Of a DNA stretch of 64,000 nucleotides, positions 1 to 64,000 are shown in pieces. The stretch is taken from positions 3,100,001 to 3,164,000 of the forward strand of contig NZ_LT605205.1 of the NCBI RefSeq assembly GCF_900095135.1, read 5' to 3'. The position numbers were made by a program, and so were the translations under genes. This DNA comes from Proteiniphilum saccharofermentans (GTDB taxonomy: Bacteria; Bacteroidota; Bacteroidia; Bacteroidales; Dysgonomonadaceae). Below the pieces are notes generated by a model. That model searched no databases. It was given only the letters and a program-made list of their open reading frames with translations, and was not told where the DNA came from. Within the stretch, counting starts at the first letter, position 1, and every line of letters begins with the position of its first letter.

Positions 1-535
1 TAATGGTAACCAAATAGATTATGTTCTGGGTGAATCCCATATATTGAACCAGAAAAAATATACCTCCGCCGATAATACAGGGAGTAGCATATATCTCTTT
101 CTTAAAGATAATAGGCACTTCGTTACAAAGTGTATCCCTGATCACCCCGCCAAAACAGGCTGTTACCGTACCTAAGAGGATGCATACTATGGGGTGCAAT
201 CCGATTAACAACCCTTTTTGTATCCCTATAAGTGTAAAAATACCGATCCCCATTGTGTCAAACAGTAAAAGAGATGTCCGAAGTTTATTCAAACTTTTCC
301 GGAAAAAGATCGTAACAATAATAGTAGCAATCACGATGTAAAGATATTCAAGATGCTGCAACCACATTACCGGAGTATTCCCGATAAGCATATCTCTCAA
401 TGTTCCGCCACCTATAGCCGTCACGGCTGCAATAATAGCAATCCCAAAAATATCGAACCGCTTCTCTATGGCGGTAAGCGTTCCTGAAATGGCAAAAGCT
501 ATCGTACCGATTATATCTAATACTGAAAACAACAT
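1..535 (-). CDS. TRIC/UPF0126-family inner-membrane protein (YicG/YadS-like), 3' end outside the window
   Basis: The frame opens with ATG at 535 and runs off the left edge with no stop, so about 178 codons are visible. Most of a family member of roughly 200 residues is therefore present. The translation is strongly hydrophobic. It contains the two glycine-rich signatures of the UPF0126 internal repeat, GGGTLRDML near residue 43 and FGGVIRDTL near residue 129, each followed by further membrane segments. The family is a prokaryotic relative of trimeric intracellular cation channels, and some members have been proposed to move small solutes such as glycine. The substrate cannot be read from the sequence. 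It lies downstream of the GH92 gene in the same direction but beyond a hairpin at 690-726, so it is probably a separate unit. Confidence 0.85.
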   Translation of the reverse strand, partial: MLFSVLDIIGTIAFAISGTLTAIEKRFDIFGIAIIAAVTAIGGGTLRDMLIGNTPVMWLQHLEYLYIVIATIIVTIFFRKSLNKLRTSLLLFDTMGIGIFTLIGIQKGLLIGLHPIVCILLGTVTACFGGVIRDTLCNEVPIIFKKEIYATPCIIGGGIFFLVQYMGFTQNIIYLVTI

Positions 536-689
536 TTTTGATTCCAATTTGATTTTTAAATTTATCTGTCCTGCCGCAATCTAAAACACACGCTGTTATT
601 GCTCGTAACCTTGTAACAATCCGGCTGCCACAAAAATAAGGAAAAAAGTTGATATGGCTGATTTTATTTTAAAGACCCTCTTTATATAC

Positions 690-726
690 AAAAAGTGCCA
701 CCGAAAAAATTCCGGCGACACTTTTT
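690..726 (-). terminator. hairpin terminator after the GH92 gene
   Basis: AAAAAGTG at 690-697 pairs with CACTTTTT at 719-726, and an inner CCG/CGG pair is separated from it by a small symmetric loop. Read on the minus strand the stem runs into a T tract. It lies 18 bp past the GH92 stop codon, which suits termination of the mannosidase transcript. Confidence 0.6.
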
Positions 727-743
727 CTGATAGTTGATATAAC

Positions 744-3056
744 TTACTCCTTTTCGTTAGAGAACGAATAGGGAAAATCGGACTCATTGATGCCGCGTGT
801 TTTATTGGGTGTGGCAGACATGGAGAAATCAATTTTGGCTCCGTTCATCAACTGGTCATGCGTAAAGTAGTTCTTGGTATACTCCTTTCCGTTGATCCTG
901 ATGCCGGAAACATACCTTGTTTCCTTGCTGTTATCCGGTGCATTGATCTCGATGGTATTCCCATTTTCCAGATGAACGGTCATCTTGCTGAACAACGGGG
1001 AACCGACCACATACTGGTCGGTACCGGGGCAAACCGGATAGAATCCGAGTGCGGAGAAGACATACCACGCCGAGGTTTGTCCATTGTCCTCGTCTCCGCA
1101 ATAGCCGTCAGGATAGTGGTTATAAAGTTTATCCATCACCTCGCGTATCCAATACTGGCCTTTCCACGGTTCACCCGCATAATTGTAGAGGTACAGCATA
1201 TGCTGGATAGGCTGGTTGCCATGCGCGTACTGTCCCATATTCATCACCTGCATCTCACGGATCTCATGGATCGGAAATCCGTAATAGCTGTCGTCGAAAA
1301 CAGGAGGTATTACAAAAACGGAATCGAGCATATTCACAAACTCTTTCTTACCGCCCATCAGGTCGATCAGTCCCTGCGGATCATGGAAAACCGACCAGGT
1401 ATAGTGCCAGCTGTTGCCCTCCGTGAAGGCGTCTCCCCATTTCAAGGGGCTGAAAGGGGACTGGAACGAGCCGTCTTCGTTACGCCCGCGCATCAGCTTA
1501 TGCTCCGGCGAATAGAGGTTCCGATAATTCTGGCTCCGTTTGGCAAACAGGTCGATTTCCTCCTGCGGGCGGTTCAGCGCCTTGGCCAGCTTATAAATGG
1601 CCCAGTCGGCATAAGCATATTCCAACGTACGGGCCGCATTCTCGTGGATACCCACGTTATAAGGCACATAGCCCAGTTTATTATAATACTCGTGTCCGTA
1701 ACGTCCCGTGGCGGAAACTTTGGGATGCACATTCTCGGTACCGTGCAGCATCGCCTCATAAAGTGTCTCGATATCATATCCGCGTAATCCTTTCAGATAG
1801 GCGTCTGCCACCACCGAAGCCGAATTGTTGCCGATCATGACTCCGCGATGACCGGGGCTTGCCCACTCCGGCAGGAATCCACTCTCCTTGTATGCATTGA
1901 CGAGCCCTTCCTGCATCTCCACGTTCACCGACGGGTAGACAAGGTTCAGGAACGGGAAAAGGGCACGGAAGGTATCCCAGAATCCGGTATCGGTATACAT
2001 ATATCCGGGAAGGACTTCTCCGTTGTAGGGGCTGTAATGGATGATATTTCCCGCTGCATCGATCTCGTAGAATTTGCGGGGGAACAGCGTGGAGCGGTAG
2101 AAGGTGGAATAGAACGTGCGTCTCTGGTCGGGGTTTCCGCCCTCTATCTCTATTTTACCGAGCACTTCATTCCATGCGTCACGCCCTTCCTGCTTCACCG
2201 TTTCAAAATCTTTTTCCGCCACCTCTTTCAGATTTTGCCAGGCCTGTTCGTGGCTGATAAAGGAAGATGCTACTTTTGCTATTACCTTTTCCCCTTTTCG
2301 GGTGGCAAAACCGATAAAGGCGCCTGTATGGCCGGCTTCCACCTTATCACCCTGCGGCAGGATCTCGCCATCTTTTACCACATGTTTGTATTGGAACGGT
2401 TTATCGAACACAACCACAAAATAATTTTTGAAGTTTTCCGGCACACCTCCGCTGTTGCGTGTTGTATAACCGATGATGGCATTCTTTTCAGGAAGGATTT
2501 CCACTGCCGATCCCTTGTCGAATGCATCCACGAGCACGTAGGACCTGTCTGTTTCGGGGAAAGTGAAGCGGAACACCGCCGCCCTTTCGGTGGGCGTGAT
2601 CTCCGTGGTGACATCATAATCGGCAAGATAAGCGCTATAGTAATAGGGTTTTACCACTTCCGCCTTGTGTGAATACCAGCTCGCCCGCTTTTCCTGGTCG
2701 AACTCCATTCTGTCGGTCATCGGAAAGATGGAGAATTGCCCGTAGTCGTTCATCCACGGGCTGGGCTGGTGCGTTTGTTTGAATCCGTTCAGTTTATAGT
2801 CGGTATACACATATTGCCAGCCATCGCCAATCTTGCGGGTCTGGGGGGTCCAGAAGTTCATTCCCCATGGGACTGCTATGGCCGGGTAGGTATTACCGTT
2901 GGAAAGGGAAAACTCCGACATGGTACCCATCAGCACATTGACATAATCCACAGGGGTATCCTCCGCAGAAACATCACTGTACGATGAAGTGCCCGTAGTC
3001 CCCACGCAGGATATCATCAAAATGAGAATGGCCGCTATAATCAAAGAATTTTTCAT
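744..3056 (-). CDS. GH92 family alpha-mannosidase, secreted lipoprotein
   Basis: GH92 enzymes are calcium-dependent exo-alpha-mannosidases, mostly alpha-1,2 and alpha-1,3, that act on high-mannose N-glycans and mannans. The protein is 770 residues from the ATG at 3056. That start is preferred over an upstream in-frame ATG because it opens a lipoprotein signal, MKNSLIIAAILILMISCVG, with a cysteine after the hydrophobic core. The family hallmark GYCGDEDNGQTSAW lies near residues 652-665, in the catalytic acidic cluster, and HENAARTLEYAYADW lies in the middle of the chain. Length and domain order fit a standard two-domain GH92. The GH125 gene ends 23 bp upstream on the same strand, so the two are probably co-transcribed and remove mannose in sequence. 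The exact linkage preference cannot be judged from sequence alone. Confidence 0.95.
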   Translation of the reverse strand: MKNSLIIAAILILMISCVGTTGTSSYSDVSAEDTPVDYVNVLMGTMSEFSLSNGNTYPAIAVPWGMNFWTPQTRKIGDGWQYVYTDYKLNGFKQTHQPSPWMNDYGQFSIFPMTDRMEFDQEKRASWYSHKAEVVKPYYYSAYLADYDVTTEITPTERAAVFRFTFPETDRSYVLVDAFDKGSAVEILPEKNAIIGYTTRNSGGVPENFKNYFVVVFDKPFQYKHVVKDGEILPQGDKVEAGHTGAFIGFATRKGEKVIAKVASSFISHEQAWQNLKEVAEKDFETVKQEGRDAWNEVLGKIEIEGGNPDQRRTFYSTFYRSTLFPRKFYEIDAAGNIIHYSPYNGEVLPGYMYTDTGFWDTFRALFPFLNLVYPSVNVEMQEGLVNAYKESGFLPEWASPGHRGVMIGNNSASVVADAYLKGLRGYDIETLYEAMLHGTENVHPKVSATGRYGHEYYNKLGYVPYNVGIHENAARTLEYAYADWAIYKLAKALNRPQEEIDLFAKRSQNYRNLYSPEHKLMRGRNEDGSFQSPFSPLKWGDAFTEGNSWHYTWSVFHDPQGLIDLMGGKKEFVNMLDSVFVIPPVFDDSYYGFPIHEIREMQVMNMGQYAHGNQPIQHMLYLYNYAGEPWKGQYWIREVMDKLYNHYPDGYCGDEDNGQTSAWYVFSALGFYPVCPGTDQYVVGSPLFSKMTVHLENGNTIEINAPDNSKETRYVSGIRINGKEYTKNYFTHDQLMNGAKIDFSMSATPNKTRGINESDFPYSFSNEKE

Positions 3057-3079
3057 TAGAATATTTTCGTGGTTTAATT

Positions 3080-4528
3080 TTATATCGAATTGACTAAATC
3101 CATTTTTCCTTTGCCTTCCAGATCCACGATCAGTTCGCCAAACAAAGTATTTACCCATGCAAACCATTTCCGGGTGAATTTAGCAGGATCATCTTTATGG
3201 AACGACTCATGCATAAAACCTGTATCTCCATCGGTATCACGCAGCATCCGCAGGCAATCCCGGATCTCATCGTCACTGTCACTGGTTTGTGCACGCATAA
3301 TGATACTCATCGGCCAAACCATATCATATCCGATATGTGGGCCTCCGATTCCTTCTCCGGCAGTTCCTCTGAAGAAGTAAGGATTATCTTCACTCCATAC
3401 CAGTTTACGTGTGTTCTGATAAATAGGATCGCTTTTCTCAACCCCATCAAGATAAGGTAGCGCTAACAGGCTGGGTATATTGGCATCATCCATGAAGTAG
3501 GCGTTACCAAAACCATCTACTTCAAAGGCATATACTTTCCCATATTTGGGATGCTCCACAACGGCATATTGCTTAAGGGCATTATATACTTCATCGGCCA
3601 GCGCCTTGCTTTCAGCCGCCAGTGCGTTATCACGGACAACCTTTTCTGCAATTTCAGCAATCTGATTGAGTGAAGTTACGGCAAAAAAGTTGGATGGTAC
3701 TAGAAACTGAAAAGTAGTAGCATCGTCGGAAGGACGGAAAGTGGAAACAATCAGCCCCACCGGTTTTACAGGATTACCATATCCATCGTTGTTCACCGTA
3801 TCTAACTGACGCTCCGTTACCCTTTGAAACTTGTAAGGGCCAAGACCATCCTTACGTTGCTGCTCTTTGAACGTCTGTATCACAAGGCCCATTGCCTTTT
3901 TCCAATCAGCGTCAAACACGGAAGTGTCGCCAGTAGTCTTCCAGTAGTGGTATGCAAGTCTCACAGGATAGCAGAGTGAGTCTATCTCCCATTTGCGTTC
4001 ATGCAGCATTGGAGTCATTTTGGTATAGTCTTTTTGCCATGAACCCTCCGGCCTGGGTTCATTGTAGAAAGCATTGGCATAAGGATCGACCAGAATGCAT
4101 TGTGTTTGGCGGTTGACTAATCCTGCGATCAATTGCTTCAGTTTTGCATCGGACTTGGTGAGCGGCAAGTAAGGCCATACCTGTGCCGACGAATCCCGGA
4201 GCCACATGGCATCGATATCGCCGGTGATCACAAAGGTATCCGGTTTGCCGTTCTTCATACTGAAACTTACCGTTGTATCCAACGTATTGGGAAAACAGTT
4301 CTCAAACATCCATGCCAGTTTCAGATCTTTTATTTTTGCTTTCACCCTTGTGATAGTCTGTTCTACAGCAACCGAAGTAAAATGCCGGTCGCCCGTTACA
4401 GGGCGGTTGGAAACAAATTTTTCCTTCATAGATGTACCTCTTACCGGTGAGGCAGCCCAGGCAGGATGAACAGCCAGTGCAGTTAACCCTACTGCGGTTT
4501 TTTTAATAAAATTTCTACGCGTTGTCAT
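3080..4528 (-). CDS. GH125 family exo-alpha-1,6-mannosidase
   Basis: GH125 (formerly DUF1237) comprises metal-independent inverting exo-alpha-1,6-mannosidases. The protein has 482 residues, normal for the family. It begins with a twin-arginine-like signal (TRRNFIKK followed by a hydrophobic stretch to AWAAS), suggesting periplasmic export. The GH125 signature DIDAMWLRDSSAQVWPYL is at about residues 104-121 and contains the conserved acidic and WLRDS elements. MHESFHKDD and the conserved WANTLFGEL-like segment are near the C terminus. It is followed at 23 bp by the GH92 gene. GH92 plus GH125 together can remove alpha-1,2/1,3 and then alpha-1,6 mannose, so this pair suggests processing of N-glycan or yeast-type mannose cores imported by the upstream SusCD pair. 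Confidence 0.95.
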   Translation of the reverse strand: MTTRRNFIKKTAVGLTALAVHPAWAASPVRGTSMKEKFVSNRPVTGDRHFTSVAVEQTITRVKAKIKDLKLAWMFENCFPNTLDTTVSFSMKNGKPDTFVITGDIDAMWLRDSSAQVWPYLPLTKSDAKLKQLIAGLVNRQTQCILVDPYANAFYNEPRPEGSWQKDYTKMTPMLHERKWEIDSLCYPVRLAYHYWKTTGDTSVFDADWKKAMGLVIQTFKEQQRKDGLGPYKFQRVTERQLDTVNNDGYGNPVKPVGLIVSTFRPSDDATTFQFLVPSNFFAVTSLNQIAEIAEKVVRDNALAAESKALADEVYNALKQYAVVEHPKYGKVYAFEVDGFGNAYFMDDANIPSLLALPYLDGVEKSDPIYQNTRKLVWSEDNPYFFRGTAGEGIGGPHIGYDMVWPMSIIMRAQTSDSDDEIRDCLRMLRDTDGDTGFMHESFHKDDPAKFTRKWFAWVNTLFGELIVDLEGKGKMDLVNSI

Positions 4529-4877
4529 AATTATGCTAGTTATTATACTATTCTGATCGGATTTGGAAGTTATAAAACAATAAATGGAGTATCGTTATTC
4601 CTGTTACTGAAACGATTTGAAAAACGGGGACTAAAATAGAAGTTCCTGCGAAGGTATGCAACTATTTTATCTCTATATTCATGATTGATTGTATTTATTA
4701 AGATTTTAAAACACCTACTCTCCGATACGTATCAGAAAAAGTCACATGTCATGATCTCTTTCCCCAATTTGCAGGATTAAAAGATGAGATTCTTTTAATA
4801 AAAAATAAGATTGCCCAAAATTCAGATCGTTATTCGGGCAACCTTATTCATAGTTGTATTATGATGTTACCGAGTCC
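4529..4877. other. intergenic region between SusD and the GH125 gene
   Basis: This AT-rich stretch of about 350 bp separates the SusD gene from the GH125 gene. It holds the hairpin at 4804-4848. I see no open frame or RNA gene in it. It should contain the promoter of the GH125-GH92 pair if the hairpin terminates efficiently, but I could not fix a TAnnTTTG box convincingly. Confidence 0.5.
4804..4848 (-). terminator. hairpin terminator downstream of SusD
   Basis: AATAAGATTGCCC at 4804-4816 pairs with GGGCAACCTTATT at 4836-4848 in 12 of 13 positions across a 19-base loop. On the minus strand the stem is followed by a T-rich run. It lies 30 bp beyond the SusD stop codon, so it separates or attenuates transcription between the transport genes and the two mannosidase genes. 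Confidence 0.65.
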
Positions 4878-6773
4878 TTACCATCCCGGATTTTGCACCA
4901 ATCCCGGGGTTCGTTTCAATTCATCCGTCATTATCGGGAACAGATAATGTCTGGGCGTTTCGAATACCCGTCCTTCCTGAATCTCAAACCGTTGCATCTT
5001 ATATTTTTTACCGTTTACTTCGATTTTCCCATTCTCATCTTCAACAGGTCTCATTCCATGAGACCAACGTTGTGTTTTAGGATACGGCCAGCTATCGGCG
5101 TTCACATAAGCATTTTCAAGAGCGATTTCAGCCGGATCATCGGGCTCCAGATATAACCGGGCATGCCATATACGATGATTCTCATAGAATAATTCAACAC
5201 GACGCTCCCTTTGTATATATTCGTTCATCAACTCTTTGTCCGTTCTTGCCTCCGGCGGAATGGGAGCCATAAAAGAGCGTGCGCGTATTTCATTCAATAT
5301 ATTATAAATCTCTTCATTGGGGCCGGTCGTCTCATTTACAGCTTCGCAATAGATATACATTATCTCGGGAAGACGCCAGATAGCGGGACCGTTGATTATA
5401 TGGGATCCGTCCCCCCTGGTCCATCCATCTTTGTAAAATTTACGTAAATAATAACCTGTGTGCGATGCGTTATCAAGATAACTTCCGCTTACAGCGTCAT
5501 TTCCTTCAGCGGTGTTCAATGTTGTACCCCGATAAACAGAACCGTGGTAACGGATATCCCGATAAAAGCGGGGATCACGCTGGACGCTCTCATAAGGATT
5601 TCCATCATCATATCCGTCTGAAACGGCCCTCTCGGTATACACTGGATACCCATATCCATCCGGAGCAATATATTCATATTCATCTACCTGCTGCTGAAGA
5701 GGCCGCTGTCTTGCATGCCCGCCTTGCGACGGAGGCAATACGTCACCCGACCAACCGGTATCCTTGTCTCTCGTTACAAACCAAACCCATTCGTTCTGAA
5801 TTGCATCCATATCATAGAACATATTCCACAAACGCCGATGGACCTTACTATTGCTTGTATTATCGTTGTTAAGGTCCCCGAAATCGGTTTTATCATGTTT
5901 TGTATACAATGAATAACGTAATCCACCGCTGTTATCTTTGGCCTCCATCACCGCTTTTGCTGCCGTTTTAGCCGCTTCCCACCTTCTTGTATCGTATCCG
6001 TATTCATCTTTATATAACCGTGTATCGTTCGGAAAGTTACCTCCGTTATACATAGGCGTGGCAGCTATCCACCTTGCCATCGCTTTCAATCCGAGACAGG
6101 CTCCCTGATCTACACGACCAAAATCCTGTCCTCCATTAAAGGCTGCAACCCTGGCGTATGCCTCATCGGCATCGGCACAAATACGTTCCACTATTTCATG
6201 TGCCGATAATTGAGTGAATGACATATCATCATCAGGATTTATCACATGATCCACATAGGGAACTTCACCATAAGCACGCAACAACAGAAAGTGAAGATAC
6301 CCACGCAGGAAATATGTTTCTCCCACTCTTTTCACAATATCTCCTTCCCGCCCCATTTGCGGATTGTCAGGCGTATTGTATTTTTCCACGCCTTCCAGTA
6401 TAATATTTGCTTTACGTATCTTAGTATACAGATCCCACCAATATTGTCCTACACTGCTACGATCAGGCATTCCCTGAGACGGGCCGTAATTTCCGATATG
6501 AAACTGATGCGGGATAGCAGCTTCATGGCTGCTGGCACTGGCTTCATCTGTAACAGCAGCAGTACCGAAGTGATTGAAATATATGAGCGGTTTATTGGCC
6601 GATTTAGCTCCTTCATACAAATCTGTTACCAATTGATTTACATAATCAAAACGGGTGAATACTTCCTGTTCGTTTACTTTATCGTCCGGCATTCTATCCA
6701 AATAGTCATCACATCCCATGAATAAAAGAAACATAGATGCTATCAATCCGGCAAATAACTTTATCTTGTTCAT
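4878..6773 (-). CDS. SusD/RagB-family surface glycan-binding lipoprotein
   Basis: SusD-like proteins are outer-membrane lipoproteins that bind oligosaccharide and form a lid on a SusC transporter. The 631-residue protein starts with a lipoprotein signal, MNKIKLFAGLIASMFLLFMG, followed by Cys and DDYLDRMP, the usual SusD start. It ends with the typical RYYLFPI-type region and a final NPGW. It lies 14 bp downstream of the SusC gene on the same strand, which fixes the pairing. The linked GH125 and GH92 genes suggest a mannose-containing glycan as ligand, although that inference comes from neighbours and not from the binding residues. The tetratricopeptide-like helices usual for SusD are consistent with the helical, Tyr/Trp-rich composition. 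Confidence 0.93.
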   Translation of the reverse strand: MNKIKLFAGLIASMFLLFMGCDDYLDRMPDDKVNEQEVFTRFDYVNQLVTDLYEGAKSANKPLIYFNHFGTAAVTDEASASSHEAAIPHQFHIGNYGPSQGMPDRSSVGQYWWDLYTKIRKANIILEGVEKYNTPDNPQMGREGDIVKRVGETYFLRGYLHFLLLRAYGEVPYVDHVINPDDDMSFTQLSAHEIVERICADADEAYARVAAFNGGQDFGRVDQGACLGLKAMARWIAATPMYNGGNFPNDTRLYKDEYGYDTRRWEAAKTAAKAVMEAKDNSGGLRYSLYTKHDKTDFGDLNNDNTSNSKVHRRLWNMFYDMDAIQNEWVWFVTRDKDTGWSGDVLPPSQGGHARQRPLQQQVDEYEYIAPDGYGYPVYTERAVSDGYDDGNPYESVQRDPRFYRDIRYHGSVYRGTTLNTAEGNDAVSGSYLDNASHTGYYLRKFYKDGWTRGDGSHIINGPAIWRLPEIMYIYCEAVNETTGPNEEIYNILNEIRARSFMAPIPPEARTDKELMNEYIQRERRVELFYENHRIWHARLYLEPDDPAEIALENAYVNADSWPYPKTQRWSHGMRPVEDENGKIEVNGKKYKMQRFEIQEGRVFETPRHYLFPIMTDELKRTPGLVQNPGW

Positions 6774-6787
6774 TGTTTTTATCTGTA

Positions 6788-9700
6788 TTAATAAGTTATA
6801 TCTATTCCAAAATTGAAAATACGTTGTACGGGATACCAGGAACCGTCACCGCTTCTTGTTTCGGGATCAACGTCAACTTCTTTGAGATTATCAAATGTAA
6901 GCAGATTCATTCCCTGTATATAAACTCTTACAGTCTGTAATCCGGCGAATCTGATGGCTTTTCCCGGTAAAGAGTATCCGATTTCAAAATTTTTCAATCG
7001 CAGGTACGACGCATCATATAAGAACAAACTACTTTGTCCGTTCTTATTGTTATTATTTGCACCGATAGTAAGACGCGGATAAGTAGCCGTATCTTTTGTT
7101 TCTTCCGTCCACCGGTTGAAATGCATGGGTTTCACTTTTCCTGTCTGATCTTGTTCGTATGCCGGAAAATCCCATACGGCCGCACCGTTCAACAGCACAC
7201 TGCTATTTGTCGCACCCTGGAAAAGGACACTCAAATCAAACCCTTTATATTGTATTCCCAAAGGGATCCCAAATTGTATTTCCGGAGTCCTTGGGTATCC
7301 CATATTCATGCGGTCTCCTTCATCATCTATCCTTCCGTCACTATTCAGATCCTTATATACAACATCGCCGGGATAAAGCCTCCCCCACGGTTGAAATCCG
7401 TTTCCATTGTTCATTGCATTCAGACGATCGGCATCCTCCTGATCATAGACAAAACGGTCGAATACATATACAAAATGCTCATCAATCCGTTTACCGGTAT
7501 TTCGCCTATATTCCTCATCATAAGGAATTTCATTCATAAATTTTATTTTGTTGCGCGCAAAAGTGAAATTAGGCCTGATATAGTATCTTATATCTCTTCC
7601 TATACGCCCGTTCCATCCTATTTCAAAATCAATACCACGATTTTCCACAATTCCTGAATTGATAAAGGGAGCATCTTTCCCTACAATATCAGGAAATCCC
7701 AGTTTATCTCCTCCGCTTAAGCTGGTGATGATATCATACCGATACTCATTAAAATAATCAACAGAAAAATTCAAGCGCTGCCTAAGGAGTGAAGCATCGA
7801 TACCGATATTCAGTTTCCGGGCCTTCTCCCATGTAAGGTTCGGATTGGCAAAATTTCCTTCCCGTAATCCACTGAGTCCGCTTCCAAACTCATTTATACC
7901 AAAACTGTATCCGCTCCCGCCTACGTAAAATTGTAGGTAAGCAAAGCGATCATCATTGGAGTCCGATATTTTATCGCTTCCCACTAACCCGTACGATCCT
8001 CTGATCTTAAGATTGTCCAACCAGCTTTTCGTACCGTTCATAAACGATTCTTCAGAAACTACCCATCCCAATGAACCGGCAGGAAACGTCCCGTACCGTT
8101 TACCGGGAGCAAAATTTTCTGAGCCGTTATACCCGATATTGAATTCCGCCAGGTATTTATTCTCAAAAGCGTAGGTCATCCGTCCTGTTATACCTTGATA
8201 ACGGTATTCCACCCTGTTGTCATAACTCCGCGTTGAGCGGTTAAATAAAACCAGACCCGACACATCATGTTGTCCTCCGAACTGACGCAGGTATTCCAGT
8301 TTCAACTGATAATAGGTCTTACTCTGCGCGGCATTATGGCTTAAACTGTTCCCTATTGTTGCATCGGTATCATACCAGGGATTGCCTAATATATACCTAC
8401 CTTCATAAAAGGTATTATTCATATAGAACGCACCGTGATTGCCTTCTGCAGGCTGAAAGGTGGCATACCGACCATAACTTGCATAACCGTCGGCACGTGT
8501 TTCAAGCACCCTTCTGATCCAACGTCCTTCTTCAGCATCATAAGAGAAGATCCCCTCTATTTTTAAACCTTCGGTAATAAAATCGAGCTTATGTCCTAAT
8601 GCAAAAGAACCGTTCAAAAAAGTTTTCTTTTCGTTCAAATAACCGGTACGCGACAATTCTCCTAATATATTGTAACGATGTAAAAAATCACCATATAGCA
8701 GGCCATACGGATTATTCAAAACATAGACCTCATTATCCGGATGCCCGTTATCCGGCAAGGTGATCGGCAGATAAGGCGGCTGGGTATTGGCAATAGCAAC
8801 CACTCTGGAAGCCGTGGTTCCGGGTGCGTTCCTGTCCGTAATACGTGCACCAAGATCCACTTTTACATAAAAATCTTTCGTAATATCGACATCCACATTG
8901 GCACGGAAATTATAGCGTTTGAATACCGCCTGGGTATCGTATTGTGTTAAATTGGTATGTTTATAATTTCCGCTTTGCTCATAGTAATTCCCCATCACGA
9001 AATAACGCGCCTGATTGGAGCCACCTCTGACGGAAAGACTATAATCCTGCTGGATTCCCGGTTTAAAAGCATAATCGAAATAATCCCAGTTATATCCCAA
9101 ACCATCCGAATTATCTCCTTTTGCTTTTCTGAAGTTTTCTATGGATTGCGCTGAAAACAAAGTAAGAGAGGAAGGATCCGTATTCGGGTTACTGTTTATC
9201 ATCGCTTCATTATAAAGCGTCGCATAATCGGCCGAACCCAAATATTGAGGAAATTTCACGGGATGATTCGTACCTACGGATGCTTTAAAGTTCACCGTAG
9301 CTTTTTCCTGGGCCTGTCCCCGCTTTGTCGTTACAATAATAACACCATTTGCACCTCTGATACCATAAGCAGCAGTAGCAGAAGCATCTTTGAGTATTGT
9401 AAAAGTCTCTATCTCTTCCGCAGACAGATAACTCATATCCCGCTCAACGCCATCAACAATTATAATAGGGGATTTATCTCCGTATGTCCCCATACCCCGG
9501 ATATTGACATCGGCCACATCTACTCCCGGTTCTCCTCCGCTGAATTGATTGACCATTAATCCCGGCATACGCCCTGCCAAAGCGTTATTGATGTTTGCAG
9601 TGGGACTTTGCTTTAGGTCTTTAGTGGTTATAGTCGCCACCGAACCAGTTATGGTTGCTTTCCTTTGTGTGGTATAACCGACAACCACCACCTCTTCCAA

Positions 9701-10327
9701 TGCTTTGCTGTCTTCTACTAATTGTACGGTTACATGATCCCTTCCCCCAAGCGCTACTTCCTGCGGCTGAAAACCTACAAAAGAAAATACCAGGATTGCA
9801 TTCGCATAAGGAACTTCGAGTCTGAAATTACCGTCAATATCCGTAATGGTTCCTGCATCGATTCCTTTTACCCGTATATTGACACCGGGAAGAGGATCTC
9901 CCAAATAATCAGTCACAATCCCGGTCACGACCGGTCCCGATTGACGTATGGCAGCAATATTTTCCTGCTTTTTAACCAAAAGAATATTTTTCCCTTCTAT
10001 TTTTGATTCAATATCTGTGTTGAAAAAAATATCCTCCAGCACCTTATCAATAGACTCATTATTAGCACGCACTGAAACTTTCCTATTGGTACTGATCTCA
10101 TCGGAACTGTAAACAAATAAATAATCTGTCTGCTTTTCTATTTCCGTCAATACATCTATAACAGGCTTGTTATTAATCGTTAAGCTCACCTTTACATCCT
10201 GAGAATTTGCACTCAGAGAATACGTGAATAAAGTAAATATAAGAAGTACCGAGACACGTATATTATGTGTATAGAGTCCTCTCATTTTCTTACGAATGTT
10301 CACTCTTTTCCTATTGATATGTTCCAT
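6788..10327 (-). CDS. SusC/RagA-family TonB-dependent outer-membrane transporter with STN domain
   Basis: SusC proteins import oligosaccharides across the outer membrane using TonB energy. The 1179-residue protein has a signal segment (residues about 25-43), then an STN (secretin/TonB N-terminal) domain at about 47-120, where VKVSLTINNKPVIDVL starts. A carboxypeptidase-regulatory-like domain follows (GIVTDYLGDPLPGVNI). Next come the SusC-type motif EEVVVVGYTTQRK, the plug with its NIRGMGTYGDKSPIIIVDGV segment, and a long beta barrel ending in NFGIDITY. The STN domain is the module that contacts a FecR anti-sigma factor, and a FecR gene lies just upstream. The protein is therefore probably both transporter and signal transducer for the ECF sigma gene at 11455. 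Confidence 0.95.
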   Translation of the reverse strand: MEHINRKRVNIRKKMRGLYTHNIRVSVLLIFTLFTYSLSANSQDVKVSLTINNKPVIDVLTEIEKQTDYLFVYSSDEISTNRKVSVRANNESIDKVLEDIFFNTDIESKIEGKNILLVKKQENIAAIRQSGPVVTGIVTDYLGDPLPGVNIRVKGIDAGTITDIDGNFRLEVPYANAILVFSFVGFQPQEVALGGRDHVTVQLVEDSKALEEVVVVGYTTQRKATITGSVATITTKDLKQSPTANINNALAGRMPGLMVNQFSGGEPGVDVADVNIRGMGTYGDKSPIIIVDGVERDMSYLSAEEIETFTILKDASATAAYGIRGANGVIIVTTKRGQAQEKATVNFKASVGTNHPVKFPQYLGSADYATLYNEAMINSNPNTDPSSLTLFSAQSIENFRKAKGDNSDGLGYNWDYFDYAFKPGIQQDYSLSVRGGSNQARYFVMGNYYEQSGNYKHTNLTQYDTQAVFKRYNFRANVDVDITKDFYVKVDLGARITDRNAPGTTASRVVAIANTQPPYLPITLPDNGHPDNEVYVLNNPYGLLYGDFLHRYNILGELSRTGYLNEKKTFLNGSFALGHKLDFITEGLKIEGIFSYDAEEGRWIRRVLETRADGYASYGRYATFQPAEGNHGAFYMNNTFYEGRYILGNPWYDTDATIGNSLSHNAAQSKTYYQLKLEYLRQFGGQHDVSGLVLFNRSTRSYDNRVEYRYQGITGRMTYAFENKYLAEFNIGYNGSENFAPGKRYGTFPAGSLGWVVSEESFMNGTKSWLDNLKIRGSYGLVGSDKISDSNDDRFAYLQFYVGGSGYSFGINEFGSGLSGLREGNFANPNLTWEKARKLNIGIDASLLRQRLNFSVDYFNEYRYDIITSLSGGDKLGFPDIVGKDAPFINSGIVENRGIDFEIGWNGRIGRDIRYYIRPNFTFARNKIKFMNEIPYDEEYRRNTGKRIDEHFVYVFDRFVYDQEDADRLNAMNNGNGFQPWGRLYPGDVVYKDLNSDGRIDDEGDRMNMGYPRTPEIQFGIPLGIQYKGFDLSVLFQGATNSSVLLNGAAVWDFPAYEQDQTGKVKPMHFNRWTEETKDTATYPRLTIGANNNNKNGQSSLFLYDASYLRLKNFEIGYSLPGKAIRFAGLQTVRVYIQGMNLLTFDNLKEVDVDPETRSGDGSWYPVQRIFNFGIDITY

Positions 10328-10418
10328 TATTCATTAAATTGATTTTAGATTATTAATAATTAGTCATTTTTACTCATGTTCTTAAATTGTGATAAAATAT
10401 CTCTTATTCCATAGGCAT

Positions 10419-11369
10419 TCATTTAATTATAATTGTTTTATCTTCCTGATACATTTTGTATGAAAATTTATTTTGAATCTGAAGTACATTCAAAATGTGC
10501 TCAACTCCGTCCTGAATACGGAATTTTCCGGTATATTTTTTATGTTTTTCAACGCTATTTTCCTCTATTATGAATTTGGTATCGAAGTATTGCTCTAATA
10601 CTGGTAGGATTTCATAAATGGATTTATCATCAATAAAAAGAATTCCTTCCCGCCACAAAAATTCATCTTTATTAAAAGAGGTGATATTCAGCTTGCTGTC
10701 TTTTCCGATGGCCCGCTCATTCGGTTTCAAATACAGGTCTTCCGAGGTTTGTACCGATCTTACTATCACACTTCCTTTCAACAGAGATGTTTCAAAAAGC
10801 TGTGATCCCTCATAAGCACGGACATTGAATTCCGTCCCCAACACCTCTATACTATATTGCTGCGTTTCAACTTTGAACGGACGACCGGAATCGTGAGCTA
10901 CATCGAAATATCCTTCACCAGAAAGTTGCACAACTCTTTCCGTACCGGTAAAGCGGGAAGGAAAAACAAGTGTCGATTTAGAATTAAGCCAGACGTTTGT
11001 CCCGTCATCCAATACCAATTCAGCATTTTGTCCGGTGGGGACACTCATTTCCTGCATCCCGGCATCGGATTGCCCAACTATCCATTCAGTATCGCTGTCC
11101 GATACCTGTTGATAAAAATAAAATAAAGCCATAGCCAGTATGCATGCTGCCGCAATACGTATAAAAACGCTGACATTCCGTTTTTGAACTTTTTCCCGTA
11201 CAACCGGTCCAACAACAGCATCATCCCGCCATATGGCAATATCATGCAATCGTCTTAATGCCTTGAATTTCTGCTCATTTTTGTCTGACTGTCTGATCCA
11301 TTCAAAGACATCCCTGTTTTCTATTCGATTGGTATCTCCTTCGAGATATTTTTTTAACAAATCGTCCAT
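10419..11369 (-). CDS. FecR-family anti-sigma factor
   Basis: FecR proteins are single-span inner-membrane regulators that hold an ECF sigma factor and release it when an STN-bearing SusC transporter engages its ligand. From the ATG at 11369 the protein has 316 residues; a longer frame begins with TTG at 11384 and is less likely. The N-terminal cytoplasmic part begins MDDLLKKYLEGD. One membrane segment at about residues 71-87 (VFIRIAAACILAMALFYFY) is followed by the FecR domain with LDDGTNVWLNSKSTL and GEGYFDVAHD. A C-terminal DUF4974-like segment ends in FSYKMYQEDKTIIIK. It lies between the sigma gene and the SusC gene, all on one strand, which is the standard order. Confidence 0.95.
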   Translation of the reverse strand: MDDLLKKYLEGDTNRIENRDVFEWIRQSDKNEQKFKALRRLHDIAIWRDDAVVGPVVREKVQKRNVSVFIRIAAACILAMALFYFYQQVSDSDTEWIVGQSDAGMQEMSVPTGQNAELVLDDGTNVWLNSKSTLVFPSRFTGTERVVQLSGEGYFDVAHDSGRPFKVETQQYSIEVLGTEFNVRAYEGSQLFETSLLKGSVIVRSVQTSEDLYLKPNERAIGKDSKLNITSFNKDEFLWREGILFIDDKSIYEILPVLEQYFDTKFIIEENSVEKHKKYTGKFRIQDGVEHILNVLQIQNKFSYKMYQEDKTIIIK

Positions 11370-11454
11370 CTCTCGCAAAAGCAAGTTAAATTACCGTCGT
11401 TGTAATAGATGACGTATTACACCCCGGCAACCCTAAACAAAAAATCTGTTTTTT

Positions 11455-12015
11455 TTAAAAAAGAAAAAGGAAATAAAACAAAGGAAGGTAATCTTTCAGG
11501 TTCTCACGAAATAGATTCAAGGCTTTGGTAATATGGTATTCAACACTTTTCACACTGATATTTAACTCTGCGGCAATCTCTTTGTTGGAATAATTCTCAT
11601 AGCGACTCAATATAAAAATCTTTCGGGTTTGCGGAGACAATTGTGCCAGTGTCGCATCAATTATACTTTGTATTTCTTTGGAAAAGATCAGACTGGGATC
11701 ACATTCCTGTAAAGTGGATATCCGGTAATTCAGTTCCTCATAATCCGCAGTGGAATAATCTGCATGGGCTTTATCCCTGACAGCTTTTTTACGCAGATAA
11801 TCCAACGATTGGTTTTTCAATAAAGTCAATAAATAAGCGGGAATACTCTCAATCTCTTCTTTCTGCAGTTTCTCATACAATTTCATCAACGCTTCGGAGG
11901 CGATATCTTCCGCTACATATTTGTCATGGACATAGGATTTGGTAAACAAAAAGGACTTTTTATAATAAGCACTGTATAACTCAGCAAATCTATCCGATGG
12001 AAATATTTTTTTCAT
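11455..12015 (-). CDS. ECF RNA polymerase sigma-70 factor of the Bacteroidetes SusCD type
   Basis: The 186-residue protein has sigma region 2 at about residues 11-75 (AELYSAYYKKSFLFTKSYVHD with VAEDIASEALMKLYEKL). Region 4 is at about 118-170 and ends in an HTH (NKEIAAELNISVKSVEYHI). It would direct transcription of the FecR-SusC-SusD locus immediately downstream, under control of the FecR protein. The chain ends with an unusual hydrophobic tail, LPLFYFLFLF, also seen in the second sigma factor of this window. A Bacteroidetes-type box CAAAAGTA (TACTTTTG on the coding strand) is at 12117-12124, about 100 bp upstream. Confidence 0.94.
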   Translation of the reverse strand: MKKIFPSDRFAELYSAYYKKSFLFTKSYVHDKYVAEDIASEALMKLYEKLQKEEIESIPAYLLTLLKNQSLDYLRKKAVRDKAHADYSTADYEELNYRISTLQECDPSLIFSKEIQSIIDATLAQLSPQTRKIFILSRYENYSNKEIAAELNISVKSVEYHITKALNLFRENLKDYLPLFYFLFLF

Positions 12016-12116
12016 TTGAATTAACCCTAACCTATCTTATACTTCCAGGAAATTCTCGATCCATTTCTTATATAGACAAATCTCTTTTATATTGCCACTA
12101 CAAGAACCGTATCTTA

Positions 12117-12124
12117 CAAAAGTA
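12117..12124 (-). promoter_or_regulatory. candidate -7 box of the ECF sigma/FecR/SusCD operon
   Basis: The minus strand reads TACTTTTG, an exact match to the Bacteroidetes -7 consensus TAnnTTTG. It lies between the terminator at 12231-12262 and the sigma gene start at 12015. No clear -33 element was seen. The call rests on this single box and its position. Confidence 0.4.
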
Positions 12125-12230
12125 AAACAAATATTCCTTTCTTTTAAAAAACGACGCTGTATATCTTTTATTTTAACAAATTCAGAATACTACTGTAGGT
12201 ATAAAGACCATACTCTGATATGCAGATAAA

Positions 12231-12262
12231 AAATAACGTGGCTTTATTCCGCCACGTTATTT
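12231..12262 (-). terminator. strong hairpin terminator after the second SusD gene
   Basis: AAATAACGTGGC at 12231-12242 pairs perfectly with GCCACGTTATTT at 12251-12262 across an 8-base loop, with A and T runs on the two sides. It separates the second SusCD pair from the ECF sigma operon, which indicates two transcription units. Confidence 0.85.
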
Positions 12263-12307
12263 TTTATTCAGATTGCCCTGGCTAATTGCTTATGTTTTCA
12301 AAACATT

Positions 12308-13939
12308 TTATTCATAACCGGGATTCTGCACCAGATTCGGATTGGCAGCCAACTGGGTATGAGGGATGGGATAGATCTCCCGATTCGGATCGTTCGTCGG
12401 TTCATGATCCCACCAGCTAGCGGTCGTAAATTTACCGAAACGGATGATATCCGTACGTCGCTTCCCTTCGAAAATAAATTCCCGGCCGCGTTCAGCCAGC
12501 AACTCATCCATTGTTAACGTGGAGGTTGTATATTGTGCCTCCTCCCAATCTTCATTCGTGAATGCCCGTCTTCTGGATGCATTCACCAGATCCACGGCTT
12601 CCTGTGTAGCCACACCGTTGTTCTTCCGCATCAATGCTTCCGCTTTATTAAAATAAATTTCCGTCAACCGGTAGATCATATAGTGATTCTCCCGATAATC
12701 CGGATCGCTCGTCCGGCCGCTCTTATATTTATGAAACCGGGCCCCGCTGTTCTCTTCTCCCTGATCCATGCCTCCTTCGCTCGTAAGGTCACCCTGACTT
12801 TCCTGGCGGATGGAATTGACATAGATGAAAGGTTGTCCGTTATACTCTTCTACACCCAGGATCGGTTCATCGGTACCGTAAACGTACTGAGGCCCGAACA
12901 AAAACCACTCCTCTTTCCGCAGATCATTATCCTGATAAGCATCAAAAGCCGAAGGGATTACCACAAAGGCATTGTTCCCGGAATAACCTACATCAAGCGC
13001 CCGGCTCATATTGGAATACCCCATAAAAAAACCTGCCCAATCGAATGTAAATCCACCTAAACGGCTAAATGCGAATTGAAATAATGCTTCTCTTGCATTC
13101 TGATTGGCATTGGAGAATGTTTCCAGCAAGTCGGGTGCCAGCTCGGGAGTACCGTTAATACCTCCGGCTTCTCCACTGATAATTTTGTCGCAGGCAGCGA
13201 TACATTCATCATACATGGGTTCCCCGATAAAATACTCGGCATTCAGATATAACTCCGCAAGCATAGCGTACCCGGCAGTTTGTGAGACACGCCCTACCAA
13301 CTCTTCCGAATAAGGCAGAAGATTGGGTACATGGGTTTCCAGTTCCGTTTTAATAAATTCAAACACTTCGGCTTTCGATTGTGTCGGAGGATTAATCGCT
13401 TCTCCTACGGTTGTGACAATAGGTACATTTCCCCATAGTTCCATGATTTTCATATAATGAAAAGCGCGCAACACATATAGTTCACCCAAAATGGCAGCCA
13501 TTTCCTCGTCGGAAATATCTATCGCTTCATTATCCACCTCCTCCAGGTCTGCAATAGCAGAATTCACATAACCGACTCCTGTCCACATCAGTGTCCATGC
13601 CGTACGCATGCGTCCCTCGTTGGATGTCCATGTATGATAATGTTGACGGAAATGATCACCGCTATCGTATCCATGACGCCCTTTCTGCGGCCATGCCAGC
13701 TGATCGGCCGACAATTCCGCATGGTAATAATATCCGTTCTGACCGGTGGGCGCCAGCCAGGCCTGCATATGTGTAAACGGCCTCAAAGCGGCTTGCAGCA
13801 CTTCCAACCTGTTATTATAGAAATTCGACTCATGCAATTCACTGTAGAGATTCTCATCCAGATCGGTACAGCTATTCATTCCGGCTATGAGTATCGTCGC
13901 CAAAATGAGAGCAGATATATGATATATTTTATTTTTCAT
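12308..13939 (-). CDS. SusD/RagB-family surface lipoprotein (second pair)
   Basis: The protein has 543 residues from the ATG at 13939. An in-frame ATG 45 bp upstream is less likely, because the nearer start directly opens a lipoprotein signal (MKNKIYHISALILATILIAG, then Cys in MNSCTDLDENLY). The C terminus YPIPHTQLAANPNLVQNPGY is the classical RagB/SusD ending. It follows its SusC partner by 109 bp, a longer gap than in the first pair, and that gap contains a 55-bp repeat (13971-14025) shared with the third locus. No glycosidase accompanies the pair, so its ligand is unknown. It could be a glycan, a glycopeptide or a peptide as for RagAB. Confidence 0.93.
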   Translation of the reverse strand: MKNKIYHISALILATILIAGMNSCTDLDENLYSELHESNFYNNRLEVLQAALRPFTHMQAWLAPTGQNGYYYHAELSADQLAWPQKGRHGYDSGDHFRQHYHTWTSNEGRMRTAWTLMWTGVGYVNSAIADLEEVDNEAIDISDEEMAAILGELYVLRAFHYMKIMELWGNVPIVTTVGEAINPPTQSKAEVFEFIKTELETHVPNLLPYSEELVGRVSQTAGYAMLAELYLNAEYFIGEPMYDECIAACDKIISGEAGGINGTPELAPDLLETFSNANQNAREALFQFAFSRLGGFTFDWAGFFMGYSNMSRALDVGYSGNNAFVVIPSAFDAYQDNDLRKEEWFLFGPQYVYGTDEPILGVEEYNGQPFIYVNSIRQESQGDLTSEGGMDQGEENSGARFHKYKSGRTSDPDYRENHYMIYRLTEIYFNKAEALMRKNNGVATQEAVDLVNASRRRAFTNEDWEEAQYTTSTLTMDELLAERGREFIFEGKRRTDIIRFGKFTTASWWDHEPTNDPNREIYPIPHTQLAANPNLVQNPGYE

Positions 13940-13970
13940 ATGACTAAAATATTTATTTTCAATGGTGTCA

Positions 13971-14025
13971 TATGGAACTCGCATTAGTCATGATCTTGTG
14001 TGATAATGATTATCATGCTCGTTTC
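13971..14025 (-). repeat. intercistronic repeat, copy A (55 bp)
   Basis: This stretch between a SusC stop codon (14049) and the SusD start (13939) matches 46045-46100 at about 47 of 56 positions. The ends are the most conserved parts: TATGGAACTCGC on one side and TTATCATGCTCGTTTC on the other. On the minus strand GAGCATGATAA and GATCATGACTAA form an imperfect internal direct repeat. A ten-codon ATG-to-TAA frame, MIIIITQDHD, is also present. The function is unknown. Confidence 0.6.
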
Positions 14026-14048
14026 ATACGACTAAAACTTTTTTACTG

Positions 14049-17012
14049 TTAAAATCCGATATTCAACCCAACAGACCATGAGCGTGTGCGGGGATAATAG
14101 TCCCGGGCATCCACACCGGCCTCAAATCCCGTATCCTGCAACTCAGGATCCGACCCACTGTATCCAGTAATGGTAAACAGGTTTTTTCCCGTCACGTAAA
14201 CCCGTAAATTCCGGATATAGGAGGTATTCAATGGGACATTATATCCCAACGTCAGATTGTCGAGCTTCACAAAATCCCCCTTTTCAAGATAGTAGTCTGA
14301 GTATTGAGGATCATCGTCTAATTGATCATGCTTTGTAACAGCACTCTTGAACAGGTTATTCGGCAGCCATTTTTTATTCCCGAAATATAGTTCCTTCAAA
14401 TTCAGGATATCGAAACCGAATTTACCCCGGAACATAAACGTCAGGTCAAAATTTTTATATGTAAAGGTGTTCGTGAGCGATGCCTGAAATTTCGGGACAC
14501 CGTTCCCGATAACGGTCAGGTCGTCATCACTCATTTCAGTGGCTGTTCCGGTCGATCCGTCCTGTTTATAGAACAGCCATTGTCCATCTTCCGTAAATCC
14601 GGCAAAACGCTTGCCGTAGAAATTACCGACCGAACCACCTTCTTCCAGACGGAATGCATCTCCTAAGTTACCTGGGGAAGGAAGTCCGTAGAACGAGAGC
14701 CAATTAGCCTCATACAGATCACTGGAAAGTTTCGTCAACCGGTTACTTTGGGTATTTGCCGTAAAATCAATATTCCAGTTGAAATTATTCTGTTGTAGGG
14801 GTATAGCAGAGATCTGAAACTCGATCCCCGAATTCCTTAATGTTCCTACATTGGTATATATCAGATCACGTACATACGGTGGTTGTTGTGCGTTATAATT
14901 GTATAACAGATCCTTTGTATTCCTGTTATATATATCGATGGAACCACTGATCCTCCTTTCCAGAACAGCGAAATCTACCCCGAAATTCAATTCGGCTTTC
15001 TGCTCCCAGCGAAGGTCCGGATTCGGGTTGCGGGCAGCACCGTAGGTTTGATAATATACGCCATTCTGAGGATATACTCCCCCGGTGCCCAAAGTAACCA
15101 ATGACTGATAATTGGGAATCCCTTGGTTCCCCGTAACACCATAACCCACACGAAATTTCAACTCATCCACAAAATCCACACCATCCATAAATCCTTCTTC
15201 GCTGATGGTCCACCCAGCCGACACGGCAGGGAAGTTACCCCATTTATGATTCGCCCCGAAACGGGAGGAGCCTTCCCGTCGCAGAATTCCCTGCAGGTAA
15301 TATTTATCCGCAAGAGAGTAATTCACACGGCCAAAAAAGGCGACCAGTGTATTATCCTGCTTTTCGCTACCCATTCCCGGACGCGGCAAACTGGTGTCAT
15401 TGATCGCGCTTCCCGCACCGAGATTCCAGTCTAGAAAAGCATCTGTAGTAAAACCACTATTGTTTACATTAAAATTTTCAAATGTTTCATATTGATAACT
15501 GTACCCTGCCATGGCCGTGATCGTATGTATATCGTTGAATGTTTTCCGGTAGTCGGTTGTCGCTTCAAAAGTTTTTGTCCAGGCCAGATGATTTGATTTG
15601 GAAGCATATCCCATTCCCTGAAACTCCGTTCCGGCACGATTATCCCAATCTTTTGAAGAACGGTAATAACGATCATTGTATGTATTACGCATATACGAAC
15701 CAAAGCCCGAAACCGACCACTCATCCGTCAGTCGCAGTTGCAGGCTGAGATCGGCAGAAGTTGTTTGCTGGTTTCTTTCGGAAATACGATTAGCCAGACG
15801 GGACAACGGGTTGTAATTGTTAAATGCTTCCGTTTCGAAAAAACTACCGTCTTCATTATACAAAGGGGCTGTCGGATTCCGTTGAATAGCCTGTTCGAAA
15901 TCGCCGCTTGCTCCACCCAGCATATTAGCCTTATTGACGTTTGTGGCAAGATTCAACGACATCGTCAACAAGTCCTGCAACCCCTTCTGGTTAATATTGA
16001 TACGCCCTCCGAACTGTTCACGGGAATTTTCTTTGGCAATACCTTCGAGGTTACTGTAAAAAACCGAGGCACGGTAATTGGTATTTTGCGTACCTCCCGA
16101 CGCGGAGAAGTTATGATAATGACTCAGATTATTTTTATTGATCAGCTCATCAAATAAATCGGTGGATGCACCAAAATCCTGATCGGCATCGATTACTCCC
16201 TGACTGATCAGGTCGCGGAAATCCGTAGCGCTCAAAATACCCGGCTTATCACTCACCCTTTCATGTTGCAGATAGGTCGAATAGTTGAATTGCGGTTCCC
16301 CGGCCTGTCCTTTTTTCGTGGTGATAAGAATAACTCCCGCATTGGCCCGCGTGCCGTAAATAGCGGCGGCAGAACCATCCTTTAAGACATTGAACGATTC
16401 AATATCATCCTGCTGCAACAGATCCAGATTACCTCCCGGTACACCGTCAATCACAATTAACGGAGTTCTTGTCCCGGTAAGGGATGTAACTCCCCGTAGC
16501 TGGATATCTACGCCGGAATTGGGGTTAGCTCCCTGCGTCCGGGTCATATTCAATCCGGCCACTTTTCCCTGGATCAGATCAAGGGGATTACGCGCGCCTC
16601 CCGGATTGAAATCACGGGCACTCACCGTTTTTATGGCAGACGTTACTTCTCGCCTGTCCATCGTGCCATATCCTACTACCACCACTTCGTCCAGCAGTTC
16701 CGTATCTTCCGACATGGTTATCTGAATGTTAGTCTGACCGTCTATGGCTACTTCCTGTGATTCCATCCCTACATAAGAAATCTCCAATATTCCATCCGGC
16801 GCTACATCATTGAGTGTAAAATTACCATCCATATCGGTAACAGTACCATTGGTAGCTCCCTGTACCTGAATAGTCACCCCGATCAGCGGTTCTCCGCCGG
16901 CATCGGTTACCGTTCCGGTAACGGTAATATTCTGTGCAAACATACACAAGGAAAATGTCCACAAGAATGTAAACAAAATTCCTTTTACTAAATTGGAATT
17001 TAGTCTTTTCAT
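14049..17012 (-). CDS. SusC/RagA-family TonB-dependent transporter without STN domain (second pair)
   Basis: The 987-residue protein has a cleavable signal peptide ending near FAQ (residues 1-27), then directly the carboxypeptidase-like domain (VTGTVTDAGGEPLIGVTI, about 31-110). The SusC motif DEVVVVGYGTMDRREV follows, then the plug (about 120-230) with IQLRGVTSLTGTRTPLIVID, and the barrel ending SWSVGLNIGF. Unlike the other two SusC proteins of the window it lacks the STN domain, which agrees with the absence of an adjacent FecR/sigma pair. It must be regulated differently. A small HTH gene is divergent at 17359. It forms an operon with the SusD gene downstream. Confidence 0.94.
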   Translation of the reverse strand: MKRLNSNLVKGILFTFLWTFSLCMFAQNITVTGTVTDAGGEPLIGVTIQVQGATNGTVTDMDGNFTLNDVAPDGILEISYVGMESQEVAIDGQTNIQITMSEDTELLDEVVVVGYGTMDRREVTSAIKTVSARDFNPGGARNPLDLIQGKVAGLNMTRTQGANPNSGVDIQLRGVTSLTGTRTPLIVIDGVPGGNLDLLQQDDIESFNVLKDGSAAAIYGTRANAGVILITTKKGQAGEPQFNYSTYLQHERVSDKPGILSATDFRDLISQGVIDADQDFGASTDLFDELINKNNLSHYHNFSASGGTQNTNYRASVFYSNLEGIAKENSREQFGGRININQKGLQDLLTMSLNLATNVNKANMLGGASGDFEQAIQRNPTAPLYNEDGSFFETEAFNNYNPLSRLANRISERNQQTTSADLSLQLRLTDEWSVSGFGSYMRNTYNDRYYRSSKDWDNRAGTEFQGMGYASKSNHLAWTKTFEATTDYRKTFNDIHTITAMAGYSYQYETFENFNVNNSGFTTDAFLDWNLGAGSAINDTSLPRPGMGSEKQDNTLVAFFGRVNYSLADKYYLQGILRREGSSRFGANHKWGNFPAVSAGWTISEEGFMDGVDFVDELKFRVGYGVTGNQGIPNYQSLVTLGTGGVYPQNGVYYQTYGAARNPNPDLRWEQKAELNFGVDFAVLERRISGSIDIYNRNTKDLLYNYNAQQPPYVRDLIYTNVGTLRNSGIEFQISAIPLQQNNFNWNIDFTANTQSNRLTKLSSDLYEANWLSFYGLPSPGNLGDAFRLEEGGSVGNFYGKRFAGFTEDGQWLFYKQDGSTGTATEMSDDDLTVIGNGVPKFQASLTNTFTYKNFDLTFMFRGKFGFDILNLKELYFGNKKWLPNNLFKSAVTKHDQLDDDPQYSDYYLEKGDFVKLDNLTLGYNVPLNTSYIRNLRVYVTGKNLFTITGYSGSDPELQDTGFEAGVDARDYYPRTRSWSVGLNIGF

Positions 17013-17358
17013 ACGATTAAAATTTTTGATTCTCAGTTTTTAGATTAATAAATTGGCTGATCTTGTTTATCCAAGTCCATCCATGCTCATCCTTTTTTCT
17101 TTTTTATTTTTTCTCCCCAACCTGGTTCCGTATTGTATAGGGACTGTTTTTTACAATACGGTTGCGCATCATATCATCACTGTGGTGCTGATAACAACTG
17201 AACGAAAAGTCCAGATTTGTTAAATTCTTCTTGATTCATATATCTTCTCTTAAATTTTACTAACTTTACCATGTAGTAGGTGTAGTAATTTTTGAATCAC
17301 TGCAAATATAGATGATAATTTTCAACAAACAAGTAGTAACGAAGATAATTTTACCTAA
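17013..17358. promoter_or_regulatory. divergent regulatory region between SusC and an HTH gene
   Basis: These 346 bp separate the second SusC gene (minus strand) from the HTH gene (plus strand). On the minus strand CAAATATA at 17303-17310 reads TATATTTG, a good -7 box, which would give a leader of nearly 300 nt for SusC. Short words recur near the HTH start: GTAGTA three times and GATAATTTT twice between about 17274 and 17353. They could be operator half-sites, but this was not tested. Confidence 0.4.
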
Positions 17359-17769
17359 ATGAAGAGCATTTTATATAGAATCCAGCAAATAGCCGATTAT
17401 GAAAATGTAAAAATAACGGCTCTGGAGAGAAAAATAGGAGCCAGTAAAGGCGTTTTATCACGGGCCATTAACAATGGCACCGATATACAAGCGAAATGGA
17501 TTCAATTAATAGTTGAAAATTATCCCCGATACAATACAGAGTGGCTGATCACGGGAAGAGGTGAAATGTTAAGATCAGCACCTCTCCGGGAGGAAGAAAT
17601 ATCAGATAAAACAGTCAACAGGTTAATAGAGGAAATAAAACAACTGGTTACAGAGAATACGATGCTGAAAATAGAGAATAAAACGTTAATGGATCAAAAT
17701 GACCAATTGATAGAAAAACTCAATAGCGGGAGTACACTCTATAATTTCCCAAGTATTACCAAGCCATAA
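17359..17769 (+). CDS. small helix-turn-helix protein with C-terminal coiled coil
   Basis: The 136-residue protein has an N-terminal HTH of the phage-repressor/XRE kind found in many Bacteroidetes (residues about 1-70). Its features are IADYENVKITALERKIGAS, then KGVLSRAINNGTDIQAKW for the recognition part, and YNTEWLITGRGEML. Residues about 85-125 are a predicted coiled coil (IEEIKQLVTENTMLKIENKTLMDQ, heptad-like Leu/Ile spacing), probably for dimerisation. The gene stands alone and is divergent from the STN-less SusC gene, making it a candidate local regulator. Its true targets are unknown. Confidence 0.7.
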   Translation: MKSILYRIQQIADYENVKITALERKIGASKGVLSRAINNGTDIQAKWIQLIVENYPRYNTEWLITGRGEMLRSAPLREEEISDKTVNRLIEEIKQLVTENTMLKIENKTLMDQNDQLIEKLNSGSTLYNFPSITKP

Positions 17770-17852
17770 CTCCCGCAATGACAATCTCAAGTGCCATCAA
17801 GTCCTTCTACCTATAAGACAGGTGTGAGAATAAAATTATTTATCAAAGAAAA

Positions 17853-18329
17853 TCACGCCTCTTTTTCAATAAACTGAATAGGCAATTTTTTCCGGAATCC
17901 TTCTTTAAAACATATCAATGTTTCGGTTCTTGACAAACCAAGAGGTTGTAACTCAGTATGGATGATGCGCAACAGGTCTTTGTTGTTTTTCGCGAACACT
18001 TTGATTAAAACATCATATTGGCCGGTAGTATAATAACACTCCACCACTTCAGGTATTTTTTCCAATTCTTTTACAACATACTCAAAAGTCGAGGGAGAAG
18101 TAAGGAATATCCCCACATAAGCGCAGGTCTCATAACCGATCTTTTCGGCATCCAGAAGGAACTCCGAGCCTTTGACCACTCCTAATCCGGTAAGTTTTTG
18201 TACCCGCTGATGGATAGCCGCACCCGAAACACCACATGCCCGTGCTACCTCCAGAAAAGGGATACGTGCATTATCCACTATCATCCTGAGGATTTTTTCA
18301 TCCAGTTCGTCTAATTCATGATGTGCCAT
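17853..18329 (-). CDS. Lrp/AsnC-family transcriptional regulator
   Basis: The 158-residue protein has the standard two-domain architecture. An N-terminal winged HTH spans about residues 5-60 (LDELDEKILRMIVDNARI, then VARACGVSGAAIHQRVQKL). A C-terminal RAM ligand-binding domain spans about 70-150, with AYVGIFLTSPS, VVECYYTTGQYDVLIKVFAKN and LSRTETLICFKEG. Lrp-type proteins sense amino acids and control amino-acid metabolism. It starts 23 bp downstream of the DUF1015 gene on the same strand, so the two are probably co-transcribed. Confidence 0.95.
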   Translation of the reverse strand: MAHHELDELDEKILRMIVDNARIPFLEVARACGVSGAAIHQRVQKLTGLGVVKGSEFLLDAEKIGYETCAYVGIFLTSPSTFEYVVKELEKIPEVVECYYTTGQYDVLIKVFAKNNKDLLRIIHTELQPLGLSRTETLICFKEGFRKKLPIQFIEKEA

Positions 18330-18352
18330 AGATCGTTTTAAATTGAATATTA

Positions 18353-19594
18353 TTAGTGTAATTGATGTATTACCAGTCCAGAGCGCAATTTCGGTTCAAA
18401 CCAGGTAGTTTTGGGAGGCATGATATTACCCGTATCGGCAATATCCATTAACTGTTTCATTGAGACAGGATATAAAGCGATGGCAAGCGCCATTTCCCCG
18501 CTATCTACCCGTTTTTTCAGTTCCCCCAGGCCACGGATACCACCCACGAAGTCGATCCGTTTATCACTACGAAGATCTTTGATACCCAATATCTCATCCA
18601 GTATCAGGTTGGAAGTAATGGTCACGTCGAGTTGACCGATAGGGTCATTATCGTCGTATGTACCGGGTTTTGCGGTTACGCTAAACGAACGTCCGTCAAG
18701 ATAGATAGAAAATTGATGGAGGTTTTGCGGTCTCTGTATCTCCGATCCGGCAGGCTCTACAACGAAGTTTTTCTCTAATTTTTTTATGAATTCATCGGGA
18801 GTGAGTCCGTTGAGATCTTTCACCACCCGGTTATAATCGATAATGGTAAGTTGACTGTCAGGAAAACAAACCGCCATAAAATAATTGTACTCCTCATCAC
18901 CTATGTGGTTGGGATTGCTCTTTGCTTTTTCGGCGCCCACCAGTGCTGCAGCGGCAGAACGATGATGACCGTCGGCAATATACATTGCCGGAACGGCTTC
19001 GAATATCTCCGTGATCCGGCGGATAGTTTCCTCATCCGATATCAACCAGAAGTGATGCCCTACCCCGTCGGCCGAAACAAAATCATATTCAGGTTCACGG
19101 GCCTTAACTTTATCCACGATTCCATTCAAATCCTTATTGTCAGGATAGGCAAAGAAAACAGGTTCCATATTGGCATCGGTCACCCGCACATGCTTCATGC
19201 GGTCCTCTTCCTTATCGCGACGCGTCAACTCATGTTTCTTGATTTTCCCGGTCATGTAATCCTCTACATAAGCTCCCACCACCAAACCGTACTGGGTTTT
19301 GCCATTCATTGTCTGTGCATACACATAATACATCTCTTCATCGTCCTGCACGAGCCACCCGTTATCCCGGAACATCTTCAGATTTTCGGCGGCTTTTTCA
19401 TATACATCTGCATCATGCTCGTCCTTTCCTACGGGGAAATCGATCTCCGGTTTGATGATACGATACAGTGATTTCTCATTTCCCCCGGCCTCTTTACGGG
19501 CCTCTTCTGAATTCAGCACATCATAGGGACGTGATGCCACCTCTTTTACCAGTGATTTCGGCGGGCGAATACCCTTAAAAGGTTTTACTTTCAT
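18353..19594 (-). CDS. DUF1015 family protein
   Basis: The 413-residue cytosolic protein spans a full DUF1015 domain. It opens with KPFKGIRPPKSLVKEVASRPYDV, and has the conserved IADGHHRSAAA segment near residue 208 and a C-terminal TTWFEPKLRSGLVIHQL. The biochemical role of the family is not firmly established. In related Bacteroidetes it is, from memory, often linked to serine biosynthesis genes, but none are present here. A box CAAATATA at 19624-19631 (TATATTTG on the coding strand) lies about 30 bp upstream. The Lrp gene follows closely, suggesting an amino-acid-responsive unit. Confidence 0.9.
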   Translation of the reverse strand: MKVKPFKGIRPPKSLVKEVASRPYDVLNSEEARKEAGGNEKSLYRIIKPEIDFPVGKDEHDADVYEKAAENLKMFRDNGWLVQDDEEMYYVYAQTMNGKTQYGLVVGAYVEDYMTGKIKKHELTRRDKEEDRMKHVRVTDANMEPVFFAYPDNKDLNGIVDKVKAREPEYDFVSADGVGHHFWLISDEETIRRITEIFEAVPAMYIADGHHRSAAAALVGAEKAKSNPNHIGDEEYNYFMAVCFPDSQLTIIDYNRVVKDLNGLTPDEFIKKLEKNFVVEPAGSEIQRPQNLHQFSIYLDGRSFSVTAKPGTYDDNDPIGQLDVTITSNLILDEILGIKDLRSDKRIDFVGGIRGLGELKKRVDSGEMALAIALYPVSMKQLMDIADTGNIMPPKTTWFEPKLRSGLVIHQLH

Positions 19595-19623
19595 CTTAGG
19601 TTTATTCTTAAAAGATTATTGCG

Positions 19624-19631
19624 CAAATATA
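19624..19631 (-). promoter_or_regulatory. candidate -7 box for the DUF1015-Lrp unit
   Basis: TATATTTG on the minus strand matches TAnnTTTG exactly and lies 30 bp before the DUF1015 start codon. The call rests on this box and its distance. Confidence 0.45.
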
Positions 19632-19684
19632 GCTATTTTCTCCCGAATAAAGGGACAACACAAAGCCATTTAAGAAAAAACCGT

Positions 19685-19692
19685 TACATTTG
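19685..19692 (+). promoter_or_regulatory. candidate -7 box for the DMP19-family gene
   Basis: TACATTTG matches TAnnTTTG and lies 82 bp upstream of the start codon at 19775, in a short divergent region shared with the DUF1015 promoter. Confidence 0.4.
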
Positions 19693-19774
19693 TCATGGAG
19701 AAACAGGTATACGACACAAACAGGTTTAACTCCTGCATAATAAGCTTCTCGCACAACAATTAAACAAGGATCAC

Positions 19775-20275
19775 ATGATACAGATTCACGAAAACAAACT
19801 TATTGAGGCTGCTGAAAAAGGGATGGACGAATTTCTGAAAGTATTTATCGATGCTTATCTTGAAGCATTGGACGGGGAGATCACAGCAGAAAATATGGAT
19901 CGTCTGAACGGGTATCAGCACACGCTACTGGCACTTCGTTTCTTTACCAAAGAAGTGAATGAAGGCGGATTCGTACAGCTCATCCAGAATGGCTACGGAG
20001 GATATATCTTCGATAATCCGGTTGCGAAAGCATTAAAACAGATGGGGGCGAAAGGATTTTCAAAGATACTCTATAAAGCCAAAGAAATATACGATACCCA
20101 TCGTACGGAACTGGAACGGGAAACGACGGAGGAAGAATTCATGGCGATGTATACCGACTTTGAACAGTTTGATGAATTGGAGGAGAAGTTCTTCTATATA
20201 GAAGAGGAAGAGATCTCCATTATCGCGCAATATGTGGATGAGAATCTGGAAGATTTTGCAGAGATCGTGAAATAA
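19775..20275 (+). CDS. DMP19-domain (DUF4375) protein
   Basis: The 166-residue acidic protein carries the DMP19/DUF4375 signature in its middle (LALRFFTKEVNEGGFVQLI followed by NGYGGYIFDNP, about residues 50-80). Its C terminus is rich in Glu and Asp. Proteins of this family are small, helical and acidic. DMP19 of Neisseria has been described as a DNA-mimic protein, but most homologues have no assigned role, and I would not transfer that function. It is a single-gene unit upstream of a tRNA on the opposite strand. Confidence 0.75.
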   Translation: MIQIHENKLIEAAEKGMDEFLKVFIDAYLEALDGEITAENMDRLNGYQHTLLALRFFTKEVNEGGFVQLIQNGYGGYIFDNPVAKALKQMGAKGFSKILYKAKEIYDTHRTELERETTEEEFMAMYTDFEQFDELEEKFFYIEEEEISIIAQYVDENLEDFAEIVK

Positions 20276-20400
20276 CCTATTTTGCAAAAACGAGTGAAAC
20301 TTATATAAAAAAGTCGATGATCCTATTTTATACACGAGCCCGTGGCCTTGACACCCACAAAGATAGCATATTCCCGGAACTCACTGGCATTTATATACAA

Positions 20401-20448
20401 AAAAAGCCTTGATAATCAACATTTACATATTGATTATCAAGGCTTTTT
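20401..20448 (-). terminator. perfect hairpin terminator downstream of tRNA-Pro
   Basis: AAAAAGCCTTGATAATCAA at 20401-20419 is the exact reverse complement of 20430-20448, around a 10-base loop. It starts 8 bp beyond the tRNA 3' end on the minus strand and ends in a T tract. It may also serve the DMP19 gene from the other side. Confidence 0.85.
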
Positions 20449-20455
20449 AATTTCG

Positions 20456-20530
20456 TCGGGGTGGCGGGATTCGAACTCGCGACCCCCTGCTCCCAAAGCA
20501 GGTACACTAACCGGACTGTGCTACACCCCG
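20456..20530 (-). tRNA. tRNA-Pro (anticodon UGG)
   Basis: The minus strand folds as a cloverleaf of 75 nt. Acceptor CGGGGTG pairs with CACCCCG and the discriminator base is A. The anticodon arm has CCTGC and GCAGG around loop TTTGGGA, giving anticodon TGG. The T arm contains GTTCGAATC. The CCA end is not encoded. The UGG anticodon reads CCA and, by wobble, other proline codons. Confidence 0.95.
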
Positions 20531-20630
20531 AAATCGGATGCAAAAGTACAACTATTTTCCGATAATCTCAACATCTAAGCGGTTTTTTTATTTAACTGCG
20601 TGATTCACGCGAGAATTGTGTAAATTTGCA

Positions 20631-20638
20631 GTCCAATA
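20631..20638 (+). promoter_or_regulatory. candidate -7 box of aspS, with a small palindrome upstream
   Basis: TAAATTTG matches TAnnTTTG and lies 20 bp before the aspS start codon. A palindrome GCGTGATTCACGC is at 20598-20610, about where a -33 element or an operator would be. Its role is not known. Confidence 0.45.
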
Positions 20639-20657
20639 TATCAAACGATAATATCTT

Positions 20658-22415
20658 ATGTACAGAAGCAATACATGCGGCGAACTCCGGTTGGCCGACA
20701 TAGAGAAAGAGGTTACTTTAGCCGGATGGGTATCCAAAATCCGCAAGATGGGGGGAATGACCTTCCTTGACCTGCGCGACAGGTATGGCATCACACAATT
20801 GTCATTCAACCAGGAACTGGATCAGGATCTCTGCGACCAGGCCAACAAGCTGGGACGAGAATGGGTGATCCAGATTACTGGTACCGTCAAGGAACGCAGT
20901 AGTAAGAATCCTCATATTCCTACCGGGGACATCGAAATCATCGTCTCGACTCTGACTGTACTAAATGCTTCCAAAACACCTCCCTTCACTATCGAGACCG
21001 ACACCGACGGAGGGGATGAATTGCGGATGAAATACCGTTACCTGGACCTGCGTCGTAATGTGGTAAGGCAGAATCTGGAACTGCGTCATAAGATGGCTTT
21101 CGAGACACGCCGTTACCTCGACGAGAGAGGATTCCTGGAAGTGGAGACACCGGTACTGATCGGATCCACCCCCGAAGGAGCTCGCGACTTTATTGTTCCT
21201 TCCCGCATGAATCCGGGTGAATTCTACGCGCTGCCGCAATCTCCACAATTGTTCAAGCAGTTACTGATGGTATCGGGGTTCGACCGCTATTTCCAGATCG
21301 TCAAATGCTTCCGTGATGAGGACCTGAGAGCCGACCGTCAGCCGGAATTCACACAGATCGACTGTGAAATGTCATTCGTCAACCAGGAAGATGTATTACA
21401 AACCTTTGAAGGATTGACAAAACACCTGTTCAGGTCGATCAAAAATATCGAAATACCCGATTTTCCCCGTATAACCTATGCAGACGCCATGCGCTTATAC
21501 GGATCGGACAAACCGGATACCCGCTTCAAAATGACATTAACGGAGATAAAAGATCTTACCCCCGGGCGTGAATTCGGCGTATTTGATTCCGCAGAATATG
21601 TAGGAGCTATCTGTGCTAAAGGGTGTGCTTCTTACACACGCAAGCAACTGGATGAACTGACCGACTTTGTAAAGCGCCCCCAAATCGGAGCTAAAGGATT
21701 GATCTACCTGCGGTATAATGAAGACGGTTCGTTGAAATCTTCTGTCGATAAATTCTACACCGAAGAGGATCTCAAAAAATGGGCGGAACGATGCAATGCC
21801 CAACCGGGTGACCTTATACTGATTCTGGGTGGAGAGACTGAAAAAACGCAGAAACAATTATGTGAACTGCGATTAGAAATGGGCACCCGTCTGGGATTAA
21901 GAGACAAAAACAACTATAAATGCCTGTGGGTAACAGATTTCCCATTATTGGAAAAAGATGAAGAGTTGAATCGATTTTTCGCGAAGCACCACCCTTTCAC
22001 CTCGCCCAAACCGGAAGATATTCCGCTGCTGGACTCCGATCCCGGAGCTGTTCGTGCCAATGCTTACGATATGGTGATCAACGGTGTGGAAATAGGTGGC
22101 GGCTCCATCCGTATTCATGACAGCGGATTGCAAAAGAAGATGTTCTCCGTACTCGGATTTACAGAAGAACGGGCGCAGGAGCAATTCGGATTTCTGATGA
22201 ATGCTTTCCAATACGGTGCTCCTCCGCATGGCGGGATTGCTTTCGGGTTGGACAGGTTTGTTTCCGTCTTTGCCGGACTGGATAGTATCCGCGATTGCAT
22301 TGCCTTCCCGAAAAATAATGCCGGACGCGATATGATGATCGATGCTCCCTCCCGTGTAGAGCAGGAACAGTTAGACGAACTGGGTATCATACTGTCACAA
22401 AAAAAGCTGCCTTAA
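20658..22415 (+). CDS. aspS: aspartate-tRNA ligase
   Basis: This class II aminoacyl-tRNA synthetase charges tRNA-Asp in the cytosol. The protein has 585 residues, the usual bacterial length. It has an N-terminal OB-fold anticodon-binding domain at about 1-105 ([20 protein letters not shown]). Class II motif 2 [18 protein letters not shown] is near residue 220, a bacterial GAD insertion lies in the middle, and motif 3 [14 protein letters not shown] is near residue 535. The start codon lies 20 bp after a good -7 box. The stop codon sits in the loop of its own terminator hairpin at 22399-22427. Confidence 0.98.
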
Positions 22416-22427
22416 GCAGCTTTTTTT
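22399..22427 (+). terminator. terminator hairpin overlapping the aspS stop codon
   Basis: A-rich GCTGC at 22406-22410 pairs with GCAGC at 22416-22420, extended by A/T pairing into seven T residues at 22421-22427. The TAA stop lies in the 5-base loop. Because the next gene is convergent and ends at 22446, it could work in both directions. Confidence 0.8.
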
Positions 22428-22445
22428 GGTTTAGTCATCTTCGCA

Positions 22446-23768
22446 TTAAAGGATATATCCTTCATTATAGGTTTTATTGAACAATCTGTTCGCATCTGCC
22501 TCGGGATCATCTACAAACTTCTCTGCTGCCGGATCCCATTTAACGGGGCGCCCCAGGTCGTAGGCAATATTTCCCAACGTACAAACCGTACAGGAACGGT
22601 GTCCTATTTCCACAGGAACTACCGGATCGGTATTTGTTTTCACCGATTCAATAAAATTCACGAGATGAGGGATCTTTGTCTCGTAAGCACCTTCTGTATT
22701 TTCCGCTACAGGGGGCAGCAAACTGTCATCAGAAGCCTTGAAATGGCCTCTCGACACCTCGATCCATCCTTTATCACCCCAGAATTTGACTCCCTTGGTC
22801 TGTTTTTCGTCGAACGGTTCCTCGGTCATCACCACCCCGTTGGCATATTTGTAAGTCAGGTATTTGGTATCCTCATATCCTGCCGGAATAATCTCCACGG
22901 GACCGCTTCCGTCCATTCCAAGTCCCCATTGGGCGATATCGAACATATGTGCACCCCAGTCGGTAGTAAAACCTCCACCCAGTTCCTTATACCAGCGCCA
23001 TGCGCCCCAGAACTGTTCATTCTGTTCGGGATCGAGCGAAATAGGAGGGTTCAACTGGGAATTATAATGCACGTACTCTGACGGGCCTAACCACAACGGC
23101 CAGTTCAAATCTGCCGGCACGGGCTCTTCAGGCAGGTCGTAAGGTGTAGGAGGAGCGCCTACATAAGCATTTACCTTCTCAATTTTTCCGATTTTCCCTT
23201 CCTGTACCATCTTTACAGCATGCTGGAAATTGGCATCGGAACGCTGTTGGCTGCCTACACTTAAAATCACCCCGTTGTCACGCACCGCTTTCGTTAACAT
23301 TTGCCCCTCTTTAATAGTAAATGTCAACGGTTTTTCCAGATAAACATTCTTTTTCGCATTACAAGCCTCAATAGCCATAAATGCATGCCAGTGGTCGGGT
23401 GTAGCAATTACCACAGCGTCGATATCCTCGCGGGCAATCAGTTCTTTGTAGTTTTCATATACCTCTACGGCTACTTCCGACTGGTTTTCTGTATAGTGCT
23501 TGTTCACTCGTAGCAGAAAACGCTCCCTCTTGACACCATACACATCACTTCCGGCTACCACTTGTACTCCCGGTATACCGATAAAACCATTCAACAGGTA
23601 CATTGCCTGCTGACCCAACCCGATAAATCCCAGGCGAATAATTCCATCATCTGTTCCCGTACTCTTGTTTTGTTTACACGAGGAGAGGAACTGCGGGAAA
23701 ACAGCCATTCCAACTGCACCTACAGCGGCCGTTTTAAGAAACTTTCTTCTTGTTAATTGATTACTCAT
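22446..23768 (-). CDS. exported Gfo/Idh/MocA-family oxidoreductase
   Basis: The 440-residue protein has a twin-arginine signal (TRRKFLKTAAVGAVGMAVF) followed by a possible lipobox (FLSSC, Cys near residue 31), so it is exported and may be membrane-anchored. The Rossmann domain starts with IRLGFIGLGQQAMY (about residues 44-57). The family motif EKPLTFTIKEGQ follows VIATPDHWHAFMAIEAC. The C-terminal dehydrogenase domain carries GGGFTTDWGAHMFDIAQW. Such proteins are NAD(P)-dependent sugar or inositol oxidoreductases; a few exported relatives (GH109) are NAD-dependent N-acetylgalactosaminidases. The substrate is not clear. A TATATTTG box lies at 23824-23831 on the minus strand. Confidence 0.9.
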   Translation of the reverse strand: MSNQLTRRKFLKTAAVGAVGMAVFPQFLSSCKQNKSTGTDDGIIRLGFIGLGQQAMYLLNGFIGIPGVQVVAGSDVYGVKRERFLLRVNKHYTENQSEVAVEVYENYKELIAREDIDAVVIATPDHWHAFMAIEACNAKKNVYLEKPLTFTIKEGQMLTKAVRDNGVILSVGSQQRSDANFQHAVKMVQEGKIGKIEKVNAYVGAPPTPYDLPEEPVPADLNWPLWLGPSEYVHYNSQLNPPISLDPEQNEQFWGAWRWYKELGGGFTTDWGAHMFDIAQWGLGMDGSGPVEIIPAGYEDTKYLTYKYANGVVMTEEPFDEKQTKGVKFWGDKGWIEVSRGHFKASDDSLLPPVAENTEGAYETKIPHLVNFIESVKTNTDPVVPVEIGHRSCTVCTLGNIAYDLGRPVKWDPAAEKFVDDPEADANRLFNKTYNEGYIL

Positions 23769-23823
23769 GACTTTTAGATAATATGATAATGAATAGTTCT
23801 ATCAAATTAGTCGTTTTCTGTTG

Positions 23824-23831
23824 CAAATATA
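23824..23831 (-). promoter_or_regulatory. candidate -7 box for the Gfo/Idh/MocA gene
   Basis: TATATTTG on the minus strand, 56 bp upstream of the start codon at 23768, matches TAnnTTTG. It indicates that the gene is transcribed separately from the efflux operon upstream. Confidence 0.4.
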
Positions 23832-23898
23832 TGGTTTTATTATCAATTCCTTTATTTTTAACGGAAAAATATATAAAAACAGGTCAAAACAAGCAGTG

Positions 23899-25293
23899 TT
23901 AACGTATAATACCCCCGCCAAGAGCCTTATACATATCTACAGTAGCAATCAATTCATTGAGGGTTGCGTCATTGAGGGCAATCTCCGCGTCAAACAACTG
24001 ACGCTGGGAGTCAAGCACATCAAGATAACTCACTAGACCATTTATATACTGTAGTTGCGCCAATTGATGATATGAATTGGCAGAGTCATAGAGTTTCTGA
24101 TGCGATAATCTCATTGTCCTGGCTTTTTCCAGTGAAGAGATAGCATTGTTCACTTCGGCAAATACATTCAATACCGTTTTTTCATATTCATATACTTGTG
24201 CTTCGTAAGCAGCCTGGGCAGCAGCATGGCGAGCTTTGTTTTTCCCGAAATTGAAAATGGGCCCGGTCAGGAAACTTGATATAAACCAGGCAGGGCTCTG
24301 GAGAAAATTGCCCAGTTCGTCACTCTCCCCACCTAATTGCCCGGTAAGACTGAGTTTTGGAAACATATCGGTCAATGCTGTGCCTACCATGGCATTCATC
24401 TCGATCAACTGCTGTTCTGCCTGCAGGATATCAGGACGACGACGCAACAGGGAAGAAGGCAAATCCACAGGAAGTTCACCCGGAAAGTCAATCTCATCGA
24501 TACGTTGTCCCCGGGGGATGAAAGAAGAGGGGAAATCACCCACCAGAATTGCAAGATCGTTCTCTTTCAATTTGATCTCATTTTCAATATCAGGAACCAA
24601 CGTTTCAGTACGTGCCAGCTCTACCAAACTTTGCCGGTAGGGTATTTCTGATATAAGTCCACCCTCATAACGGAGTTTGGCAAACTGCACTCCCTGTTCT
24701 CTCGATACCAGGGTTTGCCTGACAATGGCCAACTGCCTGTCCAATGCCCTCAACTCGAAATAAGCCTGAGCCACCTCCGCCACAATTGTCAGGTGTAAAG
24801 CACGTTGTGCCTCAACTGACTGCATATAGGCTGCTAAAGCTGCATCATTTTTCCAGCGTAGATTTCCCCATATATCGAGTTCCCAACCGATATTCATATT
24901 CACCCTGAACTCCGGATCATGCTTTGGGTCGTCTCCACCATAATTGAGCATTTCCTTTTGCCCTCCAGCTTCTACCGAGACTTCCGGAAGCATGGATGCA
25001 AAACTGATCCGTTTGCTGGCGATCATCTCTTTGATACGCGCCGTAGCAATGAGCATATCCTTATTGTTTTCCAGCGCCTTGTCAATAAGATTCTGCAAAA
25101 CGGTATCCTGGTAAAGGGTACTCCACCCTATATCATCCGTAGATAATCCCGGCATTTGCACTTCTTTAGCCCCATTGAAATGCTCCGGCATACCTGTGTT
25201 CTCTATACGGCTGAATTCGCGACCTATTTTACAGGAACTCAACAAAAGGGCCAGCACACATACAATTACTATATAACCGTTAAATGGTTTCAT
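23899..25293 (-). CDS. TolC-family outer-membrane efflux lipoprotein
   Basis: This is the outer-membrane channel of a tripartite RND pump. The 464-residue protein starts with a lipoprotein signal ending LLLSSC (Cys near residue 21), as in OprM/NodT-type channels. It contains two OEP repeats with the typical helical segments, for example YRQSLVELARTETLVPDIE and the LLRRRPDILQAEQQLIEMNA motif near residue 280, which is diagnostic of the NodT group. Its start codon overlaps the permease stop codon by the sequence ATGA, showing translational coupling. No local regulator gene is present in the operon. Confidence 0.95.
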   Translation of the reverse strand: MKPFNGYIVIVCVLALLLSSCKIGREFSRIENTGMPEHFNGAKEVQMPGLSTDDIGWSTLYQDTVLQNLIDKALENNKDMLIATARIKEMIASKRISFASMLPEVSVEAGGQKEMLNYGGDDPKHDPEFRVNMNIGWELDIWGNLRWKNDAALAAYMQSVEAQRALHLTIVAEVAQAYFELRALDRQLAIVRQTLVSREQGVQFAKLRYEGGLISEIPYRQSLVELARTETLVPDIENEIKLKENDLAILVGDFPSSFIPRGQRIDEIDFPGELPVDLPSSLLRRRPDILQAEQQLIEMNAMVGTALTDMFPKLSLTGQLGGESDELGNFLQSPAWFISSFLTGPIFNFGKNKARHAAAQAAYEAQVYEYEKTVLNVFAEVNNAISSLEKARTMRLSHQKLYDSANSYHQLAQLQYINGLVSYLDVLDSQRQLFDAEIALNDATLNELIATVDMYKALGGGIIR

Positions 25294-28200
25294 TGTTTTT
25301 TGCCTTTCTTGTTGTAAAATACTTTGATTTTATCTTTCATCTTGGGAAATCTCACCCAGGCAGGCAGAGATACCTTATTCTTCAACCTGTAAAGAAGTAC
25401 AAAGAAGAACGGCACCGCAATAATACCCACCACTGTTGCAAAGATCATCCCAAAGAACACTCCCGTACCAATTGAATGGCGACTGGCTGAACCTGGCCCC
25501 GAAGCGAGTACAAGAGGAACAAGCCCCAGAATAAATGCCAATGAAGTCATCAGGATGGGCCGAAAACGTAGTCTTGCCGCATTTATAGCCGCATGGACAG
25601 GCTCCACACCTTTATCTACCTGTACTTTGGCGAATTCAACGATGAGTATGGCATTCTTTGCCGCCAGACCGATCAGTGTAACCAAACCTATCTGAAAGAA
25701 AATGTCATTATTCAGTCCCACAATCCATATCCCCAGATAGGCACCTAATGCAGCCACAGGGAAAGAGAGAATAATAGCCATAGGGATGGACCAGCTTTCG
25801 TATAAAGCTGCCAGGAAGAGGAACGCGAAAAGAAACACCAATGCCAGGACAAGGAACGTATTGCCCTGTGCCCTCTGTTCCTGAAACGAAAGTCCGCTCC
25901 AGGAAAGCCCGATATTCTCCGGGAGATGTTCTCTCACGATCCGTTCTATCACAGCCATGGCTTCTCCGGAACTATAGCCTGCGGCCGGTGTAATCTGGAT
26001 CGATGCCGAAGTGTACATATTAAACCGGGATATATTGCCGGGGCCGGTAGTATAATCCATGGAACCGAGAGAGGTCAGTGGAACCATGGTTCCATTAGAG
26101 GCACGAACAAAGAAAAGGTTGAGGTCATCACCCGTCATCCTGAAACTTTGGTCGGCTTGAATATAGACCCTGTATACACGGTTGAACATGTTGAAGTCAT
26201 TCACATACACTGCACCCAGATAAGCCTTCATCGTAGAGAAGATATCCGAGACAGGGACGCCCAACGCCATAGCCTTATCGCGGTCGAGATCGAAATACAG
26301 CTGTGGTATTTCGGGTTGCAAAGAAGCGGAGATATTGGCCAACTGGCGACTGTTATTGGCATAATGCAAAAATGTATCGGTCGCCGCCACCAACTCATCC
26401 CAGGAAGCTTCTGACCTTGCCTGCAATTTCATCTCGATTCCTCCCGCTTCTCCCAGGCCAGGAACTACAGGCGGCCTGCTGGCAAAGACTTTAACCTCGG
26501 GATAATGATAAAACTCCTGTCGTATATCATTGATCACATCATCTACTCCCATATCCCTCTCTTTCCAGGGCTTTAATATCACGACCAGGGTTGTACGTCC
26601 CTGGTTAATACCCACGCGAGGACTGGAGCCGGTTGTATTTTGCACATGATCAACGGCTTCATGACGGTCAATATACGCTATTGCCCTCTCTGCCACATTA
26701 CGCATACGCTCGATAGTAGCTCCCTCAGGCATTTCCAGTTCTACGGTAAAGAAACCCTGGTCCTCCTGGGGAATGAAACTCGACGGAACAAAACGGTTCA
26801 ACAGAAAGATAGCGACCAAGACCATGCCAAACCAGAATATGATTCTTTTGGGATGACTGATCGTCTTGTAAATACCTTTTACGTATAAACGGTTTCCTTT
26901 AGCAAACCAATTGTCAATCCGCCTGAAGATTATATTTTTCCTGCCATGCCGTGGTTTGAGGATCAGTGCACACATGGCGGGACTAAGCGTCAGTGCGACT
27001 ACTGTGGATATGAATACGGAGACAACAATGGTGATAGTGAATTGCTGGTACATTGATCCGACAATTCCGCCCAGAAAACTAACCGGAAGGAATACTGCCG
27101 CCAATACCAGTGAGGTGATGACCAATGCTCCGGTCAACTGTCTCATCGCCTTATGGGTGGCCTCACGGGCATTCATCTTGTATTCCACCATAATGCGTTC
27201 TACATTTTCGACAACCACGATCGCATCATCCACCACTATCCCGATAGCGAGCACCAACCCCATCAGTGTTAGTGTATTCAGGGTGAATCCCATCATCAGC
27301 ATAAACCCGAAAGTACCTATCAACGATATAGGAACCGCTATAATTGGTATCATTGCGGTCCTCCAGCTTTGCAGCGAAAGGAATACCACCAGTATAACAA
27401 GTATCAGCGCTTCGAAAAGCGTTTTATAGACTTCCTTTATCGATTCCGAAATATATTCGGTGATATCAAAAGGAATAAGGTAATCTAGTCCTTCAGGAAA
27501 ATCTGTGGAGATGGTATGCATGGCATTTTTTATCTCATTGGCTACCTCCATGGCATTGGCTCCCGGCAACATATAAACCGTAAGGATAGCTGCATTTTTT
27601 CCGTCCAATCCACTTTCCGTGGTATAGGTAGATGCTTCTAGTGAAACCCGGGCCACATCACCGATACGGATAAATGAACCGTCGCTGTTGGCCCTGATCA
27701 CCACATCTTCGAATTCCTGCACGGTGGACAGACGCCCCTGGGCGGTGATAGGAATAGAGATATCTACCCCTTTGACAGGTGGTTTCCCAAGTTCCCCCGC
27801 AGCAGACTCCCGGTTCTGGTCTCTCAGAGCCTTTTGCAGGTCCTGCACCGTAAGCCCGTAACTGGCCATCCGGTCGGGATAAACCCATATCTGCATACCG
27901 TAATACCGGCTTCCCACATTGGATACACGACCTACACCCGGAATACGGCGCAATACATCCAGCACATTGATAGTGGCATAATTACTCAGATATATCTCAT
28001 CAAATTTCGGATCATCAGACACAAGCGCCAATGTAACAAGCTGATTGGAAGCCTGCTTTTCTACAGTGATCCCGTTTTGTAAAACTTCAGCGGGGAGACG
28101 TGCCTCAGCCAGTTTTACCCGGTTCTGTACTTCCACCGCCGCCAGGTCCACATTCGTATTTACATCGAAAGTAATGGAAATGGTCAATCCCCCGGTGTTA

Positions 28201-28451
28201 TTACTGCTCGATTCCATATAGAGCATTCCCGGGGTTCCATTTAATTGCTGCTCGATGGGTGTTGCCACTGCCTGCGAAACAGTCGATGCATCCGCTCCCG
28301 GATAGGAAGTGCTGACCCTGACCATTGGAGGTGTTATCTGGGGATATTGTTCAATCGGCAACGAAGCAAGCCCTATAATACCGACAATTACAATAAAGAG
28401 AGATATGACGGTAGACAGGACAGGTCTATCTATAAAAAATCCCTGCTTCAT
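25290..28451 (-). CDS. RND-family (HAE1) multidrug efflux permease
   Basis: This is the inner-membrane proton-driven pump of the tripartite system, homologous to AcrB/MexB. The 1053 residues match the family length. The start MKQGFFIDRPVLSTVISLFIV is the first membrane helix. The transmembrane proton-relay motif LAIGIVVDDAIVVVEN holds the two adjacent aspartates of helix 4, near residue 400. The second half repeats the first, with the corresponding LVTLIGLAAKNAILIVEFA. Periplasmic porter segments have family words such as FVPSSFIPQEDQGFF. It overlaps the adaptor gene upstream and the TolC gene downstream by ATGA. The drug or metabolite exported cannot be told from sequence. Confidence 0.97.
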   Translation of the reverse strand: MKQGFFIDRPVLSTVISLFIVIVGIIGLASLPIEQYPQITPPMVRVSTSYPGADASTVSQAVATPIEQQLNGTPGMLYMESSSNNTGGLTISITFDVNTNVDLAAVEVQNRVKLAEARLPAEVLQNGITVEKQASNQLVTLALVSDDPKFDEIYLSNYATINVLDVLRRIPGVGRVSNVGSRYYGMQIWVYPDRMASYGLTVQDLQKALRDQNRESAAGELGKPPVKGVDISIPITAQGRLSTVQEFEDVVIRANSDGSFIRIGDVARVSLEASTYTTESGLDGKNAAILTVYMLPGANAMEVANEIKNAMHTISTDFPEGLDYLIPFDITEYISESIKEVYKTLFEALILVILVVFLSLQSWRTAMIPIIAVPISLIGTFGFMLMMGFTLNTLTLMGLVLAIGIVVDDAIVVVENVERIMVEYKMNAREATHKAMRQLTGALVITSLVLAAVFLPVSFLGGIVGSMYQQFTITIVVSVFISTVVALTLSPAMCALILKPRHGRKNIIFRRIDNWFAKGNRLYVKGIYKTISHPKRIIFWFGMVLVAIFLLNRFVPSSFIPQEDQGFFTVELEMPEGATIERMRNVAERAIAYIDRHEAVDHVQNTTGSSPRVGINQGRTTLVVILKPWKERDMGVDDVINDIRQEFYHYPEVKVFASRPPVVPGLGEAGGIEMKLQARSEASWDELVAATDTFLHYANNSRQLANISASLQPEIPQLYFDLDRDKAMALGVPVSDIFSTMKAYLGAVYVNDFNMFNRVYRVYIQADQSFRMTGDDLNLFFVRASNGTMVPLTSLGSMDYTTGPGNISRFNMYTSASIQITPAAGYSSGEAMAVIERIVREHLPENIGLSWSGLSFQEQRAQGNTFLVLALVFLFAFLFLAALYESWSIPMAIILSFPVAALGAYLGIWIVGLNNDIFFQIGLVTLIGLAAKNAILIVEFAKVQVDKGVEPVHAAINAARLRFRPILMTSLAFILGLVPLVLASGPGSASRHSIGTGVFFGMIFATVVGIIAVPFFFVLLYRLKNKVSLPAWVRFPKMKDKIKVFYNKKGKKQ

Positions 28452-29608
28452 ATGCTGTCTCCTTGCATTCTATTCTGTTCATCCGCCTCTATCTGCTCAC
28501 GTGTATGGGGAATTACTTTCTGTCCATGGGTAAGTTTATGATATCCCTCCGTAACTATTTGCTCGTCGGTAGACAATCCACGGGTTATAACTACCTTATT
28601 ACCCTGCTCATAGCCGGTCTCCACAAAACGCCACTCAGCTATGCTGTCGGGACGGATAACAAACAGGAAAGCCCCTCCTTTCTCGATGATAAGGGATTTT
28701 CGCGGTGCTACCACCACATCCTCCAGTACGTCCAACAACAGATTTACCCTTGTAAACTGTCCGGGCAAAAGTTGCTGATCGGTATTGGGTATGGCGGCAC
28801 GCACACCAAACGTACCGGTCTGAGGATCAACCAAGGGTGAAGCGAAATCAACGATTCCTTTCTCCTTATATATACTATTATCGGCCAGAGTGATGGTAAC
28901 GGCAGGTTGCCATGAACGGGTAGCATCCAGCTCTCCCAGACGGACATTCCGCTGTTGGCTTCTCAGGTAATCCAATGCAGTCAGCTTGAATTCAACAAAT
29001 ACAGTATCACGCTCCACTACTGTGGCAAGCAATGATGATTGTGATTTTCCGACCAGTGTTCCCACATCTACGTACCGTTCACTGATATAACCGGAGAGCG
29101 GTGAACGGACAATTGTATAACTCAGTTCCAACTCAGCCTGCTCCAACTCGGCCTTGCTCATCGACACACTTGCATCAGCCATCTCCCTTGCTGCAATTGC
29201 ATTGTCCAGATCCAAACGGCTTGCCGCATTTTGTTCATAGAGTGGACGGAGGCGCTCCTCATCTCTTCTTGCCTTGGCTGCCATGGCCTCATCTTTCTTC
29301 AGTTGTGCCCTGGCTCTCTCCACTTTGGCTCTATAAGTGGCATTATTGATATAAAAGAGGGGTTCTCCCTCTTCAATCCTTTTTCCTTCTTCAAAAGTCA
29401 TCTTTTCCAGATAACCCTCTACCCTCGCATGTATTTCCACTTTCCTGTAGGCCCTGATAGAACCCACATAATAACCATGGATCTCGATATTGTCCCGTGG
29501 AACTTTTTCTATCTCTACGACAGGATATACTTCCGCTGTCTCTTTACATGAATAGAATGGAAGAAATGAGCATACAAGCATCAACCCTAAAAAGAATCGC
29601 CTTTGCAT
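28448..29608 (-). CDS. RND efflux periplasmic adaptor (membrane-fusion protein)
   Basis: The adaptor links the RND permease to the TolC channel. From the ATG at 29608 it has 386 residues; an ATG 9 bp upstream is also possible. It starts with a lipoprotein signal ending FYSCKE (Cys near residue 21). The lipoyl half-motif GYYVGSIRAYRKVEIHARVEGYL follows, then a helical hairpin (about residues 90-160), the second lipoyl half, and the beta-barrel domain with LLPGQFTRVNLLLD. It is the first gene of the operon, and its stop overlaps the permease start (ATGA). Confidence 0.95.
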   Translation of the reverse strand: MQRRFFLGLMLVCSFLPFYSCKETAEVYPVVEIEKVPRDNIEIHGYYVGSIRAYRKVEIHARVEGYLEKMTFEEGKRIEEGEPLFYINNATYRAKVERARAQLKKDEAMAAKARRDEERLRPLYEQNAASRLDLDNAIAAREMADASVSMSKAELEQAELELSYTIVRSPLSGYISERYVDVGTLVGKSQSSLLATVVERDTVFVEFKLTALDYLRSQQRNVRLGELDATRSWQPAVTITLADNSIYKEKGIVDFASPLVDPQTGTFGVRAAIPNTDQQLLPGQFTRVNLLLDVLEDVVVAPRKSLIIEKGGAFLFVIRPDSIAEWRFVETGYEQGNKVVITRGLSTDEQIVTEGYHKLTHGQKVIPHTREQIEADEQNRMQGDSI

Positions 29609-30088
29609 TATACACATAAATAGTTGTAGTTTGTTTGATTAAATAATACCCAACGGAATATACATTCCGGCTATATATAACAAGTCAGAATTGTTTAACA
29701 CATCGGGATTGAACATGTTCAGTGCGTCCGTGGGTACTTTTTTCTTTTTTAATATTCGGATCAACTTCAAAAATAGAGTTACGAATAATCGTATTCTCCT
29801 GTTTTCCCCTCAATACGGGGTATATTATACTTTAAACGACAACAGAAAACCGGTCAGCAAAAACATTGAAAATCAGCGCCTCACAGACACCACACAATTA
29901 CAACTGAACGATTTCCTGTATGACAAAGGTATAAATATTTTCTTTGAAGGGGTAAATTATAAAGGGGAATACTTTTATATAAGGAAGCAATTGACTTTTT
30001 TTAACTGGCAGGGATTCTTATTTCGTTTCTTTTCAAAAGATCACTTCAAATGATATTGACCGGCTTAGAAGCAAATTTAAACAGTCTC
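29609..30088. other. intergenic region upstream of the efflux operon
   Basis: The 480 bp between the adaptor gene and the left end of the IS contain a possible 120-codon frame on the plus strand (separate entry) but no recognisable regulator gene or terminator. I did not find a convincing TAnnTTTG box for the efflux operon. The IS may have cut off whatever lay here. Confidence 0.4.
29691..30053 (+). CDS. unrecognised small ORF, possibly a gene remnant
   Basis: The frame encodes 120 residues, of which the stretch from about residue 25 on (RINFKNRVTNNRILLFSP onward) looks more protein-like than the start. The sequence has many Phe, Asn, Tyr and Lys residues and no signal peptide or known motif that I recognise. 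It stops 36 bp before the left inverted repeat of the IS, so the IS did not truncate it at that point. It may be a real small gene, a decayed gene or chance. No function is proposed. Confidence 0.2.
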   Translation: MFNTSGLNMFSASVGTFFFFNIRINFKNRVTNNRILLFSPQYGVYYTLNDNRKPVSKNIENQRLTDTTQLQLNDFLYDKGINIFFEGVNYKGEYFYIRKQLTFFNWQGFLFRFFSKDHFK

Positions 30089-32198
30089 TTAACCCAACTT
30101 TCACTTACATTTCCACGCAATCCTGTCCAGAATGAGTCAGGACGATCCCCTTGGCGGTGACTGTGACCTACATATTTTTATTTTCTTGAACGGCGCCTGT
30201 TTCATCTTTAGGATGGAGTATATCCTCTCCGCTTGCTTTGTCGGCCGACTGCATTGTCTCAGTTCCACCTTCTCACCCAGGGCATTGACGGCTTCTGTAG
30301 TCACCAATTTCTGCGTAGACATGCGGCGAACAATCTCTGTCCAATAAGCGTTTTCTCCCGATTGCTTGAGTTGAAAGCGTATCGTATTGACAATCCAATA
30401 AGAAAGTAGTCCGAAGAATAAATGCGCATCACTGCGTTCATCCTTTTGATGATAGATGGGTCGTAGATTGAGATCCGTTTTTAGCTGCCGGTTGGTGCAT
30501 TCTATCTCACGAATCAAATTATAATACTCCCAGGTCGTCTGTTCGCCAAAAGTCCGTACGTTGGTTCTCAGGAAATAGACTCCCGTGTTTTTGTCTATTG
30601 CGGTAATATCCTTGATCGTCCAGTTTACTTTTTGCATTTCAGCTGGTTTCCTCTCATTGCACAGGTACGTTATTTGATAATGTCGCGCGATGGAGGGATA
30701 ACGCTCAATGGCTCTGCCGACTCGTTCAACTACTTTTTCGTAACGTTTGGTACCTCCTTTCCTTGTAATGGCCTCGTTGATTTTCTCCATCTCACCTTCA
30801 AAGCGTTCTTTCCATTGACGGTTCATGGAGGCTTCCGTCATTGCTTTTGAGGGAGAGGTGATCTCCAGATAATAATCCTCTTCAGGCCGGGTCTGCACTT
30901 CCCGCAAGGTAATCTCCTGTTTTCTGGTGTCATGTACGGTTACCGTCCGGTGATCCTTCGAGAGGCTGTAGTCTTTTAACCGTGTGCGGGATACGCAAAG
31001 ATAATTGTATCCTTTTTCTTTTATGCCTTGCAGGTTCTCTTCGGTGGAGATGCCTGCATCGATTACAACCAAGGTCTTTTTACTGGTGACGGAGGTTTTG
31101 ACAGCCAACTTGTCAATCATACCGGGAAGTGATTTGGGGTCTGAGGTATTGCCTGCAAGAATAGAGGAATAACGGATAAATCCCTCCCTGTTTATGCACA
31201 AGGCCAATACCAGTAATCGACAGTCGTTGCGCTTCTCCTTGCTGCGTCCGAAACGCGCTTTGCGACTTCCTGCTTTACGGCCTTCAAAATAGAAGTTGGT
31301 CAGGTCAAAAAGCACGATACGATTATCTATATTGAACAGGTTATCCGTCCTTTGGCAAAGATGTCGTTCCAATTTATCTTTGATCCCATAAAGACGATCC
31401 GGCATTTGGTAGAGTGCATTGATGCCCGGAGTCCAATCCGGAGTACCTGAATAAAGTTCGCAAGCAGCGGAATTCTCCTTCATGACACGGTGTGTAGCCC
31501 ATTCCGATGGACTATAAACGGTTCGGACAATCAGATGGGAGAGAGCGGCATGAATGGCGTTTTCATTCCAGCCCTGGCCTCTTAGAAAATCTTCCAGCCC
31601 CAGGCGGTCAATGGTTTGTTTGCAAAGCCATTCCGCGCCGATGTTACGGGCATCGGTATGTTCTACTGTATCCAAATCTATATACCTTTCGGACTCTTCT
31701 TTGGATTGGTTCTCTTTTTGGTTGAACCGGTCGATCCCTCCTTCGGCAAGCATGCGTTGCCAGTATCGTTCGGCAAAGAGGCGCTCTTCGTGAGAAAGTC
31801 CATCCTTATTTTCCGGGAAAAGAGATCCATGATGCCGGTGTTGAAAACGCATAGTCAAGGCACGTGCAATACGTTTGACCTGGAGAGGCTTCAGGCATGG
31901 TTCAAAACCGATATTCAGTACAATCAGGGAATGCACATGTCCGCGCACATCTCGATAAGACTCCTTCAGTCGATAGTAAGGAGCTTCCTGTCCCGTGGCG
32001 GAATTGAAACGTAGTTGTACATTCACGTGCATGAGACAAAAATACAACAAGACTTGCATTCAAAAGTGTCCTACAATCCGGATTTGACATACTTCCGAAA
32101 AATACGATCGCTGAATATCAAATGGCTATCACATCAAAGGAGCATAAAACAGGCTCATTTTTTATCAAAAATAATTTTGAGGGTGAAAGTTGGGTTAA
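30089..32198 (-). mobile_element. IS1634-family insertion sequence, apparently complete
   Basis: A 16-bp perfect inverted repeat bounds the element: TTAACCCAACTTTCAC at 30089-30104 and its reverse complement at 32183-32198. A single full-length transposase gene lies inside. The outermost TTAA on both sides may instead be a 4-bp target duplication, in which case the element proper is 30093-32194. No longer flanking duplication is visible. The right end lies 3 bp beyond the stop codon of the Crp/Fnr gene, so that gene is intact. Confidence 0.9.
30137..32032 (-). CDS. IS1634-family DDE transposase
   Basis: The 631-residue protein (from ATG at 32032; an upstream in-frame ATG adds nine residues) belongs to the IS4-like superfamily. 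Candidate catalytic acids are the Asp in VLFDLTNFYFEGRK (about residue 238), the Asp in KTLVVIDAGISTEEN (about residue 310) and a C-terminal Glu in REIECTNRQLKTDL, which fits the E-x6-K pattern. The frame is uninterrupted, so the element may be active. The protein catalyses cut-and-paste transposition. Its gene fills the element between the two inverted repeats with about 150 bp of leader. Confidence 0.95.
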   Translation of the reverse strand: MHVNVQLRFNSATGQEAPYYRLKESYRDVRGHVHSLIVLNIGFEPCLKPLQVKRIARALTMRFQHRHHGSLFPENKDGLSHEERLFAERYWQRMLAEGGIDRFNQKENQSKEESERYIDLDTVEHTDARNIGAEWLCKQTIDRLGLEDFLRGQGWNENAIHAALSHLIVRTVYSPSEWATHRVMKENSAACELYSGTPDWTPGINALYQMPDRLYGIKDKLERHLCQRTDNLFNIDNRIVLFDLTNFYFEGRKAGSRKARFGRSKEKRNDCRLLVLALCINREGFIRYSSILAGNTSDPKSLPGMIDKLAVKTSVTSKKTLVVIDAGISTEENLQGIKEKGYNYLCVSRTRLKDYSLSKDHRTVTVHDTRKQEITLREVQTRPEEDYYLEITSPSKAMTEASMNRQWKERFEGEMEKINEAITRKGGTKRYEKVVERVGRAIERYPSIARHYQITYLCNERKPAEMQKVNWTIKDITAIDKNTGVYFLRTNVRTFGEQTTWEYYNLIREIECTNRQLKTDLNLRPIYHQKDERSDAHLFFGLLSYWIVNTIRFQLKQSGENAYWTEIVRRMSTQKLVTTEAVNALGEKVELRQCSRPTKQAERIYSILKMKQAPFKKIKICRSQSPPRGSS

Positions 32199-32201
32199 TA
32201 T

Positions 32202-32867
32202 CTATACCAACTCTTCAAGTTTTCTCCTGTCCAGCACTTTCAATTCTCTCTTATAAAGGGAAATCATTCCTTCCCTGATCATTTCTCCCAGGGTACGGGC
32301 CAGTGAAGGGCGTTGTACGCCAAAGTACTCAGCCAACTGGGTTTGGGTACGCCTTAATATAAAAGAATTGTACTGGGGAGTTGTATTTTCCAATATATAA
32401 AGGGATAATTTTCCTTTCAGGCTTTTGATAGACATCATCTGCACCTTTTTAGAAAGAAATACGGTCATATTGGAGTTGACCTTCATAAAATTGGCCATCA
32501 ACGTTTCATTCTGCATCATCTCCTTCATCCACATCGATTTGGGGATCAGATAAAAAGTGCTTTTCTCGGCAGTGATCACATCTACCGGATAACGGTTCTC
32601 AGTGGCAACCAGAAAAGCAGGAGCAAGCGGCCTGACCGGTTCAATGAACTCAATCTCTAAGACATTTCCCTCTTTGGTCACCATTTCGGTACGCACCAGG
32701 CCTCCCATCAGCAGATAAAGGAACTGGACCTGGTCACCCTGCCGAACCACATAATTGCCTTTATCTACTTCCCTCACTTCGGATACCGAACGCTCCAATA
32801 TCCCATCTATCTCCTCTTTGGACAAATGAAAGAAAAGGGGACAGGAAAATATATTATAATCAGCCAT
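32202..32867 (-). CDS. Crp/Fnr-family regulator, probably HcpR-like
   Basis: From ATG at 32867 the protein has 221 residues; a longer frame begins 54 bp upstream but lacks family similarity. An N-terminal cyclic-nucleotide-binding-like sensor domain spans about residues 10-120 (GNYVVRQGDQVQFLYLLMGGLVR, EFIEPVRPLAPAFL). A dimerisation helix follows, then a C-terminal HTH with RTQTQLAEYFGVQRPSLARTL near residue 180. No N-terminal Fnr-type cysteine cluster is present, so it is not a classical oxygen sensor. It is divergent from hcp, whose promoter has a Crp-type palindrome. In Porphyromonas, HcpR activates hcp under nitrosative stress, and that role is inferred here. Confidence 0.85.
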   Translation of the reverse strand: MADYNIFSCPLFFHLSKEEIDGILERSVSEVREVDKGNYVVRQGDQVQFLYLLMGGLVRTEMVTKEGNVLEIEFIEPVRPLAPAFLVATENRYPVDVITAEKSTFYLIPKSMWMKEMMQNETLMANFMKVNSNMTVFLSKKVQMMSIKSLKGKLSLYILENTTPQYNSFILRRTQTQLAEYFGVQRPSLARTLGEMIREGMISLYKRELKVLDRRKLEELV

Positions 32868-32942
32868 AACTATTTCATCATTTTGATACAAAATTAGATG
32901 ATTTTCTTTTGTAAACCGCATAGGAGGATAAAATCCGGCAGG

Positions 32943-32960
32943 GTGTAACCACGGTTACAC
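32943..32960 (+). promoter_or_regulatory. Crp/Fnr-type palindromic operator upstream of hcp
   Basis: GTGTAACCACGGTTACAC consists of two perfect 8-bp arms around a 2-bp centre. Its centre is 29.5 bp upstream of the first base of the TACCTTTG box at 32981, equivalent to about -40, the normal position for class II activation. The same site and spacing recur at 46981-46996. It lies between the Crp/Fnr gene and hcp. Confidence 0.8.
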
Positions 32961-32980
32961 TTTTTGTCATGATGGGCCGA

Positions 32981-32988
32981 TACCTTTG
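32981..32988 (+). promoter_or_regulatory. hcp: -7 box of hcp
   Basis: TACCTTTG matches TAnnTTTG and gives a predicted start near 32992, about 34 nt before the hcp ATG. Its position relative to the palindrome supports activator-dependent transcription. Confidence 0.65.
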
Positions 32989-33025
32989 CAGTAAACAATT
33001 ACACAAATCAATCTTACGAAATAAT

Positions 33026-34684
33026 ATGGAAAAAATGTTTTGCTATCAGTGTCAGGAGACGAGTAAGAACGAAGGTTGCACCATACAGGGTGTTTGCGGG
33101 AAAACAGCCGATGTGGCCAACCTGCAGGACCTGTTGATGTTCCTTTGTAAAGGCATCTCCCACTACACTGTTCGCTTAAGGAAGTTGGGGATTGAGATTC
33201 CCCAGATCAACAAGTTCATTACCGATAGTCTCTTCATGACCATCACCAATGCCAATTTCGACAAAAGCCGGTTTATCACACGTATCTTAATGGCTTATGA
33301 AATGCGGAATGCCGCTGAAGAGCGGTTACTCTCCGCAGGGGGGAGTAGGGCCGGAATTACTTTTGACGGAGCCTTCTGGAGAGGAGACACTGAAGAAGAG
33401 ATGGCAGAGAAAGCAGTGGAGACAACCATTCTCACTACCGAAAATGAAGATATCCGTTCACTCCGTGAATTGACTATATACGGATTAAAAGGGATGGCTG
33501 CCTATGCCGAACATGCATTTAACCTGGGTTATGAAGAGAATGGAATTTACGGTTTCATGCAGCGGGCACTGGTAGATGTGACCAACGATTCACTGAGCGC
33601 AGAGGAATTGACAGGGTTGGTACTGGAAACCGGGAAGTACGGTGTACAGGTAATGGCGTTATTGGACAAGGCCAACACTTCGAGCTACGGTCATCCGGAA
33701 ATCACAAAAGTCAGTTTAGGCGTCCGTAACAACCCCGGCATTTTGATTAGCGGGCACGACATGAAAGATATGGAAGAGCTATTGAAGCAAACCGGGGGAA
33801 CCGGCGTAGATGTCTATACTCATAGCGAAATGTTGCCGGCCAACTATTACCCGGCATTCAAGAAATACAGCCATTTTGTAGGTAATTACGGTAGTTCATG
33901 GTGGCATCAGATTGAAGATTTTGAAAATTTCAATGGCCCGATCCTTTTCACTACCAACTGTATCGTACCTCCCAGAAAAAACTCCACTTACGGAGATAGG
34001 GTGTATACTACAGGGGCTTCCGGATTCGAAGGATTCAAACATATTGAAGACCGTAAGGACGGGCAGCCCAAAGATTTTTCCGCGCTGGTCGAACATGCGA
34101 AAAGGTGTGCTCCCCCCACAGAAATGGAGAGCGGAGAGATTATCGGCGGATTTGCCCATAACCAGGTCATTGCATTGGCTGACAAAGTGGTGGATGCCGT
34201 AAAGACAGGTGCTATCCGCAAGTTCTTCGTGATGGGAGGTTGCGACGGGCGTTTAAAAGGACGCAACTATTATACCGAATTTGCAGAGAAACTACCCAAA
34301 GATACGGTAATCCTTACCGCCGGATGCGCGAAATACCGTTATAACAAACTGCCATTGGGTGATATCAATAGCATACCACGTGTATTGGATGCCGGACAAT
34401 GTAACGACAGCTACTCGTTGGTAAAGATTGCATTGGCGTTGAAAGAAGCTTTCGGGTTCGATGACCTGAACGATCTTCCCATCGCCTACAATATCGCATG
34501 GTATGAACAGAAAGCAGTGATCGTACTGCTGGCGCTTCTTTCACTCGGAGTAAAGAATATTCATTTAGGCCCCACCTTGCCTGCATTTCTCTCGCCAAAT
34601 GTGGTCAACGTATTGGTCAACAATTTCGGAATAGCAGGCATCACCACTGTGGATGAAGATATGAAAGCACTGTTAAATGCTTGA
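33026..34684 (+). CDS. hcp: hydroxylamine reductase / hybrid cluster protein
   Basis: Hcp is a cytosolic Fe-S/Fe-S-O protein linked to nitrosative stress. It reduces hydroxylamine in vitro and has NO reductase and S-nitrosylating activity in E. coli. From ATG at 33026 the protein has 552 residues; an earlier in-frame ATG adds a non-conserved leader. The N-terminal cubane cysteines are C-x2-C-x8-C-x5-C, starting at residue 6 (FCYQCQETS). Hybrid-cluster cysteines follow in [22 protein letters not shown] and DAGQCND. No hcr reductase gene is adjacent. A Crp-type palindrome and a -7 box precede it, and a terminator follows at 34707-34737. Confidence 0.97.
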
Positions 34685-34706
34685 TAATAAGACAAAGTTG
34701 ACTGTA

Positions 34707-34737
34707 AAAAAACCGGCTCCTAACAAAGCCGGTTTTT
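34707..34737 (+). terminator. terminator of hcp
   Basis: AAAAACCGGCT at 34707-34717 pairs with AGCCGGTTTTT at 34727-34737 across a 9-base loop, about 23 bp past the hcp stop codon. A near-identical stem occurs after mdh at 51998-52029. Confidence 0.85.
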
Positions 34738-34840
34738 CATTGCAGAATATATTCTCAAACCTGTGAATTCAATCATCATTTAGTAAGCCTGTTTCTTAAA
34801 AGGAAGATCATAAGTACAGTATTATCAAAAAAAAGTTTAG

Positions 34841-35863
34841 TCATTTTAGGGATATTTTTGTTGTTTGACCTGTAGAATCAGGGATCGAAATCATAATATC
34901 TGATTCAGTAAGTTGGAATAAGCGCCAGTTATCAATATTGTCTCTAAAAGCACCGGTTATTATTTGTTTGAAGCTGAAATCTTCTGAGAAATTAAAATCA
35001 AACAAGTCGTTTCTATGTATGTGTCCAGCTACAATTAATTGAACGGAAGCATTATTCGTTTCTTTTAATACATCAAGAAAATCTTGAGTATTAGTTTTAT
35101 TTACATAATCGTCATAGCTTAAAGAAGGATTCCCTTTTTTTTCATCTTGATTATCAGAAGTTGGCAATGGTATGTGCATAAAAATAATTTCTTTATCATC
35201 AGACGATTCATCTAATTGTGCCTGTAACCAGTCCAATTGAGGGCGATCAATAATGAAAGCAGCTTGTTCCTTGTGTGTCCTAACTGAAAGATAAGCATTA
35301 TCTAGAAAGATCAAGCGGTATACTGTACTTCCTACGTTATATATTCTACTGTAATAAGTACCTTGGTGAAAAACAGGTAAATTCTTTACCCATGTTAATT
35401 TTGCAATATTTGCATGATTCTGATGATACCTATTTTTGGGATAGCTGGCTATGTCATGATTTCCTAATACTAAGTAAACGACAGAATTTGTCTCATAATT
35501 CATAATTTTGTGAAACAATTCTATTTGATTCCCCATTAATCCTCCTTCGGTTGATTCCGCCTCATAAAAATCTATCATATCCCCTGTTACAACTACAAAA
35601 TCGGTTTTTTTTGCCATCGGATGGCTATTCAAAAACTTCACAAATGGCTGCGCATTTGGGAAAGATTTCCCAAATCGTCTTTGGACAAAGCTTGAGTCAT
35701 AACTTATAGGATTTAAAATAAGATGTACATCAGTAAGATGTACAAATTTTAATGTATCATTTCTTTCTTTAGAAAATGCAAATACTGGAATAATTAGAAA
35801 AACCAACAATAAAATAAGAAAGTGGCAATATCTTTTAGCTATGCATTTGTGTAAATCCAACAT
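34841..35863 (-). CDS. exported metallophosphoesterase
   Basis: From the ATG at 35863 the protein has 340 residues and a signal or anchor segment (CHFLILLLVFLIIPVFAFS). An ATG 39 bp upstream is also possible. It has all calcineurin-like phosphoesterase metal-binding motifs in order: HLTDVHL (D-x-H), VVTGDMIDF (G-D-x2-D), LVLGNHDI (G-N-H-D), FMHIPLP and VAGHIHRND (G-H-x-H). It is therefore probably an active dinuclear-metal hydrolase acting outside the cytoplasm on a phosphoester or a phosphorylated sugar. The longer of the two starts is separated from the Gfo/Idh/MocA gene by 9 bp. It ends the third locus, and its low GC matches the SusCD genes there. Confidence 0.9.
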   Translation of the reverse strand: MLDLHKCIAKRYCHFLILLLVFLIIPVFAFSKERNDTLKFVHLTDVHLILNPISYDSSFVQRRFGKSFPNAQPFVKFLNSHPMAKKTDFVVVTGDMIDFYEAESTEGGLMGNQIELFHKIMNYETNSVVYLVLGNHDIASYPKNRYHQNHANIAKLTWVKNLPVFHQGTYYSRIYNVGSTVYRLIFLDNAYLSVRTHKEQAAFIIDRPQLDWLQAQLDESSDDKEIIFMHIPLPTSDNQDEKKGNPSLSYDDYVNKTNTQDFLDVLKETNNASVQLIVAGHIHRNDLFDFNFSEDFSFKQIITGAFRDNIDNWRLFQLTESDIMISIPDSTGQTTKISLK

Positions 35864-35911
35864 AAGTTTGTTTTTTAGAATTACATAATTAAAGAGTTTC
35901 ATACTAATATA

Positions 35912-37282
35912 TCATAATTTATTTTCTTGAGGGATCAATGATGAAAGGCTTTTTATCATGACGGGTTCTTTTGAGGCTATGCTTTTTCTTGCGGCAATTC
36001 CCACCAGGCATGACAATGCCCCGTCCCTCACTTCGGCTGCTTGCCTGAGAGGATCTTTCGTATTGGGGATGAATATCTGATCCTTGAGAAGTTTGTCGCC
36101 ACCCCCGTGCCCCGATCCCTGGGGTATCTGGATATATTCCCTCTTCCCAAAGTTCCTGAAAACCACTATCTCGTCATAATTTGCATCCGATGTGGGTTTT
36201 GACTCCTGGATCCAGGCATCCATCCGTCCTCCAGTTCCGTTGAACGCGATCCGGTACCCCTCGTAGGGTGAATAGGTGGTCAGGGAGTAGGACACCTGTA
36301 CGCCGTTCATATATTTTATGGTTGCAGCCATCTTGTCATAAATGTTGATATCGTTCCTGAACACGCAACCGTCCCGATAGTATCCATCATATTTTTCGTT
36401 ATCGACATATAACTGTTTGAGCCTTTCATTCCTTGTTATATCCCAATAGAAATTGCATTCTTTTGTATGGGGACAATTCCTGCAGTTGTCCGCCCTGAAC
36501 GGGCCGTTTTTCCCGTAGAACTCCAGGCTGCCCAGTGCGTATACGCTTTCAGGGTCACTGCCGATCCACCAGTTAAGCAGGTCAAAATGATGGCTGGCCT
36601 TGTGTACCCAGAGTGAACCTCCCTTTTCCTCCAGCCTGTGCCACCTCCTGAAATAGTCCGCCCCGTGGGAAGTGTCGAGGTACCAGTGGAAGTCGACTGA
36701 TGTCAGCTTTCCTATTTCACCCGAACGGAGGATCTCCCATATTTTCGCACGGTGTGGCGAGTAACGGTAGTTGAAGGTGACCCTACATTTCCTGCCCGTT
36801 CTCTTTTCAGCATCTATTATTCTTTGGATTTTTTTCTCATCAATGGCCATCGGTTTTTCACAAATAATGTCCGCCCCCATTTCCATCCCCTTTTCGATGA
36901 AATAGTCATGTGTGTCATCGTCGGTAGTGACTATAAGTACCTGAGGTTTGGCCTGACGCATCATCTGCTCGAAATCGGCGAATGTGGGGCAGTCAACCCC
37001 GATCATCTGCCTGCCGGTCTCGAGCCTCCCGGGATTCTTGTCACAGAGCCCCACGAATTCGATATAGTCTCCATAGTCTCTGACAACACTGTTTCCCCAC
37101 ATGCCTATCCCTCTAACACCGGTTCCCACCAAGGCTATTCTTGTTTTTCTGGTATTCTCTCTCATATCAATTGCGCTGTTCGCAAAGATTTTTGATTTGG
37201 GATCTATAATGGTTGTTCCTGCTATAGCTCCTGATACCGTTAAAAAGTTCCGTCTCGACATGGTTGGATTATTTTCTTTCAT
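35912..37282 (-). CDS. exported Gfo/Idh/MocA-family oxidoreductase with cysteine-rich insert
   Basis: The 456-residue protein has a twin-arginine signal (SRRNFLTVSGAIAGTTI). The Rossmann start RIALVGTGVRGIGMWGN is near residue 48, the motif ICEKPMAIDEKKI near residue 140, and the dehydrogenase domain has KASHHFDLLNWW. A segment with C-x2-C-x5-C (NCRNCPHTKEC, about residue 275) followed by GCVF is a known insert in one branch of the family and may bind metal. The gene is clearly richer in GC than both neighbours, which suggests separate acquisition. It lies in the third glycan locus and probably oxidises or epimerises a released sugar. The substrate is unknown. Confidence 0.9.
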   Translation of the reverse strand: MKENNPTMSRRNFLTVSGAIAGTTIIDPKSKIFANSAIDMRENTRKTRIALVGTGVRGIGMWGNSVVRDYGDYIEFVGLCDKNPGRLETGRQMIGVDCPTFADFEQMMRQAKPQVLIVTTDDDTHDYFIEKGMEMGADIICEKPMAIDEKKIQRIIDAEKRTGRKCRVTFNYRYSPHRAKIWEILRSGEIGKLTSVDFHWYLDTSHGADYFRRWHRLEEKGGSLWVHKASHHFDLLNWWIGSDPESVYALGSLEFYGKNGPFRADNCRNCPHTKECNFYWDITRNERLKQLYVDNEKYDGYYRDGCVFRNDINIYDKMAATIKYMNGVQVSYSLTTYSPYEGYRIAFNGTGGRMDAWIQESKPTSDANYDEIVVFRNFGKREYIQIPQGSGHGGGDKLLKDQIFIPNTKDPLRQAAEVRDGALSCLVGIAARKSIASKEPVMIKSLSSLIPQENKL

Positions 37283-37494
37283 GTTCGTATGTATTTATTT
37301 TAGTTATTAGTTCTCTATCTATCACTATTAAATTTCCCAGACTTTCTTATATCTGTTCATCTGTAAGGTTTCCTTGTATTATCACTTTATGAATAAAAAT
37401 TAGTTTTATCATGTTTAAAATCAATTTTCACAGTCATATTGATTGTAGAAATTATAATACATTTAATAAGTATTTTATTTCAGTGACTCATTTA

Positions 37495-39282
37495 TTACTC
37501 TCTTGTAAATGCAATTCCATTTAAATTTGTTGAATATCCTCTAGTCTTATTTGGCCAAGTACCATTCTCGATCCAATCACAATACTGAAGAGCCATATTT
37601 GCATCTTCTTTCCAATTCCATTGGCCAATTGGAACTTTTCTATTATAATTTTTAATTATTCCCGAAATTTCTTTGCAGTCATCCAAAGCATTACCTATTA
37701 TTTCTATCAGTTTAGGATTTTGATAAGATAGTCCCTTGGCATATATTCTATACCCAAAATATAAAGTGCTAACAGCTTTATGTAAACGGGCAGTTATTAA
37801 CGTTCGATTAAAGTAATCAAATAGTTCCGTATATTGATCTTCTGATAGATATGGTTTTGCTTTAGTGATTTCAAATAAAGAAGCTTCTGCTAAAGATACA
37901 CCATACTCTTTCTCGGTCATTACATATGACAGGAACTCCTCATTCATTTTTTCTCCGCGGGTCAACCATTCATTATCTATTACCCATGGAATTTCATACA
38001 GTTGAGTTCCTCCAGCTTTAGCCCAATCTGGAGCTAATATATTTATTATATCTCTCCAATAATGAAACCCACGATCAACTTCATGTTCTACATAAACTAC
38101 AGGTGGATCGAGCCATTTTCCGGAAACATGACGTGCCCAATGTGATGGATAAGGGTCGTAATTTAGGCTTGAGTGATTTGCGGTGCTTGTCCCAAGTGTG
38201 TACAAGATTGATGTAATAATATCAAAAGAATTTTTGAATGCATTTTTAATAAAAGGAAGAGCTTCTTCGTTATACGTTAACGTTATGAATTCATCATAAA
38301 TATCGTCGGAAGTTAAACTTCGATCTTCTAAATATCTCTTTAATGCATAAAGGTTGATTTCAGAAGGGCGCCCTACTATTCTAGTATCCCCATATCTATC
38401 AGTACGAGCTGTATAGCCTATAATATGATCACGGTTTAAAAAATCACTCCAACGATCTAAAATATGCTCGGGCCAAGTGTTTGCAATTATACCTTGACCG
38501 TTAAATTCTGCCCCCGTATCAAATTCTATAATTGTTGGTCTATTAATAGTACCGGCGAGAAAATCGTTTGGATGGGTAAGAAAGAAATCATGAGGTGTTT
38601 CTTTCATCATTAATCTGATTTCAGGGTATTCAAACAATTCAATTGCGCCGATAATATTTTCATACTCCTTATAGGTATAAGAGAATGTTCGTGCATATAG
38701 GTTTAACCCTCGTTCTTCAATTACTACTGAAGCAATAGCATTTACCACCGCAGCTAATTTTTCTTGATTACTTTTTAATTTCTCAGAATACTGATCTTCA
38801 ACTCTTGCTCCAGTTTCTATAAATGTAAGAACTAGACCTTGTATATTGGGAGCTAAATTGAGCATTTCACGGTAGTCATCTTTAAACCATTCCCAAAAAG
38901 CGTCATCGTCTAAATTAATTGTACCTTTAGGACCTGTTTTAAACTGATCAGGATAATAATCCAATTCATATAGGGATCTATCCCATAAAACAACTTCCTG
39001 AATCCCTTTTGAATGAGCATATTTTGTTAGTATATCAGCCTTTTCTAACCTTTTAGGATCTCGAACATGTTTTAAATCATGAATAAGATGATGTGATATC
39101 TGTAAATGATTAATACTATAGTTGAGAGATTTTTCAATTACCAAAGAGTCCTCATGAACATCATCGGATAGAATAATCCATCCCTTGACAGTTTCATTAA
39201 CACTAAGAGGTCTTGGACTGTTCTCTTTTGGAGAACAAGAAAATAAAATAAAAAAAAGGAGGGAAATTATATATTTGAACAT
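37495..39282 (-). CDS. unclassified lipoprotein, possibly a glycoside-hydrolase-like TIM barrel
   Basis: From ATG at 39282 the protein has 595 residues and a lipoprotein signal ending LFSC (Cys near residue 16). An upstream in-frame ATG adds 15 residues. I do not recognise a firm family. The middle has repeating beta/alpha character (HLQISHHLIHDL, EVVLWDRSLYELDYY, IQGLVLTFIETGAR, LNLYARTFSYTYKEY, PTIIEFDTGAEFNGQG). This is suggestive of a barrel distantly like GH67 alpha-glucuronidases, whose EF-x-EY-GQ word resembles EFDTGAEFNGQ. Later segments are helical. It lies 246 bp downstream of SusD in a sigma/FecR/SusCD locus, the usual place of a surface glycan-processing enzyme. Enzyme activity is inferred only. 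Confidence 0.45.
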   Translation of the reverse strand: MFKYIISLLFFILFSCSPKENSPRPLSVNETVKGWIILSDDVHEDSLVIEKSLNYSINHLQISHHLIHDLKHVRDPKRLEKADILTKYAHSKGIQEVVLWDRSLYELDYYPDQFKTGPKGTINLDDDAFWEWFKDDYREMLNLAPNIQGLVLTFIETGARVEDQYSEKLKSNQEKLAAVVNAIASVVIEERGLNLYARTFSYTYKEYENIIGAIELFEYPEIRLMMKETPHDFFLTHPNDFLAGTINRPTIIEFDTGAEFNGQGIIANTWPEHILDRWSDFLNRDHIIGYTARTDRYGDTRIVGRPSEINLYALKRYLEDRSLTSDDIYDEFITLTYNEEALPFIKNAFKNSFDIITSILYTLGTSTANHSSLNYDPYPSHWARHVSGKWLDPPVVYVEHEVDRGFHYWRDIINILAPDWAKAGGTQLYEIPWVIDNEWLTRGEKMNEEFLSYVMTEKEYGVSLAEASLFEITKAKPYLSEDQYTELFDYFNRTLITARLHKAVSTLYFGYRIYAKGLSYQNPKLIEIIGNALDDCKEISGIIKNYNRKVPIGQWNWKEDANMALQYCDWIENGTWPNKTRGYSTNLNGIAFTRE

Positions 39283-39528
39283 AATAAGTAAATTGTAAAC
39301 TATTGTAATTAGAGATTTTATAATCAATTAAAAAAGAATAATATGAAAGAATCTTTTTGTTATATAATTCTCTCGTTGTCTTCTATTTGATCTAAATTTA
39401 GGTGTTTTTTAGATAAATCTTTGTTCTATTTAGGCTTACCACTAGAATGATTCAAGTTATGAAAGATTTAAAAACCAGCGCCCGAAGACACTGGTTCCGG
39501 AAAATATCTTCTTTCTCAAATTCCGATA

Positions 39529-41277
39529 TTAATAACCTGGATTCTGTTCAAGCACAGCTTCAACATTTTTATTGATTTCACTAAATGGGATTGCCCACAA
39601 ATTTTGATGAGACTGAATAGTTGATCCAACAATTGGATTTAGCTTTTTAGCTCTATCAACGACTTTATTTAATCTAGCAAGTGTAATGATTCTAAGAGTT
39701 TCAAAATAAAGTTCTCTGAGTCTTTCATCTAAAATATAGTCAATATCAACTTCATTAGGTGTAATGCTTGGAGCATTCGACCTATTTCGTACAACGTTAA
39801 TGTCCTTGGCTGCATTCTCCAGATCGTTATTACCTAAATAAGCTTCAGCTCTCAATAAATATGTCTCCGCCAACCGAATCATATAATGTTTTCTCCATGT
39901 GTGTTGAGCAGAGCCAAGAAGAGAGCCTGGTATTGTCTGGTCAGGATCCCAATATGGATCAGGATGTTTCCCCGGTGTTATTACCTTTCCAATAATTGGA
40001 TAAAAATGCCGTGTCGTATCATCATTATGGGATATCTTTAAAGGTAAGTTATCTGCAATGACCCATTTACCATCATATTCGTTTCCTGGATTATTTACTT
40101 TTACATCCCGGATAATATTCCCTTTTGAGTTTCTAATATCTACATCATAACCACTTTTTTCCCACAAAGTAGTAAGAAAATATGGACTTGGCTTATTAAA
40201 ACCTTGTCCTCGCCCATTATAATAAGTATTAGGTTTTGCAAGAACTGGGGATGTTCCCCCATCACTTTGAAATATATGTGCTTTGGTAAGATCAGGACCT
40301 ACAAAGCGTTCTAACTCATAATTCTGATCACCTCCACCCGCTACATTATACTCATATTGAAGAACCCAAATAGATTCAGTATTACCAGCTGATCTATCCT
40401 GATTACCCTGTCTGAATAAATCCCAATATACATCTCCCTCATAGAAGTTAGGATCATTAAACAGATACTCTGTACTAGATCCAAATCGTTCTGTCATAAG
40501 TTTAGTGCCAGGATGATTAATAACTTTAGATGCCTCGTTAATAGCATCTTGCCACCTGCCTAATGATATATATACTTCAGTTAATACGTGGCTCGCAGCT
40601 AATTTATTAATTCGTGATTCGTCAACTTTATCAATATCATTAAGATTGGCAACTGCAAATTCCAGATCACTAGCGCATTGTTCATACGTCTCTTGTCGGC
40701 TTGCTCTAACAAAATCCCTCCTTGGTGATTTAATCTCTTCAAGTACGATAGGTACGCCACCATATAGGTTTGCTAATATATTGTATGCATAAGCTCTAAA
40801 AAATCGAGCTTCTGCCTGAAAATAAACTTTTTCTTCAGGTGTTAATTGGCTAATATCACTCTCCGAACGTTCTAATATAACATTAGCATCAAAAATCAAT
40901 CGGTAACTTAACTCCCATATATCAAATGTCAATCCATGTGGGCCCCACAAAACACTATAATTGTGACTCCCATCAGTATCATATCTACTCTCAACCAAAT
41001 CTGTTCCATACCACCCGATTCTTGGAAATCTTGATTGTGAACTCTGCCCCCATAATTGATCTCTCAAAGAGGAATGCAAACTATAAATGGCTGCTTCAAA
41101 ATCTCCAGCTGTAACAAAAGAATTCTCTGGTGAATAAAAATCGATAGGAATTTCTTTCAAAAATTCATTTTCATTACAGGATAAAGCTAAAAATATTACT
41201 AGAATAAAGCTGAAAAAACTTAACAGTATTGAGTTTTTCTTGTTAAGTGACTTATTTTTATTTTTTTTCATTTCCAT
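39529..41277 (-). CDS. SusD/RagB-family surface lipoprotein (third pair)
   Basis: The 582-residue protein (ATG at 41277; the frame extends three more bases to a TTG) has a basic N terminus, a hydrophobic stretch and lipobox LALSC, followed by NENEFLKEIPIDFYSPENSF, the typical SusD beginning. The C terminus contains DERLRELYFETLR and closes with LWAIPFSEINKNVEAVLEQN then PGY. It starts 6 bp after the SusC stop codon, a tight operon. It should bind the ligand imported by that SusC. The downstream lipoprotein, oxidoreductase and phosphoesterase hint at an unusual, perhaps acidic or phosphorylated, glycan, but this is inference. Confidence 0.93.
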   Translation of the reverse strand: MEMKKNKNKSLNKKNSILLSFFSFILVIFLALSCNENEFLKEIPIDFYSPENSFVTAGDFEAAIYSLHSSLRDQLWGQSSQSRFPRIGWYGTDLVESRYDTDGSHNYSVLWGPHGLTFDIWELSYRLIFDANVILERSESDISQLTPEEKVYFQAEARFFRAYAYNILANLYGGVPIVLEEIKSPRRDFVRASRQETYEQCASDLEFAVANLNDIDKVDESRINKLAASHVLTEVYISLGRWQDAINEASKVINHPGTKLMTERFGSSTEYLFNDPNFYEGDVYWDLFRQGNQDRSAGNTESIWVLQYEYNVAGGGDQNYELERFVGPDLTKAHIFQSDGGTSPVLAKPNTYYNGRGQGFNKPSPYFLTTLWEKSGYDVDIRNSKGNIIRDVKVNNPGNEYDGKWVIADNLPLKISHNDDTTRHFYPIIGKVITPGKHPDPYWDPDQTIPGSLLGSAQHTWRKHYMIRLAETYLLRAEAYLGNNDLENAAKDINVVRNRSNAPSITPNEVDIDYILDERLRELYFETLRIITLARLNKVVDRAKKLNPIVGSTIQSHQNLWAIPFSEINKNVEAVLEQNPGY

Positions 41278-41283
41278 CAATTT

Positions 41284-44200
41284 TTAAAATTCCAGGTTTA
41301 AACCAAATGTATAACTTTTTAATACAGGACGGCCATTCCTACTTATTCCAGAACCGGTTTCAGGATCCCATCCCGGCCATTTTGTCCATGTATATAAGTT
41401 TTTCCCACTGATAAAAAATCTCAAGTTTTCAAGATTAAACTTATTAAGATATTTTTTTTCCACCTTATAGCTCAATGATACATCTTGTAACCTGACAAAA
41501 TTTCTTTGTACAAAAGATGTTGCTAATAAATTACTTGAAATAGCCGTCCCAACTCTAGGATATCTTGCATTTGGGTTTTCCGGTAGCCAATAATCTAACC
41601 CAGTAGGAAAATTCAATTGATAATGTTGACCATATACATCCTCGCTATTTGAGAAACCAGTCCCCAACGTTTGATAATGTATGTTATCCATTGCATAATA
41701 ATAATCTTTTCCACCTTGAACTGAATTTATAAAAACACTAAGAGACCAATTTTTGTATGTAAATTGATTTGAAATACTAAATCTATAAGAGGGTTCACCA
41801 TATCCCAATATTATTTTATCATTTTCGGGATCTATTTTACCGTCATTATTTTGATCGACTATTTCCTGGGAACCGATATCCGCTGTAGCAGGTATGTCAT
41901 CCCCAATTTGGTATAGTTTACCCGTTACCTGATAATGGTAAATAGTACTGAGCGGATGACCAATAAAAAGACCTTCTGAAATAAGATCATCTTCTTTACC
42001 ATCACCATCATTGTCAAATCCCAACAACTCTTTTAACTCATCCCTATTTCGTGAAAAGGTAAAATCGCTAGTCCAACTAAAATCAGTCTCTTTAATGTTG
42101 ATTGTTGATAAAGTTATTTCAATGCCATGATTATGTATCTTTCCAAGATTATCAGGAAATTTTGAGAATCTACCGATACTTGGAATATCTACACTATAAA
42201 GGAGATCTCTTGTATTATTATTGTAATACTCGATTTGTCCGGAAATTCTTGAATCAAAAAAACCGAAATCAACACCTAAGTTTAATCCTGTTGTTGTCTC
42301 CCATTTTAAATTTGGACTTGCAAGATCACTGATTGATTTTGCATAAACAGGTGTGCCTGAAGAGTTAACATATCTGAAACCACCATCAACTTTTGCTAAT
42401 GTTTGGTACCGACCAACCGTACGATTCCCAATAGAGCCGTATGACCCTCTGATCTTCAAATAGTTCATTACACCAAGGAAGTTTTCAAAGAAAGTTTCTT
42501 CCGAGGCAACCCAGCCTAATGCTAATGAGGGAAAAACTCCAAATTTATTATTCTCACTGAATCCAGAAAATCCATCACGTCTAACAGTTGCTGTCATCAT
42601 ATATTTATCGTATAGACTATAAAAAAGTCGAGCCATACTGTAAAGACTTTGTTCTTCCCAAGCCCCTGAAATAGTTTCCTGTAAATCTGAACTTCCTGAT
42701 TGGAGGCTATTATAACCTAAAATATCATTGATAAAAACTGATGATCTGGCGTCAGTATAATCATTTTTCCTTTTTTCAAATCCATACAGTAGCGTTACAT
42801 CAAGATTATGTATTCTATTAAATCTACGTTTAAACGAGAGTATATTGTCTGATGACATATCATGTAAATAGCTGTATGATTTCTGTCCTCTTCCCTGAAA
42901 ATTATTACTATAGGGCTGAAAGTAATAATTCCGGGTTGTTCTTAGATTATTAGAAAAATTAAACTTATAAGATAAACCCTTTAGAAAAGGAAAATCGATT
43001 GTAGCATATAAATTACCAAAAATGTTATACCTTTTATCCAGGTTATCCGCTTCTGCTTCAACCAGAGGCGAAACACTTCTACCCTCAATGAGAGGATTAA
43101 GGCTGCCATCTTCAGCATATGCAGCCTCAAATGGCATAAGATATCTATCAGATGTTGAAGGTACCATGCCTGAATTGTCACTGATTGACCCAAAGGTCTG
43201 GACTCCAATAGTAAGCCAATCTGTTAATTTATTGTCAACATTAATACGTGCGTTGTATCTTTTATATTTTTCATTAATCATATACCCCTGTTGATCAGTA
43301 TATCCAAGCGAAATAAAATAATTTAGGTATTCTGTTCTATTTGATAAACTGAGATTGTGACTATTTACATAAATATGGTCGTTTGTTAAAAGATTATACC
43401 AGTCAGTTTCTCTTCCATTCAAATAATTTTCAAGTTGTTCATTTGTCTTAAACGTAGCAGAAACATTGTAATCGGGCCTAGGCTCAAGATATCCGGATTC
43501 GGGAGTTCTACTTTGTTTCCATTCGATTTGTGTATTTTTTTTAATAAAATCTGCTCCATTACCGGGAATAAACTCAACTGTAGGTGATTGCAAGGAATAA
43601 CTAGCTGAATAATTTATTAGAGGTTTCATATTCTTTCCTTCACCCGATTTTGAAGTAATAATTATTACTCCATTAGCTGCCTGTGAACCATAAACTGCAG
43701 CAGCACTATTATCTTTAAGTATATCTATTTGATCTATATCATCAGGATTCAAATCAATTAAATTACCACGGAAAATCACCCCATCTAATATTATTAATGG
43801 CTGTTGTTCGCCAGAAATCGATGTCCTTCCACGAATTGAGAAACTTGGGTTGGAACCTGCTTGCGTAATTTGACTTACATTCAAGCCTGCTACCGAACCA
43901 TGCAATGACTGTAAAATAGAAATATTAGGTTGATCTCGGAATTTTTCAAAGTCTGCTCTAACTACAGAGCCAGTCAAATCACTCTTCCTCATTGTACCAT
44001 AACCAATCACAACCAGTTCATCCAATGCTTGTGTATCTTCCTGTAAAATAATTTTTAAATAGGTTTGACCTGCTATATTGATATCCTGTGCCAAATAACC
44101 GATATACGAAATATGGAGTATGGCGTCGTCTTCCACATTCAGGGAAAACTTTCCATTCACATCCGTCACCGTCCCATTTGTAGTCCCTTTTTCCACAATA

Positions 44201-44664
44201 TTGGCACCGATAATGGATTCTCCGTCTTTATCGATAATGGTACCGGTAATTGTCTTTTTTTGTTGTTGTACAATATCTTCTTCATGCACAATATTATCCA
44301 AAGTCTTTTTTATAATGTAAATTGAACGGTCAGAAATAAAATAAGTATTATCGGTAGCACTGAGAACGTCTTTTAGGATTTGCTCAATTGTCCCGTTATC
44401 GGTATTTACCGTAACTCTCTTGTTCACATCGAGAATATCGTCCTGATAAAAGAAAATAAATTCACTGTTCCTTTCTATTTCGGACAAGACCTGTTTGACC
44501 GTCTTATTTTTCAGATTAAGGGATATCTTTGTCGACTGGGAATAACTGTTATTGGAAAAGCAGACGCTAATACCTAGTGTCAAGAATAAAAAAAATACTC
44601 TCATAATTCGACATGTTCGTCTAATATTAGCTTTTTTTAAGCCAAGGTGTTTGTTTTTTGTCAT
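41284..44664 (-). CDS. SusC/RagA-family TonB-dependent transporter with STN domain (third pair)
   Basis: From ATG at 44664 (MTKNKHLGLKKANIRR) the protein has 1126 residues; the frame extends further upstream but without family similarity. The signal segment is at about 21-43. An STN domain follows at about 45-120 (ISLNLKNKTVKQVLSEIER), then the carboxypeptidase-like domain (GTIIDKDGESIIGANIV), the SusC motif DELVVIGYGTMRKSDL, a plug with SIRGRTSISGEQQPLIILDG, and a barrel ending SYTFGLNLEF. The STN domain and the FecR and sigma genes upstream show transport-coupled signalling, as in the first locus. The base composition is AT-rich. Confidence 0.94.
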   Translation of the reverse strand: MTKNKHLGLKKANIRRTCRIMRVFFLFLTLGISVCFSNNSYSQSTKISLNLKNKTVKQVLSEIERNSEFIFFYQDDILDVNKRVTVNTDNGTIEQILKDVLSATDNTYFISDRSIYIIKKTLDNIVHEEDIVQQQKKTITGTIIDKDGESIIGANIVEKGTTNGTVTDVNGKFSLNVEDDAILHISYIGYLAQDINIAGQTYLKIILQEDTQALDELVVIGYGTMRKSDLTGSVVRADFEKFRDQPNISILQSLHGSVAGLNVSQITQAGSNPSFSIRGRTSISGEQQPLIILDGVIFRGNLIDLNPDDIDQIDILKDNSAAAVYGSQAANGVIIITSKSGEGKNMKPLINYSASYSLQSPTVEFIPGNGADFIKKNTQIEWKQSRTPESGYLEPRPDYNVSATFKTNEQLENYLNGRETDWYNLLTNDHIYVNSHNLSLSNRTEYLNYFISLGYTDQQGYMINEKYKRYNARINVDNKLTDWLTIGVQTFGSISDNSGMVPSTSDRYLMPFEAAYAEDGSLNPLIEGRSVSPLVEAEADNLDKRYNIFGNLYATIDFPFLKGLSYKFNFSNNLRTTRNYYFQPYSNNFQGRGQKSYSYLHDMSSDNILSFKRRFNRIHNLDVTLLYGFEKRKNDYTDARSSVFINDILGYNSLQSGSSDLQETISGAWEEQSLYSMARLFYSLYDKYMMTATVRRDGFSGFSENNKFGVFPSLALGWVASEETFFENFLGVMNYLKIRGSYGSIGNRTVGRYQTLAKVDGGFRYVNSSGTPVYAKSISDLASPNLKWETTTGLNLGVDFGFFDSRISGQIEYYNNNTRDLLYSVDIPSIGRFSKFPDNLGKIHNHGIEITLSTINIKETDFSWTSDFTFSRNRDELKELLGFDNDGDGKEDDLISEGLFIGHPLSTIYHYQVTGKLYQIGDDIPATADIGSQEIVDQNNDGKIDPENDKIILGYGEPSYRFSISNQFTYKNWSLSVFINSVQGGKDYYYAMDNIHYQTLGTGFSNSEDVYGQHYQLNFPTGLDYWLPENPNARYPRVGTAISSNLLATSFVQRNFVRLQDVSLSYKVEKKYLNKFNLENLRFFISGKNLYTWTKWPGWDPETGSGISRNGRPVLKSYTFGLNLEF

Positions 44665-44805
44665 ACATTTGTAATGATTTAAATTTGAAACTTTAACTGG
44701 TTTTACATTTAAGTTCTGGCCGGATGATACTGAACCTATCATCCGGTTGCTTTTTTAAGAGTCAGATTTTCGTCATAGGCATCTTTTAATTTAGTTGTTT
44801 AAAAT

Positions 44806-45996
44806 TCAGGATATTGTATTTATCGTATAACTTCCGTCATTATTTTTCCTATATGTGATGGGTAATGCACGGGATAATTCATCCAGCAATTTGTTCATGT
44901 CGTCTTTCAGGTCGAGTTTCCCGGAGCATTTCAGTTCTGTTATGGCGGCATCGCATTCGATCCGTATGCCGTAATACCGCTCAAGGCGGGTGACGATATT
45001 TGCCAATTTCTCACTTTCGAACTGATATAATCCTTGTGTCCATAAAATATAGATGCTGGCATCCACGTTTTCAACGGTATGGGAGCCTTTGATATCGGAA
45101 TACATTTGATCCGGTTTCAGGATGATATTCTTGTTTCGCGAGTTGGAAGAAATACTTACCGACCCGGATAACAGGACAACACTATTTGTTTTATCGGCTT
45201 CATATGCCGACACGTTAAACTTCGTACCCAATACCTCGATATCCATCTGACTCGTTTTTATCACAAACGGGCGTTTCTTATCTTCACAAACCTCTACATA
45301 GATTTCCCCATCCACATAGATCTCCCTTTTTCCTTTGTTGAATTCGGCAGGATATACAAGCCTGCTGCCCGCATTCACCCATGCTTTTGTCCCGTCGGAG
45401 AAAGTTATGACGGAACGTTTCCCATAAGGTGTGATCAACTGGTTATAAGGAGCCGACTCTTCCTTTAGAATAAGATTGTCATCAGCTTTTATCCCATCTT
45501 CTTCGTATTGGATGGAAGATTCCTTATTGTTTAAAACGACAGTGTTGTTTTCCGACAGGATCAATTTAGTGTCGGACGAATAGAAATCGCTATTGTCGGG
45601 TAATGTCCGGGCAAAGGTTGAAATATCCTGCACATTATTGCCTTTGTCGAAGAGAAGCGGCAGGGATATGATGATAGCAACACTCGCGGCTATGGCGGAT
45701 ATACTCAAAACAATACGCTTTGAGGTTCTTCTTTTCTTTTTATAACAGATTTGGTTTTGCAGTGAAATTATGCACTCTGATATTTCCGGACGGGACATGC
45801 TGAAATCATTGAACCTGATATTGTCCTTATACAGGATAACAGCCTCTTCTATCGGCAATGTCAGAAACGGATACTTTTCAACAACATCGTTCCAAAACAG
45901 CATGTCTTCTTCACCGTTGAAGAGCTGCCACCTGATAAAATCCTTGTCTTTAAGGAAATCTGTTGCGGTATAGTTTTTATATTTATCTGCCTGCAT
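44806..45996 (-). CDS. FecR-family anti-sigma factor
   Basis: The 396-residue protein has a cytoplasmic N-terminal part (residues 1-95), and one membrane span near 96-114 (IVLSISAIAASVAIIISLP). A long periplasmic linker follows. The FecR domain has TFSDGTKAWVNAGSRLVYP and GEIYVEVCEDKKRPFVI, and a DUF4974-like C terminus has ELKCSGKLDLKDDMNKLL. It is longer than the other FecR protein, mainly in the linker. It lies between the sigma gene and the SusC gene and should gate the sigma factor in response to ligand binding by the STN-bearing SusC. Confidence 0.95.
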   Translation of the reverse strand: MQADKYKNYTATDFLKDKDFIRWQLFNGEEDMLFWNDVVEKYPFLTLPIEEAVILYKDNIRFNDFSMSRPEISECIISLQNQICYKKKRRTSKRIVLSISAIAASVAIIISLPLLFDKGNNVQDISTFARTLPDNSDFYSSDTKLILSENNTVVLNNKESSIQYEEDGIKADDNLILKEESAPYNQLITPYGKRSVITFSDGTKAWVNAGSRLVYPAEFNKGKREIYVDGEIYVEVCEDKKRPFVIKTSQMDIEVLGTKFNVSAYEADKTNSVVLLSGSVSISSNSRNKNIILKPDQMYSDIKGSHTVENVDASIYILWTQGLYQFESEKLANIVTRLERYYGIRIECDAAITELKCSGKLDLKDDMNKLLDELSRALPITYRKNNDGSYTINTIS

Positions 45997-46044
45997 TTAT
46001 CCCGTCTGTTTTCATACGATTATTTTATTTTTTTCTTGTCGGTG

Positions 46045-46100
46045 TATGGAACTCGCTTTTAATCATGCTCTTGTGTGAGAACAGTTATCATGCTCGTTTC
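46045..46100 (-). repeat. intercistronic repeat, copy B (56 bp)
   Basis: This copy lies between the sigma stop codon (46156) and the FecR start (45996) and matches 13971-14025 at about 47 of 56 positions. Read on the minus strand, GAGCATGATAA and GAGCATGATTAA form a clearer internal direct repeat than in copy A. The ten-codon ATG-to-TAA frame here reads MITVLTQEHD. The function is unknown. Confidence 0.6.
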
Positions 46101-46155
46101 TATATATACAAACGGAATAATTTTTTATACCCATTTTCTCAAAAAAAAATGAAAA

Positions 46156-46746
46156 TTAAGAAAAGATCAGCATAAATAAACAGATCAATAGTAGTTGTTC
46201 GTCGTCCCTCAACCGTTTCAGGGAACGGGAAATCAGCTTCCGTGCGGCATGTTGTGTTATATCCATTATTTCGGCAATTTCCTCATATTCCAGTTCCTGC
46301 ATAAAACGGAGATATATAGCTTCCTTTTGGCGGGAAGTAAGTTTTGAAAGGAGGTCATCTATCTGCTGTTTAATAATAACGCGGTCTTCTTCATCGATAA
46401 TCCTATCTAATACGGTTGTCGTGATGGAAAAGCTGAGAACATCTTCAGAAATATCGGTAGTGGTCGAAACAGCTTTAGATTTATAGATGTTATAAAGCCT
46501 GTTTTTAAGAGATTTCAGTAAAAAATACTTCAAGTGATCGATAGAAGAAAAATCTTTTTCTTCGAAATATATTTTCAGGAATATATCCTGAATGGTATCC
46601 TTTACAACTTCTTTTTCCCCTCCCAGGCTTATTCCGTAAGCGTACAAATCATTTATATAAATTTGATAAAAAAAGGAAAATGCATGATCATCCCCTTTCT
46701 TGAATCTTGTGAATAAGCTGGTATGATCGGGAGCAGAAACGTTCAT
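46156..46746 (-). CDS. ECF RNA polymerase sigma-70 factor (third locus)
   Basis: From ATG at 46746 (MNVSAPDHTSLFTRFKKGD) the protein has 196 residues; the open frame continues upstream but that part is not protein-like. Region 2 has AFSFFYQIYINDLYAYG and VVKDTIQDIFLKIYFEE. Region 4 has LTSRQKEAIYLRFMQELEYEE and the HTH IAEIMDITQHAARKLISRSL. It ends in a hydrophobic tail LLLICLFMLIFS, like the first sigma factor. It should drive the FecR-SusC-SusD operon downstream. A box TACATTTG is on the coding strand at 46778-46785. Confidence 0.93.
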   Translation of the reverse strand: MNVSAPDHTSLFTRFKKGDDHAFSFFYQIYINDLYAYGISLGGEKEVVKDTIQDIFLKIYFEEKDFSSIDHLKYFLLKSLKNRLYNIYKSKAVSTTTDISEDVLSFSITTTVLDRIIDEEDRVIIKQQIDDLLSKLTSRQKEAIYLRFMQELEYEEIAEIMDITQHAARKLISRSLKRLRDDEQLLLICLFMLIFS

Positions 46747-46777
46747 AATGCGGTGTGATTTGCATGCATATCGTGTG

Positions 46778-46785
46778 CAAATGTA
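46778..46785 (-). promoter_or_regulatory. candidate -7 box of the ECF sigma gene
   Basis: TACATTTG on the minus strand matches TAnnTTTG and lies 31 bp upstream of the sigma start codon at 46746. It also marks the ATG at 46746 as the likely start, since the upstream extension would be untranscribed. Confidence 0.5.
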
Positions 46786-46980
46786 CACAAAATAGTGGGT
46801 TACCAAAACACTTTTTGTGCTTTCATTTCCAAAATATAAACTAAATCCTTTACAGGACAATAGAGAAAAGTGTGTTTTTGTTACGATATTTTGAGAGAAA
46901 AGCACACTATTAACTGGCAATAATTAGGAGAAAGTTGATAGGCTCCTAAATTATATTAAAATAACCTAAACAGCAATTTA

Positions 46981-46996
46981 TGTAACTTCGGTTACA
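46981..46996 (+). promoter_or_regulatory. Crp/Fnr-type palindromic operator upstream of the cupin operon
   Basis: TGTAACTTCGGTTACA has 6-bp inverted arms and equals the core of the hcp site (TGTAACCACGGTTACA) at 14 of 16 positions. Its centre is 29.5 bp upstream of the first base of TATTTTTG at 47018, exactly as at hcp. It probably binds the same Crp/Fnr regulator. Confidence 0.75.
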
Positions 46997-47017
46997 ATTT
47001 ATACTGGTTCTAAATAG

Positions 47018-47025
47018 TATTTTTG
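47018..47025 (+). promoter_or_regulatory. -7 box of the cupin/DUF438/DUF2249 operon
   Basis: TATTTTTG matches TAnnTTTG, giving a predicted start near 47029 and a leader of about 105 nt before the cupin gene. The spacing to the palindrome equals that at hcp. Confidence 0.6.
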
Positions 47026-47134
47026 TAAGCAACATGAGATATTTTTATCAAATCAAAAAGTATAGACGGGATCTTTCCAGTAAATACAACAGGATGAAAA
47101 TGTCCCCCACAAATAACAAATAAAAACAGAGATT

Positions 47135-47464
47135 ATGGCAACATACGAAAAATCAAAAGTCATCGCCCTCGAAGAATCGATAGATTACGCTTCCGGCGGG
47201 GTAGTCAGCAAACAAGTCACCAAAAACAAAGTAGGGAATATCACTCTCTTCTCTTTCGATAAAGACCAGGGGCTGACCGAACATACCGCAAACTACGACG
47301 CTTTTGTACAGATACTGGACGGAGAAGCTGAAATACGGATTGGCGGTGTACCGCATCTTCTGAAAAAAGGAGATTGCATCATCATGCCGGCTAATATACC
47401 CCATGCTCTGACAGCCGTTGAGCGCTTCAAGATGTTGCTGACTATGATCCGCGGAGAAGAATAA
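47135..47464 (+). CDS. small cupin-domain protein
   Basis: The 109-residue protein is a single conserved-barrel cupin. The first metal-binding motif corresponds to LTEHTANYDAFVQILDGEAEI (about residues 48-68, with one His and the usual trailing Glu/Gly) and the second to GDCIIMPANIPHAL (about 82-95, His near 93). The reduced set of histidines leaves metal binding uncertain. It is the first gene of a three-gene operon, 36 bp before the DUF438 gene, under the Crp-type palindrome. Its role could be sensing or binding a small ligand in nitrosative or redox stress. No reaction is assigned. Confidence 0.85.
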   Translation: MATYEKSKVIALEESIDYASGGVVSKQVTKNKVGNITLFSFDKDQGLTEHTANYDAFVQILDGEAEIRIGGVPHLLKKGDCIIMPANIPHALTAVERFKMLLTMIRGEE

Positions 47465-47500
47465 AAGGGTAGAAACTGACCGGTAAAATAAACTTTATAT

Positions 47501-48736
47501 ATGAGCGAATTCATCAATAACTCAACGCAGCGCAAAGAGATGCTGCGTCATCTCCTTCTCAGGCTGCACGAAGGGGACAATCCCGAAATATTGCGCCAAC
47601 GGCTGATTGAAGTGCTGAAAAGCATTCCCTACCACGAAGTAGTGGAGGTAGAGCAGGAACTGATCAACAGCAATGCACTTACCGAACAGGAGATACTTGA
47701 ATTCTGCGACCTGCATACGGCGGTACTCGACGGGAGCATCGACCAGCAAGGGGCAAAACAAATACCTGCAGGCCATCCGGTAGACACTTTCAAGAAAGAG
47801 AATATCGCTATCCGCCAACAGCTCGAGGCATACGAAGAGATAAAGAAAAAGATTGCGGATATCACCGATGCACAAGTGACGGGATATGTACTTCAACTGC
47901 GTACCATCTTCAACAACTTCTCCGATATCGACAAGCATTACAAACGGAAGGAGTATCAACTTTTCCCGTTTCTGGAAAAACACCTGATCACCGGGCCGCC
48001 CAAAGTGATGTGGGGTAAACATGATGAGACACGAGAATTACTGAAAAATTCGCATGAAGCGCTTGCATCACCTATTTCCAGTACAGAAGAGTTAAGATCG
48101 ATTATACAGTTGGTGCTTGACCACACGGTAGAGATGATTGCCGGAATGATCATGAAAGAGGAAGAGATTCTCTTGCCGATGTCTATGGATACGCTTACTG
48201 AAGATGAATGGTACAAAATCTATCAGGAGACGCCGGAATTTGGTTATTGCCTGATCGATCCGGAGGATGAATGGGCGCCGGGCGGTGTGAAGGTGGAAAA
48301 ACAGGAATATGTGACAGCCGATGCCATCCGTCTCTCTTCAGGCGCATTTAATCTGGACGAGTTAGAGGCTCTGTTCCTGCACTTACCTATCGACATCACC
48401 TTTGTAGATAAGAACGACAAGGTACGTTTCTTCTCGCACAGTCCCAACCGCGTTTTCGAACGCAACCGGTCCATCATTGGCCGCGATGTACGGATGTGCC
48501 ACCCGCCCGGCAGTGTACATATAGTGGAGCAGATACTCACCGATTTCAGAAGCGGGAAAGAGAACAAGGCTGTTTTCTGGATGTCGAATTTTCAGGGACG
48601 TTTTATTTACATCGAATATTCTGCCGTCCGCGGGAAAGAAGGTGAATACCTCGGTGTAGTGGAGGTGACACAGGATATCACCACCATGCGAAAGCTGGAA
48701 GGCGACCAACGTTTGTTATCGTATGAGCAGAGATAG
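47501..48736 (+). CDS. DUF438 / hemerythrin-like / PAS-domain protein
   Basis: The 411-residue cytosolic protein has three parts. An N-terminal DUF438 domain spans about 8-75 (KEMLRHLLLRLHEGDNPE). A hemerythrin HHE-type four-helix domain spans about 85-225, with candidate iron ligands in GHPVDTFKKE, DKHYKRKEYQLFPFLEKH, GKHDETRELL and LDHTVEMI...EEEILLPM. A C-terminal PAS domain spans about 290-400 (LPIDITFVDKNDKVRFFS, CHPPGSVHIVEQI, YLGVVEVTQDIT). Hemerythrin folds carry a di-iron site that can bind O2 or NO or help repair Fe-S centres (as in YtfE/ScdA). No output domain is visible. Its last codons overlap the next gene by 14 bp. Confidence 0.9.
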   Translation: MSEFINNSTQRKEMLRHLLLRLHEGDNPEILRQRLIEVLKSIPYHEVVEVEQELINSNALTEQEILEFCDLHTAVLDGSIDQQGAKQIPAGHPVDTFKKENIAIRQQLEAYEEIKKKIADITDAQVTGYVLQLRTIFNNFSDIDKHYKRKEYQLFPFLEKHLITGPPKVMWGKHDETRELLKNSHEALASPISSTEELRSIIQLVLDHTVEMIAGMIMKEEEILLPMSMDTLTEDEWYKIYQETPEFGYCLIDPEDEWAPGGVKVEKQEYVTADAIRLSSGAFNLDELEALFLHLPIDITFVDKNDKVRFFSHSPNRVFERNRSIIGRDVRMCHPPGSVHIVEQILTDFRSGKENKAVFWMSNFQGRFIYIEYSAVRGKEGEYLGVVEVTQDITTMRKLEGDQRLLSYEQR

Positions 48737-49250
48737 AATAGATATCACACCCGACACAAAGGTGGCTGAACTACTGAAGAATTATCCGGAATTAGAGGGG
48801 ATCATTCTTCAGTTCTCACCCGCTTTCGCAGCACTGAAAAACCCGGTGCTACGAAATACAGTGGCTAAAGCAACTTCGCTGCAGCAGGCTGCCAAAGTGG
48901 GTAATGTCAATGTAGTAGACATGGTAAACACATTACGGAAAGAAGCCGGAATGCCTGAATTGGGGGACGATTTTTGTCCTGACGGGGAAGAGATGTCTGT
49001 TCCTTTTTCACAGGAAATTCCCGAAACGCCCGTTACATTTACATTAGATGTACGTCCCATCATTGCAGCCGGAGATCATCCCAAAGACCTGGTTATTACA
49101 GAAGCTGAAAAGTTGTCTCCCGGCGAATGTATGGAATTGATTTCCCCCTTTCCTCCGGCCCCACTGATCAATCTACTGCAAAAAAGGGGATTCAAGGTCA
49201 CCATGCTTGCACCGGAGAAGGGAATGGTAAGAACTTTTGTGAAGAGGTAA
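48723..49250 (+). CDS. DUF1858 + DUF2249 protein
   Basis: The 175-residue protein has an N-terminal DUF1858 domain, related to the ScdA N-terminal module (ITPDTKVAELLKNYPELEGI, about residues 8-75). A C-terminal DUF2249 domain starts at FTLDVRPIIAAGDHP (about residue 106) and includes SPGECMELISPFPPAPLINLL, the sulfur-carrier-like TusA-type fold. DUF1858 modules accompany di-iron repair proteins, and DUF2249 is often linked to hemerythrin and denitrification genes. Its start lies within the last codons of the DUF438 gene, so the two are translationally coupled and probably interact. Confidence 0.88.
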   Translation: MSRDRIDITPDTKVAELLKNYPELEGIILQFSPAFAALKNPVLRNTVAKATSLQQAAKVGNVNVVDMVNTLRKEAGMPELGDDFCPDGEEMSVPFSQEIPETPVTFTLDVRPIIAAGDHPKDLVITEAEKLSPGECMELISPFPPAPLINLLQKRGFKVTMLAPEKGMVRTFVKR

Positions 49251-49254
49251 TATT

Positions 49255-49551
49255 TTATTCAGCAAGAAGTGCTGTATTTGACATATCCTGTACTATTACC
49301 CCTTCCTTCACCAACTCATATGCAAAAATCCAATCTTTTTCAAATACAGCACAACGATAACCAAGAGAACGCCATTTTTTAAAGCGGCATAACGGATATT
49401 CTACTAAATTAGCCAATGATTTTAAGAAATCACCAATACGATCAACACGACTCATTGCCGCATTTTCTGACATCTTTAATTCTATCGCAAGATAATCTCG
49501 CAGTTCTGATATCTTATTTACAACTGTATCAGATACAATGACGTCACGCAT
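49255..49551 (-). CDS. type II toxin of the RelE/ParE superfamily
   Basis: The 98-residue protein has the RelE/ParE fold pattern: an N-terminal helix pair (VVNKISELRDYLAIEL) and C-terminal strands with YRCAVFEKDWIFAYELVKEG and VIVQDMSNTALL. Such toxins cleave mRNA at the ribosome or poison gyrase; which applies here cannot be decided. It overlaps the antitoxin gene by 8 bp, the typical arrangement. Its stop is 4 bp from the end of the convergent DUF2249 gene, so there is almost no space between the two units. Confidence 0.85.
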   Translation of the reverse strand: MRDVIVSDTVVNKISELRDYLAIELKMSENAAMSRVDRIGDFLKSLANLVEYPLCRFKKWRSLGYRCAVFEKDWIFAYELVKEGVIVQDMSNTALLAE

Positions 49552-49765
49552 TATCGTAATGTGCCTTAAGTTGCCGTTTTACTTCACCTACAAATTCATC
49601 GACAGTAATTGCCCCTTCAGCAATAGCCTTATCCCAAGCACTTTCTCTTTTTGTATTTTCTCTCTTATGAGCAGTTATACTAACTCCTGCAAGCGAATTT
49701 AGATAATCCAGTGTCTTTTTCACTTCTGGAGTTTCTTCGTCTATCTTTATTATCAATGTAGTCAT
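49544..49765 (-). CDS. antitoxin partner of the RelE/ParE-like toxin
   Basis: The 73-residue protein precedes and overlaps the toxin gene. It is charged, with a beta-strand-like start (TTLIIKIDEETPEVKK) and a helical C terminus (AITVDEFVGEVKRQL) of the kind that wraps RelE/ParE toxins. No clear DNA-binding motif is seen. It is identified mainly by position, size and composition. It should neutralise the toxin and probably represses the operon together with it. Confidence 0.8.
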   Translation of the reverse strand: MTTLIIKIDEETPEVKKTLDYLNSLAGVSITAHKRENTKRESAWDKAIAEGAITVDEFVGEVKRQLKAHYDNA

Positions 49766-49875
49766 ACCATTATCTTTATTTTAGCCCCAAGGATATCCGG
49801 TATAAAATAAAGATTAATATCTCACAAATCCAAATTTAAAACTATAAATCTTTGAAATAGAACTAAACAACGTAT

Positions 49876-50346
49876 CTAACTTATTATCTCTACGTGCTTA
49901 CCATTGGCTTTGGCTTCAAGATACAAGCGATATAGACTCCCTTTTTCGTCTAAAGACCCGAAGACAACTTTATCTGCCATCTCAATGATATAATTGTTTC
50001 GGGTAAAACAACTTTGTCGGGATTGATGCATTATCGTCTGCGAAACAGGAGAGATAAGCAGAAGTCGCTTCTCTTTCAAAGGATTTTGCAAAAGATCGGG
50101 GATTTGTTTGTAAAGCGCCCTCCCCATAACCAGTATGATGGGTTGCTTTCCTTTAAGTAGAAAGGTTAAGACATCTTTCTCCAAAGGGGAATGGAACCCG
50201 CTAATAATACATGTACCTTTGTCCCGTTCCTGCGTGACCCAATCGTAGCATTTCAGTACGGCAGTCGGGGAAATTTTCCTGCTGCTCAAAAAGGCTGTTT
50301 TAGGTAATTTCAGCAAATCTTTATTTCCAAGAAAGGACAAATCCAT
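49876..50346 (-). CDS. DprA/Smf-like (SLOG-type Rossmann) protein
   Basis: The 156-residue protein resembles the Rossmann-like core of DprA. It has CYDWVTQERDKGTCIISGFHSPLEKDVLTFLL in the first half, the strand PIILVMGRAL, and TRNNYIIEMADKVVFGSLDEKGSL near the C terminus. It lacks the additional N- and C-terminal domains of full DprA. Such short SLOG proteins may bind a nucleotide or ligand; a role in natural competence is unlikely. It starts 7 bp downstream of the Panacea-domain gene on the same strand, forming a three-gene toxin-antitoxin-associated cluster. Its contribution is unknown. Confidence 0.7.
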   Translation of the reverse strand: MDLSFLGNKDLLKLPKTAFLSSRKISPTAVLKCYDWVTQERDKGTCIISGFHSPLEKDVLTFLLKGKQPIILVMGRALYKQIPDLLQNPLKEKRLLLISPVSQTIMHQSRQSCFTRNNYIIEMADKVVFGSLDEKGSLYRLYLEAKANGKHVEIIS

Positions 50347-50353
50347 GGGAATG

Positions 50354-51346
50354 CTAATTCTTTAACTCAAATGCATACAAATAGTCAATTGGTTGATGCG
50401 GATTATCCACATTCTGTTGCCAACCAATCTCTTCGTGGCTTAAATCAACCATTTCCTGGGTAGAGAGATCTTTGAATTTGTCATTAATACTTTGCAGCAT
50501 TTCCAGTTCCTGCTGTTGGAACAAATTATCATTGAATTCTCTTGCAGGAAGATACTTTTCCCCCACTCCCCCATCCGGGAATGTCTTGTTATGCACTTTC
50601 AACAGTTCCATTTTTGCCAGATGTTCGAAAATACTATTAAAATTATCCGGAACAGGCCCCATATCAATCGCGTAATACTCCGATCCACTTATGGAGACAC
50701 CATATTCTTTGAAAAAGGTAAAATCCGCATAAAACAATAACTTGTTCAATTTCGTTTTCCACGGTCGTTGATGGGTGCAGAAATAGATAATCATTTCCAC
50801 AAATTTCTCAAAATCCGGTTTGCCAAATCCGGTGAACCGACTTCGCCGTTTGCCGTCGAAAAGATAGTTTCTGACTACTGTTTCTTCCTTATCAGCCTTA
50901 TTAATCAATCTCTCCGCATTGTGTCTTGCTTTTTCTATAGCACTACCTTCCAATGCGTGAGAAAGATCAATCATATCGAGAAATTTTCTCGGGTCGGCAG
51001 CCATCTGGATCAATCGGGCATTGGCTTGTGTAGGCACCTCTCCCGCTTCATATTGCCGGTATGTGTTGTCTCCGAATCCCAAGACATGCGACATCTTTAT
51101 TGCCGACAGATCATATTTTTCCCGTATGGATTTTATCTCATCGGGATAGGGAATATTATATTTCTCCCTATATTGATTGATGACCTGATCGTAATTCAAT
51201 TGTGCGAAATGTTCATCCTCGAACTCTTCACCCGTATCTTCACACTTCCAGGAATGAAAACAAATCTTGAAGATTTCTTTCCGGAATGTCATCTCACGCC
51301 ATTCCTTCCGAACGAACATTTCTTTCTCTGTAAACGGACTTAACAT
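50354..51346 (-). CDS. MqsA-type HTH + Panacea (SocA/DUF4065) antitoxin
   Basis: The 330-residue protein joins two parts. Residues about 1-120 are MqsA/YgiT-like: a degenerate zinc-finger region (FHSWKCEDTGEEFED) and an HTH (SAIKMSHVLGFGDNTYRQYEAGEVP). Residues about 165-330 form the SocA/DUF4065 domain (KFVEMIIYFCTHQRPWKTKLNKLL, GPVPDNFNSIFEHL, HEEIGWQQN). This domain, called Panacea, has been shown in other bacteria to be an antitoxin module that pairs with many unrelated toxins. Upstream lies an MqsR-like toxin gene, with a 12-bp gap. The HTH probably makes it an autorepressor. Confidence 0.88.
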   Translation of the reverse strand: MLSPFTEKEMFVRKEWREMTFRKEIFKICFHSWKCEDTGEEFEDEHFAQLNYDQVINQYREKYNIPYPDEIKSIREKYDLSAIKMSHVLGFGDNTYRQYEAGEVPTQANARLIQMAADPRKFLDMIDLSHALEGSAIEKARHNAERLINKADKEETVVRNYLFDGKRRSRFTGFGKPDFEKFVEMIIYFCTHQRPWKTKLNKLLFYADFTFFKEYGVSISGSEYYAIDMGPVPDNFNSIFEHLAKMELLKVHNKTFPDGGVGEKYLPAREFNDNLFQQQELEMLQSINDKFKDLSTQEMVDLSHEEIGWQQNVDNPHQPIDYLYAFELKN

Positions 51347-51358
51347 TGTTATTCAACT

Positions 51359-51706
51359 TTAATCTTTAAAAGGATAGATGATGGGATGCTCCGCTTTATG
51401 AAATGAGATACATATTACGTTTCTTTTGGTGACGGAGATTTTTATATACACTTCAATACCTTTTACTATTTTACCGAAAGCCACCATTTCGTATTGCTCC
51501 TGATAGACTCCTTCTTCTATTCTGTAGAAATCTTCAGCCTTCAATTGTAAAATTACTTCCTTCCGCTTATCCGGAGGTATATCCAAATCAAGCAATGCTT
51601 GCGCATTCTTTTCCCGCTGGTTCAGGAACATAAAGGTTATCAAACCGCAAGCTTCTTTGGTCCTGATCTCTTCCAAGAACTTCTCAACGTCTTGTCTGGT
51701 TCTCAT
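51359..51706 (-). CDS. MqsR-like type II toxin
   Basis: The 115-residue protein resembles MqsR of E. coli in its C-terminal two-thirds: ALLDLDIPPDKRKEVILQL, LKAEDFYRIEEG and EVYIKISVTKRNVICISFHKAE align with the corresponding MqsR strands. MqsR is a RelE-fold ribonuclease that cleaves mRNA at GCU. Its N terminus (TRQDVEKFLEEIRTKEACG) extends the fold. It is the first gene of the cluster, preceding its antitoxin as in mqsRA. The -7 box at 51717-51724 lies only 10 bp before the start codon, predicting a nearly leaderless mRNA. Confidence 0.75.
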   Translation of the reverse strand: MRTRQDVEKFLEEIRTKEACGLITFMFLNQREKNAQALLDLDIPPDKRKEVILQLKAEDFYRIEEGVYQEQYEMVAFGKIVKGIEVYIKISVTKRNVICISFHKAEHPIIYPFKD

Positions 51707-51997
51707 TATGGTAACACAAAGATATAGTATAATGTTTATATATACAACTAAAAAGTTGATATTTTATTTATATATACGGGTATTATCAACTAAAAAATCT
51801 ATTTTAGCGCAAGTTTTTTTCATTCAATTATATCAATCTTTAATCCGAGATTTAATTGTTTGAATATTATCGTAAATCTGAGCCATTTGGCATAAATTAT
51901 TTTCTTCTTGCAAATCTACAAAATAAACCTAAAGAAATGTTTATTAACATGGATTTGACTTCATGATAAGATAATTGGAAAATATGCTCCATATATG
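51707..51997. promoter_or_regulatory. AT-rich region with operator-like repeats upstream of the MqsR-like gene
   Basis: TATCTTTG (minus strand, 51717-51724) is the candidate -7 box. Upstream are direct repeats TTTATATATAC at 51735-51745 and 51767-51777 (32 bp apart) and CAACTAAAAA at 51745-51754 and 51787-51796. An 8-bp inverted repeat pairs AGTTGATA (51754-51761) with TATCAACT (51784-51791). Such repeats fit an autoregulatory operator for the HTH antitoxin. The rest of the stretch to the mdh terminator shows no gene. Confidence 0.5.
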
Positions 51998-52029
51998 AAA
52001 AAACCGGCCCTTTTCAGAGCCGGTTTTTT
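51998..52029 (-). terminator. terminator of mdh
   Basis: AAAAAACCGGC at 51998-52008 pairs with GCCGGTTTTTT at 52019-52029 across a 10-base loop, 38 bp past the mdh stop codon on the minus strand. Confidence 0.85.
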
Positions 52030-52066
52030 AACTATACTGTATAATATTAGGGCATACTTCCTTTTC

Positions 52067-53065
52067 TTACAGATTCGGATTTACGCTACTCCACTGATCT
52101 ACCGGAGGGATAGTACCCATGGCGATCACTTCGTCGCGCAGTTTCACCAGGTGTCCGTAGCTCTGTTTCAGTTCGGCTATTTCGGCATCGGTCCCTTTCA
52201 CTTCACCGAATGAAACACCATTTTTATCCAGCGTGGTCTCCATTGCCATCATGATATGCTCGAATCCCTGACTATTCACATAGCATCCGGCCGGCCAACG
52301 GAAAGATTCACCACCCATGGTGGCACGGATCATCTCAACAGAAGTGTAAGAGGGGCTCTGGAAAGAAGAACGGCCGCGCAGTTTGATGATATTGGCACCA
52401 CCTTTGGTTACGCGTGTTTTTAATTCAGCCCATTGTTCATTAGTGAGAGCATCAGTTCCGATCAGTTCAGTAAGCGGTTTGCCGTCCACTTTGGCAGTAG
52501 AAGCGAAAACAGCCATCTGTTCGCCGTGACCGCCATAGGTGCGGGCACCGGTCACTTTGCTCTGCTCCACGCCGAAATGTTTTGCCAGTTCGCTTTGCAG
52601 ACGGGTGCTGTCCAACGCCGCCAATGTAGTTACTTGAGACGGTTTCAATCCTGAATAGATCAGGGCTACCAGTCCGGTAATATCAGCCGGGTTGAAGATG
52701 ATGGTCAGATGTTTCAGGTCGGGGCAATATTCCTTGATATCTTTTCCCAGTTGGGCAGCGATTTCCGCATTGCCTTTCAGCAGGTCTTCACGGGTCATAC
52801 CGTCCTTACGGGGTGCACCACCTGAAGAGATCATGTACTTGGAACCGGTGAAAGCTTCTTTCACATCTGTGGAGTAAGTGAAGTTTACTCCTTCGAAGCC
52901 ACAATGGCGCATCTCCTCCACTACTCCTTCTAGACCCAATGCAAACGGGTCATAAAGGCAGATATTGGGCGTTAAACGCATCATGGCTGCTGTTTGCACC
53001 ATATTGGAACCGATCATGCCGGCAGCTCCTACAATCGTTAATTTGTCGTTCGTCAGAAAGCTCAT
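52067..53065 (-). CDS. mdh: malate dehydrogenase
   Basis: The enzyme interconverts malate and oxaloacetate with NAD in the cytosol, here probably in the reductive branch leading to fumarate and succinate. From ATG at 53065 (MSFLTNDKLTIVG) it has 332 residues; an upstream ATG in the frame would read through the promoter. The Rossmann start TIVGAAGMIGSNM is at about 9-21. A substrate-binding Arg lies in GGAPRKDGMTREDL, and the catalytic His is probably in TYGGHGEQMAVF near residue 185. A TATATTTG box lies at 53124-53131 on the minus strand. It is monocistronic with its own terminator. Confidence 0.95.
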   Translation of the reverse strand: MSFLTNDKLTIVGAAGMIGSNMVQTAAMMRLTPNICLYDPFALGLEGVVEEMRHCGFEGVNFTYSTDVKEAFTGSKYMISSGGAPRKDGMTREDLLKGNAEIAAQLGKDIKEYCPDLKHLTIIFNPADITGLVALIYSGLKPSQVTTLAALDSTRLQSELAKHFGVEQSKVTGARTYGGHGEQMAVFASTAKVDGKPLTELIGTDALTNEQWAELKTRVTKGGANIIKLRGRSSFQSPSYTSVEMIRATMGGESFRWPAGCYVNSQGFEHIMMAMETTLDKNGVSFGEVKGTDAEIAELKQSYGHLVKLRDEVIAMGTIPPVDQWSSVNPNL

Positions 53066-53123
53066 AATTGATTTATATTTGAATGTTAATAATACGTCCT
53101 GATACAAGTGTGATTTAAGGCTT

Positions 53124-53131
53124 CAAATATA
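53124..53131 (-). promoter_or_regulatory. mdh: candidate -7 box of mdh
   Basis: TATATTTG on the minus strand lies 59 bp upstream of the ATG at 53065 and matches TAnnTTTG. It favours the ATG at 53065 over the in-frame ATG at 53107, which would leave almost no leader. Confidence 0.45.
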
Positions 53132-53190
53132 CAAAATATTGCCGTATCAGGAGGCATCCCAACTAATAATAAACCCTAAAAAGGAACGAC

Positions 53191-55392
53191 CTACAGGAGG
53201 CTCCATGCTGCTGTTAAACCGGCCATCACGATCGCCACCATGCTCATTAGCTTGATAAGGATATTGAGGGAGGGGCCGGAAGTATCTTTAAACGGATCAC
53301 CGACAGTATCACCCACCACAGTGGCCTTGTGCGCTTCGCTTCCTTTTCCGCCCAAATGACCCTCTTCGATATATTTCTTGGCATTATCCCAGGCTCCACC
53401 TGAATTGGCCATAAAGACGGCAAGCACGAAACCGGCACCCAAACCGCCTGCCAGTAGCCCCATTACTCCGGCTACACCAAAAATCAAACCGGTCAATATG
53501 GGTATGATAATGGCCAACAGCGAAGGCAACAACATCTCCCGCTGTGCCCCCTTGGTAGAGATAGCCACACAGCGCGCATAGTCGGGCGTAGTTTCTCCTG
53601 TCATTATCCCTTTTATTTCACGGAACTGGCGGCGTACCTCTTCCACCATTTTTTGTGCCGCCCTGCCCACGGCATTCATCGTGAGTCCACAGAAAAGGAA
53701 GGCCATCATCGATCCGAGGAAAATGCCCGCGAGTACTTTCGGATTCATCAATGTAACCTGGAAATAGTTCATAAAATCGACAAAACTGGCTTTGGCCACC
53801 TCCACTGTGTCTCCGTCTGCCAATTCAAGCACATCGTCACCCAGGCGAAGCATGCCGATCCGTACCTCCTCCATATAGGATGCCAGTAACGCCAGTCCGG
53901 TGAGTGCCGCCGATCCTATGGCAAATCCTTTGCCGGTAGCGGCAGTAGTATTTCCCAATGCATCCAGCGCGTCGGTACGCTTTCTCACTTCCGGCTCCAG
54001 CCCGCTCATCTCCGCATTTCCACCGGCATTATCGGCGATAGGGCCATAAGCATCGGTAGCCAGGGTAATTCCCAGTGTGGAGAGCATCCCCACCGCAGCA
54101 ATGGCGATACCGTATAATCCCATACTCAGGTTGCCTGCAGAGATCATATTCTGCACATCGAAACGAATGGCGGAAAGGTAGGAAATCACAATAGCCAACA
54201 CAATGGTAACCACCGGCACTACCGTGGATATAAACCCTGTTCCCATTCCGGAGATGATTACTGTAGCAGGGCCGGTTTGGGCACTGGCAGCAATACCTCT
54301 TGTCGGCTTGTATGAATGTGATGTGAAATATTCAGTGCCCTGCCCGATGATAATCCCGGCAAGGAGACCGGCGATTACGGAGAAGGACAAGCCCAACCAG
54401 TTCGTGAAACCCAGCAGGTACAATATACCAAATGTGGCACCGGCGATCAGGATCGCGCTCACATTCACCCCCCGGTTAAGAGAATCCATCAATTGTTTTA
54501 CAGAAGCATTTTCTTTGGTCCTTACCAAAAAGACCCCAAGAATGGAAAGAAACACACCAATGGCGGCAATAATCATAGGGGCAAATACGGCATTCTTCTG
54601 CATCGATGGATTCATTATAAAGGCCGATGCTCCTAATGCAGCCGTGGAAAGGATAGAGCCGCAATAAGATTCATAGAGGTCGGCACCCATTCCTGCCACG
54701 TCTCCCACATTGTCTCCCACATTATCGGCAATGGTAGCCGGATTACGCGGATCATCTTCCGGAATGCCAGCCTCTACTTTCCCTACCAGGTCGGCACCCA
54801 CATCGGCTGCCTTGGTATAGATCCCGCCGCCTACGCGGGCAAACAAGGCTTGTGTAGAAGCCCCCATCCCAAAGGTAAGCATGGTGGTGGTAATCATAAC
54901 CAGTTTATGCCCGGCATCGGCATCCTCCACAAAGTGATCCAGGATCAAGTACCATGCAGAGATATCGAGCAATGCCAGCCCTACTACCACAAGCCCCATC
55001 ACGGCACCCGAACGGAATGCTACCTGTAGCCCGCTATTCAACGAACGGCGTACAGCATTGGCCGTCCTGGCCGACGCATAGGTGGCCGTCTTCATACCGA
55101 AGAACCCTGCCAGACCCGAGAAAAAACCACCGGTAAGAAAAGCGAACGGCACCCAATTGTTTTGTAGGCCGAAAAAAGCCATGACAGCAAAAAGAAGAGC
55201 CAGCACAATAAATACTGCGGTCACCACTTTGTACTGTTGTTTAAGGTACGACATGGCACCCTCTCGAACGTGACGGGCAATGGTTTTCATTTTCTCCGTG
55301 CCCTCACTCTCCTTCATCATTCTCTTAAAGAAGTAATATGCAAAAATCAGCGCCACAATAGAGGCGACTGGTACAAGATAAAAGTAATTCAT
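53191..55392 (-). CDS. hppA: K+-dependent membrane-bound pyrophosphatase (H+ and/or Na+ pump)
   Basis: HppA hydrolyses pyrophosphate and pumps H+ or Na+ across the inner membrane. The 733-residue protein has about 16 membrane segments. The substrate-site motif [20 protein letters not shown] is followed by [18 protein letters not shown] (about residues 200-240). The segment [17 protein letters not shown] carries Ala where K+-independent enzymes have Lys, so this is the K+-dependent class. Members from Bacteroides have been shown to pump Na+ as well as H+. An IS1595-family element lies only 12 bp upstream of the start codon and has replaced the native leader, so transcription may now start in the IS. 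Confidence 0.96.
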
Positions 55393-55404
55393 AGATTATT
55401 TATT

Positions 55405-56487
55405 ATGATTATCCGCAGTTATTCCTAAAGAATTTAGCGGGAAAAAGTTATAAATAAGTTTCAAAAATGCTTGTGCAATTCACTGATATTCATTATATTT
55501 ACATCGATAACGATATAAAGATTCAAGCTATGAATATCCTGGATTTTGCTATAAATTACCCCGATGAGGAATCCTGTCGGAAAAAATTCAAAGAACAAAG
55601 AGACCAAATGGGAGTAACCTGTCGGCATTGCAATTGTAAAGAACATTATTGGCTGGAAAACAAGCAGGCCTATGAATGCAAGCGTTGTCGCGCACGCCAA
55701 ACCTTGCGTTCAGGCACCGTCATGCAGCACTCCAACCTGCCTTACCGTTACTGGTTCGTGGCCATGCACCTGCTCACGGCGACCAAGGGCTCCTTTTCCG
55801 CGGCGGAGCTGCAGCGCCAGCTGGGGCACAAGCGTTACCAGCCCATATGGGAAATGGTCAATAAACTGCGTGACGTGATGGGCAAACGCGATGATGAGTA
55901 CACCCTTGAGGGAGCCATCGAGTTGGACGACGCCTTCTTTTCCACCGAAATATCCCTTCAAGAGAGGGACAAACCGTTGAAGCGCGGCCGCGGGAGCCAA
56001 AAAAAGACCAAAGTGCTGGTAATGGCTGAAAGCAAAACCGTTGAAAACCCCAAACCGGGTAAGAAACCCAAGAAGGTCAGATACCTGAAGATGAAAGTCA
56101 TCAACGACTTGAAAGCCGGTACAATTACAAGGAATGTCAAAGAGCACGTTGAAAGCACGGCGGACCTGACCACCGATGACTCAACTTCTTACACTAAATT
56201 GAAAGAGCATGTCCATTCACATACGGCATCCGTTATTCCACACGAGGATCTTTCCAATGTGCTGCCCTGGGTCCATACCGCGATCAGCAATGCCAAACGA
56301 CAGCTCTTGGGCGTGTATTACAAGATAAAACCGGAATACTTGCAATATTATCTCAACCAGTTCTGTTATAAATTCAACAGGCGTTACTTCGGGGAAAACC
56401 AGTTTGAAAGACTGTTGATAGCCGCTGTAACGTATGCTCCTGATTTCAAGTCAAGAATTTACAATAGGAACTATTGCGGATAATCAT
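55405..56487 (+). mobile_element. IS1595-family (ISXO2-like) insertion sequence
   Basis: Imperfect terminal inverted repeats bound the element: ATGATTATCCGCAGTTATTC at 55405-55424 and, on the other strand, ATGATTATCCGCAATAGTTC ending at 56487. They match at 21 of 26 positions over the full repeat. The size is about 1083 bp with one transposase gene. An 8-bp target duplication, expected for the family, cannot be fixed because both flanks are runs of A and T. The left end lies 12 bp before the hppA start codon. Confidence 0.85.
55530..56483 (+). CDS. IS1595-family transposase
   Basis: From ATG at 55530 (MNILDFAINYPDEESC) the protein has 317 residues; an earlier in-frame ATG adds 21 residues. 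An N-terminal zinc-ribbon has C-x2-C in VTCRHCNC and C-x2-C in YECKRCRARQTLRSGT (about residues 30-65). The DDE-type core starts with GAIELDDAFFSTEI (first Asp, near residue 130), then STADLTTDDSTSYTKL, and ISNAKRQLLGVYYKIKPEYL, the N/K-containing third motif of the family. The stop codon lies inside the right inverted repeat. The frame is intact, so the element may be active. Confidence 0.93.
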   Translation: MNILDFAINYPDEESCRKKFKEQRDQMGVTCRHCNCKEHYWLENKQAYECKRCRARQTLRSGTVMQHSNLPYRYWFVAMHLLTATKGSFSAAELQRQLGHKRYQPIWEMVNKLRDVMGKRDDEYTLEGAIELDDAFFSTEISLQERDKPLKRGRGSQKKTKVLVMAESKTVENPKPGKKPKKVRYLKMKVINDLKAGTITRNVKEHVESTADLTTDDSTSYTKLKEHVHSHTASVIPHEDLSNVLPWVHTAISNAKRQLLGVYYKIKPEYLQYYLNQFCYKFNRRYFGENQFERLLIAAVTYAPDFKSRIYNRNYCG

Positions 56488-56644
56488 TTTATTTATTTAT
56501 AGTTTAATGTTATGTTTCTATTCCATAAACCAGGTCACTAAAAAAGGCATTATCACTATTTCGTACAAAAGTACCAAAAAAGAAAAGATCGGAAAGGCAT
56601 ATCACAAAGATTTCTTTATATTTTACCCTTATTAGATCATTTTT

Positions 56645-56719
56645 TTCAATTACATTAGGCTTTTTCTACTCTCGGCAAAACAAATAAATTTGTTCTGCAC
56701 TCGCTTAACGAAAAAGTTC
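56645..56719. repeat. hairpin repeat, copy 1, upstream of the ROK gene
   Basis: It starts TTCAATTACATTAGGCTTTTTC and ends GCTTAACGAAAAAGTTC. The outer arms CTTTTTC and GAAAAAG pair, and an inner AACAAAT/ATTTGTT stem forms within. A second copy at 58030-58110 has the same flanks and paired changes in the arms. Confidence 0.65.
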
Positions 56720-56720
56720 A

Positions 56721-56728
56721 TATCTTTG
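56721..56728 (+). promoter_or_regulatory. candidate -7 box of the ROK gene
   Basis: TATCTTTG matches TAnnTTTG and directly follows the hairpin repeat. It lies 95 bp upstream of the ATG at 56823. Confidence 0.45.
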
Positions 56729-56822
56729 TTTGTTTTCATTGCAGAAACTCGTCCACCCAGGACGAGTAGTTTCACAGTAATGGATTAGAGTGATCTGGAT
56801 TTGCATACTAAACAGATATATC

Positions 56823-58028
56823 ATGGTAAAGAATTTTCTTTTAAAAAGCGATAAAAGCCCGAAAAATGTTCAGATAAAGAAAGACATTATCAATCACTTT
56901 ATCACTACAGGGAATGACACCATCGCCGAATTATCCAAAGAGCTCGACCTCAGTGTACCCACTATAACCAAATTTATAGCCGAACTCAAGGATCAGGGAT
57001 TGATAGCCGAGTTCGGCAAGATTCAGACGACCGGCGGGAGACATCCGAGCGTGTACGGATTAAATCCTACTTCCGCTTATTTTGTAGGAGTGGATATGAG
57101 CCGGCATCACCTGAACATAGCTCTGATGGATTTTACTGGAAATATAGTTGAATATCAGATGAGTATTCCCTACACTTATGAAAATACAACGGAATCATTT
57201 GATCTTCTTTGCGACCACATCCAGAAATTTATTGACAAGACTGGAGAACTCAAAAAAAAGATTTTCAACATCAGCCTGAATATCTCAGGCCGTGTAAATC
57301 CCGAATCGGGATATAGTTACAGCAGTTTTTATTTCAGCGAAAACCCTATCAGTGAAACACTTACAAAAAAGTTAAATTACAATGTAGGAATTGATAACGA
57401 CACGCGTGCCATGGCCTATGGCGAGTATATGAAGGGTGTATCGGAAGGGGAACAGAATGTCATTTTTGTAAATATTTCCTGGGGGTTGGGTATTGGTATT
57501 ATTATCGACGGCAAGCCCTATTACGGGAAATCAGGTTTTTCCGGTGAATTCGGCCATTTTCCGATTTTCGAGAATGAGATTCTCTGTCATTGCGGGAAAA
57601 AAGGATGCCTCGAAACAGAAGCATCCGGTTTAGCAATACACAGAATGGTGATGGAGCGTATCTCGAAAGGAGAAAGTACTCTCCTCACAGAGCAGATAAA
57701 AGATATCAATAAACTCACCCTTACCGACATTATCAAGGCCACCAATATGGAAGATCCTCTCTGTATCGAGATCGTGGAAGAGGTGGGGTATAAATTGGGT
57801 AAATATATTGCCGGCCTCATCAATATCTTCAATCCGGAGTTGGTAATTATTGGCGGACAAGTAGCCGAAACAGAAGGATTTATCATGCTACCCATACGGA
57901 GTTCCATCAGAAAACACTCCTTGAATCTGGTCAATAAAGATACCCGGATCGTGACATCAAAACTGAAGAATAAGGCCGGGATCATCGGTGCCTGCATGAT
58001 TGCCCGAAGCCGCCTGTTTAACGAATAA
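56823..58028 (+). CDS. ROK-family transcriptional regulator (NagC/Mlc-like)
   Basis: From ATG at 56823 (MVKNFLLKSDKSP) the protein has 401 residues; an in-frame ATG 33 bp upstream is less likely. A winged HTH spans about residues 15-70 (DTIAELSKELDLSVPTITKFI, then GGRHPSVYGLNP). The ROK sugar-kinase fold follows (YFVGVDMSRHHLNIALMDF, VGIDNDTRAMAYGEY). The zinc site is C-x-C-G-x2-G-C-x-E in LCHCGKKGCLETEA (about residues 258-271), preceded by the ROK signature GEFGHFPI. Zinc-site and HTH retention indicate a sugar-responsive repressor rather than a kinase. Its effector is unknown. It is flanked by two copies of a hairpin repeat. Confidence 0.93.
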   Translation: MVKNFLLKSDKSPKNVQIKKDIINHFITTGNDTIAELSKELDLSVPTITKFIAELKDQGLIAEFGKIQTTGGRHPSVYGLNPTSAYFVGVDMSRHHLNIALMDFTGNIVEYQMSIPYTYENTTESFDLLCDHIQKFIDKTGELKKKIFNISLNISGRVNPESGYSYSSFYFSENPISETLTKKLNYNVGIDNDTRAMAYGEYMKGVSEGEQNVIFVNISWGLGIGIIIDGKPYYGKSGFSGEFGHFPIFENEILCHCGKKGCLETEASGLAIHRMVMERISKGESTLLTEQIKDINKLTLTDIIKATNMEDPLCIEIVEEVGYKLGKYIAGLINIFNPELVIIGGQVAETEGFIMLPIRSSIRKHSLNLVNKDTRIVTSKLKNKAGIIGACMIARSRLFNE

Positions 58029-58029
58029 G

Positions 58030-58110
58030 TTCAATTACATTAGACTATTTCTCGCAATGGCATAGCTCAAGCAAGCTTGGCTCTGCTCATATTGCTTAAC
58101 GAAATAGTTC
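58030..58110. repeat. hairpin repeat, copy 2, between the ROK and S46 genes
   Basis: It starts TTCAATTACATTAGACTATTTC and ends GCTTAACGAAATAGTTC. The outer arms CTATTTC and GAAATAG pair, and an inner AGCTCAAGC/GCTTGGCT stem differs in sequence from copy 1. It overlaps the last codons and the stop of the convergent S46 peptidase gene and may act as a bidirectional terminator. Confidence 0.65.
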
Positions 58111-60312
58111 CAACTCTTCTATCAGATGGTCGGCTCCTGCGAACTTATCGATCACAAAAAGCACATATCGGATATCTACGATGATACTTCTCTGGTAATC
58201 GGGTAAATACTGTATATCCCCTCCTACTCCTTCCCAGTTCCGGTCAAAATTGATCCCGATCAGGTCTCCTTTACCGTTCAACACAGGGCTTCCGGAGTTA
58301 CCGCCTGTAGTATGGGTAGTAGCCACGAAATTGACCGGCATATTACCGTCGGCCAGGGCATAGCTACCGAAATCCTTTTCCAGGTAAAGAGTTTTCAGTT
58401 TTTCCGCCACAACAAACTCCCAGTTATCAGGATCCTCTTTTTCCATCACACCTTTCAGAGTGGTCTGATGGGCATAAGTGACCGCATCACGGGGCTGGTA
58501 GCCTTTCACCTGCCCGTAAGTAAGCCTCAATGTAAGATTAGCATCGGGAAAATGGGTATAGGGTCCGTCCATGGCAAGAATCCCTTCCATATAGGTACGG
58601 CGCGCCAGGGAGAACGGTACATCGTATTTACTTAGTTGAGTGCCGAGCGAAAGTGCTTCTTCGGTCACCGAACGGGCAAACAGGAACATAGGATCATTCC
58701 TCAGTTGCTCCATCTTAGCCTTATCGGAGATGAACGCCCGGGGATCGGAATAAAACAAGTCCCAATTCTCCCTGTTTCCAAATAGAGACCGATCAAAAAT
58801 ATAATCAATAAATGCCTCCACATCCCCATTGAACCGGGTATAAAGAATATTGAAGAAAGCAGGTTGTTTTTCAATGCCAATCAACCGGGTATATTCGGTG
58901 AGCATGGCCACAGAAACCCTTTTATCTACATCAATATTGTAATCTTTATCGGCAAATAAGTTATAATCCTGCTCCAGTTGCAGGACTGCGTCCTCTATAC
59001 CATCCGGAACGTTGGAATCCGCACCTTCGGCCGCAGCACTGTCCACCGCTTGTGTCAGCATATTCCATCCCCTTTGAGGCACATTGGCAAATTCCACAGC
59101 CCGTATGATTCCTTCATTGAGCATCCAGCTTCTGTAACGTAGATCGGCTCTTTCATCAACTATTCGTTCAATTTCTTTCAGCGCCTCAATATATTCAGGT
59201 TTTCGATTATTTTTTGCCCATTCCGACAAACGATTCTGCTGTTCCAGCTTCAACTGTTCGAAATCGCGCATATCAATAGCCCAGTTGGTACCAATGGCAT
59301 TTTTATAGGCATTGGTGGAGCCGGAATATTTAGCTGCATACTGGATCTTTACAGCCGGATCGTTCAGCATCTCCTCCAACATAGCCTTCTGGCGCACTTC
59401 CCGCATATCGATACGTACCCTGTTATCGATATCTCTTCGTTCGGCTACTTCCCATGAGGTATAGTACTTATGGGTTGTACCGGGAAATCCCATAATCATC
59501 GCAAAGTCGCTCTCTTCAACCCCTCCGGCAGATATTTTCAACCATCGTTTGGGTTTTAGCGGTACATTCTCCGGCGAGTAATCGGCCGGATTTCCCTCTT
59601 TGTCAGCATAGATACGGAACAACGCAAAATCGCCCGTATGGCGTGGCCACATCCAGTTATCGGTATCGGCACCAAACTTGCCGATGGAACTCGGCGGAGC
59701 ACCAACAAGGCGAATATCAGAATAGATCTTTTTGGTAAACATATAGTATTGATTACCGTTAAAGAAAGGCTTTATCTCCACTTCGGTACCGGGGACGGCC
59801 AGGAGTTCCTCTCCTGCTTTCTCCCGTGCAATCCGGTTAAGATAAGAGGGCGAAAGAAAGAAAACACCATCGGTATCTTGCTTTTTATCCCTTTCAAGGC
59901 ACTGTTTCACATAATCGGTCACATCTTCCATACGGTCGATAAAGGCAACAGTCAACCCGGGGTTGGGAAGTTCTTCGGTTCTGGTCATTGCCCAGAAACC
60001 GTCATCCAGATAATTATTTTCTAAAGAACTATGATTCTGTATCTGCCCATACCCACAGTGATGATTGGTGAGTACCAATCCCTCTGACGAGATTACTTCT
60101 CCTGTACATCCTCTTCCGAAAAAGACGACTGCATCCTTCAATGAAATACCGTCAGGATCATAAATATCGTAGTCCTCCAGTTCCAGCCCAAGTTTCTGCA
60201 TCTCGGCTAACTTTTGTTGTTTCAACAGATGGAGCATCCACATCCCCTCATCGGCAGAAGCAGTAAAGATAAATGAGCAACACAGGAGCAGATATAACAC
60301 CAATTTCTTCAT
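58096..60312 (-). CDS. S46-family dipeptidyl-peptidase, DPP11-type (Asp/Glu specific)
   Basis: S46 enzymes release dipeptides from peptides in the periplasm of peptide-fermenting Bacteroidetes. The 738-residue protein has a signal peptide (residues 1-20, ending ASA). The catalytic His is in VLTNHHCGYG (about residue 85), the Asp region is DTDNWMWPRHTGDFALF, and the nucleophile Ser673 is in HTTGGNSGSPVLNG. An Arg at Ser+18 (Arg691, in GINFDRNWEG) corresponds to the residue that gives DPP11 of Porphyromonas its preference for Asp/Glu, where DPP7 has Gly. The C-terminal codons lie inside a hairpin repeat. Confidence 0.93.
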   Translation of the reverse strand: MKKLVLYLLLCCSFIFTASADEGMWMLHLLKQQKLAEMQKLGLELEDYDIYDPDGISLKDAVVFFGRGCTGEVISSEGLVLTNHHCGYGQIQNHSSLENNYLDDGFWAMTRTEELPNPGLTVAFIDRMEDVTDYVKQCLERDKKQDTDGVFFLSPSYLNRIAREKAGEELLAVPGTEVEIKPFFNGNQYYMFTKKIYSDIRLVGAPPSSIGKFGADTDNWMWPRHTGDFALFRIYADKEGNPADYSPENVPLKPKRWLKISAGGVEESDFAMIMGFPGTTHKYYTSWEVAERRDIDNRVRIDMREVRQKAMLEEMLNDPAVKIQYAAKYSGSTNAYKNAIGTNWAIDMRDFEQLKLEQQNRLSEWAKNNRKPEYIEALKEIERIVDERADLRYRSWMLNEGIIRAVEFANVPQRGWNMLTQAVDSAAAEGADSNVPDGIEDAVLQLEQDYNLFADKDYNIDVDKRVSVAMLTEYTRLIGIEKQPAFFNILYTRFNGDVEAFIDYIFDRSLFGNRENWDLFYSDPRAFISDKAKMEQLRNDPMFLFARSVTEEALSLGTQLSKYDVPFSLARRTYMEGILAMDGPYTHFPDANLTLRLTYGQVKGYQPRDAVTYAHQTTLKGVMEKEDPDNWEFVVAEKLKTLYLEKDFGSYALADGNMPVNFVATTHTTGGNSGSPVLNGKGDLIGINFDRNWEGVGGDIQYLPDYQRSIIVDIRYVLFVIDKFAGADHLIEELELFR

Positions 60313-60460
60313 ATGATTTTATTTAGAACTAAGAAGTCTGAAATGGAGAAGTGGAGAATTATCAAATTCACCTTTTCCACCTTTCCACATTAATTTCCCG
60401 TTTGAGTCGATAAAGTTAAGAAAAAATGCCATAAAAAGGTAATTAATTCCAGCTTTTCCC

Positions 60461-60468
60461 TATCTTTG
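60461..60468 (+). promoter_or_regulatory. candidate -7 box of glsA
   Basis: TATCTTTG matches TAnnTTTG and lies about 92 bp upstream of the glutaminase start codon. No other box is closer. Confidence 0.4.
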
Positions 60469-60559
60469 AAACGTAAGCCTGATGCTTAGTTCTTATAGAT
60501 CAGCGCTTCTAATTCTAAGTTCTTTTTTCTAAATTCTTATTTCTAATCTTCACAATAAA

Positions 60560-61474
60560 ATGCATTACGAAACACTCTTTCAGGAAATTCACAGTGAGTT
60601 GCAGTCGGTAGAAGACCCCGGACAGGTAGGCGATTACATCCCTGAGTTAGCACATGTAAATCCCGATCAGTTCGGCGTGCATCTCACAACTGTCGGAGGT
60701 GAAGAATTTGCTTTCGGGGATGCAGAAAAGCGCTTTTCCATTCAAAGTATAGCCAAAGTATTCACCTTTGTTCTTGCTTATTCACGTATAAAGAGCAGTA
60801 TCTGGGAACGCACCGGGCTAGAGCCGGCGGGGACTCCGTTCAACTCTCTGGTTCAGTTGGAGTACGACAGGGGCATACCGCGTAACCCGTTTATCAACGC
60901 CGGTGCCATTGTGATCTGTGATATTCTTGCGAGTGAACTGGCTTCTCCAAAAGAAAATATCCTGTCGTTCATCCACAGAATAACGGGAACTGACAGTATC
61001 GACTATAATTCCAAAGTGGCACTATCGGAGAAAAAAACCGGTTACAGAAACTATGCCCTGGTTAACCTGATGAAATCATTCGCCAACATCAAAAATGATA
61101 TCGACAGGGTGATGGATATTTATTTCCATATCTGCTCTATTGAGATGAGTTGCAAAGAGCTTTGCCGATCTTTTCTCTTTCTTGCCAACAACGGGATTGT
61201 TCCATTTTCCGGCGAACAAATACTCACTGCGAGTCGCACCAAAAGAGTCAATGCGCTCATGCAGACCTGCGGCTTTTACGATGAAGCCGGAGAGTTCACC
61301 TTTAAAGTGGGGTTACCCGGAAAAAGTGGTGTGGGCGGGGGTATAGTGGCAGTCCATCCGGAAAAGTACACCATTGCCGTATGGAGTCCACGACTCAACA
61401 AAAAAGGAAATTCGTTCAAGGGGATGTTGTTCCTGGAAGAGTTGACCTCCAGAACCAGCTCTTCCATTTTTTAA
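60560..61474 (+). CDS. glsA: glutaminase A
   Basis: The enzyme hydrolyses glutamine to glutamate and ammonia in the cytosol. The 304 residues match the short bacterial glutaminase. The serine-dependent beta-lactamase-like motif S-x2-K is in FSIQSIAKVF (Ser63, Lys66). Other conserved elements are RGIPRNPFINAGAI near residue 110 and GLPGKSGVGGGIVAVHPEKY near residue 255. The gene stands alone between the S46 peptidase (divergent) and a hypothetical gene. Together with a secreted dipeptidyl-peptidase it fits peptide and amino-acid catabolism. Confidence 0.95.
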   Translation: MHYETLFQEIHSELQSVEDPGQVGDYIPELAHVNPDQFGVHLTTVGGEEFAFGDAEKRFSIQSIAKVFTFVLAYSRIKSSIWERTGLEPAGTPFNSLVQLEYDRGIPRNPFINAGAIVICDILASELASPKENILSFIHRITGTDSIDYNSKVALSEKKTGYRNYALVNLMKSFANIKNDIDRVMDIYFHICSIEMSCKELCRSFLFLANNGIVPFSGEQILTASRTKRVNALMQTCGFYDEAGEFTFKVGLPGKSGVGGGIVAVHPEKYTIAVWSPRLNKKGNSFKGMLFLEELTSRTSSSIF

Positions 61475-61618
61475 CGACGGGTAGACTTTTCTCATCGGGA
61501 GAATAAAAACGAGAGCAACGGCTCTGAATGCCATCCACAGTTCTAGGGTAAAGAGACGATTAATTCTTAAATTTACGAAAAAGGCCGGTGAATCATTGGG
61601 CTTTAGCTTGAAAAGGGT

Positions 61619-61626
61619 TATTTTTG
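61619..61626 (+). promoter_or_regulatory. candidate -7 box for the coiled-coil membrane protein gene
   Basis: TATTTTTG matches TAnnTTTG and lies 34 bp upstream of the ATG at 61653. Confidence 0.45.
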
Positions 61627-61652
61627 CGGTCGATTGGAAAATAAGCACTTAG

Positions 61653-62543
61653 ATGAAGATAAACTTAAAAGAACGCACGCCACAGCTGATTGCCGTAATA
61701 GGTGTCCTCGTCATTGTGATGGCTATTCTCATCGGATTTCTCATCACCAGGAATACACAGATGAGTGAGATGCAGCAACAGTTCACTATCGATAAACAGG
61801 AATTGGAGGATGAATATGAAGCCATTTCATTGCAATACGAAGGGTTTAAGTTCAGTGTCCAGAACGACTCGCTGTTATATAAACTGGAGAATGAACAGGC
61901 AAAGGTGCTTCGTCTACAGGAAGAGCTTCGAATGACCAAAGCGAGCGATCAGGCTGAAATCAAACGGCTGAAGGATGAGCTGGCCACATTGCGCAAAATT
62001 CTTCGTTCCTATGTGCAGCAGATTGATTCGCTCAACAGGCTCAATGAGCAACTGCGAGCGGAAAACCGGCAGATTACCGATCAATATCAGAAAACCACTC
62101 AAACCCTCAGGCAGGTATCCCAGGAGCGGGAACAACTCTCGGAAAGAGTATCGTTGGCAGCGCAATTGGTAGCCACGAACATCAGCGCCAAGGCGGTAAA
62201 TGACAGGGGCAGGGACCAGTCGCGCCTGAGCCGGAGCACGCAGTTTGTAGTTTCCTTCACCATTGCCCGCAATATCACCGCGGAGCCTGGAGAGCGCACC
62301 GTATACGTCCGCATGATGACACCCGACGGATCGGTCCTCTCAAAAAGCCCGTCCAACACCTTCCCTTATGAGAACGGAAATATTCTTTATTCGATGAAAC
62401 GCATCGTAGAATACGGCGGCGAGGAAATGCCGGTCACCATGTACTGGGATATTGAAGAATTTCTCATGCCCGGCACTTACAAAGCCGATATCTTTGCCGA
62501 TGGACATCATATCGGTTCGTATAGTTTCGATATGAAAGATTAG
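61653..62543 (+). CDS. conserved hypothetical protein: N-terminal membrane anchor and long coiled coil
   Basis: The 296-residue protein has a short basic N terminus, one membrane span (about 12-32, LIAVIGVLVIVMAILIGFLI) and a coiled coil from about 35 to 175 with regular Leu/Ile/Glu heptads. A C-terminal beta-rich domain (about 190-296) contains FVVSFTIARNITAEPGER, YVRMMTPDGSVLSKS and MPGTYKADIFADG. The topology suggests a periplasmic rod with a small globular end. I know of similar uncharacterised proteins in Bacteroidales but no assigned function. It is followed closely by another exported hypothetical gene. Confidence 0.8.
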   Translation: MKINLKERTPQLIAVIGVLVIVMAILIGFLITRNTQMSEMQQQFTIDKQELEDEYEAISLQYEGFKFSVQNDSLLYKLENEQAKVLRLQEELRMTKASDQAEIKRLKDELATLRKILRSYVQQIDSLNRLNEQLRAENRQITDQYQKTTQTLRQVSQEREQLSERVSLAAQLVATNISAKAVNDRGRDQSRLSRSTQFVVSFTIARNITAEPGERTVYVRMMTPDGSVLSKSPSNTFPYENGNILYSMKRIVEYGGEEMPVTMYWDIEEFLMPGTYKADIFADGHHIGSYSFDMKD

Positions 62544-62660
62544 CATTTTTCGTCGTTTTAACATTCCGATAAATTTCTTTAACGGAAAATCATGCAGCAT
62601 TCCCGGAATGCAGGCATCTATAGGAGTAAACGCCCGCTTTCCGGTAATAACAATGAACAG

Positions 62661-63146
62661 ATGAAAAATGCCTCCTGTTTGATACCTTTGTGTATACTAT
62701 TCGGATTAATCGTGACGGAATTAGATGCACAGGACTTGAATGATGAAATGAAAAAAAGGCTTCGTCAGTCACTCATTACGCCCGAAAAACAATCCGGAGA
62801 GCAACAATATCAACATTCTCCCCAGATATTGCCAGAGCAAGACAAAGAAATCCTCAAAGTGTCTCCAACCACCAGGCTTCCCACAAGAGGAGACAAGATA
62901 CAGTTACTCAATCCACCGGAAAAATACAAAACACACATAAATACGACAGTCACCAATGCTCCTCCCATCAATCAACGACCGGCAGGATCGGTTCGGTATG
63001 AGTTTGTGGGAAAGAATATGCAAATAATCCCCACCGGCGGCCAAATAGTGAAACCCTCCGGCCGGGATTTCGATCCAATCCGTGCCCGCAACAGGAAAAG
63101 GCACGAAAGAACCGACCGGCTGGTTAAAGCCTATAACAACGAGTAG
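62661..63146 (+). CDS. exported hypothetical protein
   Basis: From ATG at 62661 (MKNASCLIPLCILFGLIV) the protein has 161 residues with a signal peptide ending near LDAQ. An in-frame ATG 69 bp upstream would put a non-signal leader before it. The mature part is rich in Pro, Gln, Arg and Lys, with a conserved-looking SVRYEFVGKNMQIIPTGGQ segment near residue 111 and a basic tail (RARNRKRHERTDRLVKAY). I do not recognise a family. It may be co-transcribed with the coiled-coil gene 118 bp upstream. Confidence 0.6.
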   Translation: MKNASCLIPLCILFGLIVTELDAQDLNDEMKKRLRQSLITPEKQSGEQQYQHSPQILPEQDKEILKVSPTTRLPTRGDKIQLLNPPEKYKTHINTTVTNAPPINQRPAGSVRYEFVGKNMQIIPTGGQIVKPSGRDFDPIRARNRKRHERTDRLVKAYNNE

Positions 63147-63184
63147 GGCAAAGCAAGATCATGGGACAGGGTGAACCGCCGGGT

Positions 63185-64000
63185 TTATTGCAACATCTCC
63201 AGAAAAGCCTTTTCGTCAATAATTTTCACACCTAATTTTCCCGCTTTTTCTAATTTGGCCGGCCCCATATTCTCTCCGGCAAGAATGTAGTCGGTATTTT
63301 TCGAAACTGACCCGCTGTTCTTTCCCCCGTTTTGCAGGATCATAGCCTTGTACTCATCCCGCGAATGGAGTTCGAATGTACCACTGATGACGATAGATAA
63401 TCCTTTCAATTTATCGGTCTTTGCAGCCAGCATCTCTTGGCTCAACGCAAACTGTAAACCGTACTGCCGCAACCTCCGTACGAAATCCACACAGAGGGTG
63501 TTGGCAAAGTAAGCGGTCACACTTCGCGCGATCCGCTCGCCGATTTCATCCACAGCGACCAGTTGCTCCACAGTCGCCTGGGCCAACTGATCGATATCCG
63601 GAAATGCCTGTGCCAGTTTCCGCGCTACGGTCTCGCCCACGAAGCGGATGCCCAGGGCATACAGAACCCGCTCATAGGATACTGATTTCGATCTTTCTAT
63701 ACTTTCCAGCAGATTATTGGCGCTTGTTTGTCCCCAACGCTCCAAATAGACAAGGTCTTCGAACCGCAACCGGTAAAGATCGGCAGCGTCACTGATCAGC
63801 CCTTTCTCATAGAGCAGATTGATAGTCTCCGGACCTATGGTGATATCCATGGCTTTACGGGTGACAAAGTGTTCGATACGCCCTTTTATCTGCGTGGGAC
63901 ATCCCTCGCTGTTGGGACAGTAATAGGCGGCCTCGTCCTCATTGCGCACCAAAGGGGTTCCGCAATCAGGGCATTTGCGGGTGAAAGTGACCCTGTCACC
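63185..64000 (-). CDS. ligA: NAD-dependent DNA ligase, C-terminal part (5' end outside the window)
   Basis: LigA seals nicks in replication and repair using NAD. About 271 C-terminal residues are visible. They start just before a zinc finger (CPDCG, then YYCPNSEGCPTQ, giving the four cysteines). The helix-hairpin-helix domain follows (YLERWGQTSANNLLESIERS, LGIRFVGETVARKLA, VDEIGERIARSV). The BRCT domain closes the chain (LKGLSIVISGTFELHSRDEYKAMI, NTDYILAGENMGPAKLEKA). The adenylation and OB domains lie beyond the right edge. It is convergent with the hypothetical gene ending at 63146. Confidence 0.97.
   Translation of the reverse strand, partial: GDRVTFTRKCPDCGTPLVRNEDEAAYYCPNSEGCPTQIKGRIEHFVTRKAMDITIGPETINLLYEKGLISDAADLYRLRFEDLVYLERWGQTSANNLLESIERSKSVSYERVLYALGIRFVGETVARKLAQAFPDIDQLAQATVEQLVAVDEIGERIARSVTAYFANTLCVDFVRRLRQYGLQFALSQEMLAAKTDKLKGLSIVISGTFELHSRDEYKAMILQNGGKNSGSVSKNTDYILAGENMGPAKLEKAGKLGVKIIDEKAFLEMLQ

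Follow-up and report, generated by a model that had tools for sequence, protein, structure and literature searches.

The Crp/Fnr-type regulator HcpR2 is known from Bacteroides, Clostridium and Thermotogales, where its gene lies beside hcp and the consensus GTAACnnnnGTTAC stands before hcp; most Bacteroides regulons are said to hold only hcp (Rodionov 2005, PMC1274295). In B. thetaiotaomicron, deletion of hcpR abolishes hcp transcription, Pro187, Ser188 and Arg191 of HcpR are predicted by AlphaFold3 to contact the site, and the hcp promoter encodes, in the opposite orientation, the RNA SnoA, which is complementary to it at the HcpR recognition sequence (PMC13370916, preprint). The HcpR of P. 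gingivalis is an NO-responsive activator of hcp with Met68 as haem ligand (PMC12750200). In D. desulfuricans, NO induces hcp along with a cupin gene beside hcpR2, and also Ddes_1165, a hemerythrin and PAS protein proposed as the YtfE equivalent, whose H234, E239 and H262 were matched to the YtfE ligands; the cupin-hcp-hcpR2 genes and Ddes_1165 sit at separate loci, and HcpR2 is modelled as a repressor (PMC5701242). A link between the motif and a helix position holding Pro or Gln has also been published.

Here we analysed a window of 64,000 nucleotides from Proteiniphilum saccharofermentans (G000:C1:3100001-3164000), whose genome of 4.41 Mb (4,414,963 bp) forms a single contig. Its Crp/Fnr protein is very probably of the published HcpR2 (Bacteroides) kind: hcpR adjoins hcp in divergent orientation and a GTAACnnnnGTTAC-type palindrome precedes hcp, as in the described regulons (PMC1274295). 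The divergent hcpR-hcp pair and the equal spacing of Pro, Ser and Arg in the helix also resemble the HcpR-SnoA-hcp system of B. thetaiotaomicron; whereas HcpR activates hcp there (PMC13370916), we infer activation for the window protein. However, the regulon of most Bacteroides HcpR2 proteins is hcp alone (PMC1274295), while in the window the same site stands at a second operon too. The DNA motif is already known, and the second target, the cupin/DUF438/DUF2249 operon, seems to add a new, conserved component to the NO response. Among the literature matches listed for HcpR with hybrid cluster protein, DUF438, hemerythrin and cupin, a scope that left aside most subscription papers and RegPrecise, no DUF438 operon is named as an HcpR target; within these matches the HcpR-hybrid cluster protein literature does not overlap with that mentioning DUF438, and the terms cupin and DUF438 are absent from the B. 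thetaiotaomicron preprint text (PMC13370916).

Gene content of the window

Domain searches bore out the identities that an initial annotation of this DNA had given to hcp, the divergent Crp/Fnr gene and the cupin, DUF438-hemerythrin-PAS and DUF2249 genes (Table 1), and confirmed cNMP-binding and Crp-type HTH domains in the regulator. The DUF2249 call for the last operon gene was right but incomplete, a DUF1858 domain being present too. The call of the hcp frame also stood, except for its listed start at 32969; we placed the start at 33026, because an ORF from 32969 would begin upstream of the -7 box. For hcpR, the sequence makes 32867 a more likely start than 32921, because the alignment with 18 orthologues of the genus (the three closest aside) begins at residues 8-23 of the longer frame. 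A terminator-like repeat similar to that in the window also lies 3' of hcp in P. acetatigenes (L170), as judged by eye.

Table 1. Features of the two operons and their promoters (window coordinates)
Feature	Position	Strand	Remark
hcpR, Crp/Fnr regulator	32202..32867	-	start is residue 19 of a longer ORF beginning at 32921
TAATTTTG, candidate -7 box of hcpR	32889..32896	-	55.5 bp from palindrome 1 centre; predicted from sequence
Palindrome 1, GTGTAACCACGGTTACAC, predicted HcpR site, hcp promoter	32943..32960	.	
TACCTTTG, Bacteroidetes-type -7 box of hcp	32981..32988	+	
hcp, hybrid cluster protein	33026..34684	+	NCBIfam hydroxylamine reductase
Terminator-like GC-rich inverted repeat, then T run, 3' of hcp	34710..34737	+	by eye
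Palindrome 2, TGTAACTTCGGTTACA, predicted HcpR site, cupin operon	46981..46996	.	
TATTTTTG, -7 box of cupin operon	47018..47025	+	
Small cupin protein	47135..47464	+	Pfam Cupin_2
DUF438 + hemerythrin (HHE) + PAS_10 protein	47501..48736	+	domain search
DUF1858 + DUF2249 protein	48723..49250	+	overlaps preceding DUF438 gene

Two promoters share a rare palindrome at a fixed distance from the box

Both palindromes are present exactly as first described; they have 14 of 16 core positions in common and differ only within the 4-base centre, and in each promoter the palindrome centre lies 29.5 bp upstream of the first base of the box. TAnnTTTG is the Bacteroidetes -7 box consensus, and both window promoters carry such a box. 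The distance puts the palindrome centre at about -41 from the predicted start, a position that rests on the predicted box.

A genome-wide scan for palindrome plus box, which the initial annotation had proposed, returned two exact composites of TGTAACnnnnGTTACA and TAnnTTTG at the fixed spacing, both in the window, against about 0.0003 expected in the whole genome. TGTAACnnnnGTTACA without mismatches is found not in many copies but at just 2 sites in 4,414,963 bp (about 0.4 expected from the window base composition), namely the two promoters described here. Composites with 1-2 mismatches are absent from the genome, and 8 have 3 mismatches, against a total of 4 for the reversed-pattern control at up to 3 mismatches. 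One of the 8 (3146952, minus strand) is palindrome 2 read on the opposite strand, another (1907126) adjoins a second HcpR-like gene, and a third (4033308) is a one-mismatch palindrome inside an ORF. The genome holds eight one-mismatch palindromes, seven inside ORFs of >=100 codons and one intergenic, none with an intact box at 29.5 bp; as they lie within ORFs or lack an intact box, they were rejected as further targets.

An island separates the two operons, which lie side by side in relatives

In the window, a SusC/SusD-type island occupies the gap between hcp and the cupin operon. By comparing it with P. acetatigenes (L170), we found a largely different island there, together with a transposase-like gene; the two islands share one stretch of 583 bp at 85%. 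Identity of 97% between the two genomes resumes at 46947, 34 bp upstream of palindrome 2, and thus the second promoter kept its site despite the separation. In two relatives (G002 and L056), the last matched hcp codon and the start of the second site are 13 and 40 bp apart. Judged from these sequences, the two operons lie 14 kb apart secondarily: relatives have them next to each other, and in the window an island of the polysaccharide-utilisation type stands between them.

The site accompanies hcpR in the genus and at DUF438 loci

Thirty-seven genomes of the genus, incomplete ones included, were tallied by hand from match tables, with orthologue cut-offs of >=74% identity for hcpR, >=84% for hcp and >=76% for DUF438. 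An hcpR orthologue is present in 19 of the 37, and all 19 have the site with at most one mismatch; among the 18 genomes without hcpR the site occurs in one, G017 (1 mismatch), beside an hcpR remnant of 33-35 residues (Fisher p 1e-9 for the association, in a test that ignores relatedness). hcpR is present in every one of the 15 genomes that have an hcp orthologue and in 17 of the 19 with a DUF438 orthologue. In the other two, G023 and G033, the 3.4-4.2 kb around DUF438 contain no palindrome with fewer than 3 mismatches. For composites with up to 2 mismatches in 61 relatives, 52 matches were obtained against 18 for the reversed control, about threefold, and therefore the weak matches in these genomes include chance ones.

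Additionally, we compared the best 80 of at least 489 records encoding a relative of the DUF438 protein, whose closest relative among the matches listed (own or very near genomes possibly excluded) is the 99% identical protein of P. acetatigenes. In many relatives the order hcpR-hcp-(cupin)-DUF438-(DUF2249) forms one cluster, and the same palindrome and spacing precede either operon. Sites were scored with up to 2 mismatches and TAnnTTTG at the fixed distance, within 1.5 kb upstream of DUF438. Across these best 80 of at least 489, the site has its box at 29.5 bp in 22 loci, at 30.5 bp in 4 and in degenerate form in 5 (L086, L088, L089, L090 and L128), and in 13 further loci it stands before the upstream hcp of the same cluster. 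No site by these criteria was found in 36 of the 80, which include L053 (without upstream sequence) and loci of Prolixibacteraceae, Marinilabiliaceae and Rikenellaceae; therefore, membership of the operon in the regulon is not universal. The Porphyromonas DUF438 promoters L081, L082 and L087, compared with a view to co-evolution of regulator and site, have no palindrome with >=5/6 paired arm positions 28.5-31.5 bp from a box.

At 19 of these best 80 loci (of at least 489), DUF438 is preceded by a co-oriented hcp. hcpR is divergent and adjoins hcp in 18 of the 19, and before 18 of the 19 hcp genes stands a palindrome with 0-1 mismatch, its TAnnTTTG box exactly 29.5 bp away; the exception in both counts is L121, where an hcpR-like gene lies further off. 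Thirteen of the 18 yielded no site other than that before hcp, and therefore DUF438 may be co-transcribed with hcp. The site stands at both promoters in L056, L057, L059, L066 and L072, and before the cupin gene in, for example, L051, L067 and L068, which have no hcp in the examined stretch. An alignment of 23 hcp and 31 cupin/DUF438 promoters, all picked for having a site, revealed nearly invariant arms and box and a variable centre.

The recognition helix and the palindrome differ between HcpR and its paralogue

The recognition helix of the window HcpR reads VQRPSLARTL, and among 27 distinct translated orthologue matches 25 have RPSLAR and 1 has RPSLSR, with 1 uncaught by the pattern. At the specificity position the window protein has Pro, whereas P. 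gingivalis HcpR has Gln and another motif (PMC12750200). The Porphyromonas protein, first named as the precedent, is indeed an hcp activator, but with this difference the closer precedent is the Bacteroides HcpR2 with its GTAACnnnnGTTAC. Met80 (long numbering) is the aligned counterpart of Met68, the haem ligand in P. gingivalis HcpR, and Met occupies this position in 25 of the 27 distinct translated orthologue matches (2 uncaught by the pattern). This one aligned residue suggests that the window HcpR probably senses NO in a haem-dependent manner, with Met80 as ligand.

A paralogue in the same genome (G000:C1:1907382), 49% identical to HcpR, has the helix VQRQSLAR, with Gln for Pro. It faces TGTCGCTTGGGTGACA, a different palindrome at the same spacing to the box, and the RQS paralogue of G001, G018, G031 and G005 faces TGTCACnnnnGTGACA; the site of the Gln-type paralogue can be written as TGTCGCnnnnGTGACA. 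These are 5 of the 22 paralogues in the genus (46-52% identity), picked because their sites came up in searches. The gene behind the paralogue site encodes DUF6448, according to Pfam for the copy of the own genome and by eye for the similar copies of G001 and G005. At the level of sequence, the Gln and the different site agree with the published helix-motif link and with P. gingivalis HcpR. The motif-tracking helix residue differs between these two paralogues of one cell, and so does the motif in their sites, which offers a direct test of DNA choice in the Crp family.

A possible role of the second operon at iron centres

The DUF438 protein contains a Pfam Hemerythrin domain with the putative di-iron ligands H146, E151 and H174, invariant in 48 of 48 aligned sequences, and this part matches YtfE by profile (E 2e-4). 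The spacing of His/Glu/His, 5 and 28, is the same as in Ddes_1165, a likeness by spacing and domains (PMC5701242). However, YtfE/RIC carries ScdA_N (DUF542), whereas the window hemerythrin protein has DUF438 and PAS instead. C69, H72, H92, E100, C333 and H334 are likewise invariant in the 48 sequences and may, speculatively, bind metal or haem. The structure model of this protein (pLDDT 77.7, pTM 0.55) matched best 3cax, an uncharacterised protein, followed by 2qkp and PAS domains.

For the DUF1858-DUF2249 protein, a "split RIC" with DUF1858 as the ScdA_N-like part was considered and set aside for want of sequence support, ScdA_N being absent from the Pfam matches of 42 such sequences at E up to 1. 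Its model (pLDDT 78.4, pTM 0.46) came nearest to TusA/SirA-like small proteins (TM by target about 0.7), with a best E of 0.02 and none at 0.001 in the fold search. In Haloferax mediterranei, DUF2249 proteins become more abundant during denitrification, and in Thermus a protein of this family participates in the nitrate response. Co-regulation of a cupin with hcp has a precedent, because the D. desulfuricans cupin is co-induced with hcp (PMC5701242). By analogy, the second operon most likely serves the protection or repair of iron centres.

Proposed regulation and alternative readings

From the sites, their spacing, conservation, synteny and co-occurrence with hcpR, we consider it highly probable that an HcpR2-type NO regulator activates hcp and the second operon from identical promoters. 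The Crp/Fnr protein would sense NO, and its dimer would bind TGTAACnnnnGTTACA centred at about -41, where the -33 element would lie, and activate RNA polymerase at the TAnnTTTG promoter (class II activation), both for hcp and for the cupin/DUF438-hemerythrin-PAS/DUF1858-DUF2249 operon. Hcp removes NO, while the products of the second operon would protect or repair iron centres, the hemerythrin-PAS protein working like YtfE/RIC, as proposed for Ddes_1165. The initial proposal of one HcpR-type regulator on both promoters in a class II position thus gains support from the conserved cluster, the exact spacing, the co-occurrence with hcpR and the siteless G023 and G033, although we infer binding and activation.

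A site that is centred at about -41 and overlaps the -33 region typically belongs to an activator, as at Crp class II promoters, and the window sites are predicted to lie just there. HcpR could instead bind both sites as a repressor released by NO, as modelled in D. desulfuricans (PMC5701242); given this predicted position, the loss of hcp transcription upon hcpR deletion in B. thetaiotaomicron and the activator role of P. gingivalis HcpR, we find this quite improbable. That a different Crp/Fnr protein serves the second promoter is very unlikely: the genome does hold five matches to HcpR, itself included, and the 49% identical paralogue also faces a site with this spacing, but its helix is RQSLAR rather than RPSLAR, the palindromes it faces in this and four other genomes (5 of 22 paralogues compared) are different ones, and G023 and G033 keep the DUF438 gene with neither hcpR nor the palindrome. 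Extremely unlikely is a SnoA-like RNA across the palindrome as the main regulator, with the repeats kept for the RNA. SnoA does lie opposite to hcp in its promoter and is complementary at the HcpR recognition sequence; however, the second promoter has the same palindrome with no adjoining hcpR, similarity to P. acetatigenes starts only 34 bp upstream of palindrome 2, and the four centre bases vary across the aligned promoters.

Activation of both operons by HcpR would tie DUF438, DUF1858 and DUF2249, and DUF6448 via the paralogue, all families of unknown function, to the Bacteroidales NO response. We are evenly divided over a broader proposal, that the Bacteroidales NO regulon reaches beyond hcp, with HcpR driving an iron-centre repair module (cupin, DUF438-hemerythrin-PAS, DUF1858-DUF2249), and that the Pro/Gln change insulates the paralogue regulons, TGTAAC (hcp, repair) versus TGTCRC (DUF6448).

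The composite site across the order

A census of 392 genomes of the same order (taken as Bacteroidales) with completeness >=90 was made without preselection for these genes. It gave 45 exact composites, spread over 38 of the 392 genomes, and 0 for the reversed control; with the genome counts, this rejected chance or repeated sequence as the origin. Palindrome, 21 bp and TAnnTTTG make up a precise marker of nitrogen-oxide genes across the order.

A place was credited with hcp when a match began no more than 3.4 kb downstream, with ferredoxin when the 600 bases that follow the box encoded the motif CDGLG[ASD]C[IL], and with a divergent hcpR-like gene when tblastn with the window protein gave a match (E up to 1e-4) on the opposite strand whose start lay at most 1.2 kb upstream; the neighbour counts are lower bounds because some stretches stop at a contig end. 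At the 43 places outside the own genome, hcp follows in at least 26, a ferredoxin-like gene comes first in at least 26, and either is found in at least 33, with a divergent hcpR-like gene at 22 or more. Downstream genes include cupin (at least 9), DUF438 (at least 4), DUF2249 (at least 4) and any of the three (at least 12). Ten of the 43 have neither hcp nor the motif-defined ferredoxin. The sites of L253 and L254 have no explanatory gene among the genes compared. Small ferredoxin genes stand at L230 (DUF2249 downstream) and, by eye, at L231. Other sites precede nrfH in L234 (plus strand) and L248 (DUF438 and DUF2249 downstream), a PepSY protein in L234 (minus strand), hydG in L241, napA in L249 and an alginate-export-like protein in L250.

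Predicted HcpR-type composite sites and the upstream element

Exact composite sites, in which a predicted HcpR palindrome is paired with a TAnnTTTG box, occur in other genomes of the same order before hydG (locus L241), napA (L249) and an alginate-export-like gene (L250), as well as before two unknown genes (L253 and L254). Among the 23 aligned hcp promoters, all of which were picked for having a site, a GTTAA-like element recurs 10 to 14 bp 5' of the palindrome, and its A at -12 is present in 22. At the palindrome before hcp in the window, only the A-rich part of this element is found, 10 to 14 bp upstream.

The genome of the window encodes a second HcpR-like protein (locus L136) with a His-rich N-terminus and the helix QRQSLAR. 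Its gene is divergent from a DUF6448 gene, and this pair carries the palindrome TGTCGCTTGGGTGACA with the 29.5-bp spacing of the window sites.

Genomic surroundings and cluster decay

In P. acetatigenes (L170), the gap between hcp and the cupin operon is occupied by an island largely unlike that of the window. The DUF2249 part of the last cupin operon gene has a predicted TusA/SirA-like fold, with weak scores. The cluster has decayed in some relatives. In two metagenome genomes (L074 and L075) about 1.7 kb interrupts the DUF438 match.

Features of the window, its genome and relatives
Feature	Location	Remark
Transposase-like ORF, 640 residues	window 30137-32059	adjoins hcpR; judged by eye
Polysaccharide-utilisation-type island	window 34841-46920	between hcp and cupin operon; SusC-like, SusD-like, FecR-like and sigma-factor-like ORFs assigned by eye
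DUF2249 part	in the gene at window 48723-49250	
Second HcpR-like protein	G000:C1:1907382-1908026	
hcp remnant	L160 1329-1487	
Fragmentary DUF438 matches	L187 4104-4336	
hcpR remnant	L188 3256-3354	
Interruption of DUF438 match	L074 and L075, 6963-8643
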